From Polytrichum commune (lineage: Eukaryota; Streptophyta; Polytrichopsida; Polytrichales; Polytrichaceae): DNA of 64,000 nucleotides. The notes beneath the pieces were generated by a model that made no database searches, was not told the DNA's origin, and was given only the letters and a program-made list of their open reading frames with translations. Location: assembly GCA_950295325.1 (NCBI GenBank), contig OX485804.1, positions 12,772,001 to 12,836,000 of the forward strand, read 5' to 3'. Shown here piece after piece: positions 1 through 64,000 of this stretch. The position numbers were made by a program, and so were the translations under genes. Positions within the stretch are counted from its first letter, which is position 1. Each line of letters begins with the position of its first letter.

Positions 1-892
1 CCTTCAAGTATGAATCTCACTTCAACATTTCATAAGATGCTGCCTTTAGTCCTAAGAAAACAAGTTGCATACAACGTTTGGAACTGCTAATGTGTTTATG
101 AGGTCTTTATTTTGTTTGCAAACCCCTAAATATCTTGAGATGCCCAAGAGGTACATAACTGGTGCTTAACCTCATAATACCATAAGGTATGCATAATACC
201 TTAATATCATATCTCTACCTACATAGTATGGTGTGTGGGTGTTATATGGTTCTTTTTTCATGTTCTTCAACTTCTACCAATTAGATTCACACAACAAAAC
301 TTGTGTTGCATGAACAAATCTACATTGAAACATATGCAAGAATCGGATTGAAAATTGGACCTCGTTTGATTTAGTTATGATTATCGGAAGTGCATGTTTG
401 TTGATTTCTCAACTTGATAAATAAGCGCTTCCAGTTGTGATCACTATTGAGTGTAGAGTAGTTTTTACTATTTGAAGATGTAGTCCGATCTCTTTTAAAC
501 ATGTGTCTTTATGATGTTTTCTCTTTGATCCTCACAAAACCATATACCAATCAAATCTAGGGGCATGATTAAGAAAAGTAGCCACTTAAGATCTATCTAC
601 CTTAATACAATACTACAAGTAAGACAACCATATCTAGTTAGATCAATTCGAGATCTTTGATGCCAATTTTGGTGTCAAAGTATTCAAAAACCTCCGACCT
701 ACATCTATCTATTTCATGACGTTTTTGTTGGATGAATGAGGTGTGCTTGTATGCAAATATTCCCTCTTGCCGGTTCAATGTATGATTAGTGGGCACCAAA
801 GTAAGCCACAAATTAGTTGGTCAGTGTTTGAAGTCTCATTGTATGAATACTACATACCACATATATTACATAAATTGCAAACAAGAAAACTG
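1..892. other. AT-rich intergenic DNA, no gene seen
   Basis: No coding exon can be supported. The sequence resembles several other AT-rich stretches of the window (around 2.5, 17.4, 19.7 and 26.4 kb), all sharing diverged phrases about 'cacctatatttgagtggt' and 'acacaattgggagg'. It therefore looks like old dispersed repeat material. Confidence 0.5.
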
Positions 893-1210
893 CACTAAAA
901 GGATTTTTAGTGTTTGATTATATTTAATGTTGTTACCACCCTACCCTGCTCAACACTAATTTTCAATTCCTTGACAATAAGTGTTAGACATAAATGTGCC
1001 GCTACCTTCCCTACTACCACCTCCCTTTTTGTGAAGCATGGATTTCATATCCTTACTACCACTAAATTCAAACATGTAACTTCCACATATGACCATAGTT
1101 GATATTAGTGTTTGAGTTTACATTTAATGTTACTTAATTTTATAGGGTTATTGGCATTTAGTGTATGTGTTTGTATTAATTGTATCAAACACTAAATATC
1201 CTTTTTAGTG
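893..1210. mobile_element. CACTA-ended MITE, copy 1 (318 bp)
   Basis: The element starts CACTAAAAGG and ends CCTTTTTAGTG. Its first and last ~26 bases are inverted copies with one indel and one mismatch. It is followed by TA, while the left flank reads TG, so a TA target duplication is only half preserved. It has no coding capacity. A relative with the same length class and internal phrase 'cactaattttcaa' lies at 30888-31225. The ends recall CACTA transposons, but a TA duplication is unusual for that superfamily, so the class is left open. Confidence 0.65.
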
Positions 1211-4200
1211 TAGTCGTGCTTCTAGTCATCCCTTCATGAGACATGATAATACATTGTGATATAATTTTATTTAATTATAAGATAGTGATAAATTGTTGTC
1301 TTCAAAAGTTGCACTTCTTGACACCCACTCAAAGTGAATTTTTTTATTGAGAGTTTCATGTCAACCACAATAAAGAAAGAATACTCCATCCAATATAAAG
1401 TGTATAGGAGTTAAGGCATGCACCAACGAAAGGCGAGAAACCCTTAAGGTAGAGGGTGCTAAAACCAACACCCCATCCAAAACCAACACTTATAAACGCC
1501 TCTCAACTGTCAACACTCTACAACCTTGAAGTGTACCTGGTTGTGTAGGAGTGGTTGGGCCCATATAGTGACGGTTTTAGGTGTCATTAGTGGTGCCACC
1601 TCATAGCGGCCTTCACTACCTCCATGTAGGGTAAGTAACGGGCACCACTCTATCTCGTGTTGATTCAAGGTGGAATTAGGGTGGCTTGTCAATGCCTATT
1701 CTAGCCATTCTATTCACAACGTCAAGGAGGTAGGCTCACAAAGCACAAAAGGGTCATTTCCTTGTTTTGCACTTGGTTTTGCAAGCGAACCAGGTGGGAT
1801 CATGGAGGTAGCCGTGTGGCTTTGCGTACCATTACTACTTGGGCTTTAATGTACGTTGGGTTTAGTACCCAACTATGTTGTGTTAGTTCTAGGCAATGAA
1901 AGTGGGGGTCCTCATCATATGCAAAGTTGCCACACACAGGGCCTATGGATTGGTTCAAGGAAGCTAATAGTTTTGACTTTGAATATTCATCAAATATTCA
2001 ATTGAAACTGAAAATATTTTTTCTTTCTTGATACCTATGTGTAGCCCAAAGGTTAATATGAGCATCTATATCTTTTTTATCAAACACATAGCCATATGTA
2101 TATGCAATAGCTTAAAGTGTTGGTTTAAGCACCCTCTGCCTTAAGGGACTCCGTAAGTGGACATGGAAATTTTGCCACATAGCCAAAATGTCCATTGAAT
2201 GGTTCACCGTCAACCACATCAATATATGATGAGGAAGAGGAACCACCGATGGTTGTCGGATGTCCATGTCCTATTGCTCATCCCATTATTCTAAGCCTTT
2301 ATTTCACAATCCAATGATCATATTGGTTTGGATACAATAGTAACTATGTCAACCATCCATTGGCGAGTTGAAGAAGTACATAGATTCTTTGTTCCTATAT
2401 AGAATTGGATATTCATAGATACCTACATAGCAAGGTAGATGTGCTTATCATTTGGACACCTATGTTTTAGTATCATTTGGTTAGGTGTGGATCTAAGAAC
2501 GGACATTAGGGATACATGTCTATGAAAGAGACTAGACTATATGTTCAAAATTTGAAAAGCATTTTAAGTTCAATTGTCAACATAATTAAGGGGATTTGTA
2601 TGACCACTTAATGAGCACAAAAATATTCATTATGATAATGAATAAGACATTCATACGAAATCCATATTTTATGAGACAAATGTCTACATGCACAATTTGG
2701 AAATGGTAACCATCTTGCACTAAATTTCGTGTTCATATCCTACATGAAGTGGACGCGGTGAAAATAAAATAAAAATCCAAATAACATACATCTATCATAG
2801 GACATGTTTACACTGAAGGAATTAGGCCATGGCTAATAAATGATCATGTTATCTCGCTTTTTGGATGAGATCATAGAGAAGTCCATGGACTATAGCCCAA
2901 AGTCATTTGGAGGGCACAAGCCCTTAGTGTAAATCCAACATCATGCTACAAATTCCGTCCCGAACAAATTCCCTACAATCCCATACTTGCCATGTGAGAT
3001 TCCATGTAGATTTTTTATCCATCAAAGATGTTATGGACTATGGTCCAAAACCACCCTCATGTAAACCTAAAGTGGGGGCATGTGACACTCCCAACCAATG
3101 AGAATTCAAGGACTCTCAGTAGTCATGACCTTGTGACTTTTGTGTTAACATGCCCTTAGTATCCACATTGGGGTCAATGATTATTTGTGGATATTTTTGT
3201 CGACATGGTTGCGCCAAGGTCTTGCATGACAACTTGAAGTATATCTTACAATAGGAATGGAACCCAACTATTAAGTTTTTATCATTGTGAGGGTGCACTC
3301 GATAGGGAGACTAGGTAACATGTGCATCAACATGAGTGGATGCCATGATTGGCTAATGGTTTCCAAGAGGCCAAGGTTATTTGCAACGCCATGGTGAACG
3401 TCAAACACCTTGCTCTTTGGTAACAAGAAAAAGTTTGATTGGGATGAAAAGGATGTGTGAGGTTTAAATCCCTTTGACCACACAAAGGGGACTTAGTTTA
3501 CAAATTTTTCTCAACTTTGAGACATTGAAACATAGAATTAAAATTGAATCACTCTAACATTGGATGTGGTCATTACATGGTGACCATGGGGTAATCAGTG
3601 TGTTGGTTTACCTTTCTTGAGAAGTGTTCCTATGGTCGGCTATGACAATGCACCATGAAGAACTAAGCTTGGGTTTTAAGAGAATGACCTTGTTGGAGAG
3701 TGTGTATGCAAGTTGTGATTCAACTTAGAGCTTCTCATTGGCCATTTAAACTCGTTCATTTCAAAGGAGAGAAAACAAAAAGTGTTTTAAATTCAATGGC
3801 TACATTTTGTTTCGTTGATTTCATTTTTGAATGTGCTTCAAAGACATTAAATTAACTTGTGGAAACCCAATTAAGACGGATTATCCACAAAACCATGGGG
3901 AATGTATTTCATCATATCTTCACTATGGATGAATATGCATAGCTAATGGGAAAGTCTAACCATCAACATCACTCTAAAATAGTAGTAGGATTTAGGATAT
4001 GAAGAAACTCCAATAATTTTTTGAAATATTTTTTGGATGTTTTATCCTACATGGATAGAATAGTCTAGATGGGTCCTTTGACTGGTGTTATGTATGTAGA
4101 AAGAAACATCCCGTAAGATGGGTGAATCCTTTGAAGATTATAGTGGAAATTTCAAGAAATTATCTTGCTTCTGTTTTGACACTCCATAGTGAAATGAAAG

Positions 4201-5254
4201 ATCCTTGGACATCCAAAATTTGCATTCACCCCCCCCCCCCCACGCTCCCGTTGGTGTTGGGTTGAGATACCTTTTGAGACTCCAAACTAAACATTTGGTG
4301 TTTAGCAAAGCCATTAGGAGGTTAATGCAATAGTGTGAATTCTTGATTCATATAGGTGGTAGAGATGTTTGTAATTAAAGCCAATGAGGTGTTTTGTGCC
4401 TTTAACCCTTTAAATTTTTTTTCAAGCTCCCATTTCTTGGTCTACCGAACAGTTTGTACAAGCCCCCACCAAGTTTTAAAGCCAATGTTCACTTGGAATA
4501 CTAGCATTGGTACGATATTGAACAAAGAGGAAGTGGAAACACGGTTATATGCAACAATGGTCATCAAATATGCATGGCACATATTTGAATTCAGGTCATA
4601 GGTACAAGCTTGAATCTCTTTGTACTTCTTGTCAATCATGTATTTTCTAAGTCAAGAAATGTAATTGGTAATTTAGTTCATTTTGGATGGAGCCATTTTG
4701 ACATCCTATGCTGAAAAGAATGTCAATTTTAAACACCTCCGCATCACAACATTACCCAATGACTTTGACATGCATTGGGGTCCCAAGTTTAAGGTAGATG
4801 ACCCATTCCCGACCATTACCCCATTTTCATAGCTTAGGCTCACCCAATTCTATGCAACAAAAAATCAATCTTTGAATATTGTTGACATGGTATGGTCAAA
4901 ATCCAACTTAGCCAAATGTCAGTGACTAATTTGACAACTAGGTATAGACTGCAAGCATGTTTAGGTGCCACAAGTATCAATTATGGGAATCAAGTGTTCT
5001 CAGCTTTTTAACCATTCGGTGATTGAAATAGGGTAGCCTACATCACAAGTACAGATCAAAGAGAATATCCACATAGAAAAATTCATAGCAATTTGGTTAT
5101 TGCAAATAAAAATATGAAAAAGAGTGATTTCTTCATATTTCTATTTTTCCACATGGCGAATGTTTCCTTTGATCATACCTAAAGCACGAATATGCTAAAT
5201 TGCTTAACTGTCAAGAAGGGGTCGGCTACCTTAACATGGTATCGTGCTTGAATG
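1211..5254. other. AT-rich intergenic DNA with decayed repeats
   Basis: Only short chance open frames occur, without splice signals or recognisable protein. A 13-base run of C lies at 4229-4241. Parts near 2460-2640 resemble the dispersed repeats at 17.4, 19.7 and 26.4 kb. I see no gene here. Confidence 0.5.
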
Positions 5255-5386
5255 CACTAGTAGAAATGTGTTAGTTTCTTGACATGATAATCTAACAGGG
5301 TGTGACCAGAATGACTTTGGTAGGTGTCATTTTGGTCACTTCGTGTTAGATTATCGTGTCATGAAACTACCGCATTTCTATTAACG
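5255..5386. mobile_element. Foldback MITE with CACTAGTAG-type end
   Basis: Two arms of about 55 bases (near 5258-5314 and 5327-5383) are inverted copies at roughly 85% identity around a loop of about 12 bases. The left end reads CACTAGTAGAAATG, close to the tips of many plant CACTA elements; the right end is a decayed version. There is no coding sequence. The target duplication is not clear. A long-stem hairpin like this is also the form of a small-RNA precursor. Confidence 0.65.
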
Positions 5387-5695
5387 ATTGTAATCATATT
5401 AAATTAACATTCATGTTTATTACAAGGTGAAGGGGAAAACGATGAGCTTGAAATAGAAAGGGAACCACATGCCATTGTTGAGTAATCTCATGATGATGCT
5501 TCGAGACCCATCAAAATGGGCCTTTGAGGGTTGAACATTTGTTTTATAAGTAAGGTCCACATTCATAAGGTTCGATGACCATCTAGTCTTACAAATCAAT
5601 GGTACTACTAAACAATTCCCGTAGTAGTGAGGACAAGTCTTATAATAATCAAACAAGTTTTCTCATAAGTTAGTGGTAGAAATTGTCTGGTCTAC
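5387..5695. other. Intergenic DNA between two MITEs
   Basis: No gene or repeat boundary can be supported in this stretch, which separates the foldback element on the left from the Harbinger-like element on the right. Confidence 0.4.
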
Positions 5696-5698
5696 TAA

Positions 5699-6198
5699 GG
5701 GCCACTTCACACATGAGCCAAGAGCCGTGACCATGAAATTGTGAGAGCCCCAAATGAAAGTGTCCAATGGCCATCCCAAGACACCTCCAAAATCATGTAG
5801 TGTGGTCATGGATCCTCAAGTGTAGTGTGAAGTCATATGTGACTGGGCCCTCAACCAAATACTATTTCAATGAAATTCTATTCATGTTGGTCCTCACACA
5901 TGATGAAATAGAATAAATCAACGGTTGTGAGCGTTCAGAGTGCCATGATCTCCCGGTTTTGTGTTAGGCCTACCTCCAAGAGATGGTGTTTGAAAATAGT
6001 CCAAGTGACCATGAAACATGATCCATTTGATGCCATGTAGGAATCCATGTTGCCTTTACGTCCATCTTGCAGTCACATACTCTGTTGGTCCCTTAAGCAT
6101 AGTGTGAAGCGAACTTGGACCGGCTCCGCCTTTTCCACCAATGAGAGTGCTTGAAGAGTAATGGTCACGGGCTCTCAGTCTCGTGTGTGAAGTGGCCC
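5699..6198. mobile_element. Tourist/Harbinger-like MITE, copy 1 (500 bp)
   Basis: The ends are inverted repeats: the left begins GGGCCACTTCACACATGAG and the right is its complement with one change. The element is flanked on both sides by TAA (5696-5698 and 6199-6201), the 3-bp target duplication of PIF/Harbinger elements, whose tips also commonly begin GGG or GGC. A second full copy lies at 38950-39430, about 85% identical by eye along its length with the same TAA flanks. Open frames inside are not conserved between the copies, so this is a non-autonomous element. Confidence 0.88.
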
Positions 6199-6201
6199 TA
6201 A

Positions 6202-8100
6202 CACAGACCTTCCAATTAACCATTTGGGAATTATTTTGGTACCATGAAAGGGAGGGCATTCGTTTCGATGGGTCAATGGGTGGTTGCTATTTACATATTT
6301 GCCAAGCTTTCCTTTATTGGGTTGAAATTTGGAATGAGTGAGATGTTTATCGGATATTGAAGTGTTGTGGAAATTTGTGCATGACGTTCTTGATGGTAGT
6401 GAGAGGGAGATAGTTGGAGGTCTATGACTTGATAATGGACACAGATGGCTCAACAATAGTGGAAAACAAGATGTGGGTAGGTGGTACATTATTTTCTTGT
6501 CAAGGTTCAATTGTATTTTGGTTGGTTTTGGTAGGTGAATTGGGGAGATTTTTCATAACATTATTCAACTGCATGGTTGTGTTCCCATTCTATATTTAGC
6601 ATCTGACATGGACCTCCATTATCTTACCTTCCGTGGGAAGAAATTTCTAAAATAAGAAGAAATTGGCACCGGTACAAATAGTGAGTAGTGCCGGTTCAAA
6701 TTGTGAGAACATTATGAATAGTGTTAGTATATTCAATGATACTTGTTATGAATAGAAAATTTAGGAAATACTACTAGGACACCATCTGAACAGTCACCTG
6801 AAGGTTGGGAGTCATCTGCTTTCTTATCTCCCCTCATATAAAATTTCTTTTCTTTCGTGTGGGAACTTAAATAGTGTGGGTACAATATTTGTCATACAAA
6901 CATTGAGGTTTGAACCTAGTTGTCAAAGAGATGATTAGCTTCTGAATGTATTGATAGAGGAGGACTGGTCCACACTAAAGGGAAGAAAGACTGAAGCTGC
7001 TATGCAAAATCATCCAAGAGCACACTATTTATTCTTGTTCTATTCACATATGAGAGAGGAAGGTAGAGAGAGAGAGAGACTCATTCATCGAACATTAAAA
7101 CTCATGCTGATTATATTTCTATAGTTGATTTGACATTGAAGTTAGCTTTAAACCCTAACTTCACAAGCTTGTGAAAGGGTTGTTTTGAGTGCATTTCACT
7201 CAATGTTGGTTGTGGAATCTTTATGGACAAGTTTTGAGGTTAAAATGAGACTTAGATGTAGGATCTTGAAACATGGGAGACAAGTTATTTTGAGGGAGAA
7301 AATATGATCATGAATAGTTCATGTCTGTTTGGGCTTTTGACCCATCAAATTCACCTTGGAAATGAGGGGCATGCTTATGTGATCCACTAGATGGGAGCAA
7401 CTTAATAGTTGTGGATACGACATTTGGTGGGATGCCACGGTGATTGTTGTGCCCGAGTCCACTCCCCCCTCTATAGTAGCGTTGGAAGTAAATGTGGTGG
7501 TAGCAGTGGAGATGCTCTAAGGAGTGTTTTGAACCCCAAGGTTCTGGCACCTAGACCCTCATATAAACCCACCCTTACCCCACAAGAATTGCTTCAACAT
7601 TATAATTATCCTTTAATTCGACCGGAGTACAATTCGGTGAGGAGGTGGTTGTTCTGCATACAACACGTTCCATGTTCAGTAAGCTCCCAATGCATGCTCA
7701 CAGTCAACGTGGAGGTTTGAATGGAAGAACATTCTACACCAGTTCAGTGGGAGGCCAAAGTCGTTTTGGCATGGCAGCCCCCCCCCCCCCTCCCTTTCCC
7801 AATGAACCCAAATAGAATGTTCATTGTTCAAACCTCCACACCACTTCCAAGCATGCACCGGAAACCCACCGGACATGGAAAGTGTGTTATGCCCCCAAAA
7901 CCAACTGACTCCGCACCAAAACTGGGGTCGAATTCAAGGAAAACCTCTTGAATGTGTCCCACAGGAGCCTTGTTGACCATGAACGGAGGCATGGAAGGCA
8001 GTTTATTAAGGGCCCCAAATGGCCCATAAGAAAGACAGACAAGACAGACAGCTGAGATAGTAGAGCTGCCAACATGTGAACCCTCCTAAACAGCAAGCCT
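6202..8100. other. Intergenic DNA upstream of the first gene
   Basis: AT-rich and apparently non-coding. A (GA)n microsatellite lies near 7062-7080 and a 13-base C run at 7778-7790. From about 7.4 kb the base composition becomes less AT-rich, leading into the gene promoter. No exon is supported. Confidence 0.45.
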
Positions 8101-8139
8101 ATGTCCACCTGGCGCTCCGAGTAACCATTTGCGTACGAG

Positions 8140-9000
8140 CCCTAAGAGCCATCCACGTGGCGACGCCTGGTCCACCCCCGGATATCCGGGGGCTGTCGAC
8201 GGCGTTCGTTCATCCATCCCTACGACCCAAGACCCTTTCCACATCCACATAATGGATGAGATTACGGTGAACTGGATGACAATATACCCGTATAATACGC
8301 AGTCAAATCCCCTTCTGGCCCCTTAAACTCCGCATTATGTTGCGCTCCCTGGAATCATCCGGTGGGGTAGATTCTGTCGTGAGGTTCAAGCCCCAGCGGT
8401 GTGTTCCGCGGGATGTACCCATTCTGTAGATTCTACGTGCTGACGGTACTAGTCCCCAGTTCTGTCGTGGTTCCAGTTGACCGGAGGCGTAAAGGCGAAG
8501 AGTTGACGTGGGTGAAATGTACAAGAGGGGTAGATTTTAGGCCCTCTGGCTTGTCACCGACTGGAGGGGGGGAGGAGGGCATCATAAAGAGCGACTCCAT
8601 TTGGGAGGCCATTCTTGGAGGTAGCCAAAAACTTCGAGAAACATTCCTGTTCGTAGCGCATACAAAACCACGTCGGTGGGCGACTCCCTATCATTGTTGC
8701 TATAACACTTGTAGCTGTCCCTCCTGAATTCCTCTGCTCCCTGGCTCACATTCCCATTCCGCCCACTCATCATCAGCCGCATTCTGGTTGTACGTAGCTT
8801 GACATCCCAACGGCGGTCTCAGCAGTGACGCCTCCTGACGTCGACACAATCTGCTCTGGCCTTGGGATTCGATCCATAATTCGGTCAAGTTTGGGAAAAT
8901 TTGCAGCAGCCATTCTCGGATTTGTCAGTGTAGAGTTCAGCTGGGTGGTGGGGTTCGGAGGTGAATTTCGTCACGGTAGAGAGCTGGTCTATATAATCTT
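8140..9000 (+). promoter_or_regulatory. Putative promoter of the eight-exon gene
   Basis: This more GC-rich stretch contains a perfect G-box core (CCACGTGG, 8153-8160), further ACGT elements (TGACGTGG near 8502, TGACGTCG near 8836) and a good TATA box (CTATATAA, about 8989-8996). Transcription would then start near 9020-9030. G-boxes bind bZIP and bHLH factors and are common in light- and ABA-responsive plant promoters. This fits a plastid-type protein, but that is inference. An 18-bp perfect palindrome at 8175-8192 sits just after the G-box. Confidence 0.5.
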
Positions 9001-9019
9001 TCGGTGAATCTAGCCAGCA

Positions 9020-10075
9020 CTACGATACATCAGCTGTGTACTTAATCTGGGACTACAGTTGCATTCGAAGTCCTCGACGTTCCGATCCCAGCCCCCTCCC
9101 GGTCGATCAATTGACTACAAGGCTGATAGCATTCAGATATCTCCTGTAGGTAGACTTGAGGATCGATTCACTCGAGAGATTCAGCTACCTGTGCAAGCTG
9201 CCGGTAGTTTCTTCTTTTTTGCTCTGAATTAATCCGGGGAGTCGTTTCTTTGTAGTGCCTCTGAATCAGTGTTACAGTATTTGCGTGGGCTTAATTCTTG
9301 CATTCGATCCGTTCAGTACCTCCATCTCGATCGACTGTAGTATAAGGCTAAGCACTCGGGCTGCTCTCAGTTCAAGGTAGATCTAAGCTTCGCCTTCAAG
9401 TCTGCTGTTGGATTATTCATCTTTGTTCAACCTGTAGATACACCAGTGAGTCATACAGGTACCACGAAGTCTCCCAGTCCAGGGTAATAGGCACATACAA
9501 AACTTCCAGCTACCAATACTTGCCTTCTTAATCCTATATAAGAAGAACATTGCGACTGACTGATGAGTGGTACGTGTCCAGCCCTGTAGTACATTACGTG
9601 AACAGTTATTGGAGAATTCAGCCTGAGGTTGCCGCATTGATCGGTGATTCCCATCCAACTCCATCAGTCATTCTTTTAAATTTTTTATGTTTTTTTGTTG
9701 TGTGTCAAACAGTTTAGGAGGTTGAATTAATGTGAGCTGGAGCAGTTACACATGTCAAGCTGATGATGATCTGTGCATCAAAAGCGTGAGGTTGGAACCA
9801 CCCAACCACATGACAGTACCAGAAATCCACATTCACATGAAATTTATTTAGTGTCAGTGGCAGTGAGGCTTGAGTCCAGCTCCACACTCAGTGTGCATGT
9901 CATCAACGAGTCTCCTACTTTGAGCGTCTCCCATTCCTAGAGGATTAATATCTATCGATCAAGACGACGCCCGCACACTTTGAGGTTGGATACATCGGAT
10001 CATATTAACTAGAGTTGTAATTTTTACTTAGATTCCGGTCAAGCTTGAATGTGAGTAACATCTGACTCGATCGGC
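9020..10075 (+). other. Putative 5' untranslated leader
   Basis: This lies between the TATA box and the proposed start codon. Composition is balanced, unlike the AT-rich flanks, and many short upstream ATGs are present. GT and AG signals exist (for example 'ccggtagtt' near 9200), so one or more leader introns are likely but cannot be fixed by eye. No long open frame is present. Confidence 0.35.
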
Positions 10076-13000
10076 ATGAGTACTTCTATGGCAATCGTCC
10101 AATGTGGGCTCATCATGCAGACAGGATGTTCAACTCATCATGTGCCTACTCAAACAATATCATCCCGGGTAGCCAGCCCAAAATTGGCCCACAAGGGAGG
10201 GGCCAATTTCATCAGGACAATGAATATGTCCTCGTCACCCAGGCTGGAATATAATCACCAAGTGGTGTCGAGCCTCAGATCATCACATTCGAGGATATTG
10301 GCCGCCGGAGTTGGTGCCGTCGAGAAGACTAGAAGACGTACTACTGCAACTGTGAGTACCACGGCCAATTGGCATTCCCTACCTAAACTCATCTAAGTAA
10401 TATCTTGTGTGCACTCAAAGAGTCAATATACTAGCTAGCTAGGGTGTTCAAAATTGTCCAGATAGGTTAATTACACTCAAGTTAATGTGAACATCAGCTT
10501 CACTGGTAATAGTCAGTGCTTTTCAACTGCTGCAATTTTTTACTGACGAAAATCTATATGTATGCTCGACCACTAGAAGGAAATGAAAAGGAGGGTCTCT
10601 TCGACACAGCCCATTTCAGACACACCAACGTCATCTGGGCCTTGTCGAAGGCATCCTCACTTTTTGGGGGGGGGGGGGGGGGGGTGTCAAAATGGTCGTA
10701 ATCCTTTGTGGTCACTCAATATGCTAGCTACGTAGATAGATCAAAACACCCCAGGTCGAAGTCAAGTTACTGAGAGCATCAGCGTCAGTAACAGTCAGTC
10801 TTTTTTCTACTGCATATTACTGACATAAAATTTATGTATGGTCCACTAGAACTTAGAAGGAAATCAAATGGGGATCTTTTCGACACAGCCCATTTGAGAC
10901 ACCTGGGATTTGTCGAAATAATCATCACATTTCATATCAAGATGGTCGTATTCATTTGTGAGCACTATTGAAGAACATGCTATCGAAATCAAATTCAGAG
11001 AGTCAAGTTACCGAGGAGTACTCATGATGCATCAGTAAATTAGAGAGACATCAGCATTTTCCTGGTGCATTTTTTACTGACACACAATTTTATTGGTAGA
11101 ACTCCACTTGCAATACCATTAATTTGTGAGTTTGGGTTGACTATGATATTCAAGCAGGGTCTTAGCGACGAGGATCGCCAGCTGAATCATTGTAAGGGAG
11201 TTGAGGGTGCTGTGAAGCTCATCATGGTTGACGTCTTACAACACTGCCTGGGCAAGCAGGTGAGACAGGACCATCAACATTGTGCAGGCATAATAAATAC
11301 TAACTGCAACTTTACGACTCAAAATCAACAATTTTTCCTCCCACGGCCGGTGAATGTTTAGGTTGTGATGAGTCCAGGTGTGCATGTATTCCTAAACTTG
11401 TGAAAGGTCGGTTTCCTTCTTCTTTTTGTTTTGTTTTTGTACACGGACCCACTTAGGTGTACAAGCAAGCAGATAGAGTCGGCTAGCAAGCTAGACTTTC
11501 AACTGTACCACCACCTGGTTGGGTTGGGTAAGGGGTGGGTCCTTTGTATACACGTATGGTGTCGCATTCCTTGCGTAGCTCCCTGTTTTTTGAGTAAAGA
11601 GAGGGACTCTCTCTCTCTCTCTCTCTCCCCCTCTCTCTCTCCTTCTCTCCCTGTTGTAATAACTACCAAAAAGGCTGTAACCTCTAATTATGAGTAGGGT
11701 CGTTACGTTTCCCTTTTCACACCAGTACCACTATTCCATTGACTCCATTCCGTTTTGGCCTGGTGGCCTTGGGAGTACTCTGTTCAGCGATTTTTAATTT
11801 TTAATTTTTTCCCACACCTCTTCTTGTATCCTGTGTGGCACAATTACACATGTAATTCTAATAGTAGACATTCTGGATACAACCTACTGTGGTTGTTGTG
11901 ATATAATTTGGTACTGTTCTTTACAGAAGTCGGTTATCATAATGAATGTTACATGAAATTTGGCAAGCATTTTTTTCATTTCACCTCTGTTTAGGGCCAT
12001 GTCAAAATATTTTTAGCCACTCTAGAGTATAGGTATAGGTACAGGACCAGGAAGAAAATCTCGAACCTTGCTGCGTCGAGTCAGAAGGGCAACAACATTA
12101 ATTACCATCCTTCTAACCTACAGGATGACCTTAGAACTCGAATTTCGAAACCTTGATGACACTCCGAAGCAGGATGTGGGCCACCCGAGATAAGCTAGCA
12201 CTCTACCTGAGTGGATAGCAGCAATGATTCTTCAAGAGAGATCTGAGAGTAGAATGAACTGGACCCCAGACCCACTCTGGAGTGTTTGTATTTGTCTGAT
12301 GAAAATGCAGTTGGAAAAGGAAACAAATACCATAAACACCCTAATTGACTACAACTCTGCACTGTTGAATAAGTTGGAATTTGACCCTATGACCAAGGAA
12401 TTTACAAACTGCTAGACTTCTCACTCTGAGTGTTTTGCTGTATGGCAGAATGATGTGATGAGGAGGAGAGTGCTGGACCAGGTGGCCAAGGTAATGTTTC
12501 TTGACCTCCAACAACTAAGCATACCTCTATCTGCCAAAATTGTGCAAGGACTGCTATTCATGGGGACCAATCATTTGGAAATCGTGTTGCAACCTTGGCT
12601 GCAGCAACTCTGTGCAGAAACTTGAAATGGAGACTATATACATGTTCTTTAAAATATTTTATATTTTATATTTCCCATTTTAGAAAAATTCCCCTGGCTA
12701 CATTTAGTGCTCAAAAGCAAGCTACCCCAAACAGACAATGAACTAAAAAATAAACCTTCCATGTGCAGGGTTTGGCAGCGCTTATCCGAGTTTCACTAGT
12801 ATCACATAACCCAATTCCATTGTCAGAAATGGCGGATGAAGATATTCATCACGTCCGGAAGCTACTCCAGCTCGTCTCCTTGCCTTTCGATTCCTCATCC
12901 GACCATGACTTCCAGCGAGTTATGGCTATCCTTCAGGTATGCAGTGCCACAGATTCTTCTTCATTTAATACTATTAATGTTGGAGTTGGACATTACACAA

Positions 13001-14378
13001 TCTGGGTTTAGGTGACTTGGTTGATGTCCATATTACAGAATATCAAATGCTTTGAAAATTTGATAATTGATGGGTAGAGGTTTCCAAGGACCATAGACCC
13101 TTGGCCCTTTGTTTCTCAGAGTAGGTCGCTTCCAGCCTACCTATCTTACAACTCTGCAAACCCTACACAGTGGAGGGAGTAGGGCTTGTAAAGGTTGAAA
13201 GGTGATCAGGTCATGCATGCTGTCTTGTTTTAAGTTTCTTTTGAGAAATTTTAATAGTTGATCCCACATGTTTGGATTTTTATATCTTAAAAATGCATAG
13301 GTAGAAGGTGAACTTTTAGGAACATAATGAATAAAAGATTGCACGAGGTGGCAACTTGAAGAACAACTAATGGGGCAATCAAAACTGGCTTAAGTTGGTT
13401 GAGCATGAACTGTTCAAGCTCATAAATTTGGGTATTGTGGATTTCTATTTTATTTTTTGTAGGGTGACGGACCTCACCAAGGAAGAACGCAGCCATTGAC
13501 AAGAGCCGAGCTTAAAATTGTTTATGAGCGCCTTGGGATGGACTTCTTACAATGTATCACACCACTTGCCATGTGCTTCCCGGAGGTAATTGAATTAAAT
13601 CACCTTATCATGTGTGTGCAGCCTGCATACCCATACTAGGGTGTTGTCTAGTTCAACACTATAAGTGCCAAATGCTAATTTCCACATTGGATTGACCACT
13701 CCATTGACCAATATGTGTCAAATATTTCTTTTCTTCCGATTTGTTTTATATGTAGATAGTGTCAAGAATCACACCAGACAACACCCTATGATATGGATTG
13801 CTATAAATTCTGCACACTTTTTGAAGTACAAGCTGCATCACTAGTGTATGCGTGGCATCCTCCCCTTTCAGCAAGTCTCGCAAAAAGGCCCTCCGAGATA
13901 TTCTCCCACACAAGTTAGATGGGCCTATAAGATGGCAAGGAAAGTGCAATTCATGTAACAGGATCATCATACCGCTGTCGTGTCCACCTATAATCCTCAC
14001 AACCTAGGCTGCCACTGTTGACGTGTCCAGTAATAAATTCTCTAACAGATTTTCTAGCTTGAAACGATGGACAAGGTGCGTTATTGGGACATGGATGTCA
14101 ATGTTGTGGGTTCATTTCCCCCTTTGCACTTTTGTTGTACTTGTCCCCTGAATTACTTGATGATTTGTGTGTGCAGCTTCCTTTATGGGCCAAGCAGCAG
14201 GCGTTGTCACTCCCAGCCGAGCTTGCACAAATGGTGAGCTTTAGGTTACTCATTCGATAGAGTGAGATAACCCACATCCGGTCATTCATCCAAGTGGAGA
14301 GCATTCCCATTCACACAAAGAGCATTTCAGGGTTAATCTCTGGTTTTTGTCCACGGCCAGGTCGGTTATGTCCCATAA
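10076..14378 (+). CDS. Unknown 267-aa protein, likely plastid- or mitochondrion-targeted, 8 exons
   Basis: Exons: 10076-10351, 11158-11259, 12449-12490, 12769-12936, 13463-13585, 14058-14075, 14177-14233, 14361-14378. Every junction is GT-AG, every intron is phase 0, and the joined frame stays open to TAA, which is strong internal support. The first 92 residues are rich in Ser, Thr, Arg and Ala and poor in acidic residues, like a transit peptide. Residues 93-267 form a mostly helical, soluble domain with phrases such as GLSDEDRQLNH, LQLVSLPFDSSSDHDFQ, ERLGMDFLQC and LPLWAKQQALSLPAELAQM. I do not recognise the family and propose no function. Exon 6 is only 18 bases. The link between exon 1 and exon 2 is the least certain; an exon could be missed between 11260 and 12448. 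A G-box promoter lies upstream. Confidence 0.6.
10666..10684. repeat. Run of 19 G in intron 1
   Basis: An uninterrupted G tract inside the first intron of the eight-exon gene. Comparable G or C runs of 10-13 bases occur at 4229, 7778, 23885, 39890 and 45961. Confidence 0.9.
11606..11655. repeat. (CT)n microsatellite in intron 2
   Basis: About 50 bases of near-perfect CT repeat with short C interruptions, within the second intron of the eight-exon gene. Confidence 0.85.
13639..13786. mobile_element. 148-bp MITE inside intron 5
   Basis: The ends GGGTGTTGTCTAGT and ACCAGACAACACCC are inverted repeats with one mismatch, flanked by TA on both sides (13637-13638, 13787-13788). There is no coding sequence. 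A TA duplication suggests a Tc1/mariner-related or Tourist-related MITE. It lies wholly within the fifth intron of the eight-exon gene, so the frame is unaffected. Confidence 0.7.
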
Positions 14379-16148
14379 CCGATGTCAGCAGGCGGATGGA
14401 TGTTGTTTTCACTCCTGCTACTATTGCAACTCATCATCCATTATCCTCCCACCATTACATGTTTCATATACTCGAATGCATCAGCCCATCATGATCAGTA
14501 CAAGAACGGGCTCAGCTTCACAACAGTGCACAAACACAGACGCTTCTTTTTCTTTTTTTCTTACATCAGTCCGAGGATCCAAGCATGGTGACAAAGAAGA
14601 AGAAGAAGAGGAATACTGCACATCCAAATACTGTTTGGGCTCATTAATTCCACATCCACATTATATGAGTTCTGTCCCAAATTTTGTAGTGCCAGCAGAT
14701 TTCGGCGACAAACGTCTTGCTGTTCCCCAATTAGAGCAATCTAGGAACACTATCACATCGCCGAGAATCTGCACCTGAGAGCTGTATATAATACTACAAT
14801 AGCCTGTCAGTTTTGAAACATCTTGGCAATACTCTATAATTGCCAGCTTCGATCAGGAACAATTTTCTGCTTCAAATAATGCAGAGAAATCCATGTATTG
14901 AAGTACTCGCATAGAAGTTGCCGATCAGTAAGGAGACAAAGGAGTGTAGGACGGAATTTTAGAGGACCAGTAGGTAGATCATCTCATGTATACAACCATT
15001 ATGATTCATGGTCCAGATGTAACCAACATGTTACAGAGAAGTTAATACAATTGATGAACGAGCCATATTGGCATTGCAAAATCCCAAAACTCATTGCCAA
15101 ATGCAAAGACCATAGTCCTTGGTCTACCTACCATCAAGTACTCATGTTGACTAAGAAGAAGTTTCCAGCCTTTGGCACATTGACCAATTTGCTTCTAATA
15201 CTTCATGTGGATAGGTGACATTTAATCGCAAGTGAGCAATACATTTAGCCATGTTTGGAAGACAATCCATGTGGTAGGTTACTGTGACATGATATTGAAC
15301 AAAAGTGGCTGACATATGAACCAAATTTGTACATTCACAATCTATGACCACAAATCCCTAGAATGGTGCCCAGTATTGTCAACAATTGTTTTAAGGTCAA
15401 ATAACTAAACTGCGCAACATTTGGGGGGTTTTACTGTCAAAGTAGGATAGAAGTTTGCAGATTCAGTGCCCAGAATCTATAAAAGGTGACAAAAAAACTC
15501 AGCTCAAGAATATCCTATAGAAATCTCAAATAGTTCTAAGGTTCTAGAAATCTGCAAATTCAGTGAGCAGAGTCCATATGCTCCTATGCTTCACAAAGCC
15601 CACCAAAATGACTTCAAAGCCCTTAATTCAATGACTTGCTTGGGACTGCACTCTGATTGGAGACTTGGACAATACAAACAATGAGAAAAATCACTTTTCC
15701 AGCTTTTACCTAGATTTTGAGACTATCCAAGTTTCACGCTCTTCAGCTTATTCTGCATTTTAAAATTTATGCAAAGCTGAAGTCACCAAGTTGATAGCAT
15801 TTCTTACACCATGAAGCTAGAAAGTTCAAGTGCTCTGTATGTAGGCTAAATTGGTGCACTACTTCATCTGAATTTGACCTTCCTCCTCACAGAAATGGAG
15901 GAAATGGGTTAATGACCATATTGGAAGGTGCAAGTATTATTCACAGTATCACTTGGGACAAGCACGTGCAAACATGGTTGAAGGCATGTCAAAAATAAAC
16001 TCATAGAATGTACGGATGTTCTTCCATGTAAATTGATACTTAAAGAATTAAGTGTTACTATTGTCTCAATTTGCATGTTGTGCAGTCCAATGAACCTTGA
16101 CCATGATCCTCTTTGGGTGCACATGTGAACCTTTAAACCTTATATGTG
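14379..16148. other. 3' flank of the eight-exon gene and intergenic DNA
   Basis: The first few hundred bases probably contain the 3' UTR, but I cannot place the poly(A) site. A 143-residue open frame at 14347-14778 overlaps the stop codon region and reads as chance sequence (Ser/His-rich, no motif). The rest is AT-rich without supported features. Confidence 0.4.
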
Positions 16149-16395
16149 CATAGTAACATATCTGTAATCCCCATTTTACTTTAACTTTTCTCAACACCAT
16201 GGTAAGGGCCATCATACGAAAGGCTATACTCTGCATTGATACAAATTTTGGTCTAAGTTTCCTTGAAAGGGTTGTCAAGAGTTGTGAGAAATATGTTTTG
16301 AGGACGACCCAAAATTTCTGGTACAATCATTAATCCTTGAAGATTGTTCAGAGGGTAACAATTACTAGTAAAATGGGGATTACAGATGTTGTATG
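16149..16395. mobile_element. MITE-like inverted repeat (about 247 bp)
   Basis: Arms near 16153-16181 and 16361-16390 are inverted copies (core CTGTAATCCCCATTTTACT in the left arm, its complement in the right) separated by about 180 bases. No coding frame lies between them. The target duplication is not obvious, so the exact ends are approximate. Confidence 0.5.
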
Positions 16396-17789
16396 TTTCA
16401 TGAAAGAAATATTGAATATAAAACGTTTAAAACACATTGGATTACTATCTCCAGATATAACAATCTCGATCGGTGATTGCAAGTGACACATTTTTGAAAT
16501 AAATAAATAAGACAATTGGAAAGATGTATATAAGTTTAGAATAAACATATTTCTAAAATTAAATATTCTAACCATGTACAGGTGACAATTATGAGATGTA
16601 AGTTGAGTCTTCTTAGTCCTCAAGGTCATAGTCTGACACATGGAACAGAGGAAGATTCCTGGAACCCGTAATTTGGTTCTGCAACAAATTTGACAACAAC
16701 CAATCTTTATCTTTGATCCTCAAACTGCATAGAATATGCCTGAGAAGCCTGAAGGTGTGAGATTGAATCCTGCAAACCATTCAAAGTGGTAAGAGTTGAA
16801 CGTGGTGGCCTGAAAGTCAAGAGATTGTTACCTACTGCAGTTGAGTCTCCATCTTATAAAATTTGTCAAGGCTTAAATCACTACAGTACGTACCTCATCA
16901 AATTAAAGGCTCCAATGAATTCATCACACCAAAAGATAAGGAAAGTTTGTCAGAATGGCATGTCAAAACAAGAATTACCAATCAATGTGGTCCTCTCTGA
17001 CATTACTGGCAGCACAATGAATGCACACATGCTTACACTGCAGGGAAGCAAACTTCCAACTAATTACTTATTACCTCGACAACTACTAACTTGTAGTGCA
17101 CCCAAAGTTGACCCTTTTCCACTACCAAACCTTACTAAACTTACATGAAGTTGCAAAGAAGATGCCGAGAAAGGAAGAAAACTTCCGGCAACTCTTTCTT
17201 CTCTTTAGTATGCGTACAGAAATAATGTGGGTGGACTATGTGTCATTTCAAGCATAGAGGTTGAAACTGGTAATAATTAGCTTCTAAGTAATGTGTATAG
17301 AATATGATTGGTTCAGTAAAAGGCATTATTCGGTTACTTTTTCTTAATCGGACACCTGTACTTGATTTACGTGTGGTTTGGTGAGGATCAAAGAACAAAC
17401 ACCATAGAGACACATGTTTAAAGGAGATTGGACTTCATCTTCAGTTTTCATTAACTACTCCACATGAAACAATAAACATAAATTGGGAGGACCTATGTAT
17501 TTAATTAAGGAATCATCAAACATGCACTTCTGATGATCATAACTAAAGAGATGTTTGCTTTTTCAATTCAATTTTTGTTGATGCTTCCATAGATTTGCTA
17601 ATGCAACACAAGTTTGCTTGTGTAAATCCAATTGGTAGAACATGAAAAAACAAACCGAATAAACACCCATATGCCTTAGTCACCCAAGACAAGTTGACAT
17701 ATCAATTTTGAGACAACGCCCACTTGGTCATGTTATTTGGGATTTTGGGGGATACATCCATCTGCCTTCAATAGTTGAAAGTTAAGCAG
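16396..17789. other. Intergenic DNA, dispersed-repeat remnants
   Basis: No gene is supported. A 120-residue open frame at 16786-17148 has no recognisable motif and no splice context that convinces. Sequence at 17330-17480 is a diverged copy of repeats near 2.5, 19.65 and 26.33 kb. Confidence 0.4.
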
Positions 17790-17791
17790 TA

Positions 17792-18017
17792 CATTGTTTT
17801 GTCTAATTAATGTGGGTGGGAAATTCAATGTGGAATTTAGTGTGGCCCACATTGATTTTATAGTACTCTCCTTGCCTTGAATTTTCATCCAAATATGCAG
17901 ACAAAAAAACCCACACTAATTTCTCACACTGGAAAGTACAGTAGGCCACTTCAAATCATAAAAAAAATTGTGGGTAATTGGGAATTAGTGTGACCCACAC
18001 TAATTAGACAAACAATG
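17792..18017. mobile_element. 226-bp MITE with TA target duplication
   Basis: The left end CATTGTTTTGTCTAATTA and the right end TAATTAGACAAACAATG are inverted copies (one indel) and the repeat continues inward through 'atgtgggt'. TA flanks both sides (17790-17791 and 18018-18019). There is no coding capacity. The TA duplication suggests a Tc1/mariner (Stowaway-type) origin, although the tip differs from the usual Stowaway CTCCCTCC. Confidence 0.75.
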
Positions 18018-18074
18018 TAGTTCTTGGCAATGACATATGAATAAATGATAAAATGGAAAAGTGTTATCTTATTA

Positions 18075-19250
18075 CACCGTTTATAATATTTAGTGTTACA
18101 TACACTATTGTGAAGGGCCTAAACTAGATGTCTAGAGATCAAAGTGTCACATTCACTAATTGTCAATATGATATTACTCGTCAACTTAAGTAACTTTCTT
18201 AACTAAAGAAATATTCACATTATGACAATTCATGTAGCGCATTAGGATACTTGAGATGATAATTTTGCATTTTAGTATGCAAGGAGAAAATATCCTTGAA
18301 CATACAACTGTCAAGTGTCATTTGTGTATAATTTATTCACTTTGTAGGCCATTGTGTAACATAGGCATGTGTCTCATAAAATCATTCAGCATACACATGC
18401 CAAGATATTAGTGGGCACACTTGAACGCCAAGTGTTATGAGGTGACACTCATAATGATGTTGTTGATCATTAGTGTAACGTAGAGCAAGCCCAGTGGTTC
18501 TTGGATTTGCAGTTGCATCCGGGAATGAAAAGTGGCCTCTGTCCAAGATGCAAATATAGACCCGAGTGGAATTGCCACTCATCCTGCATTGTTTTCTTCA
18601 TTAACTTTTGAAATTTCCTCTAAAATGATGGGTAATATTTTGAAGTCATGAACTTTAACCGGCTATTTCTCAAACTCGTCCGGTCCATTTGTGATGGTTA
18701 ATTTTTGGAAGTTTCAAACCTCAACCAATCATTTCTCAAACACATCCGGTTCATCTGTAACTAGTATTTTTCCTAAAGTCTCAAACCTCAACCAGTTATT
18801 CCTCAAACTCTGTAACTAGTAGTTTTCTTGAAGTCTCAAACCTCAAACGGTCATTTCTCAAACTCATCCGGATCATCTATAACTATTAATTTTTCTGAAG
18901 TCTCAAACCTCAACCAATTATTTCTCAAACTCAATTGCTTCATTTATAACTAGCTCATACTAGAGAAAAGTAGTAGGTCAAAGTTTAAAAAAATCTTGTC
19001 TTATTACATATAACCCTCCCTGCATATCTCTCACCTATGCATGGAATTCGAAGCTTCTTGCATCACTTTTCATCCGTGTTTGAATTACATGCTAGCAAGT
19101 GGACGGCTTCCTTGCATACACATCTGCATCACGGTGTAAAGTGCATTTGTAGATGCAGATGCAGGGTGAGTGGCCTTGCCCTTAGCATACGCCTCAAAAT
19201 AGGGTAAATAACACTATTACGCATGTAACATTAAATACCATAAACGGTGC
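18075..19250. repeat. Dispersed repeat family R2, copy 1, with insertion
   Basis: 18075-18480 aligns with 31505-31945 and 19186-19250 aligns with 31948-32015, both in the same orientation, with phrases such as 'aaactagatg', 'caaagtgtcac' and 'ctcaaaatagggtaaat' shared. Compared with the second copy, this one carries about 700 extra bases (18481-19185) which include the 65-bp minisatellite. There is no coding content. Confidence 0.7.
18635..18955. repeat. 65-bp minisatellite, five units
   Basis: Five head-to-tail units of about 56-67 bases share the core 'tctcaaacctcaaccagtta' followed by 'tttctcaaactcatccgg'. One unit is shortened by an internal deletion. Single diverged units also occur at 25945-26010 and, in reverse orientation, at 32085-32160. 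Confidence 0.85.
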
Positions 19251-19985
19251 AGTTGTGTTTCTAGACATTTTCACTTCAACTCCCACATTCAACACATTTG
19301 CAATGTGGATTCTTTGTCGGCAACCCACATCAAAAACCATTAAAGCGTTCAGGTGCAAAGTGGTACCATTTGCGAAACACCAAAAACCAACACATATTTT
19401 CATAAATTTGAAAGTATCGAGAAAAAAAATTAAAAATTAAAAATTAAAAATTAAAAAAAAAATCCAGCTCTATTCTTATTGTTCGCACAACTCAGAAGGC
19501 TCAAAGCCTCAAGCCCACACTAAGAAAAAGCCTGAGAATAGAGAATAATCCACCACAAACAACGTGTTTAGATTTAGAGACCAAGTCCGGACAAGGGATT
19601 AAATCACTTGAATCAAACGTGACAGCAACGGGCTTTCTGTGGTCATTCTTCTTAATCGGACACCTATATTTGAGTGGTATATTGCAAGGCTCTTAGTTAA
19701 GAAAGAAGAATTATAAAAACATATGTTATCTTGAGAGTGGACTATGAGCTCAAAAATTAGACACCATTCTGAGTTCAATTGCTAACACAATTGGGAGGAG
19801 CAATGTAATCACTTACAGAGAAAGAGGATGTTTTTCTTTCACCTCTTATAACTATTGCATCTCAACTCTAATTCCAAAACTTAAAAGATGATCTACGTGA
19901 TTCACAATTGCTAACTGGATGAGATTGTTCCTGAGTTGATCTAACAAGTAAAATTTTGTGTGGAGTTGGAGTGCACACAATAGGG
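19251..19985. other. Intergenic DNA with (TAAAAAT)n stretch
   Basis: A short run of 'aaaaattaaaaatt' occurs at 19425-19460. The part from 19635 to 19800 is a diverged copy of the repeat also seen near 26315-26480. No coding exon is supported. Confidence 0.45.
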
Positions 19986-20160
19986 CCGCATATCTCAAAT
20001 TACATAATATTACTTAGATGATGAGTTGTGTTCAAGGACTCAACAATAGATTCAAGAATAAAGACTCATGACATTGGAATCCCACTACTTCAAGTTGAAT
20101 GTGAAGTCAAGGCAGCTGAACACAACTCATCAGCTGAGTAATGTTATGTGAGACAAACGA
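19986..20160. mobile_element. Foldback element with 45-bp arms
   Basis: The left arm (about 19986-20036, ending 'gatgagttgtgttcaag') and right arm (about 20116-20160, 'ctgaacacaactcatcag') are inverted copies at roughly 80% identity. A partial third copy of the arm lies at 30085-30130. No coding sequence. Confidence 0.5.
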
Positions 20161-23100
20161 GTTTGGGAAAGCAAGGTTCACTAAGTTGACACCTGCTCTT
20201 CATCAGATTGCAGTATTTCAGTTATCAGATTGCAGTATTTCAATCATCAGAACAAGCAGAAATGTCCAAACTTTAGAGAATTTCCCTGCTGCCAGATTGA
20301 TTACTTCCCAAATCTAGAGAAGATTCGCATATTTAGGGTTTAGTAGTGAACTGAATAAGAATCGGGAATATTCATCAAATTATGCACTATTGCAGTATTC
20401 TGCATGGAGGAACAAATGGACAACGTGAGCCTCCTGTGAACTTAGAATATTCTCCTTCCGAATGATCTCTGAGAGGATGTCATTTCACTTATAAGTAGTT
20501 CTTAAAACAACAATTTGAGAGTGTAAATTTTTTCTAATTTAGACACAAATGGTAACAGTAGATTCCTTTCCATGTGCCCTTTCCAAGCACATTACCCCTC
20601 TTTGTGAATTCATAAAACATCAATTCATTAGGATCACAGGAAATGTATCAGACACGACTGTTCTCAAGGGAAGACTTACCACACTGGGCTAATCCTCTAT
20701 TACTATTCAATGTAGTACATATTGAAGTGAATCTGGTTCATTACTAGTTGCAAGTATATCTACCTAGTATTTCAATATACTGCTTCTGAAAAATATTTTA
20801 GCATCTTCAAACCAGGTTCTCGAGACACTGACCCCTCAACAACTGAACTGTATGAATTCAACAGGAGTATGGATACACCACAACTGCAAACTGATCATTC
20901 AACACAAGCTATTGAATTTTGGAGGAACGCATATACTAAAATATAGGCCACCCTGTACAAAATCAAACCACCAAAGTTTCTGAACAGATTGAAACTTGCA
21001 GCTGGAGTTCCGTTGCAGTCGATAGCCCAACTCCAAAACTTTCAACCCTTGATCGGTTTCCGCAAGCACAAGTCCATCCCTTTCCACCATAGAGTGCACA
21101 ATGAAATGCTCAAGAAACAGATGAATATTCACAGGTACTCAATTCAGGAAAACAAATATTTGTGGCTCGACCACATGAACCGATGAGATCTGCACTTACA
21201 GAATTAGTAGCTGACATAAATTCAAGCCCGACACGATCAATATAACGATTCAACTGGGCAGGCAATGATTACTATTTATTTTGAGAAAAAAAGTGTGAAG
21301 TTAAGATGAATCTGTACCCACCTGGATTGAGTTGAGGTGTGCTGGCGGCCTGCCTAACCCCATGTTTTCATAATGTGTTTCTGTTGTATAAGAAAGTGTT
21401 TTCACGGCTACTCACCCCAACATATGACAAGTTAACCAGCACACATGCTCCCAAAAACAGTACAGTTGAAGTCTACCACCTCTACCACCTCTTTTGCTGT
21501 ACATCTTTCTTCAAATGCCGTCTCCGAATGGGAGCATGCGTGATGGAAAAGTGGTCAAATTGTTTGGGACTAGTGACCAGAAAAAGCAGTTCTAATACCA
21601 CTGAAACACATTGCATACTGATGATGATGATCCAATAAGTTCATTATGACACAGGAAGATACTTCCAACCCCCAATTCTCAGCTCGGCATCTACATTCGG
21701 CTTCTTCCACCAATCATAAACCAATTTCAACTAAAACATCAACTAAATCTGCCAGGGGATACAGAGTTTGCTCTTGGATAACTAGAGATTGAGGATTAGG
21801 GTGGAGTGACACGGAGAAATATACCAGGACAATCTGATCAGTAGATGAAGAGTAAGTTGCATCTAGGGATTACTACTAAATTCTAAACCCTATCCAGATG
21901 CACCTCTACAACAAAGAATCAGCAATGAGAATCTGCACATGTGCCATCTGCGGTTGTTGCAAAGAGGAATCTAAGGATAAAATTAGTGCTCTACCACCAC
22001 TGCCACCAACTAATCCCCCACAATATTGTACTCAGAACAGAGCCAATACACCCACATACAAACAATTCCTGCCTACACAAGACCTCATCTGGCGGTGGCA
22101 CAAGACCTCAAACTGTCACACTAAAAGCTTATCCCTCTCTCCCTAGCTCCATCCCTCACAAGGCTCGCCCCTGCAGAGAGCACTAGAAGTGCAAGTCCAG
22201 GAGGCGAGCTGGAACTTCATACTGCTTCCCGATCCACAACTGAGTTAAGCTTAGAGTGTGGTGGGAAACTTAAGAACAAGTATGTAAGGAAGGGAAGATT
22301 CTGTATGAAGACTGACTGATTCTTCCCACTGGTTGCTCACTGTCCCGTTCTATTCTACCTTTTGCCACCACCACCTACCTGCCTACCTATACCATATGCT
22401 TGAGTGCCCTGAAAGCAAGGAGGTCACTCGGACAAAGAGAGCATCAGAGCTTGGCAAGGACAACCATATTCATGTGGGGTCCATGCCATAATCCTCCATG
22501 CCAAAGCTCTACACAACACATGAAGTTCACCAGTCTCACATAACTGTTCAAGTCACAACTGGTAGACCACAACAAGATGAAGCCCAGTTTTGCAAACTCA
22601 AACACCACCGCATATTCATGTGGGGTCCATGCCACCTTCATCCATGGCAAAGCTCTAGACTTAGCTAGGAACAACTCATGTCCCAGACCAGAACAGAACA
22701 GAACAGGACGCTTGTTCATCACCAGTCTTTCTTCCCAGATAAACTTCACAACTGGTCCCCAACTGGCGGACTGCAGGCTAAGTTAGCTAGCTGCTAGCTG
22801 CAAGCCTGAAGCTGGCCAAAGATGAAGCCTAGGATTGCAAACTGGAACACAATGCTGTGCCATAAGGGTTACCAAAGTGTGGGTTTGTTATATAGCATAT
22901 ATTTGTACGATATATGTCAACCTGAAAACCTGGGGAGAACCTTAAGAGGACTAGACCCTTTATAGGTAGAGGGGAGACCGCGCCTCGCCTCTGATGACGC
23001 AATGCTGTTCACGATGAGGGGAAGCAAAAAACTGTAACTCTTCACAAATTTCACCTCTGACATTGTCGCAGATCAAATGGACGAGAAGGATCCACATTTA

Positions 23101-24080
23101 TGGTGGTGCTGGTGGTGGTGAATTAATCACAAAGGCTCAACGGACATCAACACGACTTGTCTGTAAAAGGAGAGGCAACAACCTATTCTGACAATGCTGC
23201 ACAGGAAGCAGAGAAGGATTCTACGAGGCTACATTGAAAGATCTTTACCAAGGGTTAACTACCTGAGTAGCAACGAGACTTACAGCGACTTGGAAGTGCG
23301 GTACAGAACTCAAGACAGAGAGACAGAGAAAAATTCAAGAATTTTGCGAATTAGGAGTGATGGAAATGACGATAACTTACTTACACGCGTGATGCGGACA
23401 CCTGACTGGAGGGTTCAAACATCTGTAAATCCTGCAGATATGTAAGGGTTGCAAGGGTTATTTAAGTTACAGTGCGGATGCCTGCAGGATTCCCGGGAAA
23501 ATATGTAAGGGTTTGAGTCTACTACACGACTTCCATGAAATGGAAATTCCAAGGTTTCAGAAAACAGTTTGATGATGAAGCGTCTCTGACAGGCTGAGCA
23601 TGCGCGGATGGCACTCATGCCGGCAGTCACAATTACCAGCCTGGTAATAGTAACACCGATTTTGACACCCGAAAAGGGAGGTTCGGAAGCCGAGGAAAAT
23701 TCAAAGAATTTTTTTGCGAATCACGAGTTGGACTCAAAAGGACATACAGTAACTTACACGAGTGGTGAGGCGAGCCAATCTGTAGGTTGCAAGGATTCCA
23801 GGAGGTGGCCATTTCACCCAACGACGAAAGCCCTGGATGACATTGACAAGTATAGGCTCCCGATTGCATTTGTCCGATGTAATTGGGGGGGGGGTGGGGG
23901 GGGGGTTCAAAGGAACATGCCAATGGATATCCTCTTGGGCTTCTTCAAATCTCTGCGCAGTCTGATGGCAACCGTTCGCTCATCATGGAGATACGGATAT
24001 TTGCAGCAAAAGGCACTTGAGCCGAGTAACAAGGCACTGTGCCCCTATGTCAAGGAGGGGAGGGGGGGCAGCCTCCAAGG
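20161..24080. other. Intergenic DNA; possible unassigned transcripts
   Basis: I could not build a gene here. Weak candidates on the minus strand are a 77-residue frame at 20899-21132 and a 101-residue frame at 22444-22749. Downstream of a TATAAAG on the minus strand near 22963, the latter contains an imperfect direct repeat of about 55 bases (22463-22520 and 22610-22665). Two related short segments also occur near 23320-23390 and 23690-23770. A non-coding RNA or decayed gene is possible. Confidence 0.3.
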
Positions 24081-24504
24081 TATCACTCGCTGATGGCGTC
24101 TTCCTCTGCTCAACTCATAGCGTGCCTACACTTACTGGTGTGGGTGATCAGCGAACGGCTCCTACCAACACGGGTCATTTTTAACTCCCATTTGACCAGT
24201 GATAGCCACTGGATGTAATCTTTTACTGGAGGTCTGCACTAGGAAGTGTGGGTGGACTATCACTCGCTGATGGCGCCTTTCTCTGCTAAACTCAAAGCAT
24301 GCCCACACTTACTGGTGTGGGTGACCAACGAACGGTTCCTACTAGCACGAGCTACTTTATCTCCCGTTTGACCAATGATAGCCGCGGGATGTAATCTTTC
24401 ATTGGTGGTCTGCACCAGCAAGCGTGGACGGACTATCACTTGCTAATGGTGCCTTTCTTTGCTTAACTCACAGCGTGCCCACACTTATTGGTGTGGGTGA
24501 CTAG

Positions 24505-25219
24505 CTCGGGGGGTGCACTGTACTAAACATGTACGAGTATACGTGAGTGCATAGGAGGGGTATTGATTTGGACCTTGCCATATTACGTATACATATGGTA
24601 TACATGTTATAATTTATAGTTACGTACATATATGGAAGGCCTTTAAAAAGTATACAATAATTGTACTTGTATGGTATTGTTACTATACTACATATCATAA
24701 GTTTTCATATTGGATGCGGAGGAAGTTTTGTAATCGTTGGGTGGAGTATAGGGATCCAATTGACTTGATGGACCGTCCATCAAACGTGGAGATTGGTTTA
24801 TGTTGGTATCAAAAAGGGGGTAACAACAAGTGGACATATGATCTTACTGATCATTTGATGGTAGACTTAGAGACAATTATTACATTGGCTACAATGACAT
24901 ATATTGGTGAATCAAATGTTTATGAGTTACATCCGGGAGATGAAAAAGTTTTCAACGACTTTGTTGATGAAAGCTAGGATATTTTGTTATACATATTATA
25001 GGGGTTGATTATTGTTCAAAAGTATATTTGTATACTTATGTTAATGACTATATATGAATGGATGTTTTTTTGTGTATACATATTTAACTTGTATATTTAT
25101 GGTTGCAATTGTATGTGTATTACTTCATTTCACAAAAAATAACTCGTATATAGGGGGTTTTTAGAGTATGCAGTGAACACACGTGATTTTAGGTATTAAT
25201 GAAAGGTGCACCCCCCGAG
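24505..25219. mobile_element. hAT-like DNA element, 715 bp, inserted in the tandem array
   Basis: Perfect 14-bp terminal inverted repeats, CTCGGGGGGTGCAC (24505-24518) and its complement (25206-25219), are bounded by a perfect 8-bp duplication GTGACTAG (24497-24504 and 25220-25227). Neighbouring repeat units give the empty site with only one copy of this 8-mer. An 8-bp duplication is the hAT signature; the tip sequence is not the usual CAGRG, so the family is uncertain. The interior is very AT-rich and holds one 87-codon open frame. It is too short for a transposase, so the element is non-autonomous. Confidence 0.85.
24714..24977 (+). CDS. Hypothetical 87-aa frame carried by the hAT-like element
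   Basis: The frame lies wholly inside the 715-bp element. It has a plausible amino-acid composition with an acidic C-terminus ending FNDFVDES and a Trp-containing middle (VEIGLCWYQKGGNNKW). I do not recognise it. It could be the tail of a former transposase, a captured host exon (a splice acceptor could precede it) or chance. The intact frame in a young-looking insertion is the main reason to list it. Confidence 0.3.
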   Translation: MRRKFCNRWVEYRDPIDLMDRPSNVEIGLCWYQKGGNNKWTYDLTDHLMVDLETIITLATMTYIGESNVYELHPGDEKVFNDFVDES

Positions 25220-25690
25220 GTGACTAGTGAACGGTTCCTACCAGCACGAGCTACTTTAGCTCCCATTTGATCAATGATAGCCACAGGATGTAATCTTTCA
25301 CTGGTGGTCTGCACCAGCAAGCGTGGACAGACTATCACTTGCTAATGGTGCCTTTCTCTGCTTAACTTGCAGCGTGCCCACACTTATTGGTGTGGGTGAC
25401 CAGTGAACGGTTCCTACCAGCACAAGCTACTTTAGCTCCCATTTGATCAATGATAGCCACAGGATGTAATCTTTCAGTGGTGGTCTGCACCAGCAAGCGT
25501 GGGCGGACTATCACTTGCTGATGGTGCCTTCCTCTGCTTAACTCATAGCATGCCCACACTTACTGTTGTGGGTGACCAATGAACGGTTCCTACCAGCACG
25601 GGTTACTTTTAGCTCCATTTGACCAATGATAACCACAAGATGTAATCCTTCACTGGTGGTCTGCACCAAGCAGTGTGGGTGAGCTATTAC

Positions 25691-26115
25691 TTAGTTTTGC
25701 CAAATTCAATACTTGAAATTGGTCGCAACTTAGTCAAGCGACTATGAAAAGGTTTCCCTATTAGCTGGAAACTGAATCAAGTTTACACCATTGCAACAGT
25801 CAAATCATTCAATGACTTATCCAATAGTAGAATCCCACAAATAAAGCAACCAAAGCAGTGTCCGGGGAGGATTTGGGGCATAACTGGTCTTTCCTTTATC
25901 AAATTTGAGGTATATTCTATATATTCCTCCAATATGATCAGTAATATTTTTAAGCCTTGAACTTCAACTGCTTATTTCTCAAACTCAACCGATTCTTTCC
26001 AGCAGTCAGTTCTCCCCGCTCATTGTCCCATAGAAACGTCTACTGAAATTTGGGCTTTAGTAATGATTACATGCTCGTACACAGTATCCCTGGATTACGA
26101 GCAAGATTATGAGTA
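25691..26115. other. Intergenic DNA with one stray minisatellite unit
   Basis: Non-coding. 25945-26010 is a single diverged unit of the 65-bp minisatellite at 18.6-18.95 kb. Confidence 0.5.
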
Positions 26116-26314
26116 CCGTAGTACCTTTACCACTTCGGCACTAATTAAACTATTTTTAGGAAACCCGAAGATTTTGGAAATTGTACTTTTAAAAATCTAA
26201 ACAGCTAATGTGGAAAATTTTGATTTCCCTATAAATACGGGATTGTCAAATCTAAAATTTAAAATGATAATGCTTACTCATCCATAAATAGCCAAAGTGG
26301 TAAAGGTACTACGG
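26116..26314. mobile_element. 199-bp hairpin MITE
   Basis: The 24-base arms at 26116-26139 and 26291-26314 are inverted copies with one mismatch (CCGTAGTACCTTTACCACTT begins the left arm). The interior is AT-rich and non-coding. The target duplication is not clear. Confidence 0.7.
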
Positions 26315-26872
26315 TCTGTGGTCACTCTCCGGGATTCAAACACCTATATTTGAGTGGTATGTACCAAGGCTTGTATTGAAGAATGATCACCAAACAGAGA
26401 CATGTTAGTACAATGAGATTAACCTATGTGCTAAAATATATCAACCATTCTCAGTTCATTTATTAAGACAGTTGAGAGGGCATGTGATCATTCAAAGACA
26501 AAGAAAATCTACACTTAATCTCTAAATTTTTTGCATATGAACTTCGATTCTCTAACACTTGAAACGGCAAGGATTTCATTTGCAAGGATGTTGCTACAAG
26601 CTTTTAAATGAGATTGGGAGGATTTTAGGTGCCTTTTAAGGTGTGTGGAACTGAGTCTTGTACCTTTTTGCAAATGGGTCTCACATCGTATTGGAAAAGG
26701 GACACGCATGTCATATCTCAAATGGAAGTCTTTTCGCTACATGAAGAGCCATCTCAAACTTGCCCTGGGCGGCTAAACTTGCCAATGCATAGGCCTGTAT
26801 TTACAGTCGTTCATCTACAAAAGAAAAGCAGACTAAATCAACTAATTACAGATGTCGTACGTTTTAACCTCC
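26315..26872. other. Dispersed repeat remnant
   Basis: 26315-26480 is a diverged copy of sequence at 19635-19800. The rest has no supported feature; a 111-residue frame overlapping 26629-26964 runs into the R1 repeat and is taken as chance. Confidence 0.45.
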
Positions 26873-27180
26873 CTAATATCACATCTGTGACAACCAAAGT
26901 ACACGTGATATTAAGGAGGTCTACAATGTTAACATGGATGCATGATACTAGAGAATTAATGTAGCATGTGACCTTATGGAATAACACAAAGTCAACATTA
27001 TAATAATAATAATGACAACGTGATGCATGCAAGCGTGTGATTTGAATTCTTTGGTGGATTATTTTAATGTCATAACATGTGGTATATGAGAGGAAAATGT
27101 GGCAGCAAGGAGGGAGATTTAGATTGAGCACATCCGTTTCCTAGGATTTCGGATATAAGAGAGGGAGTGACATTACAAAG
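26873..27180 (+). repeat. Repeat family R1, copy A
   Basis: The copy begins with a hairpin whose arms end in ATATCAC and GTGATAT and are extended by CCTCC/GGAGG, around a loop containing 'gacaaccaaag'. It ends near 'gagtgacatt'. About 310 bases. Copy B is at 30837-31475 and copy C, reversed, at 40640-40955. No coding frame is conserved among the copies. Confidence 0.75.
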
Positions 27181-28560
27181 GATGCCATTGTGAAGGTTAG
27201 GGTGTCTAAGACAAGCTTAAGTTGAGGAGGAGCCACTAGGGGAGGAAATTCATCAAGGACAGCATGAAATAGAATTTATGACCAACCAACACCAATATCC
27301 AAACTCAATTGGGCCTTCGGTGTAAGCACGGTGAAGTGGACGACTTCGATCCCTACATAGGTTTAAGTGAAAGTTATTATCAAATCTATATACTAACTTT
27401 GAATTTTGTGAAGAAGAAAATCATGAACATCATTAAAAATTATTGATTTACAAAGCTAACCAATTTATGTTGACAATAACAATTTTAAGATAAGCCTACG
27501 TATTTTAGGAGACATTGCGAATGGTGTGCCAATAAGTGATATTGAATAAGTAACTGTCCAAACTATGTTTAAAATACAACGAAATTACATTAAGTTGATT
27601 ATTTTCTACCAAAAAAATTTGATGATAACCTTAAGTTTATAATGAATTCAAGGAATATGGAGGAAAGAAGAACCCAAGTTCAAAATACTCAAGGTCATAA
27701 AATATGTGCTCAAAACCAAACTTAACCATTTGCTTTTGAGCATCACATTTAATGATAAGTTTTTAAAATCTCAGCTTGATAATATATATATATATATATA
27801 CTTGAGTGTTTAACACAACAATAAAGGTCGCCATGAAAATATTCCAATTTATACAACACTCGGCTACTACTTTTAAGCGTTTGACCAAAAAACTTATAGA
27901 TATAATATACCAGAACACCTTTTTAGTCCATTTTACAATGCTTGCACCCCCTTCTCTAATTCGACCTCCACAACGGCCAAATCTAAGATTCTGACTCCAA
28001 TCATATGTGTCAAAAACCTTAATCTCAGAGATGGATGTACCTAAATGATACACCTGCATTAGTACTACATGGACACTGCCAAGTAGGACCTACTGTTAAG
28101 AAGAGTTTCCAAAGAACCTTAGTTAACCTACTGCCACATCTTATTTTCAACATCAATTTGGAAATTTACACAACCATCGCAATGTCGACAATTCAAAAAA
28201 CTGTCACTGATTAGTGTCCGCGGACGTTGATATCACAAAGGACCTTATCACTTGGAGGCCTCCCTACGCCGTTTGTGGTATTGCAACGTTTAATCTACAA
28301 GTGATTGTTGGTTTTGAACTTCTAGATCACTACGGTGCGAATTCTACCGCATGACAAAAGGAAAACAAGAAAATAACCCGAAAACGAGTCACGACGATGG
28401 AGGAACATGTTTCCCAGTTCTTGGAAGCGCACCCATGTAACCTTGCTCATTCAAAAGGTGACAAGCAATCACGACACATAACATTGCTCAGGAGGGGGAA
28501 ATATGTTCCGTGGGACCCCCAGACATGTTTGAAGTGTTTTGGAACAATCACGTCACATAC
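27181..28560. other. Intergenic AT-rich DNA
   Basis: No gene is supported. An (AT)n microsatellite lies at about 27781-27800. Confidence 0.5.
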
Positions 28561-30060
28561 CGGCATCTAAATAGGTTCAGTTTGAATCCGGGCCAAGGCA
28601 AAGTCCCGGCTACCCCCAATTGTCCGCATTGTTAATAAACTAATTCCTACTTAGTCTTGCCATGCTTAGCATTAGTAGACCCTGGGTCATTGCCTAGCAT
28701 GGGTGAGTGTACAACCGGGTTACTTTTAGGTGCTAGGGTGTACACCTAAATGGGTACAGCTGCACTTCCTCCAACGAAATGAAATTGATTTTAAAATCTA
28801 GGAAGCTAGAAGACCGACGAGAGCTAACCTCCTAGTCATGCGGGACCACTGCCTCCCAACCACGACTTGGGGCTGATGATTTCTATGACGCATAGATTAT
28901 TCCAATGCATATTAGTTTAGGCATGGGTTATCATCAAGTGTCTAGTCGTTAGGAGCCTAGTCATTCAAATGTGACCGACATGACTATTGTTGAAGATTCT
29001 ACCAAAGGAGCTAGGGATGTCGCGCACCTCTCCATGAGGAGTGCCCGAAACACCATGGGCACAAGGGGGACCCCGGAGTGACACCCGGGACTTGTGGCGC
29101 CGTTGGTGAGAGGGCCCAAGTGATCCTAGTGTGGGTGAGGTCCCCGGGCGTTGGGAACGCCTCCCATCCACGAAGACTAGGAGGCACAAGGGTAAGGCCA
29201 TGAGCTATGCGTAGCTCATGGCGTGGTGATTCTAGAAAGCTCAAGAACACCTCAATCGGAGGTGTGAGCTAGGAGTTATGGCCATTTGAGTGGGGCGCTG
29301 TCCCGGGACAGCGCCCTGGTACAGCAGTGCCTGGGAGTGATTCCCGGGACTGCCAAGGTTCAAACAGGCATAACTTCCTCACCACTTGCCCGAATGGGGC
29401 AAGTGAGGAGTCCATCGGCATCTACGTGAAGCGTAGATGAAGATGGAGTGGTTGGTTGCTGGAATCAGACATCATACAAGGAAGTTATGATGGTCTGAAG
29501 CTGCTGGGGGCTTCTAGGCCCAGCGGCTAAGGGAAAATGTCCACTTGGCCCCAACTCTTGGTAGAGAGACAAGAGGTTGGTTGACGGTGGGGTAGGGGCC
29601 CCGCGTAGAGTCCTAGAGGCTTATATGGGTGAGGTGGTGTGGCCTCACCCACCCGAGGCCGAACGGCACGGCCTCCATGGGCATTGGCCCATTGTGAGGC
29701 CATAGTTGCCTAGTATGGTTCGGGTTGTTGTAGTGTTGCTCCGGCAACGCGATGATCAACATAGGATTGGACTTCCATGGATGGAAGTCCACATTGGGGA
29801 AATGGGTTACCGATTAAGGGGTGAGTCCCGAAAGCAAAGTAGGAGGGTTGGTTCCCTCCTATGAACTATTGGTCCGGGGTAAGAGGAGCTATCCATTAGC
29901 ATGGCGGAATGCGAAGGGTTAGCGCTCGTAACCTTTGCTAGAAACGAAAATTGGCAAGATTATTAAGGGACCTAGCAAGGGTTGCGACAAGGGAGGTGGG
30001 AAACCGGGCAACACACCAACACACTTGTCGGGTAATCTTCCATAAACACCAGGACGAGTG
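28561..30060. other. GC-rich block with many short hairpins, probable old transposable element
   Basis: This 1.5-kb stretch differs sharply from its AT-rich flanks. It contains a 24-bp perfect palindrome (29293-29316) and perfect or near-perfect hairpins at 28658-28700, 28728-28749, 29198-29221, 29374-29409, 29419-29439 and 29769-29790. No long open frame, terminal repeat or primer-binding site was found. An LTR or another non-coding part of a retroelement is the plainest reading, but it remains unclassified. Confidence 0.45.
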
Positions 30061-30224
30061 ACAGGCCTCACCCAAGTCCATTATTCTCAAATGAACACAC
30101 CTCATCAGCTAAGTAAAATTACGCATGTCCAAGATAACAATTACAACCATACCCAGAACCAACATACAACATGAAACCCAACACTATGCACCCCTCTCAC
30201 ACATTCCAAGCCCCAAACACTTAC

Positions 30225-30333
30225 CTCCAGTACACAATGCTGGTCTTTTGGGTATCCGTACCTAAGATCCATTTTTCATTCTTTCCAAACAAGCGGCAGT
30301 CGTAAACGGTGCGGCATTGATCAACACCAGTAA
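30225..30333 (-). pseudogene. Isolated exon-like fragment of an unknown gene
   Basis: On the minus strand a 109-base open segment is bounded by a good acceptor (aactgcag) and a perfect donor (GAG/gtaagt). It encodes a protein-like phrase, TGVDQCRTVYDCRLFGKNEK then WILGTDTQKTSIVYWR. I found no matching exons nearby, and repeats lie on both sides, so this is probably a gene fragment carried or left by rearrangement. The family is not recognised. Confidence 0.3.
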
Positions 30334-30836
30334 CTGCAGTTGAATTACCTATCACTAGTGTAGTGGGAGACTGGGCCTCATGGAAAAGTGCCCTTAAAAT
30401 CTGCGGCAAATGTCTCGTTAGAATCATGAGATGTACGAATGACAACCTACTATTAATGGGGTTCAAAACTTCAATATATCCGGATATACTTGATCATGTT
30501 GTCGTGAGTCTCCCAACCCTAACCTTGTCAATGTGCAGTTCCCGATGTCATATGTATGTATCTTGGTACGTGAGATAGGTGTGTGTATATATATATAGAT
30601 ATATATATGTCTCATCATATAGTAGTGCCTTTGCGTCCCCAGCATGCGAGAATGATGCTTCGGATATACTCTTGGCTCCCCTTCACCAGACGGCCGCCAG
30701 CCTCATCGTGAGGCCGATGTTTGCCCAACAAAGCCACTTTATTGTTGCACTCTGATTCTTTTTTCAAGAACAAGACCTGTTTTTATTAATCTAACACACC
30801 TGTACTCCACCGTTTATGCTTCACGCTAGCCTCCCC

Positions 30837-31475
30837 GATATCACGCCCGTGGCAACCAAAGTGCACGTGATATTAAGGAGCTCAGTACACTAAATAGGTA
30901 GATTAGTGTTAGATGAAGATTAGTGTTAGATGCAATAGTTACCTAAAACACTAATTTTCAACTGATATTACAATTAGTGTTTGAATAGGGTTTGAACAAA
31001 TTATACCTTTTACGAGGTTCTCATATTCGTCTTCCTTCAATTCTTCATTCCAAGATTTACAAAATATCATCTAACACTAAATGCGCTCATGTAAATATTT
31101 AAAGTTACTACTTGGTACAAATAGTGTTAGAGTTGACATTTAGTGTTCTAACACTATAGAGACAATTTACATTTAGCGTTTTCGTCGACTATTAGTGTTT
31201 CCAACACTAATCTACCTATTTAGCGTAGTTGTGAACGTGGATGTGTGATAATACAAAAGTAGTGTAGTGTGTGACGTTATGGAATAACACAAATGTCAAC
31301 AGTGTAATAATGACGACGTGGTGCGTGTGGGTGTGTGGTTTGAATTCTTTGGTGGTTTATTTTGATGTCAAAGCCTGTGATGTATGGGAGGGAAGCGTGG
31401 CGACGAGGAGTGAGATGTAAACTAAGAGCATATGTTTCCTAGGGTTTGGGGATATAAGAGAAGGAGTGACATTCG
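30837..31475 (+). repeat. Repeat family R1, copy B, split by a MITE
   Basis: The 5' hairpin (GATATCACG and CGTGATATT arms) is the best preserved of the three copies. After 'ggagctcagta' the copy is interrupted by the CACTA-ended MITE at 30888-31225 and resumes at 'gttgtgaacgtggatg', matching copy A. The nesting shows the MITE is younger than this repeat. Confidence 0.75.
30888..31225. mobile_element. CACTA-ended MITE, copy 2 (338 bp), TA duplication
   Basis: The left end CACTAAATAGGTAGATTAGTG and the right end are inverted copies with a single early mismatch over about 26 bases. TA flanks it on both sides (30886-30887 and 31226-31227). The unoccupied site can be inferred from R1 copy A. The interior repeats 'attagtgttagatg' and lacks any coding frame. 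It is related to the element at 893-1210. Confidence 0.8.
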
Positions 31476-31504
31476 GGGGGGATGATATTATGGAGTTTAG
31501 AGTG

Positions 31505-32015
31505 TATTTAGTGTCATGTACACTATTTGTGAAGGGTGTAAACTAGATGCCCACGGGTCTCAAAGTGTCACGTTTGCTAATAGCCAATATGCTTTCATTT
31601 GTTAACGTAAGTAACTTCTCCCAGTCATAACATAATGACATCTAAAGTAACACGTTGGGATACTTTCGATGATAGTCTTGCATTTTAGTATGCAAGGGAA
31701 AGACATTTTAAGCGTACTAATGGCCAGTGTCATGTGTTTACATTCTAGCATGCAAGGGGAAGATATCTTTTAGCATACTAATGACAAGTGTCATTTGTGT
31801 ATACTTGAGCCAACTTGTAGACCACTGTGTAACATAGACTTGCACCTCATAACACTATTGATTGTTCTCAAGCCAAGATATTAGTAAGTGCAGTGTGTCA
31901 TGAAGTGACACTTATGGTGAAATTGTCAATTGTCAATGTACACCTAGCATACATCTCAAAATAGGGTAAATGTCATTATTACGCATGTGACACGAAATGC
32001 CATAAGCAATGTAGT
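31505..32015. repeat. Dispersed repeat family R2, copy 2
   Basis: This matches 18075-18480 and 19186-19250 as one continuous unit, showing the shorter state without the 700-base insertion present in copy 1. Within it, a segment near 'gcatgcaagg' is locally duplicated (31680-31730 and 31740-31790). Non-coding. Confidence 0.65.
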
Positions 32016-34123
32016 ATCATTAGAAGTTCCTAACTTGCTTATGGGAGCAATGAATGGGAGAATTGACCTCTAGTTATAAGTGAACCGGTTGAGTTTGAGA
32101 AATAACCAGTTGAAGTTCAAGACTGCAAGAAAATCACCCATCATTTTAGAGGAATTTATGGAACATATCTTAAATTCATAAAGAACAACCAAAAGATCAC
32201 AACATGTAAACAGTTGGACTTGAGAACACTAGGATTTTGATCGATTACGTCCAAAAACCTCCCTGGACATTTTATGAAGGAGAATATATATAACTAATTA
32301 TGTCTCCCTTCAACCCTGACCGTTGTGAAGTGTGGACAGCCAGGCTCTTTGAGCTGGGCCCCCACCGAATTTTTTTACAGTGAGCATGTAGTCAGTAACT
32401 AATAACACAAGAATAATTTGGAGTTTTTAATACTAATTTCAGAATCAAACCTGCGAAAGAAGGTAGAACTACAAGGACGGATTGGACAAATTAACGACAA
32501 CATATTAAAGGTAGGTTCTTACTGTACTTGTTTTTCCCCCAGTAAGATTGATCAAGCTCATGGGAGAGAAAGGGAATTATAACATATGAGCATACCTCTC
32601 ATTCATCCAAGATAAAACCCCGAACATAGTGTACAACCTAAAGGTTGCTCTTTTTGTTGATTTGACATTGTATTAGTTCTAAGGACCTCAAATTAGTCTA
32701 GTCCAAGTCAACTAAGATGAATTTGTCACAGACTTATAGTGGGTCAAGTTTTTATTTAGGATGGACAAGAGGTTCCCTCGTAAGCAATAACTCCCTCCCT
32801 CCAACTTATGTCTCCAAAGACATCTAGCCGTCGGCATAACATTACTCAACGTTCAGCTCTCGTTTTGTGGGCCCTCAAAGTATGACAGTCAGATGCTCGA
32901 AAAATTGCATGGGGAGACTCAAATTCAGATTGACCTCCCAACATCCCACTGTTAGATTGAGGACCCACATGTTATGGGTTGTTGTGAAAGACAAGTATCA
33001 ATATCATAACCTAGGTGGTTCAAGTTCAAGTACAGTTCAACTAATAAGATCTCTCAAATATGAATGTCTAGTAAGTGGTACTAAATATCATTAAAAAATG
33101 TAACATTTGTAAGATAGGCTTTGTATAACATGGCTACTAATTTGACCACAGAAGTGTAGCCCTCAAAGATCGACTTGTCATATAGGACACCATTCATACC
33201 TCATCAGTTAACCACTCATCAGTGTGGGCCACTCTACTTCTCAAACTCAATGCTATACCCATAAATTTCATCTTTCTATGAATGAAGATTTAAAAGTGCT
33301 CAATACACAAATTCCAGATGCCTACATGGAAAGCCTACATAGATGAATTTGACTTTCTGGGAATCTTGAACAGCTAGACAACCTTGGTCTCCATGACTAG
33401 GTGGCCTACACACAATGTTATTCGACTGATGCAGATTTTTTTGTGCACTGTCCATTGTCTTTCCAACCCTGTAAAATAGTAACACCATCCTAGAAAACAT
33501 TTTATACAAAAAAAAAAGATATTTACGACCACATTAGGTACACAATAGTTACATTCAAGATGTATCCAATTAGATACAGTCTGTATGCAAGATCTACCTA
33601 TTTGTGTCTCAATCTAGAAATCACAAGACTTCTGTAAGACACATGTCTACCAGTTCATGACATTTCTTCACTCAAACAGACTACCCTTACCTCTTGGTAT
33701 GATGGGTTAGTTGTCTCTCTAGCATTTGATGTGCCCAATAGCATGTAATCTGCAGTTGATTAGATGTCACTTGTTACATCCAAGACCAGCTGATGTGTTA
33801 ACTTGAATGCAGTACGGAGATATGAAACAAGCCACAGAGAACAATTGCCACATTACAACCAACCTAGCTTCTGGCAACAGATCGCAACAAAGTTTCATAA
33901 TGACTAGACGGGCATTTCCAAGTTCCTAAGTAACTGTCTGAAGGCATTGCAACCTACATCAGCCCTGGCCCTGAAAACTGCTCATCTCCAACATTACACA
34001 TTGGAAATAGAAACATGACTTTGTGATAGTTTTCATTCTTTCATAACCACATGGCTCTCTCTACAGTGAAGTTTGATAGGAAGAATCCAACCCATCTGCA
34101 CAAACTGATAACAAAGCCCGCAA
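32016..34123. other. Intergenic DNA downstream of PRP38
   Basis: A single reversed unit of the 65-bp minisatellite lies at about 32085-32160. The rest is AT-rich. The last few hundred bases before 34124 should contain the PRP38 3' UTR on the minus strand, but I cannot place its end. Confidence 0.45.
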
Positions 34124-37100
34124 TCATGGCCGCAATGGTTTCAATCCCAGAGCAGCTCGTAATCTATTTGCTTCAGCAATCTCAGGGTCAGGGTGATCAG
34201 TGCCATCTGTAACTGCTTCCTTCTTCTTTTCTTTCTTCTCTTTCTTCTTCTTGTCCTCCTGGTTAACACGATGCTCACCATCCTCAAGTGCCCCATCATC
34301 ATCACCCCGTCCACGCCGACTGAAAAGCCAACAAAGCAGCATTAGTGATTTGGATATATCCATATCCAATTCTATGAGACAAGGATGGCAAGCACCGGCA
34401 CCAGAGGACTCACATCACTTATGCTGTACAGGCCAGGGTTATAAATATACCGGTTGCCTATATCCAGCAGATTAACGAAATACCCTGATACAGCCTAAAC
34501 ATGAACTTGTAGTAGTCTCAGAACCTTCATGGGGCAAAACAGCCGATTGTGCACTGCTACACTGAAGACTGCGCAATCCTCAACAGACCCATAAAAAGAC
34601 ACCTGGCTTCATCACCTCTAGAACATAGTAACGACTACAGGTACCTTCACAATATATATATGGGGAGACACTGGACAAAACCAAATCAGAATGCAAGTGA
34701 AGTCATAAGATTCAAAGTCAACATGATTCACCTTTTCTTACGATCAGGAGAAATAGAACGGGGTTCACGGTCTCTTTCTCGATCACGTCGTTCTCGACTC
34801 CTGCTTCGTGATCGGCTCCTCCTCCTATCTCTATCACCATATCTTTCTCTCTCCCGATCGCGGCCACGGTCACGGCGGTAGTAGTCCCTGTCTCTGTCAC
34901 GGTCTCTTTCAGAATACAAGTCCCGGTCTTTCTCCCTGTCACGGCCTCTATCACGATGGTAGTCACGGTCGCGGTCACGATCTCTATCCCTACCACGTTC
35001 ATATTCTCGGTCACGATCTCGACCTCTGTCTCGGTCCCCCCTATCTCTGCAGAAGCACACAAAGCCAACTGACTTTAATCTTTGTACTTATGTATCAAAC
35101 ATTTTGTACATATAAAAGAAAACTATCCGCATAGACTGGTGAAAGCATATCACAAGGCAAAATCTACATCAACAGCAAAATACAGGCACATGACTTCCTT
35201 CTGCTGGATTAGACCCTAGAAAAACAACCACATACACGTATTTCCTATCGAAGATTGCAATCTTTAGACACAAGATTATGCCATTATAGATGATGAACTA
35301 GAGCAAAGGCAATCTAATGATCTATCACAACCTGTCAGGAGGTTGCTTCAAGATGGGAGAAAACACATAACATGACATACCACATTCTCCATCACCTAGT
35401 TAATGGTCTACAGCCAAAATCTATCAGTTTTCAAGTATTTAGATTCGTACTGAACAAATGTGCATCTCTTCAAACTTCTCAACTGTGCACTGCCAACACA
35501 AAAAGACCTGAAAGAGTTGCTTAGTGGAAATTATGTCCACATTTGATCTGGAAAGCAAACAAGGGCGGCACAGGCTGTAGCAGATTCTCTTATTGAAAAG
35601 AGCCGCAATACATGCCAGTACTACTAATCATTATCCCAGGCTACATGAGACATAGCATGTGAAAGGTAGACCGTCCATAAATTTTGTATTGCTTCCACAC
35701 ATACATATGAAGCTTCACTGGATAAACATCGAACAGAGGAAAGTGATGAAACATATCTGAATATATCAAGTCCAGAGCTGACATACTACCAAGGTTGGCA
35801 TTCATCAAATGCATTGCATCATACTAGTCACCAGAGACTGACAATACCTACCAGAGTGTGACTAGGTGACAAGGAGATTGTCAAATCTGTAGGACTTGCT
35901 AGTATGAGAGATTCAGTTTATTCATGACTAAACAAATGGTGTCATCCGCATGAAAGCAAAGGACCAAATATGTTGCCTACACAAACTCCAAAATACAAGT
36001 AGAAATCTAACTAAATTCCACAACAAAAGATCCCAACTAAGAGAAGTTCACTCACCGATAATCTCGATGACGATCCCTGTCCCTGTCTCTGTCTCTGTCC
36101 CTGTCCCTATCTTTATCTCGATCCCTTTCCTTCACAGGACTCCTACTTCTCCTATGTTCCTGATCCAACAACCATACTAATTGTCAGTAATGCCAATCTC
36201 ACATGTCCTTGTCTCCATTTAATAGATGCATCCTTGACAGACTAAGAAACATGTAAATGCTGCAAATATCGGAAACTAGGAAAGATCACACAGAAAAACC
36301 ATCAAATAGTTTCCAAACACAAACACTCCTTGCAGATCCCTTATTAATCAAGCAATAGAGGACAGTGATCTGTTAGCTTCCTAAAATCACTTACTTTTTC
36401 AATATCCATAGCCTCAATACCATTAGCAGCAGCTTCTTCCTCTTCTTTCTCTTCTTCCTCCTCAAAATCATCTTCTAAAGCACTGCGGCGTGGTTCTAGC
36501 TGCCCACCAGTCTCCAGGGTCCACCTGATACAGAGCTGCCGAATCAGTTACACCCCTTCAGCAAACTACCACAAGTCTTTGACAATAATAAAATCATGTA
36601 AGCATATCCAACTTTCTATTAAACATCTTCAGTTCCAAATTAGATCATTTAGCACTGATGAATCAAGTTTCTAAGGTATACTGGATACTTGCATCCATTT
36701 CTCTTCCAATGCTTCAAACAAGGCTCAAATCTCTACAATAGAGTAGCTCAAATCCAAGCTTTTGATCTACTACAAGAAAGACCTGTGATCAGGAAATTCA
36801 TACCTTTTGGGAACTCTAGGGAGAGCAATGTCACAACTATAGTCCATTGTAAGCAATTCATCGATGAACTCATCCACATGCGCAAGAATAAACCCTGATC
36901 AAATGAATAGAATGAGACGCATTCTTGCATACTGTAAGTGCACAGTCACATATGATGTGCTCAAATGTTAATCAAGAGCAAGTTAAGATCAATAAACAGA
37001 AAAACGTTCTGCGTAAAGCGGTATTCTCCAAGTAGACCTTACAATAACAATTTACAAGGAACAGTAATGAACAATGTAGTTTTGGCTTACAATTTACTTA

Positions 37101-38724
37101 CCTCCCTCTGCAGTTCTCCGTCGCAGTTTACGATAGTCATTATACAAAGGTTCCAGATACTGATACACATCAGTGGGCTTCCCTACCAACCTCAAGTAAA
37201 ACGCACCCAGTATTCTCACATACCTGCAAAATCCATCCACAGATAATAATACCTCAACTTTCTGGAATCCCTAAGTGCTGTCAAGGCAGGTCCTACATTA
37301 GCACATCAAAAACACCAGAATTGAAAAACTACACTACAAATAAACTATCTACCCGCATTGGTGCAATACATTACTCGTAGCAATAACAGCAACCTGTCCA
37401 AATGCTTTGATCAGCTTTCAAACCAATACAACATCCAGAAACTCAGTACACATTAAGGCACTCCACGCCACTTGTTACAGTAATGTGGAACTATGCTCAA
37501 ACAGCATACAAAACTATTTTGATACAATGCCATCCAGTTCCTGTGCATTGCAAACCACTTCAAATAAATTCAGAGACTCTTCAGCTAATTTTCCTACAAT
37601 TACTTGCAAAACTTACTTGTAATCCTCATTCTTGATAAACTCAACCACAATCTCCTTCTCTGGTTGGATCTGGAGCATCTTTAGGGTAAGGCACATGAAG
37701 GGTGTTGCCTTGCGATTTCCTCCAAAAGTGCCTCCAAAATGATCCAACTCCATAGCCTTGTCCACCAACGTCTCGGCTGCATCAATCCCCCAACAAGCAT
37801 GTCAGAACTATCCCAGGCCTACTGTAAAAATCACGGTGCCAGCAAGCTATGTTACATGGTACTCAAGCCTCAAAAGAAGGGTTGTGGGAGTTGTATGCAA
37901 GTGCCCTTTGCATGCACTGCTGATTTAAACCCTAGCACAAAACCCTAAAATATTGGGGGGGTTTAAGGGAACCTCACCACGGCATTGCTCCAATAGACAT
38001 AACTCCAGGTAATCAGAAGATTTATCAGACCCAGATGCAAATGAGCTTGCCAGAACAAGGCAGAAAAGATGACAATCTTATAGAGGATTAATAGCAGCAC
38101 CAACAACAACAACATAACCCAATGGAAGGCAAGCTTACTTCCAACCACAATATAGAGTCAAAACTCATTCAAAAATAATGATGTTGCTAACAATGGTGAT
38201 GTCAGAAAATAAAACAACATTGATGACCCAAAACGCTGAGAAATCAAGCCCAAGGTTCCTTCTTACAAATGGAAGCCATTTCCAGCAACGTCCCTTAAGT
38301 TTTATGAAGATACTTACATCAACTCAATGGCTGAATGGACCAAAAATCATCAAAAGCTGTGGCAGTTCAGCTCGCACTATGCCACCTTTTGCTTATTATC
38401 CCCCAGAATAATCCAATTTAAAATTCAACAGAATACCACAACTTGCAGCAAGGCACCAAACGTGAAGCACAAGAGACGATACTACCCAGAGAGACAGCAA
38501 ACACAATGCTTCCACGATATATTTTCACTTCTCTCCACACTCTTGTGCAATCAATATTTGAAACAATTTCCCAAAAAGGAGCAAGAAATCCTACCTGTGA
38601 GACCGAAGCATTGCTCCTTCCAGTATGTGTTTTGGTAGATCTTCGAGCGCAAAATCTTCTCCACGAGGTTCTGCGGATTGGTGCCATGCACGCTCCGCGC
38701 TGTAGGGTCGGTGCGATTCGCCAT
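34124..38724 (-). CDS. PRP38: Pre-mRNA-splicing factor PRP38
   Basis: Coding exons, in transcript order: 38595-38724, 37617-37776, 37102-37223, 36804-36894, 36395-36524, 36056-36159, 34732-35046, 34124-34319, all with GT-AG introns and a continuous frame of 415 codons. PRP38 is a spliceosomal B-complex protein of the U4/U6.U5 tri-snRNP and is needed for spliceosome activation in the nucleus. Residues 1 to about 180 match the PRP38 domain closely: MANRTDPTARSVHGTNPQNL at the start, ATPFMCLTLKMLQIQPEKE, YQYLEPLYNDYRKLR and HVDEFIDELL. An acidic stretch follows (residues 185-205), then an Arg-Asp/Arg-Ser domain (about 212-350), and a Lys-rich C-terminus ending ANRLRAALGLKPLRP. A telo-box lies just upstream (38770-38778) and a Harbinger-like MITE begins 226 bases upstream of the start codon. 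Confidence 0.95.
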
Positions 38725-38769
38725 AGCTCCTCACATTCGAGCGCTCCCCCGAGGGCTCGCAGGAGCTCC

Positions 38770-38778
38770 AAACCCTAG
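38770..38778. promoter_or_regulatory. Telo-box upstream of PRP38
   Basis: AAACCCTAG, about 50 bases upstream of the start codon. Telo-boxes are common near transcription starts of plant growth-related and ribosomal genes. The same motif recurs in the other housekeeping genes of this window. Confidence 0.6.
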
Positions 38779-38949
38779 CTATGGTGAAGACACGGACTCT
38801 TGTGTCTTTGGTTTGCTTACCGCCTAGATGAAAACGATGATCGATGGATGTTTATCATCCATTTTATTACAACCATGGCAGAGATGAATTCTTACAGTAA
38901 CCACTTCATCACTTGATGACACTTTCTCATTGGGGTACAAGAAACCTAA

Positions 38950-39430
38950 GGGCCACTTCACACGAGCCAAGAGCTGTGACCATGAAATTGTGAGAGCCCA
39001 AAAGAAGGGTCTAAAGGCCGTCCCAAGACACTTCCAAAATTATGTAGTGTGGTCACGGGCCTTCAAGCGTAGTGTGAAGTCATATGTGATTGGACCCTCA
39101 ACCAAATGCTATTTCAATGAATTTGTATTCATGCAAGGTCCTCACACATGATAGAAACATAATGAATCAATGGTTGTGAGATTTCGGAGTGCCATAGTCT
39201 CCCAGTTTTGTGTCAGGCCTACCTCCAGGAGGTGGTTTTTGAAAATAATCCAAATGACCATAAAACATGATCCATTTGATGCCATGTAGGAATCCATCTT
39301 GCATTCACTTACTCCATTGGTCCCACAAGCATAGTGTGAAGCGAACTTGGACTAGCTCTACCTTTTGGACTAATGAGAGTGCTTGAAGTGAGATGGTCAC
39401 ATGCCCTCAATCTCGTGTGTGAAGTGGCCC
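38950..39430. mobile_element. Tourist/Harbinger-like MITE, copy 2 (481 bp)
   Basis: The ends are inverted repeats (left begins GGGCCACTTCACACGAG) with TAA on both sides (38947-38949, 39431-39433). It is a sister copy of 5699-6198. It sits immediately upstream of PRP38, so it may lie in or near that gene's promoter. Non-autonomous. Confidence 0.88.
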
Positions 39431-39433
39431 TAA

Positions 39434-40639
39434 GAACATGATCACACATTGGACACCAAAGGTGCTAAATCATGTAACATTACTTTAGAGGGGAGTAGTC
39501 TCGTTGTACCGTGGAGGGCTCTTTGTTTTGACAAAAAATTAATTATTTACCCCTCAAATTTTGCCACATGTCAATTCTACATTGATCCAGGCCTTGAGTT
39601 CCACATGGAAACTACATTATAGCACTAGTCAAGATGAAATAGAGTGCCCTCCATGGTATGTCCCATATATGAGCTTTATATGAGCTTTATAAAATGTGGG
39701 TTCCTTGATCAAAAGCAATATCTCACCACACACAAGGCTTTACATAGTGATAATTGAAACAAGATTTTTATTTGGTCAAGGACCATGAGGTATTGATAGT
39801 TAATTTTCCTTTGAAACTTGGGCCGTAGTATACCCAAAACCCTAAACCCTAAACTGACAATTGGGATGAGATCCTCAAATTTTCAACAACCCCCCCCCCC
39901 CACTCAACACATTAGAGTTGTATATGAAGTCCCTCAATGAAGGATGGCATCGTGGGTTCAATCATGCTTTGAAGAAAATTTATGTTAAGAGCTCATTAGT
40001 TTGTCATGTGTCATGGCCTATTTTGGAGTTGGGTGAATTTTTTGGGACCTCCTCTTGCCATCTCAAAAACCTTGTGAGAATTCTAGGATCTAAAACAATG
40101 CATGTGCATGGGGCCCATGTCTTAAACCCTATAGTAGCCTATTCAAGGCTAACTTGGCACACCCATTCTAGTAGGACATGCTAGAAAGTCAGTCTTCAAC
40201 AACCTAACACCATTTCTTTGTGTATTTTACTTTAAGCATCAAGAAAACTCATGTGATTTTGTGTTAATTCTTATAAACTCAAGGTTTGGGATTAAACCCA
40301 TCATTTCATCTACTTTACTTTACCGATAACTCTATTGGGGCCCTTTTGAAGTAAATATTGCAATACAATTTGAAGAAGCAACAACAAAGAAATGGGTTGG
40401 TACTACAACATCCTTCTCAAATGTAAGATAATGTGGCCCTAAAATGAGCTTCTTAAGCTTTGGAACACCTTCTCCTAACATGAGATAGTAAACATGCAAC
40501 CACTACGAGATGACTATCAAATCCATATTGAGGACATAGCCAATTCGAGTCATATGTCATTTACAATGTTTGTTTGTTTTGACACTCTCCTAACCACACA
40601 CCATTCTAATACACTCTAAAGAACTTTGCACTATCAACC
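39434..40639. other. Intergenic DNA, repeat remnants
   Basis: A C run lies at 39890-39901. A segment at 40140-40192 ('aaggctaacttggcacaccc') matches the complement of 42338-42396, so the two form a widely spaced inverted repeat. No gene is supported. Confidence 0.45.
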
Positions 40640-40955
40640 TCCTTAATGTCACTCATCCTCTTCTATCTCAAAACCCTAAGGAACAAATGCCCTTGGTTTA
40701 AATCTCACTCCTCGTTGTCATGTTTCCCTCCCACGTGTCACATATTTTTGACATTACAACAAACCATCAAAGAATTCAAACCACACTCACATGCATCACG
40801 GTGTCATCATTGTCGTTATTGCAATGTTGACTTTGTGTTATTCCATAATGTCACATACTACACTAATTCTCTTTTCTTAGGCATCCATAATGACATTTCA
40901 TAACTCCTTCAACATATCACAAGCCCTTTGGTTGCCACGAGCGTGATATTGTAGG
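40640..40955 (-). repeat. Repeat family R1, copy C (reversed)
   Basis: This is the reverse complement of copies A and B, with the same order of phrases ('ggaataacacaaagtcaaca', 'tttgaattctttgatgg') and a decayed version of the end hairpin. Confidence 0.7.
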
Positions 40956-43825
40956 GCTTAAAGTGTCCACGTACTGTAGAGGAGTGACCAGAGAACGTCC
41001 ACGCGCCCTCCCGGGCAGACTAAAGACTCCAAGTTGCATTTGACTGGGTGGGGCCCTGTTAAGGGCAGTCCAAAAAAAGGGGTATGCCGGTGGGTGTGCC
41101 CAGCGCACGGTATTCTTTAGTAAAAGGCGAAAGAATAGTTCGCTCTGTGCTGAGCACCCGGCTGTTTGATTTCGGGGAGAAGTTCTCGAAGACTTTGTAT
41201 ACAGGTGAGCCCCGCCTGGTGGGCAAACGATATGGGTTTAATCGATCATAGTCCCAGCTCTTCCACTGAAAGAACTACACTACACCTGCATGCTGGGCTG
41301 CATATTTGGAGACTCATTAATTTAGAGCTGCTCCCACCCAAAACCAGGAAAAGGCAAGCACAAAAAATTACATGTTATCGTCTACATGACCACACACTTC
41401 ACTTACTCAAAAACAAAAAAACAAACAAAAGGTTCAAAGAGCCTCTTTCACGCTATCCTTCACTGCCACATGCACGCCCCCTCTTAACATAGCACAATTT
41501 GGAATACAATGCTCTTCACAACATTCAACCGGTTATATCTTTGGACGTTGGTACGAAGAGTCAAAACAAACAATTGTACATAGACTCAAACACCGAATTC
41601 GTACATCGAATATGTCAGTTCTTGCTCAAGCAAAACAAGAGTGTGCCCTAGAACTTATAGAACCTCTCAAAACATCATCATGGATTGCCCAATCAACGTC
41701 CTTTGAACCATCAATCGAGAAGCCAAGAAAAACAAACAAATCTCTCACCAAAGGTCCAATTTTCTTCAAAACCCCCAAAAGTATCACTCACAAAGTTGCT
41801 CTCCCTACGTCCTCTCTGACCCTCCTCACACCATTTCACATTCTTTCAATCCTTCGCACAAAATCTGAATGCAAGAAATGATGAGGTTGTGAAGCTTCGC
41901 AACCTCATCGCAATACTTATTCCTAGCCCGCCTCTCACACTCTGACCGTGGCATCAAAATCCACACCGCTTTCCAAAAACATCAGCTACAACATACCACC
42001 ATTGGTCAGCCACCGGAAACCCACGCCAACAAAACTATGGGCATTACAAATTTACAATGTTGCAATCCATGTCCTTTACTAAGTAAATTTTTCATTTCAA
42101 ATTTCAATGTTTTAAGGTGAACTAAATTGTTAAGATGCAGAATATGCCAAATTAAAAGTGGATGAACTATGGCTTTAGTAAGTTGGGATGACAATAGAGT
42201 TATTCATAAAGGGAAGTGGATGAAACCATGGCTTTAGTCCAAAACCATGAATTTATGAGAACTAGCAGAAAGTCGCCCAATTTTTCTTAATGCTTGATTT
42301 ATCATCCATGAGGAGTGGTGTCGGGCTACTTAAAACCAGCTTTCTAGCTTGTCCTACTAAGAGTGGGTGGGCCAAGCTAGCCTTGCGTAAGCTCTCAGCA
42401 TTGTCTTCAAGAGAATTCGGTGAACATGAACTTCCAAAAATCGATGCTTACTATGTGCATAACTTATGGAGAAAACCTGGATAAGCACATTCCCAAGTGT
42501 TTCTGGAGGGACCAAGTTTGTGGTGACTTTACATGATGAAACAGATGCATTAGACACAAGTAAAAGTGTTGAGTTAGACATGTTATGAGATGAACTAAGT
42601 AGACCACATCCCATCAAAATTAGACAAGTTTCTTTAGATTCAAATCTGCTGCAACCCCCAAACAAATATAACAACTGAGTTTCTCTCCATCATTATATTG
42701 ACGTTCATGTAACCTAGTTAGCAGGAGCTCACAACTTGAGCTTGAACTTGCACAACTGTTGAAAGCCTTTCAATATACAGTGTCTTTCAAAATCAAAAAG
42801 CACATGCCCTACCATTAGGGCACCAGACACACTCTCCATTTCCATTCTCAGAATACACAACCATGACAAGCTTATGCCATGACACATGTGTCACAAGAAA
42901 ATGCAGCTATGCAACCCCTAGGTTGCGATGGATTGAAATTCGCCACAATTGGATATTAAAGAACAATTGTAAATACCCCATTTGTGAAGCCCAGTCAATA
43001 CAAATCAGCTAAAACTATGAGTGGAACCTGGCATACATTCATGAAAAACAACCAGTCCTTAGAGAAATTACAAAGCTCCTAACATGCACTTCCAGGACTC
43101 GCAAGAGTCACAAGAACGACACCGGGATCCAACAAAGAACAAGATTTATGATGACCGCCACAGAGATTTCAATCAGATATATCATTTGGTGGTCACCACA
43201 CCATCAGCGCTACCTATTATCATTTTGCACTCTTACGTATAAAACAACTTCTGGATGTGTGGAGGTCTAACATAGCCACAGGCCTCGTGCATTGGCTTGC
43301 TCCTGCAGTCTTTCACAATATGAATGGTAATAACTAATGCTGCTACTCAACATGGTAAAATAGTAGTCCATGAGAGACCACATCAGACATCCAAAATGAT
43401 TTCATCTGAAAGTTCAACTCTCTCAATAGAAACTTGAAGAAAGGGTTGAAATATAACCAACCTCTCTTCTACTCCCAAATTCTGACCACTCAAGTAGTAC
43501 TATTGCCTTACACTTTCTAACTACTTACAGGTGACTTCGACAGACAAGCCAATACAACAAGTGTTCAGAAAGGAACCAACTTTAAAAAAATTCTGGCTGT
43601 GATCACAGGTGTGCAATTAAGATTCTAGATTCCTAGCCATAATTCGTCTGGAGTGATGCCAGCTCTGAGGTGACTTCCATTAAGAATTCCATGGGACGAC
43701 ACTGTTATTTACACTGTACTAAAATGATGTAGAATGAGAAACAGTTAACTGAACAACAAACTTGCAAACATTTTCTGTGATGCCATCATTGTATGCAGGC
43801 ACCTGCACCAATAATGCACCCTAAC
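40956..43825. other. Intergenic DNA downstream of VHA-G
   Basis: A GC-richer patch at about 40960-41170 of unknown nature is followed by AT-rich DNA without supported exons. 42338-42396 is the inverted partner of 40140-40192. The VHA-G 3' UTR should lie at the right-hand end. Confidence 0.4.
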
Positions 43826-44333
43826 CTAGTTTCTTACGGTGATCACATACTTCATCAAGAGGGCAGTGACCTCCGGAGCTACTTTAGCAGCTTCAGCAGT
43901 GAGACGCTTGATTTTCTCATCAGTCTCTGCTTCTAAGCGTTTCACATTTGCACCAGAGTCCCCACTTGTTTCCTGAAGCTTCTTTCGGAACTCAGCTTCT
44001 CGCTGTGCCCTGTACTGAGCCACTTCTCGCTCAGCTTCCTCTTTAGCTTGCCTCAGTCTGAGAGAATATGAAGGTCGTCAGTTACATTATTGGGTCCTCC
44101 TCCACGTAGCAGTATGACATCAATATTGATGATGCTCCAGATTACGATCATGTCTACATAACACTTCAAGTCATGGGATTCATACAGGACAATAAGTAAA
44201 GATCAAAGCAAAGACCACTCTTATTATTCAATTACCGTGCAGTCTTGGCCGCTCGAGCGTTGGCTACAATGTGTTGGGCATCTTGCTCTGCAGCAAGAAG
44301 GGCCTGAATGCCACCTCTGTCGGATGTGCTCAT
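43826..44333 (-). CDS. VHA-G: V-type proton ATPase subunit G
   Basis: Two coding exons, 44236-44333 and 43826-44057, joined at a GT-AG intron, give 109 residues, the usual plant length. Subunit G forms the peripheral stalk with subunit E that links the V1 catalytic head to the membrane sector of the vacuolar H+-ATPase. The start [20 protein letters not shown] is the conserved N-terminus of the family, followed by [20 protein letters not shown] and a long, charged helix suited to the E-G coiled coil. The last exon ends [15 protein letters not shown] further intron splits the 5' UTR (44359-45221), a common arrangement that can raise expression. The promoter, first UTR exon and most of that intron are duplicated in inverse orientation at 48.1-49.0 kb. 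Confidence 0.93.
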
Positions 44334-44358
44334 GGTGATGCTTATGTGGAATCTTTAC

Positions 44359-45221
44359 CTACACATGATGAGCAAGATCATTAACTGCCAAAAACAGATT
44401 TGGTCACTTATACAAATGTTGAGAAAAAATACATAAGGGGCATCAAAAGCAAGAGCTGGATCGACCCCTGCGAATTGCAAGCCCCCTCCATATCCAATCT
44501 TCAATGCTCAGAAATGGAACACGCACATGTCGTAATTTAATGACGACTGACGCATCAGTAAATATCTATGCTTCAGGATTGAACAAATCAAATTTCTAAA
44601 ATACATTAAGACACACTCGCACATCTAATGGAATTAGGAGTCACTTTCTTGGTCCTCGAAGAATGTTAAAATAGACCGAAGTTCTTCGATTTTCTCAGAG
44701 ATCAGGCCAGCACGAGAAATTCCAGTGAATTCGATTACACGTCTGATTGGCACGTTCTCAAGAGTCGTACAGAGATATGGATCAACGAGGTTTCTACTCG
44801 GACAACTCAAATTATTTTCACATGCCAACACCTGAATCCACATGAATCGTTCGACTTACAGAACGAAAACAGACACAGAGCAGACACAAAAACACGACAC
44901 AAAAACGCGACACAAACATGATCTTCACGGTCCTCAAGATGCCAAACTTTTGGATAACCAGGCTAAAAGGAAGCGATTGAAGAGTCAATTCTTCCTGAAA
45001 GAATGTGAAGCGAAGGGATGAACCAGTAAAACACTCGAGAGAACGGTCTGTCTGGTCGATCACTGAGACGCTTCCCGCACTGTCATAAGGCACAATATCG
45101 TGGAGATCGCAGAGCTCGCAATAGTTAAAGCATTCTCTGTGCGAAAAGAGAAAAAGGATACGCAAATGGAATAAGAATTGCAGGTGCGAAAACAGGCAGG
45201 CGGAGAGGTTAGAGTGCATAC
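44359..45221 (-). other. 5' UTR intron of VHA-G
   Basis: On the minus strand the donor CCG/gtatgc (45221) and acceptor gtgtag/GTAAAG (44359) enclose 863 bases. The donor side, including the exon end GGCTCTCCG or GCTCTCCG, is the same as at 48290 in the duplicated copy. An open frame of 69 codons lies inside at 44634-44843. Confidence 0.6.
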
Positions 45222-45365
45222 CGGAGAGCAGAGGTGAACGGGATGCCGTGGAGGATCTGCGAAATGTAGCAGATGCAAACCCTAGAGGTCTCTTGGTATG
45301 GAGGAGGTGCGAGACGAAGTTCCCCTGGAGTTCCCTACGACGCTCCCTCCACGTTCCCTACTAAT
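44545..45365 (-). repeat. Inverted duplication, arm A (VHA-G promoter, UTR exon, intron)
   Basis: Reading the minus strand from 45365 down to about 44545, this matches the plus strand from 48138 to about 48965 over some 820 bases, with many short indels (around 75-80% identity by eye). It includes the telo-box (45277-45285), the phrase GGGGAACTTCGTCTCGCACC, the splice donor and intron landmarks such as CTATTGCGAGCT and GCCTGGTTATCC. The two arms are separated by 2.8 kb. Confidence 0.9.
45277..45285. promoter_or_regulatory. Telo-box of VHA-G
   Basis: AAACCCTAG in the 5' UTR exon region, conserved in the duplicated arm at 48225-48233. Confidence 0.6.
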
Positions 45366-45583
45366 TTTAGTTTTCTTCTCACACGTGGCAGAAATATCCG
45401 TCCCTTACATGGCGAAAGGTTCCGCCTCTTGGGACCGCTTTACACTCCGTCCCAAGTCCCACTTTGAGGTGAAAGTTTCAATTTTTTGGGCTCTAGAAAT
45501 GAATAAAATGGGGGAAAATTGTATACAGTATCATGGGACTTGGGTTGTCATAATTGTATAGGATAATGCACTAAGGTGTAATG

Positions 45584-45920
45584 TGTAAGACCCATGTAAA
45601 AGGGCCTATAGTAAGAATTCTACTTAATTAAATTTGAACTCCACTAAGAATTGCATTATTCTTAAACTAATGCACATGTCATGTGCAAGCTCGTGTGTAA
45701 ATGAAATTGAACTAAGATATGCAAAACTTTAGTTTTATGAGACATGAGGGAATTATAAAAGCACAAAGGAGGTGAGGATGCATTCATTCATTGTTCATCA
45801 TCCTCGTGTCGTTTGCTCTCAAGCGTCCTCTCTATAGCTCATGGTTGGGTGCTTCGTACCACACATTGAACCCCTCCAGACTTGCAATTTGTTGAATTGG
45901 AATCAAAGCTTTAAGTTCCG
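45584..45920 (+). mobile_element. Possible LTR-retrotransposon remnant
   Basis: The segment begins TGTAAGACCC, has a TATA-like 'attataaaag' near 45753 and ends just before 'tggaatcaaagctttaag' (45898-45915). This resembles the plant primer-binding site for initiator Met-tRNA (TGGTATCAGAGC), matching 10 of 13 positions. No gag or pol follows. A second LTR was not found, so the call is tentative. Confidence 0.35.
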
Positions 45921-47633
45921 AAGAAGAAGATTTGCAGCGCTATGGATGCCATATTGACAAGGGGGGGGGGGGGAAGCATAATTGCTTTACTACATCACAA
46001 TTGGGTTTATTCAACCCTTGCCATACTCACACAATTGTGTTATCTATCCTACAAAACTTATCAATGCCATTTCACGATATATGTCCATGATCCATCATTA
46101 CACAACAATACCTACTCATTCAAACCATATCTACATGAACTCCTTTCCCTAGCCTTAATGTCATCACAAGCAAAACCTTATTTGAAGTCGTTGCATCAAA
46201 TTGCACCACCAGGCTTACTACCAAGTTTTCTTCCGTTAGTTGCCAACCCCATAATCTCAACCAAATCTCTACCACTAACCATCAACAAGGATGTCAACCA
46301 ATATGCATCCTCTCAGAGTGTAAAGAAATTCCCCGAGTTACTCAACAAAATTCTTCACATTCACTATGAAGGATATTGCCCCCCACCGCTCCTACACCTA
46401 ACCCTAGCTCAATAACATATCCAAATCATCTCAATGGTCCCTCCCCTCGAGGCTTTTCCCTAGACTTGCATATTGTTAGATGAGGGGAGGGCATTATGGG
46501 GTTTGAGGGTAAGCAATGATTGAAAATTCCATACTGATTGATCCAAAGTGCATGACATTGCATAAAATAAGTGTAATTATTTTTTGTACAAAGGGCATTA
46601 TGAGTAAGGATCTATACGGACCTGCATTATGGGTTGGCATAATGGCCACACCTCCAAAACAAGGATATTATGGATAGGGAAAAGCCTTGAGGGGAGGTAT
46701 TTATGAATATTTCGGCCATGCCCAGGGGTCCAAAAGGTAGGGCTATAATTTCGTAAATCACCCCAAGGCTTTCCCATGCTAAGAAATCATTGTCCTAAAT
46801 TTCATCTCCAACTTCTTCAATATTCTACACTAAAATGCCTCAGTTGTATGCGTAATGCACTGCCCATGCAAAATGTTTTTTCCCTCTAAAATTAAAACAT
46901 GGAAAATAAGAAACAACAATTGGGACATATATTAAGAAACCAATGCCTTGCCCACACTTACATTACATTTAGTTACTGGCTAAAAACCAATGAAAAGGTG
47001 CCCCCCTACTGGTGGGAGCCATCCACCACCAGTAAGTGTGGCGAGGCCTTCATAAACTAGAAGTGCTTTATATAAAGGGTAAAGTTTGAGGTGCAAGTCC
47101 CAGGCCTTAGCATGGAAACAAACTCCATCAAATGAAAATGGGCGATGTTGCAATCTTAGGTCACCACATATGGGATACCAATCACAACACCCTCCCTTGA
47201 TGCTATCCCATGTCCCATACTTTGAAAGGGGAAAACTCAAAGCTCGTGTTACGTAAGTACAAAGAATCATCATGGCATATTTCACTTTATTTCTCTAATG
47301 TAGAGTGCTTCACATGGCAAAATTGTTTGCCACATTCCTTTGAGGGCCCTTAAGAATTTCTTTTGCCATGGTTTCTTTACATTCAGGGAGTCCTCGCCTT
47401 ATAACCTTGTGAAAGACAAGGGCCCACCCTCATGCGGGGCCTTATTTCCTAGAAAGCTCCAAGACTCAAACCTCACCACTAGTTAAGTAATTGCAACTAA
47501 CATTTTCTTATTATTTTAATACATGAATATTGAATACGTGTATCTTATAATGGCCAACGCGGTGGTGAAGCCATTGCCCCACTTTTGCCCACCATTCTAG
47601 AAAGATGGGGATCACGAGTGCAAAGGGTCATGA

Positions 47634-48049
47634 CACTAAATACAATATTAAGTTTATTTTTAGATGCTAACTACACTAAATGTTGTGTTTGGGGTCACGT
47701 GATATTTTATGTCATTGTGGTAACTTTTCTAATGACACTTATGAATAGGTTTACAAATATCGCCATCCCAACTTACATTATTATGATGAAATCTTACAAA
47801 ATTTTGGTATATTCAACATCCTAACAATTTTGTAATGAAATACTGTCATGGATGGCTTGAAATCTGAATGAAACATCACTTAGTAAGTGATAGTAATTTG
47901 CAACATTGCATATTTATAATGTCCATTTTTTTTAAAAACAAAGAATAGTAAATATTGTTAGGTTTGCATTTAGTGTTAGTGACACTACATGGTCGGTTTA
48001 CACTTAGCAAGACAAATAGAATTGGTGACACTAAATACAATATTTAGTG
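47634..48049. mobile_element. CACTA-ended element (416 bp)
   Basis: It begins CACTAAATACAATATT and ends AATACAATATTTAGTG; the right end is itself a small palindrome. It is non-coding. Flanking direct repeats of about 35 bases at 47518-47553 and 48057-48093 ('acatgaatattgaata' and 'acatggatactgaatg') suggest it sits inside an older duplicated or repeat-bounded segment. Confidence 0.5.
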
Positions 48050-48137
48050 TAGTATATTAGTACATGGATACTGAATGCATATATCCCATATTTGGTGATT
48101 TAGGGTTGCCACGTCCACCGCAATGGTTCCAGAATTA

Positions 48138-48965
48138 ACCATAGGGAACGTGAACGGACTTACGGAGCCTCGTAGGGAACACCAGGGGAACTTCGTCTCG
48201 CACCTCTTCCATACCAAGAGATCTCTAGGGTTTGCGTTTGCGACACTTTCGCAGATCCTCCTCAGCAACGTTGCTCACCTCGGCTCTCCGGTATGCATTC
48301 TAACCTCCGCCTTCCTATTTTTACACCTGCAATTCCAATCCCAATTCCAATTCTAATCTCGGTTGAGCATCCTGTTCTCTTTTCGCACAAGAACGATACA
48401 ACTATTGCGAGCTATGCGATCTCCGCGACCTGGTGCCTGACGACAGTGTGAGAAGCGTCTCAGTGATCCACCGGGATTACTGATTTTCGCGTATTGTACT
48501 TGCGCATCCATTAACTTCAGTGTTTCAGGAAAAGATGAACTTCTCAATCGCTTCTTAGCCTGGTTATCCAAAATTATGGCATTTTGAGGGCTTTGAAATT
48601 CATGTTTGTCTCGCGTTTTCGTATCTGCTCTGCTTCTGTTGTCGTTCTGTAAGTCGGACGATTCTAGTGGATTCAGGTGTTCGCATGTCAAAAGAATATC
48701 AGTTGTCTAAGTAGAAATCCCATTGATCCATCTCGTTGTAAGAATGTCGAGAATGTGTCAATCAAATGCGTCATTGAAGTCGCTGGATTCATCCATGCAT
48801 TACTGATCTTTTGAGGAAATTGAAAACTTCCGAGCTGTTTTAACAGTCTTTGAGGACAGTGAAAATGAGTCCTAACTCCAAAAGATGTGCGAGTGTGTCT
48901 AAAATATTTCAGAGGGTTGATTTATTCAAGCTTGAGGTATAAGTACTTAATGCTATATCTCTCGT
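48138..48965 (+). repeat. Inverted duplication, arm B (microprotein gene promoter and UTR)
   Basis: The partner of 44545-45365. It retains the telo-box (48225-48233), the probable transcription start region, the untranslated exon ending CGGCTCTCCG at 48290 and the donor gtatgc, and then about 670 bases of matching intron. Beyond about 48965 similarity to the VHA-G intron fades. Confidence 0.9.
48225..48233. promoter_or_regulatory. Telo-box of the microprotein gene
   Basis: CTAGGGTTT (complement AAACCCTAG) at the same place as in the VHA-G arm. Confidence 0.6.
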
Positions 48966-49519
48966 AATCAAAGATATTGTGCTCAAGATTGTACAATCTG
49001 CGGATACATCTTAGGTTTAGTCTGCTGATATGACCTGTTGATTGTTTCTGCCCCACTCATTAGCGTAAATTGTTCTAGATTATAGTTGGACTTAGGTTAT
49101 CTTTCATGTAATATTATAGATGTTTTTTAAGATTTTATTTTTTGAATTTTTATTGACTGTCTGGTTTCCTTTGAAACCTTTAAATTGGACCAATCCAAGA
49201 CTTTGGGAAGACAGGCTCATGACATTTTTGTGCTTCTTCTTGCTGTTGACCGTAGGCTCTTGGAAGCATCGTCATCACGGAATTAATAATTAATTATATT
49301 ATAGGTTCTTTTGGAATCTCCATCTTAAATACGTGCATCATGATGATGGCTGCTAAGATTTTTCTTGTAAGTACCAAATTTTTTTTGTATAAATCAAAAA
49401 GTTATAAAAGAATGCAGCATGTTGATATGGAAAGGTTCAGTAGCAGTACATAATCTTTTGTCGTTGATATTTTCCCCTGTTAATTCATAGAGTTTGTATG
49501 ATTTGTGATTGTATTGCAG
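48291..49519 (+). other. 5' UTR intron of the microprotein gene
   Basis: Donor CCG/gtatgc at 48291 and acceptor tattgcag/GTC at 49519 enclose 1229 bases. The donor half is the duplicated VHA-G intron; the acceptor half is unrelated. The exon then runs 20 bases to the start codon. Confidence 0.55.
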
Positions 49520-49539
49520 GTCAAAATCATTCGTTCAAC

Positions 49540-49734
49540 ATGGTGAGGACATATACATTTGCTGCAATGGTGGCAGTTACTTATGCTGTGGTCACAAGTG
49601 GTGATCATGTTTTTCGGTGGATGGCACAACGTCAGGAAGACAAGATGGAGCAGATAAAATTAGACAGACAAGCCATAAGGTTACGGCGGGAGTTGATGCA
49701 AGAACTTGAAGAAAAGAAGGCTGCCACTACATAG
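49540..49734 (+). CDS. 64-aa membrane-anchored microprotein, function unknown
   Basis: The start ATG (context caacATGGTG) lies 20 bases after a clear splice acceptor, so the 5' leader is spliced from the telo-box exon at 48.2 kb. An upstream in-frame ATG at 49498 lies in the intron and is not used in this model. The product MVRTYTFAAMVAVTYAVVTS is a short hydrophobic N-terminal segment (about residues 7-20) and could be a membrane anchor. It is followed by a charged helix (residues 29-60, with KMEQIKLDRQAIRLRRELMQ) likely to form a coiled coil. The layout resembles small single-pass proteins of mitochondrial or other membrane complexes, but I cannot name the family. Its promoter is a sister of the VHA-G promoter. 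Confidence 0.55.
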   Translation: MVRTYTFAAMVAVTYAVVTSGDHVFRWMAQRQEDKMEQIKLDRQAIRLRRELMQELEEKKAATT

Positions 49735-52584
49735 TTCAGCATGGCACTGTCTCATTAATTGCTTTTAAATGAATCGAGTTTCAATGGAACTCTTTGTCTG
49801 GAACTAAAAGTTGCAGTCTCGTGCATGGCTGTAACACCACCCCAACTTACCAGTGTTTTTGTGAGTGTCTACTTCCACTTGACCAGTATATCTGAATCTG
49901 TTATTTGTAGAAATGTTTGCTGGCAGTTTGAGCATAATTGGTTTGTATGGATGTATATATAGGTGCAAAGCTTCAGAAAGAGTTCATAGCTCCTCTGTCA
50001 GCCTAATGCATGCGGCCTTTCTTACTCATTCAGCGAGGGTATACTTTACTCCTGTATAATGGAGGCAATAAGCAAATTGTCAATAGTCTAGTTGGTTGAG
50101 ATTCTGTTGGAATTGTCACACCTGTCTAAATTCCGATGAGATCAATCTGTAGTTGTCTGCATTTTTGCATTGATATTTGGTGATATGGCTTGTTGAAAAG
50201 AACGAAATTTTAGTGATTGTTGCTTTTGGTAAATGGCCAGCTGGCTGGCTTACAAATTCATCCACTATATTGATGATGGAGCTGTGTGCGAACGCTTGAT
50301 CCAAGAAATCATACATCTACTGAGTTTTGAGGCGATTGGAATCGATTTGAAAGAGTTTGCCATCAGCATGTGAAGAAGGGAAAACTCAATATCTACAGCT
50401 CCTAGTACCATTTCCCAAGACAAGCGAATGGCTTCAGGAGGGATCCATGTCTTCAATTCAAGAAATGTTTGGCAGAGTCATCAGTTGTCTTAGGGTTCTT
50501 ACTAGTCTCATCATTTGTTATTATCTATGGATATGTAATTGTGTGTTTGTAGTAGAGATATTATGGTTCTCAATACACACAACCTTTCAGTGACAAGGGC
50601 TTCAAGTTCTATCTTGAAGAAACTAGAGCTTTACTGCCCGCTAACAGAATGCAGAAGAATCAGCTCAATCATAACATCAACTGAGAGGTGAAGGTCATTC
50701 ACTTTCTGCACCCGTTTTGGTAGTTAAACTTTTCCCTATGCCTCAGTGTCATATGAAAAAGATCAGACGTCTTTGCCCTAATGCTATTGGATGTAACGTT
50801 ACAAAGCCAGGGAGACACAATAAAATGTACTCATTGCAGCAGCTGGCTCGGATCTCCCTGCATGAAGAATCTGAAGAAAGATGTTTTAGAACACAGCCAG
50901 ATACACAATTCCTTAGGCGTATAGCTGAGTAACATGAGTATTGGTTGGGAATGCCACTGAGCTAAAAAGGGACCGGAGTTTCTATCTATCTACAGTAAGC
51001 GGTTTACTCTGCGGTGCCAATTACTGTACAAACTGCAGACAAACTATTTCTTACCCACAAAATTTTGCGGACAAATATGAAATGCCTACGCCGATACTTA
51101 GGGATCTTGTGGAATTTCAGGGAGTGGCCTGCACACCTGTTCTCCGGATTTGGATTCCATTGCGAACGCGAGCCTCCACTACCACAAATTATGACGTGTA
51201 TGCCTCCCATATGAAGATACTAAGGCACCCACATCCCAAGTGCAATGGACACAGTAGCCCTAGGCCATCCACCTTGCAGATCATGGATTCACCCCCCTCA
51301 AGTAAGTGAAGAATATATCTTCCACCTGCCTTCTTGTACGCCCGCTCTGCTCCCTGATCGCCAACCGATACAGGGTATGGATCGACATATGAACAACTTG
51401 TACGGTTCAGTGCTAATGTTTTCTTTGTCACCCCTGATCGAGTAAACCAATCACTTTCTTCAAACGATCCGGACAAGCAGCTTCTCTTCAAAATAATTTC
51501 ATCAGATGCTTGGCAGATGTCTAATGCTCTTTCCACTTCTTCCAAGTACATCTTCATGTACTTGCTCTCCAATTCTCTTTTTGCTAGCAATGCACCATGT
51601 GTGATAATTGGAGCTCCACAAGTGAACATCCTGCAACATGCTCCTCAAGGGCACTCCAGTCTACATTCACAAAATAAATTTTTTTGGAAGGAAACACATG
51701 TCACATATGAACTCCATTTTGGTAAGACCTGCAAAACGATACAGGGCATGGAGGGACATGTCAACTACTTGCACGATTCTCAGCCAATCTTATGACACCT
51801 GACAAGCTATAAACCCATCACTGCATTCAAACGATCCGGCCCAGCTTTCGGAGTTCTTCACTTTGTCCTCACATAGTACTTCTAAGTCAAAGAACTGCGA
51901 TTTTGATCTTCTTGAATGTGGAACACTGCATAAGAGATGTGATGTTATGATCCTTTCACATACATGTGCCGGCTCCGTCCTCATTATGAAACAACAAATG
52001 TTTATCAAAGTGGCAAAAGCCTTCGTGCCTGCATTTTCTTCTTGTTAAAGAAAGCAACCAGTGCACTGCACGTAAACCCAAAACATGGCAGATGGCTCAT
52101 GTCCATGCCTCAATGATTGTTTGTTTAGGTCGATGGCCAGCATGATCAATGAGCAGTTTACAAGTAATACATATACAGAAGTTGGCATTATTCCTGGAAG
52201 GAGCGCTGCTGGTGAATCATCAAGCAACCATAATTTCTATAGTGCAGGATATAGGGTAGAAAAATAATCATGTAATAAGAAGTGAGCATCATCATCAATG
52301 GAAGTGAGCAACCGAGTGGACACAGGCAGAGCTAGAAATGGACATTCTTGGCAGGAGGAGTGCTAGAGAATTATCAATCTGGCAGATTCTCTGTAGAGCA
52401 CAAATTAGGGTAACGAGGCAGTCTGCCTGGTACTTCCATTTACATACTCACCAGGTTTCATGCAAAGATACAAGATTCATACAACAATTTTTGCAAGTGA
52501 AATTTACCTATTCTTAATAGGTAGTCCTCAATATGGATTCAATATCATCTGAAGTAATATCTGAAATAAAATATATCTTCAGTA
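49735..52584. other. Intergenic DNA with duplicated segment and weak open frames
   Basis: The first part likely holds the microprotein 3' UTR. 51360-51480 and 51730-51850 are diverged direct copies ('cgatacaggg', 'tcaaacgatccgg'). A 146-codon frame on the minus strand (51189-51629) and a 72-codon one (51790-52008) overlap these copies and share the phrase SGSFEESD / AGSFECSD. They may be remains of a duplicated gene, but no full model can be made. Confidence 0.35.
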
Positions 52585-53565
52585 CTTGTTGGGAGTTTGT
52601 ACAAATTGTCACGTATCCTGCATAAACACACCCCCAGTCCTTTGAACAATACTCTGGTGCTACCTTTACATCCGTCTCAGATTGAAGCAAGAGACAACTC
52701 CGATTTTGAACACCTTGTTCCTCAGCACATCTTCAAAATGTACGTAATCATACCCCCCAGTCCTTTGAACAATACTCTGGTGCTACCATTACATCCGCCT
52801 CAGATTGAAGCAAGAGACCGCTCCCATTTTGAACACCTTGTTCCTCACCACATCGTCAAAATGTACGTAGTCATAAACATAAAAGGCTCATGAGGCATGT
52901 CTGTATCTTTTGTAATCAGATAGTGAAGTGCTGGTCTGCCCTACTGATAATGCATTGGTCATATCACAGCCTTGAGAATTATGTAATTGGTGTACATTTT
53001 AATCCTGCTCCTGTCCATTTCCCCAATCAATATGGGCCATGAGTTTGCAAATGCATTATGCTGTCGACGCTTAACTGCGTTCCTACCTAGTATGTTTTGG
53101 ATTTGTTTAGATCCCCAACAAGTGGTGATAGAGAGAAGTGTGGAATATGAGGGTGGGTAAATCTTGGATTACCTTGACCTTCAAAATTAGCAGTGGGTTT
53201 GTTGTGTGGTTTAGGATTTTCAAAACTTGTTGGGGATCTAAACAAATCGTCACGGATTATAAACACACCAGTAAATGATTCATGGTGTTTCTATTACATC
53301 TCTGTCTCCGATTGCAAGGGAAAAGTCAACTCCAAATTTGAACACTTGTAATATATATGATAGCGATAGTGTTCATCAGGATATCTTCGTTACCTATTAG
53401 AAAAAAAGGCTCATAAGACATGTTCACATCTTTAGGTTCAGATTATGAGGTGCAGGTATGCACTTCTTGTAATGCCTTCATCATATCACAGCCTGTAAGA
53501 TTGACTCTCTGATCTGCAATATAATCTTGCTCCTGCCTGTTTCCGCAAACAATATGGGTCATGAC
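52585..53565 (+). repeat. Direct duplication with internal 123-bp tandem pair
   Basis: 52635-52757 and 52758-52880 are tandem copies of 123 bases at over 90% identity. Because 123 is a multiple of three, a 98-codon frame (52597-52893) reads through both (PSPLNNTLVLPLHP twice). A more diverged relative of the whole 52585-53045 stretch lies at 53228-53565, where the frame is broken. It is probably non-coding. Confidence 0.75.
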
Positions 53566-55867
53566 ATTTCAGAAGAATTATGGAATGACATTCGCATTAC
53601 CAATGGATCATATGATATAAATTCATTATGTTGCATCCTGACAAAATCATTGGTGACATTCGGGTTAGGTCCTTGAATGGACACCGGACACCTACTTCCA
53701 AATTATGAATTGTGCATTGCAACCATGGTCAGTTGCACTCGACAGTCTAAAATCCCATATAGTCAATCCCAAATCAGGTCATTGAATCATACTTGTTGAT
53801 TAACACTTCCAGTTTGAGGTCAATCCCCTTACTGATTTGGAGCACAGGCCCTAAAGTTCATGAACTCTGTCCCAGTATCTAGAATACTATTACATGCAAC
53901 ACTTCCACCAGTGGTACCATCTACCATCTTCTTAGATGTTAAGACAAAAGTGATGAACTTAGGGCCCTTGTGTGTTAGTGTCATCTGTCTCTTGTTGCCT
54001 AGTAGGGTTGCAGCTAAGTCTGAGTGTGTGAGCAAAAGTTATGCACTACGCATCTCTATTATTTGTTTGTCCATACTATTGTACACACAATAGGACCCAC
54101 ACCTTGAACAATCAAGCGGACATCCTTTCTCACATTAGGGTAAATATTCATTGAGAAGAGGAAATGGAATATTGATGCCTTCAACAACACCATCCACTTT
54201 GAAATGTAAATTCTACAAACTGGACAAACCCCCATATACACTTGGCATCAAAAATCCATTTCACCTTTCAACACAAAGTCTCCAATGTACCTACAAGGTC
54301 CTTAAGAATGTGAACTGTTCTCGAAATGCACTAAAAGGACTGCAAACTGTTCTATCGTGAATCCAAGAGCAAGTGCTGGGGTCTTTGGATAGGGTGAAGT
54401 ATTTCTCGAGACACCAGGCTAAGATGGCAGTTGAGGCATCTACTTATCCCAGAAGCAGGCTTTGGTTGGAGGTGTCAAAACAGACTAAACAGAATAGAAG
54501 AGATATTTTGGAGCAGGTGGAGAAAGACACCTCAATGAAACAATCAAAATTTACAGCGATTAGATTATGCAGCCATTGCTAGATAGTACTAAAAAATATT
54601 CTCCAAGTGACCTCAGAGCTAATAATCGTACTGTCCGAGTGTGGACCGATTTAACAACCATTGAAACACAAATAGCCAGATTCAAGCAATTCGATAAGTC
54701 TAAAATATCATGAACTCCAGAGTTCTGTCTAGTTTGCAACCTTACATGGGAGTTTGCACATGGCTACAATCCACAAATTAGCAAAATCCATCTCTTATCA
54801 TATGAGAAGCTAAGCATCAAAAATACCCAACTCTTCACAAGTCATATTTCAAAAATGCAAACCAGTAGTCCTGATACCACACAGAACGTTAGAGCAGCAC
54901 CAATGTACCTACAATCAAAAGAGAGATTGATATTAAGGAATTTCATCATTATCACAAAGGCTACAAATACCCTATCTCTCTGAGGGTCAATGGTTCCTGT
55001 CACTTCCCTCTTCAACACTATAAAATGGCTACAAGTGCAAGTCTCCTTCATCATATGAAGGAGCAGCTCGGTACTTGAATAGAAAGATTGTTGCAACCAC
55101 AGCCAGAATGAATTTTGGAAACTACCTTTCCCTCTGAAGTTTCAAACTCTTGATCTACCATGCAGATACTTTAATCATGATGTCAATATTCACACGTCTT
55201 GATTGCAGCCAACAATGAACTACATAGTGTCATAAGCCTTGAAAACTAGCTAACGCTTGATACCTGCTTTTACAAAACCTCCAAAGTCGGCTACAGTTCC
55301 AAGCCTCCTGTGGTTGAACAGCAATTGTTGCTGTCAGTCTCAATTGAGACAACTGAACTAACCAAGAACTAAGGTATTTGGGTACTTGTACTTCTTGTCA
55401 CTTGTGACCACTACTGGGTAATTTTGCCTGCTACACCCTGGTACCTGAGCTCATCCACCTATTTTTACAGTTCAACCTTCATAAATTTCTACACCATGGT
55501 ACTTGAGGCCTTGACATAGTCCATTGAAGGGGTACTTCGATTTTGCAGTTTCTCAAGCACCCATATTATCTCCAGATTACCGAAGTATGACCAGTGGACC
55601 CAGTGGAACAGTGAGCCAGCTCCTGGCAGAAAAGGAGATGCTAACCCTCTCCAAATATATCCTTTCCGCACCTTTTAGTGACGAAAGACAGTTAAGTTCA
55701 GCAAAACACCTTTCCCATGTGCCAAGGAATATAAATATTGGGTCAGCTCACCTGTGCAACCTCACAAGGAAGGAGCACCAGCCTCTGATATCCAAGCTCC
55801 AGGAAAAAATCGTAAACTTGTTGCACTGAGAGCATTCATATGATAAATCCTGGTGCTTTCAAGCTTC
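53566..55867. other. Intergenic DNA downstream of the protease gene
   Basis: No exon is supported. Short frames near 53829-54093 on both strands have no recognisable domain. The protease 3' UTR should lie just below 55868. Confidence 0.4.
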
Positions 55868-58800
55868 TCATATCAATGCTGGAATTGGCTGGGACCCGTC
55901 CAAGCCTGGAGGGGGTGGTGGGGTAGTAGATGGTTGTTCAGGGGGTACACCATCCTCAGTCTGCTCTGCTAGTCCTTGTTTCGCTGCATCCTCTCGTGAA
56001 GGAGTAAATCCAAGCTTGAACTTATCGTAGTTTGAAAGCTCGGCATGTTTGAAAGGCCTCTCCCCCAAAATAGCTGTCAGATCTTCCTGATGCAGAACTT
56101 CCTTCTCCAAAAGCTTCAATGCAAGAGCTTCAACACCTGCCCGATGCTTGGTAACTAAAGCAAGAGTTCGCTTGTAAGCTATATCTACCCAATCCCGCAC
56201 CTCTTGGTCAATAATCTCACCTGTCTCATTACTATAGGGCTTGGACATTTCAAGACCATCCTCCTTGGGAGGGAAGGAGAGGAGACCCACTTTCTCACTA
56301 AATCCATAAACTGCAACTTGAGCATATGTCATCTTGGTAACTTTTTCCAAGTCGTTTTGTGCCCCTGTTGATATTTTGCCTAGTAAAACCTGCTCACAAC
56401 ACAAAATATTGCAAACATTAGAGAAGTCTTACATGAGTACCTATCAGCCTATATACGATTGGTTCATTTTGCCAGATATGTTGATTGTCATTATCACCTT
56501 CTGCTTGATCAATCTATGGAAAGGTCTTAGAATATTCACAACATTGCGTACCAGGCGTATAGCATTTGCAACATTTTCTCATTATGTCCTGAATATTACA
56601 TGTGTTATAGATATGAGTTAAACCTGATGCCCTTTCTACTCAGGCATTGACAATCATGCGGTTAGTTGCAGACCATTCAATAATGCTCTATAATTGAAAA
56701 CATTAGCAACACAACATGTGTCACGCAAGTGTGACCACATCTTGATGATATCCACCTTTGAGACCCTGAAACTTTCCACACAAAGTGTCACAATACTAAT
56801 AAGCACTGAGAAATTTCCACTGCAGCATTTATCATTACCTGCTCAGCTGCACGTCCACCAAGTGTCATGCAAGTCATGTCAAGGAGCTGTTCCTTTGTCA
56901 TAAGAAGATTCTCGTTTGGTAAATACTGGGCAAAGCCTAGTGCAGCAGTGCCTCGTGGCACAATAGACACTTTCAACAATGGTTCCGCATATTCCAGGAA
57001 CCATCCTGTCACGGCATGTCCAGCTTCATGGAATGCCACAGTCCTCCTCTCCTCCTTGCTAATGACCTGCAAGAATAGAACACACATATTTAGAAATTGT
57101 GCTAGGTAGTGATAAAATGACACTGCAGGACTTCCTAATATGACATATGCTACAAACTGGAGCCAACTGAACATGGCAGTTCAATCTTGGCTTCAGAAAC
57201 TGCCGTTAAACCCTAATAAGCAAATAGATGGTAGTTTGGATCACGCAAACTTGATGCAATCACTTTAACAAAACTAGAAACTAACGAGGGGATCCTGATT
57301 CATCCAGACCATGCAAAGGATTGCAATCATATTCAACTCAGTTTTAGCTGATGTCAAAATATACTCACCCGTTTTTTCTTCTCCAAACCACCAATTATAC
57401 GATCAATAGCTGACTCAAAATGTTCCATTGTAATCTCTGTCTTATCATTCCTGGCACAGATTAATGCAGCCTCGTTGCAAACATTTGCAATGTCAGCACC
57501 TGCAAACCCAGGAGTCAAAGCAGCCATGCGTTGAGAGTAGTAAACAGGATCTTGATCCAGCTTCATCTTTTCCAGATAAATCTTAAAGATCTGTTCCCTC
57601 CCATTTATGTCTGGGCGGTCGATAGAAATTTGACGATCAAAACGACCAGGCCGAAGTAAGGCTTTATCCAGAATGTCAGGCCTGTTGGTTCCTGCTAGAA
57701 CTACCACCCCAGTAGTTGTTCCAAACCCATCCATTTCAACCAAAAGTTGATTCAGTGTACTTTCTCGCTCATCATTTGCACCAGCAAAACCACCTCGTCC
57801 TCTAGCCCGTCCAATTGCATCAATCTCATCAATAAAAATAATACTGGGACTTTGTTGCCTTGCTTGAGCAAATAAGTCTCGAACTCGAGAGGGGCCGACA
57901 CCAACAAACATTTCCATGAAATCTGAACCACTGATAGAGAGAAATGGTACTGCAGCCTCTCCAGCAGTTGCCTTCGCCAGCAAAGTTTTTCCAGTACCAG
58001 GTGGGCCAACCAAAAGGGCTCCCTTTGGAATCTTAGCACCAAGTTCTTCATACTTTTTAGGATTTTTCAAAAAGTGAACAAACTCCATGATCTCTTGTTT
58101 TGCCTCATCACAACCAGCCACGTCTTTAAACATAACCTGCAACAGAACCAAAAAGTGTCCTATGTCAATGTTCTCTGGAAAAAATATTTCTGGATCATAC
58201 TCTTCAAGGAACATACATATGACCATCTTTATAACCAATTTAAACATATTACAGAATGTATACTTATGTGACTGACCAAATTAAGAACTGCAGATGCACA
58301 ACTTCTAATAGAGAATGCTGTAGGGAAGGAGAAAAGAAAGTTGACAAGAAATCTACAGCTCAAGTACATAAATAGTATTTAGCACAACAAATGATAAACC
58401 ATCACAAAGAAGAAGACAAACCTTGTCCTTTTGTTTTTTGCTAAGCTTGGTCACTTGGGCTTTTCCAACATTGAATATGCCTCGGCCACCCATACCACCA
58501 GATCCTCCACCCATTCCAAAACCACCCTGCATCCGCCTTGTGAAGTAGATGTACCCAGCAATCAACAGAATGGTTGGAGCCAGGCGTAGAAGCTCCTGCT
58601 GCCAGCTCATTTCTGACACATATGTCACTGGAATGTAGTCTCGGGGATCTGCACCCAGTGTGTCTTGTGCATCTTCTAACTTCCTCTCAAATGAGTCAAT
58701 ACTTCCGATGTTGAAGTAATACTTGTAGCGACTGACAGGCTGGCCAGCCTGTGGACGGGCAGCAGGTTGCATGCCATCCATCCCCTCGTCAGATATCACA

Positions 58801-61317
58801 CGTTCTCCACCTCTAGCTTGTAAAGCTTGACCTGGACAAAGGCCACTATTAATTGATGCAGGCCATGAACTTAGCATAACCACATGACTTTCATAAAAAG
58901 GAACAACCTCCAAGTGATAAGAACCAAGATGCCAAGATCCAAGTTTAAAATACTAAGATGTATGGCAAAATAGGACATAAGAACATTGCAGATACTGTCA
59001 GGCAGCTTCGCCACCACATGAAAGGTGTTTATCTCATACTCACCTGTGTAAACATACACCTTTGCTACACTCTTATTTGTAATCTCAATTCGCTCCACAA
59101 CTCCTGGCTCCAACAGCTTGTTCTTAAACTCCTGAAAGCTAATCTGTTTTCAAATAAAAGTAAAATGTAAACCATATAGTAATGATGTAAGCAACATTCT
59201 GCAGAATGGCTTGGGACATGTACCACAGTGTGCATGACAAGTTACAGACTTTTGGAGAGGGTATTTCAACACCAGCTCCATAAATAGATGACTTCTGATA
59301 TACAAGCACCTCTCAGCCAGGCACCAGCCATCTACATTCTTGATGCAAATTACAAATGTCGCTGGCATCCCATGGACGTAGTAGGTGAACAAACAAGAAA
59401 GATAAAATGAAGAAGGCCTCAAGTAGAATCACTCAACTCTTCAGCACAACTTTTTGGAAATCCTGACACATGCTTTTTCAAATAGGAGAAAGTGATCAAC
59501 AACCACATGATGGAGGAAGCCATTTCTACCTGTTGAGCATCGCTGCGGCCAATTGAGAGACTCGTGAGAATAGCCACAGCAACAGCACCTGTGGCTATCG
59601 CAGACTGCAGCTGTGACTTTGACACGTCTGAGAAGGCCTTCTGGTCTTCTGACTTCGGATCCTCTGCAAATTCATGAGCAGATCAAAATATGATTTATGC
59701 AAATATTACCAAGTTGGCACACTAATAGAACCTACATTGTATTGGCAAATGAAGGTTGTTGCAAAGACATAAGTACTCTTGACTGTACATCAAAGCAGTA
59801 CACAAAAGATGATGGAATCTCCAGGCCTATTATTTAAAAACCAGAAAAATGAGTGACAAAGCTGGTTGAATATATGTTAATGAAGAAAAGTGTCAGAATA
59901 CTAAAACAGGCATCACAGCTCAAATTACTCACCATTTTTCTGCTCAGACTTCTGCTCGTTGCGACCTTTGGGATTCTCCTTCTTGTTCTTTGGGAAATAA
60001 TCTTCAAAACCTATCCTCAACAATACCAATTGCTCAAATTCACTGTAGACTCTTACATCAACACACATCTTAACATGCAAATATGATCATGGAATATGTA
60101 TGCAGGCCTCTTTCTGGTCCTGCCTACAAAAGTTTGACAAAAAAATTTGATTTCCACAGGTGTTCTGCACACTATCCTTGGCATTTCCAGTGGAACTTTA
60201 TGGATTAGCACTAGACCTATGTAACACTACACTCAGTAACTTCTAAAAATACTCTACATTAGAAAAATTCCAGTACCCTTGCACTGATGCTTCATAGTGC
60301 AACACCAATTTGTAGACATCCCTAGAAGGTTCAGTTAAGGTACCCACCTTTCTTCCTAGGATTTTCACTAGAGAAAGCTCTTCTAGCTCCAGCGTTTTGT
60401 TGCAAGGCCCTTTGAACCCTCGAGCTCCCAACCCTCCTTGCAACATCATGGATGCCTCGCCTTGCTATTCCAAACCTTTCAAATACATTTTTCGAGATTA
60501 CATAATCTGCAGTTCCAGGCCTGGACAAGCCTAGGCTGTAAAGCCATCTCCTAGATACAGTTTGCACTTGACCACCTGATGATGGTAACGCCTTCTTGTG
60601 CCCTAAATTACTGAAGTTCCTGTACGCTTGTGAGCTCCCAGCAATTTGTTGATTCGTCAAGGTATCCTGCACAACCTCCATAAAGGACCTCACGTTAGGG
60701 TTTTGGGGAAAACTGTGTGTCATGTATGAAGAGAAGGGAGATATGGAAATTCCACACCGTTCGTAAGAATGACTAGCTGTGAAGCTTCTTCAGTGAACAT
60801 TAGTGTAAACGACATCCACCCTAATCATCCAGACTTGATGGGACAACTGCCAATATGCATTAAGCCCGATGTCATAACTGGCGGAAGGAAACCGTCAGTG
60901 ACCCTTTCTCGACTGCCTAAAGTGCTGAACCCTGCCTTACGTTAGTCAAATCAAGACTATCAACAAAAATTTCGATCTCGAGTGATAATGCTTGAAGTGA
61001 AGCTCTTGAATCTGGTCCACTGAACGAGGAGAGACCTACCCAACCTTGTCTCATGAAATTGAATCCGCATCAGGGCGAGATAGGTGAGGGGGAATTAGGC
61101 AGCACCACAGGCAGGACAAAACTGTACACAACCTAACAAGATCTCAAAAGAAAATGCAATCTAGGGTTGACAGATGAGCTCAAATTACAACCAAGCCATG
61201 TAGACAAGCAAGAAGCTTTAGTGATAAAAGGACCAACAACAGACAACCGGGTAAGAAAAGACTTACAAGGTTGCGACGGAGCCGGCGCGCCAATGATGCC
61301 GACCTTTGAGATGACAT
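55868..61317 (-). CDS. FTSH10: Mitochondrial m-AAA (FtsH3/FtsH10-type) zinc protease
   Basis: Coding exons in transcript order: 61267-61317, 60348-60666, 59933-60010, 59530-59663, 59044-59143, 58422-58831, 57369-58136, 56839-57066, 55868-56389; all GT-AG, one 869-codon frame. The product is an ATP-driven membrane protease of the mitochondrial inner membrane, matrix-facing, that degrades and processes proteins and helps assemble respiratory complexes. Exon 1 gives [17 protein letters not shown], a typical basic presequence. Transmembrane segments lie at about 170-187 and 309-325. The AAA domain has Walker A GPPGTGKT (408-415), pore loop FVGVG (441-445), Walker B IIFIDEID (463-470) and arginine fingers in RPGRFDR (526-532). 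The protease domain has HEAGH (633-637) with Asp709 as third zinc ligand. It is similar in length to the Arabidopsis proteins. The exact paralogue (FTSH3 or FTSH10) is not resolved. Telo-boxes lie upstream. Confidence 0.95.
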
Positions 61318-61392
61318 CGAAACAACCTTCTACAACCTTCCGCCGACCTTCCCAAGCGCTTGATTCTTCAACTATTCAAACCCTCGAGAATG

Positions 61393-61597
61393 AAACCCTA
61401 ACCCCGGAAATGCTCACGATCTTCACCTCCTGCTCCTTCGGATCCTCGAAAAAAGAATTCTCCGTTCGTCAGTGAGAGATGTTCCTTTCTTTCCCAAGCC
61501 AACACCAAAATCCTCACTCAAAAATGAGAGAAACCTCGAAACCCCTCCCCAACCGAACGATGATTCTCACATCAAATTGCTCCTCCACAAACCCTAG
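61393..61597 (-). promoter_or_regulatory. Telo-box pair in the protease gene promoter/leader
   Basis: AAACCCTA at 61393-61400 and AAACCCTAG at 61589-61597, within 300 bases upstream of the start codon. Confidence 0.55.
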
Positions 61598-62100
61598 GGC
61601 GTGGCCACCAGATTACCAGACCTCGAAATTGAGCTTCTAAGGGTGGGGTTCGCCTCTCGTTAGGACGCAGGACGCAAATCGCGCACAGGTGGAGTAAAAC
61701 GCACGTCGCGGACTCAAATCGGCACCAAGAGAGTGCGCGAGTGGGTTCACAGCTTCCTCTCCAACATGCGCGGGTTGCGGGGGTCGGGATGTGGTAACTT
61801 CTGGTGACGAGCAGCCGACCCGGCGGAGCGCGGAAGAATCGAACGAAAGCAGGAAAGAAATACGCAGCCTCGTGGCTATGGCGATGGCGAGTGACGTGGT
61901 CGACGATCCTTGACGTCCAAGCCCATCGCCTGCCCGTCCCGGCTGCCCTGAACCCCACCGCTTGTGGAATCAAAGCGGCTAGAATGTTTTTCCCGTTCTG
62001 CCCGTTCTGCCCGGATCCTTCACCGTCAGCCGGAAGATGGAATGTTCTTGAACGGCCAGCTCGGGGGCCTTGAATCTCCACGTCAGCTGTTGGACCATAT
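61598..62100. other. GC- and CpG-rich patch upstream of the protease gene
   Basis: Composition is distinctly higher in GC than the flanks. Open frames occur on both strands (for example 61804-62073 plus, 61572-62117 minus) but are Arg/Pro/Ala-rich, as expected by chance from GC-rich DNA. It is probably promoter DNA; a divergent transcript is possible but not shown. Confidence 0.4.
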
Positions 62101-63199
62101 AACTGGGCTTTGCTCATACTGGGGTGTCACAGCCAACACTTGGTCAAAAACCTGCATATCACCAATCACGTCACAAATTTCCCATATGGTTTTGCCCTTG
62201 GGAAAGGCAAATCAATTGTGGGACACTATAGATTCCGAATGTACCCAGAAAAATGGGTAGGGCCAATGGAATGATGCATGTAAAAGGGGCGAATCGAGAA
62301 TCAAGGAATTGGGGTGACCATCTTGGGCAAGGAGACATTCACACACATTGGGTTTTGTGTAAGGCGGAAATGGCCAATAACGTCGGTGATCTGGCAATTC
62401 TCGAATCCGACATCTAATTTTTGTCCCACAGACTTTGTGTTCCAAAATGAAAAGCTAATGATATAATTTGAAGATTCAAACTTGCAGCTTATTGGCTTGG
62501 TTTGGTTTCTTAACACCTACAGAAGGGGTATTAGTAAATATAGATTCCTATATGTTAATTGTTAATTCATCTCAATATAAGTTTCTTAAGGTGATTTGAG
62601 GACTTACATCCCGATTTAGGAGTTTATTGGCTCTGTCTGTAGGACAAAGGCTATGCATCAACTTCTTCGTTTCAAGAGCAAATTTCCTAACCACTTTGCG
62701 TTCACACTTGGACGTTTAGTTGTTCTTGTTATTTTTGGCCCACTTTATTTAATGTGGATGTTAACTATAATTATATATGTATATGTGCGTATGTATGTAT
62801 GTATGTATGTATAAATAAAACTATAATTTCTCCCTAAAATGCATTGAAAGCAATCTAGTTAACTATAGTTATTTCGGCAGTTCTTGATTATTTATTCTAA
62901 AAATTTCGGGTGATATCAAAATCCTTGACCTGCATTTGAGAAGAAGGTGCACAAAATCCAAGAAAGGTTTGGTATAGTAAATAGCCATGTATTGGCATGA
63001 GCAAAGTGGACAACTATAATTGTAGTCTTTTGTAGTAAAGGACAGAGCCTCACGGTTCTACCGTTTTCTTGTTTAGAATAACATAATAATTCATCCAGCT
63101 CTACAATAGCAACCAAATGGCCATGAAAAATGTAAGAACTTGACCGAGAGAAATTAGGAGCATAAAGGCACCACGGCTTTAACCGGTTGGAATTCCAAC
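62101..63199. other. Intergenic AT-rich DNA
   Basis: A (GTAT)n microsatellite lies at about 62786-62812. No gene is supported. Confidence 0.5.
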
Positions 63200-63469
63200 T
63201 TGGGGGTTCTTGACTGGATTACTTCAAAAAATCATCCCAGACACTGGGATGGCCTCTTCATAGATTCCTCAATGAGCAGCCATCGTGATGATGAAGGGGC
63301 AATCGACATCAAACCACTAGAATCGATGATCACTATCGAAGATATCAAGATTCACGATGCCAAAGATCTTCAAGCCATGGCGCCTGCACTGAAGCGATCC
63401 GGAAAGCCAAGTTCCCCCTCATGGTGTCCAGGAGCCGGGGAAGTCATCATGCTTTTCCCGAGCTCCTGA
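63200..63469 (+). CDS. Hypothetical 89-aa frame near the right edge
   Basis: An open frame with fairly balanced codon use and an acidic middle (AIDIKPLESMITIEDIKIHD) followed by AKDLQAMAPALKRSGK. No domain is recognised and there is no clear splice context. It could be an exon of a gene continuing beyond the window, a pseudogene or chance. The remaining sequence to 64000 has no supported feature. Confidence 0.2.
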   Translation: MGVLDWITSKNHPRHWDGLFIDSSMSSHRDDEGAIDIKPLESMITIEDIKIHDAKDLQAMAPALKRSGKPSSPSWCPGAGEVIMLFPSS

Positions 63470-64000
63470 TGCAGTTGTTAGTAATGTTTTCACAGTGCTT
63501 AGTTGTTTCCCTTGCGAATCTGCTTGAAAGATTGGTAGCTCGCGTACTAGTATCGATCTACGATGGTCCTCCCTTGTGGTGGGCAACTCTAGCGGGGAGA
63601 TCTAGAACCTGCACTATGCAGCTGCACATCGCTTTTTAATGGGTTCTGGCATGACGAGGCGTTTGTATAGTGAGGGTGTGCTTGTTACTTCCGTATATCT
63701 ACTACTTGTGCATTTCCAATATCAAGAATGGTACTGGCTGTTCTCTTGAGATTCTGCTTTGGCATCTAGAGCTCAACGTTGGCCCAGAGATTGGTTGATT
63801 GTTTCTCGCGCACTTGAATATTTAGCTTCCAAATTGCTGCTCACTGTAACAAGAGGATAGCTCATAAATTGTCTTGACATACACATGTCAGGTCATAAAA
63901 TGCTCACAGAAGTCTCCTTCTTGAACCGCTGCATCATCATCTGCACAAAGTCGAAGAAAGCTGCACAAAGAAATAGCAGATGATTCTCGTGATAAATTTA

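Follow-up and report, generated by a model that had tools for sequence, protein, structure and literature searches.

Inverted copies of one 5' region precede the gene for V-ATPase subunit G and a gene whose product matches complex I subunit NDUP9

Background

How do two unrelated genes come to begin with nearly the same sequence? The question is raised by a locus in the window analysed here (the whole stretch of 64,000 nucleotides), where an earlier note had described the 5' region of the gene for V-ATPase subunit G (VHA-G) as repeated in reverse ahead of a different gene. The two copies are called arm A (at VHA-G) and arm B here, and the features of the locus are collected in Table 1.

Table 1. 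Coordinates of the VHA-G and NDUP9-like genes and of the segments between them
Feature	Position	Strand	Details
VHA-G exon 3, coding end and stop	43826-44057	-	PDB match
VHA-G exon 2	44236-44358	-	ATG at 44333; coding 44236-44333
VHA-G leader intron, 863 nt, putative	44359-45221	-	GT at 45221, AG at 44360-44359; from reading of the sequence
Arm A: leader block and 666 nt of VHA-G first intron	44556-45346	-	BLASTN against arm B
VHA-G leader/core-promoter block and putative untranslated exon 1	45222-45346	-	88.8% identical to arm B; no ATG
Telo-box AAACCCTA, arm A	45277-45284	+	TAGGGTTT in VHA-G sense
Spacer between leader blocks	45366-48137		CpG-poor, o/e 0.37
Arm B: same segment, ahead of NDUP9-like gene	48164-48952	+	BLASTN against arm A
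NDUP9 leader/core-promoter block and putative untranslated exon 1	48164-48290	+	Leader comparison, ATG count
Telo-box AAACCCTA, arm B	48226-48233	-	TAGGGTTT in NDUP9 sense
NDUP9 leader intron, 1229 nt, putative	48291-49519	+	GT at 48291, AG ends at 49519; from reading of the sequence
NDUP9/P9-like exon 2	49520-49734	+	Coding 49540-49734, 64 aa; PDB matches

Results

Arms A and B are a diverged inverted duplication. With arm A reverse-complemented, BLASTN aligned the two with 618 identities in 814 columns (76%; 48 gap columns; E 1e-162), and the local score was 664, where 200 shuffles gave no more than 32. The pairwise alignment that the earlier note had named as a check thus returned significant identity, and its account of a repeated leader block, donor and early intron, with a 2.8-kb gap between the copies, stands. 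The limits that it gave (44545-45365 and 48138-48965) located the arms approximately, the BLASTN ends differing from them by 11-26 nt. Each arm comprises about 125 nt of leader and core promoter, followed by the splice donor and the first 660 nt or so of intron, after which each gene continues to its own coding exon. Upstream of the arms no clear homology was found (125 of 300 resampled sequences scored at least as high), and the rest of the introns past the arms shows a borderline likeness (16 of 300).

Inverted arms that flank a 2.8-kb CpG-poor interior could also be the long terminal inverted repeats of a mobile element, of the foldback or Mutator-like kind, with its ends falling by chance at two gene starts. 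We regard this as very improbable, given that self-BLAST (E 1e-5) found no third copy of the arm within the 64-kb window, that the arms contain a splice donor and CpG-rich DNA, and that the better-kept end of the arms faces the interior. In addition, two of the four frames of at least 75 codons lying wholly in the spacer were scanned and gave no Pfam match (E 0.01). At their outer ends the arms are eroded.

The splice donor CTCTCCG/GTATGCA (the slash marks the exon-intron boundary) is common to both arms, as had been reported, and starts the intron at 45221 on the minus strand and at 48291 on the plus strand. The acceptors, and with them the candidate starts of exon 2 at 44358 (VHA-G) and 49520 (64-aa gene), were chosen by eye. 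Only 62 nt separate the start of the shared block from the telo-box downstream (45346 to 45284), which leaves room for no more than a core promoter and leader in the duplicated control part; this much of the proposed promoter duplication can be kept, and a long control region cannot. The telo-box was also correctly placed in both arms. The motif occurs 19 times in the window versus 2.6 expected and is therefore not specific to the arm pair.

Arm A contains protein-like open frames of up to 179 codons, which were considered as possible coding sequence. We treated them as intron, because a scan of five frames, three of arm A, one of arm B and the NDUP9 frame, brought none to a Pfam cut-off and because their arm B counterparts, judged by eye, are broken or lie in other frames. 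A search for small RNA genes in the introns gave no Rfam match up to E 1 over 44300-49600. Known leader-intron enhancer motifs were not clearly enriched in the two introns: CGATT occurs once in each (null about 1.6), and TTNGATYTG once and not at all (null 0.12 and 0.24). Identity along the intron is patchier than random in its variance (p 0.0185, 2000 permutations; longest run p 0.05), statistics that are too weak to argue for functional patches or gene conversion.

The 109-aa joined VHA-G protein carries a V-ATPase_G domain (Pfam PF03179) over residues 5-107 (E 2.8e-30), and its last exon (77 aa of 43829-44059) matches the PDB chain 36qu_H of V-type ATPase subunit G1 at E 2.2e-25. The plus-strand gene had been put forward as a new small gene for a microprotein, a view that the matches of its 64-aa product do not bear out. 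Its two best PDB matches are the two solved NDUP9s, 8bef_u (At1g67785; E 3.9e-5 in 177,635 PDB sequences) and 8e73_P4 (E 2e-4), and the former runs without gaps from the start methionine over residues 1-59 of 63. With a NDUP9 profile, the 64-aa protein scored E 3.2e-6 and the next frame 0.72, among 1,694 frames of the window and as many reversed; half-wise shuffles attained the two scores 0 and 1 times in 5000. Neither the 64-aa protein nor the 77-aa VHA-G exon found relatives in viral contigs.

The divergence is considerable. The protein aligns without gaps to NDUP9 of both Arabidopsis (At1g67785) and Vigna (LOC106767179), is identical to the former at just 18 of 59 positions, and keeps 15 of the 44 positions common to the two, including D22, W27, Q32, K35, R49 and L52. 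This low identity, and the fact that no Pfam family reaches its cut-off, might be expected of a lineage-specific microprotein that resembles NDUP9 by chance. We give that explanation very little credence in view of the gap-free match over 59 of 63 residues to one of the two solved NDUP9s, the distance to the next frame in the profile search and the rarity of such scores among the shuffles. By its matches, the 64-aa protein is very probably a divergent NDUP9/P9 (At1g67785, also P4), a known subunit of plant complex I, which makes the locus a pair of V-ATPase subunit G and divergent NDUP9. The earlier description of two unrelated genes head to head (VHA-G minus, NDUP9-like plus) is upheld.

Plant NDUP9/P9 is a complex I subunit described in two papers (PMC9873573, PMC9873571). 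It lies at the interface of complexes I and III2 and forms, in the supercomplex, an L shape of two helices with one transmembrane segment. The residues K41, V45, V48, R49 and L52 are described as touching complex III2 (PMC9873573); two of these five (R49 and L52) are identical in the 64-aa protein, and its position 48 is L. Its length is close to the 62 residues stated for Arabidopsis P9 and to the PDB chains of 63 and 61. Single-sequence AlphaFold2 returned one long straight helix over residues 2-63 (pLDDT 85.0, pTM 0.43), a result that would fit many helices.

The use of both arms as gene starts is supported, as far as the sequence can tell, by a leader that diverges more slowly than the intron, by spliced leaders free of ATG, and by the CpG richness of both arms. 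In the leader block 111 of 125 aligned positions are identical (88.8%; K2P 0.122), versus 497 of 644 (77.2%; K2P 0.276) in the intron part, a difference with a moderate p value (Fisher, 0.0026). It is mainly on its 5' side that the block diverges slowly, with identity windows of 0.90-0.93, then 0.84 and 0.82. Once spliced as proposed, both leaders have the coding start as their first ATG, while 15 and 25 ATGs are present in the unspliced stretches ahead of the coding starts. This is a weak line of support, since chance alone would leave about 14% of 125-nt stretches without an ATG and since the two leaders are related. CpG o/e is about 1.0 in both arms, against 0.37 in the spacer and a window median of 0.41, and a value of 1.0 over 820 bp is reached at three places in the window, namely the two arms and the probable 5' end of an FtsH-type gene. 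A looser cut-off (0.75 over 800 bp) gives 10 CpG-rich stretches, of which 7 were not assigned to a gene start. From arm A to arm B, CpG was retained less well (20/39) than GpC (24/33), so a lasting lack of methylation in the arms is not proven.

The intron part of the arms is 23% diverged and carries indels, and arm B could on that account be a decaying relic, with a separate promoter at about 49.0-49.5 kb driving the NDUP9-like gene. This we consider improbable: the leader block is kept better than the intron, CpG richness is found at arm B and not in the stretch of 49.0-49.5 kb just ahead of the NDUP9 start (0.46-0.56), and the sequence from arm B to that start contains 11 ATGs.

It had also been suggested that the arms could pair in long transcripts. 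Because the sense leaders are homologous and not complementary, a hairpin RNA from the arms is unlikely; pairing would require a single RNA that runs through the two arms and the 2.8-kb spacer between them. Exact 21-mers common to the arms number only five.

Discussion

Homologous 5' regions were found ahead of unrelated coding exons, as would be expected of a captured 5' end. We think it probable that the 5' end was duplicated in inverted orientation and that each copy is now the leader and start of its own gene. An old inverted duplication would have set the 5' end of one gene beside another, head to head, the copied piece reaching from the core promoter through untranslated exon 1 and its splice donor into the first intron, of which it took in about 0.66 kb. 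Since then arm A would have been the start region and leader of VHA-G on the minus strand, and arm B that of NDUP9/P9 on the plus strand. Using the donor common to both genes, each exon 1 would be joined to an acceptor that belongs to its gene alone and lies 20-25 nt ahead of the start codon, so that two unrelated proteins would be made from mRNAs with near-equal 5' leaders. Transcription from both arms, their splicing and co-regulation are what we infer from this arrangement.

The origin might have been different. A larger inverted duplication of a whole gene or locus, followed by loss or replacement of one coding part and filling of the spacer, would leave only the CpG-rich 5' ends, and the shared leader would then be a remnant and not a one-step capture. 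The arm limits nearly match the CpG-rich stretches, and the spacer and flanks are CpG-poor with repeats, including a short one in the spacer in common with 42031-42107. We hold this course of events to be possible, though on balance unlikely, as tblastn in the window found no trace of VHA-G coding sequence past arm B or of NDUP9 past arm A, and the DNA past the arms is at the null (76 and 77 of 100 resampled sequences scored at least as high). It differs in the origin only and is compatible with the same present use.

Substitution rates in plants are 1.5-7e-9 per site per year. With these and the intron K2P of 0.276, the duplication would be roughly 20-90 million years old, a figure that we keep out of the evidence. 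P9 was reported by BLAST from seed plants only, and the authors suspected that others had escaped detection (PMC9873573). The copy described here may widen that range if its host lies outside the seed plants. A bolder proposal, which we offer as doubtful, is that outside seed plants an inverted leader copy has tied VHA-G and NDUP9 together for tens of millions of years, giving sister 5' ends to mRNAs for a vacuolar and a mitochondrial proton pump, and that NDUP9 is older and more widespread than thought.

Both genes encode parts of proton-pumping complexes and appear to start from sister copies. With inverted duplication of a 5' end as the preferred reading, the arm pair is a readable case of a gene sharing or exchanging its start region, in which divergence tells the parts that were held (start block and donor) from the part that drifted (intron). 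It is also a matched pair for testing if two unrelated genes can be co-regulated by no more than a leader and half an intron, and it contributes a divergent member to NDUP9, whose origin is unsettled.

No report of the same arrangement was found in the literature, judged in part by titles and the openings of abstracts. Bidirectional promoter pairs have one shared promoter, with starts usually within 1 kb. Like such head-to-head pairs, VHA-G and NDUP9 are transcribed away from each other, but 2.8 kb lie between their leader blocks, and each gene is preceded by a copy of its own. Pack-MULEs and Helitrons capture gene fragments and promoters, and here too a gene piece that includes a 5' end is duplicated beside other coding sequence, although in a limited test no mobile-element structure was recognised. 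We know of no sign that NDUP9 was transferred from the mitochondrion. Plant mitochondrial genes that moved to the nucleus acquire presequences and 5' regulatory elements; for example, in Cupressaceae and Cephalotaxaceae sdh3 carries the presequence of a heat-shock protein (PMC8317393). As in that transfer, a gene for a mitochondrial protein would here have acquired its 5' end from an unrelated nuclear gene. Unlike the coding presequence of sdh3 as described there, the piece taken would be an untranslated exon with part of an intron, and donor and recipient adjoin in inverted order.

Inverted duplication at the start of two genes

According to the earlier note, some 820 bases at the start of the V-ATPase subunit G gene (VHA-G) have an inverted copy, at a distance of 2.8 kb, that precedes a small gene unrelated to it. 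Pairwise alignment confirms this. Arm A, at the 5' end of VHA-G, when reverse-complemented matches arm B, ahead of the small gene, in 618 of 814 columns (76%, 48 gap columns, E 1e-162; BLASTN, one alignment), and the local score of 664 compares with 32 for the top of 200 shuffles. In gene sense, each arm runs from a GC-rich leader block of 125-127 nt through the donor CTCTCCG/GTATGCA into ~660 nt of intron. The candidate acceptors, 25 nt (VHA-G) and 20 nt (64-aa gene) 5' of the ATGs, were selected by eye. Self-BLAST of the 64-kb window at E 1e-5 found no third arm copy. Past the arm ends, no homology was detected in the upstream flanks (125 of 300 resampled sequences score equally high) or between the gene bodies (76/100 and 77/100), and the remaining intron parts are borderline (16/300).

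Features of the window, with the basis for each
Feature	Position	Strand	Basis or remark
Arm A	44556-45346	-	BLASTN, paired with arm B
Arm B	48164-48952	+	BLASTN, paired with arm A
VHA-G intron	45221-44359	-	read from sequence
VHA-G exon 2	from 44358, ATG at 44333	-	acceptor picked by eye
VHA-G coding	44333-44236 + 44057-43826	-	109 aa
NDUP9-like gene intron	48291-49519	+	read from sequence
NDUP9-like gene exon 2	from 49520; coding 49540-49734	+	64 aa; acceptor picked by eye
FtsH-type protease gene, probable 5' end	~61.1-62.1 kb		CpG o/e >=1.0; Pfam AAA + M41; first exon read by eye
CpG-rich stretches	44361-45480, 47881-48980, 61101-62140		CpG o/e >=1.0 over 820 bp
U5 snRNA gene	41051-41163	-	Rfam, 90.6 bits
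U1-like snRNA	51150-51309	-	74.7 vs gathering score 69.5
Arg/Asp-rich exon, then exon with weak HIND motif	34127-35087	-	HIND E 0.0033, below cut-off
Tandem arrays of 176-bp unit, related	24081-24501, 25219-25692		two arrays
Direct repeat	5695-6201 / 38946-39433		84% over 509 columns; perhaps dispersed repeat

Identity of the two genes

The minus-strand gene is VHA-G by its match to PF03179 (E 2.8e-30), and its last exon matches the PDB subunit G1 chain (E 2.2e-25). The 64-aa product had been read as a new microprotein, a reading contradicted by its match to a known subunit, NDUP9. It aligns gap-free over residues 1-59 with both solved NDUP9 chains, 8bef_u (At1g67785; E 3.9e-5) and 8e73_P4 (E 2e-4), the remaining PDB matches having E 0.75 or worse. 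The match is also obtained with a longer frame as query. With 1,694 window reading frames and their reversed versions as targets, a two-sequence profile picks the 64-aa frame at E 3.2e-6; the runner-up, a reversed frame, has 0.72. Half-wise shuffles of the protein attain its two scores in 0/5000 and 1/5000 cases. Identical positions number 18/59 to Arabidopsis and 17/59 to Vigna, which have 44 in common with each other. On these comparisons, the gene is a divergent NDUP9 (P9).

NDUP9 is described as a complex I membrane subunit, specific to plants, that contacts QCR6 of complex III2 (PMC9873573, PMC9873571), formerly named P4 (PMC9873571, PMC7447434) and once listed as SGDH (PMC3671202). One report gives homologues by BLAST (E below 1e-4) in seed plants only, others having possibly escaped detection (PMC9873573). 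Should this DNA come from a plant outside that group, the NDUP9 family would be wider than in that BLAST-based report; the protein's divergence hints that this may be so.

Signs that arm B may be in use

As a sign of constraint, the leader is better conserved than the intron (111/125 aligned positions identical vs 497/644, Fisher p 0.0026; K2P 0.122 and 0.276). Leader conservation in 60-column windows is highest on the 5' side, at 0.90-0.93, and drops to 0.84 and 0.82 nearer the donor. Both predicted spliced leaders have no ATG ahead of the coding start, against 15 and 25 in the unspliced sequences; the 11 ATGs from arm B to the NDUP9 start are removable by splicing alone. This line of support for arm use is weak, since 125 nt lacks an ATG by chance about 1 time in 7 and the two leaders are homologous.

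The arms have CpG observed/expected ratios of 1.01 and 1.03, against 0.37 for the spacer and a window median of 0.41. Values of at least 1.0 over 820 bp occur in three separate places, the two arms and the FtsH-type locus, each probably the 5' end of a gene and each set in DNA that is elsewhere poor in CpG. The strongest CpG-rich stretches here thus coincide with probable gene starts, and arm B has the look of one. Against this, a looser cut-off (0.75 over 800 bp) yields 10 stretches, the 7 weaker ones not tied to a gene start. Between the arms, CpGs are altered more often than GpCs, so the arm CpGs are not exempt from decay.

The suggestion that the arms pair in long transcripts is without support. 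The two sense leaders cannot pair with each other, being oriented alike with respect to the homology, and a hairpin would require one RNA spanning arm, spacer and arm. Exact identity amounts to five shared 21-mers, the longest run being 25.

Other features in the window

Beside the U5 snRNA gene, 41228-41238 resembles, with two mismatches, the plant snRNA upstream element; matches to this motif in the window are at chance level (24 vs 22). The U1-like snRNA, 1.4 kb downstream of NDUP9, begins with ACTTACTTG, differing from the U1 consensus ACTTACCTG, and is either a variant or a pseudogene. The exon pair at 34127-35087 perhaps encodes a PRP38-like splicing factor.

A probable variant of 5'-end takeover

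The arrangement is best explained by an old inverted duplication of the 5' end of one gene, with each copy since then serving its own gene. The outcome would be a pair of mRNAs whose 5' leaders are sisters, and a pair of introns that are sisters in their 5' halves and are spliced at private acceptors. The telo-box lies just 62 nt into the shared block; the duplicated (or surviving) part would therefore be core promoter plus leader, not a long control region. The telo-box (AAACCCTA, both strands) is common in the window (19 vs 2.6 expected) and TGGGCY is at chance (56 vs 53); thus neither favours special co-regulation.

The duplication is real, and the main biological claim made for it is corrected: the picture of a new gene acquiring a promoter does not fit. 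As VHA-G and NDUP9 are both established genes, it is likelier that one or the other had an earlier start region replaced.

A search by title and abstract start, with most subscription journals outside its coverage, found no published case of the same arrangement. A precedent is the gain of presequences and regulatory elements by nuclear-located mitochondrial genes (PMC8317393). The likeness to that account is the acquisition of another gene's 5' end; the difference is that here adjoining unrelated genes, in inverted order, have in common a leader that is not translated and one half of an intron. What is new is this arrangement, as a variant of 5'-end takeover, together with the divergent NDUP9.
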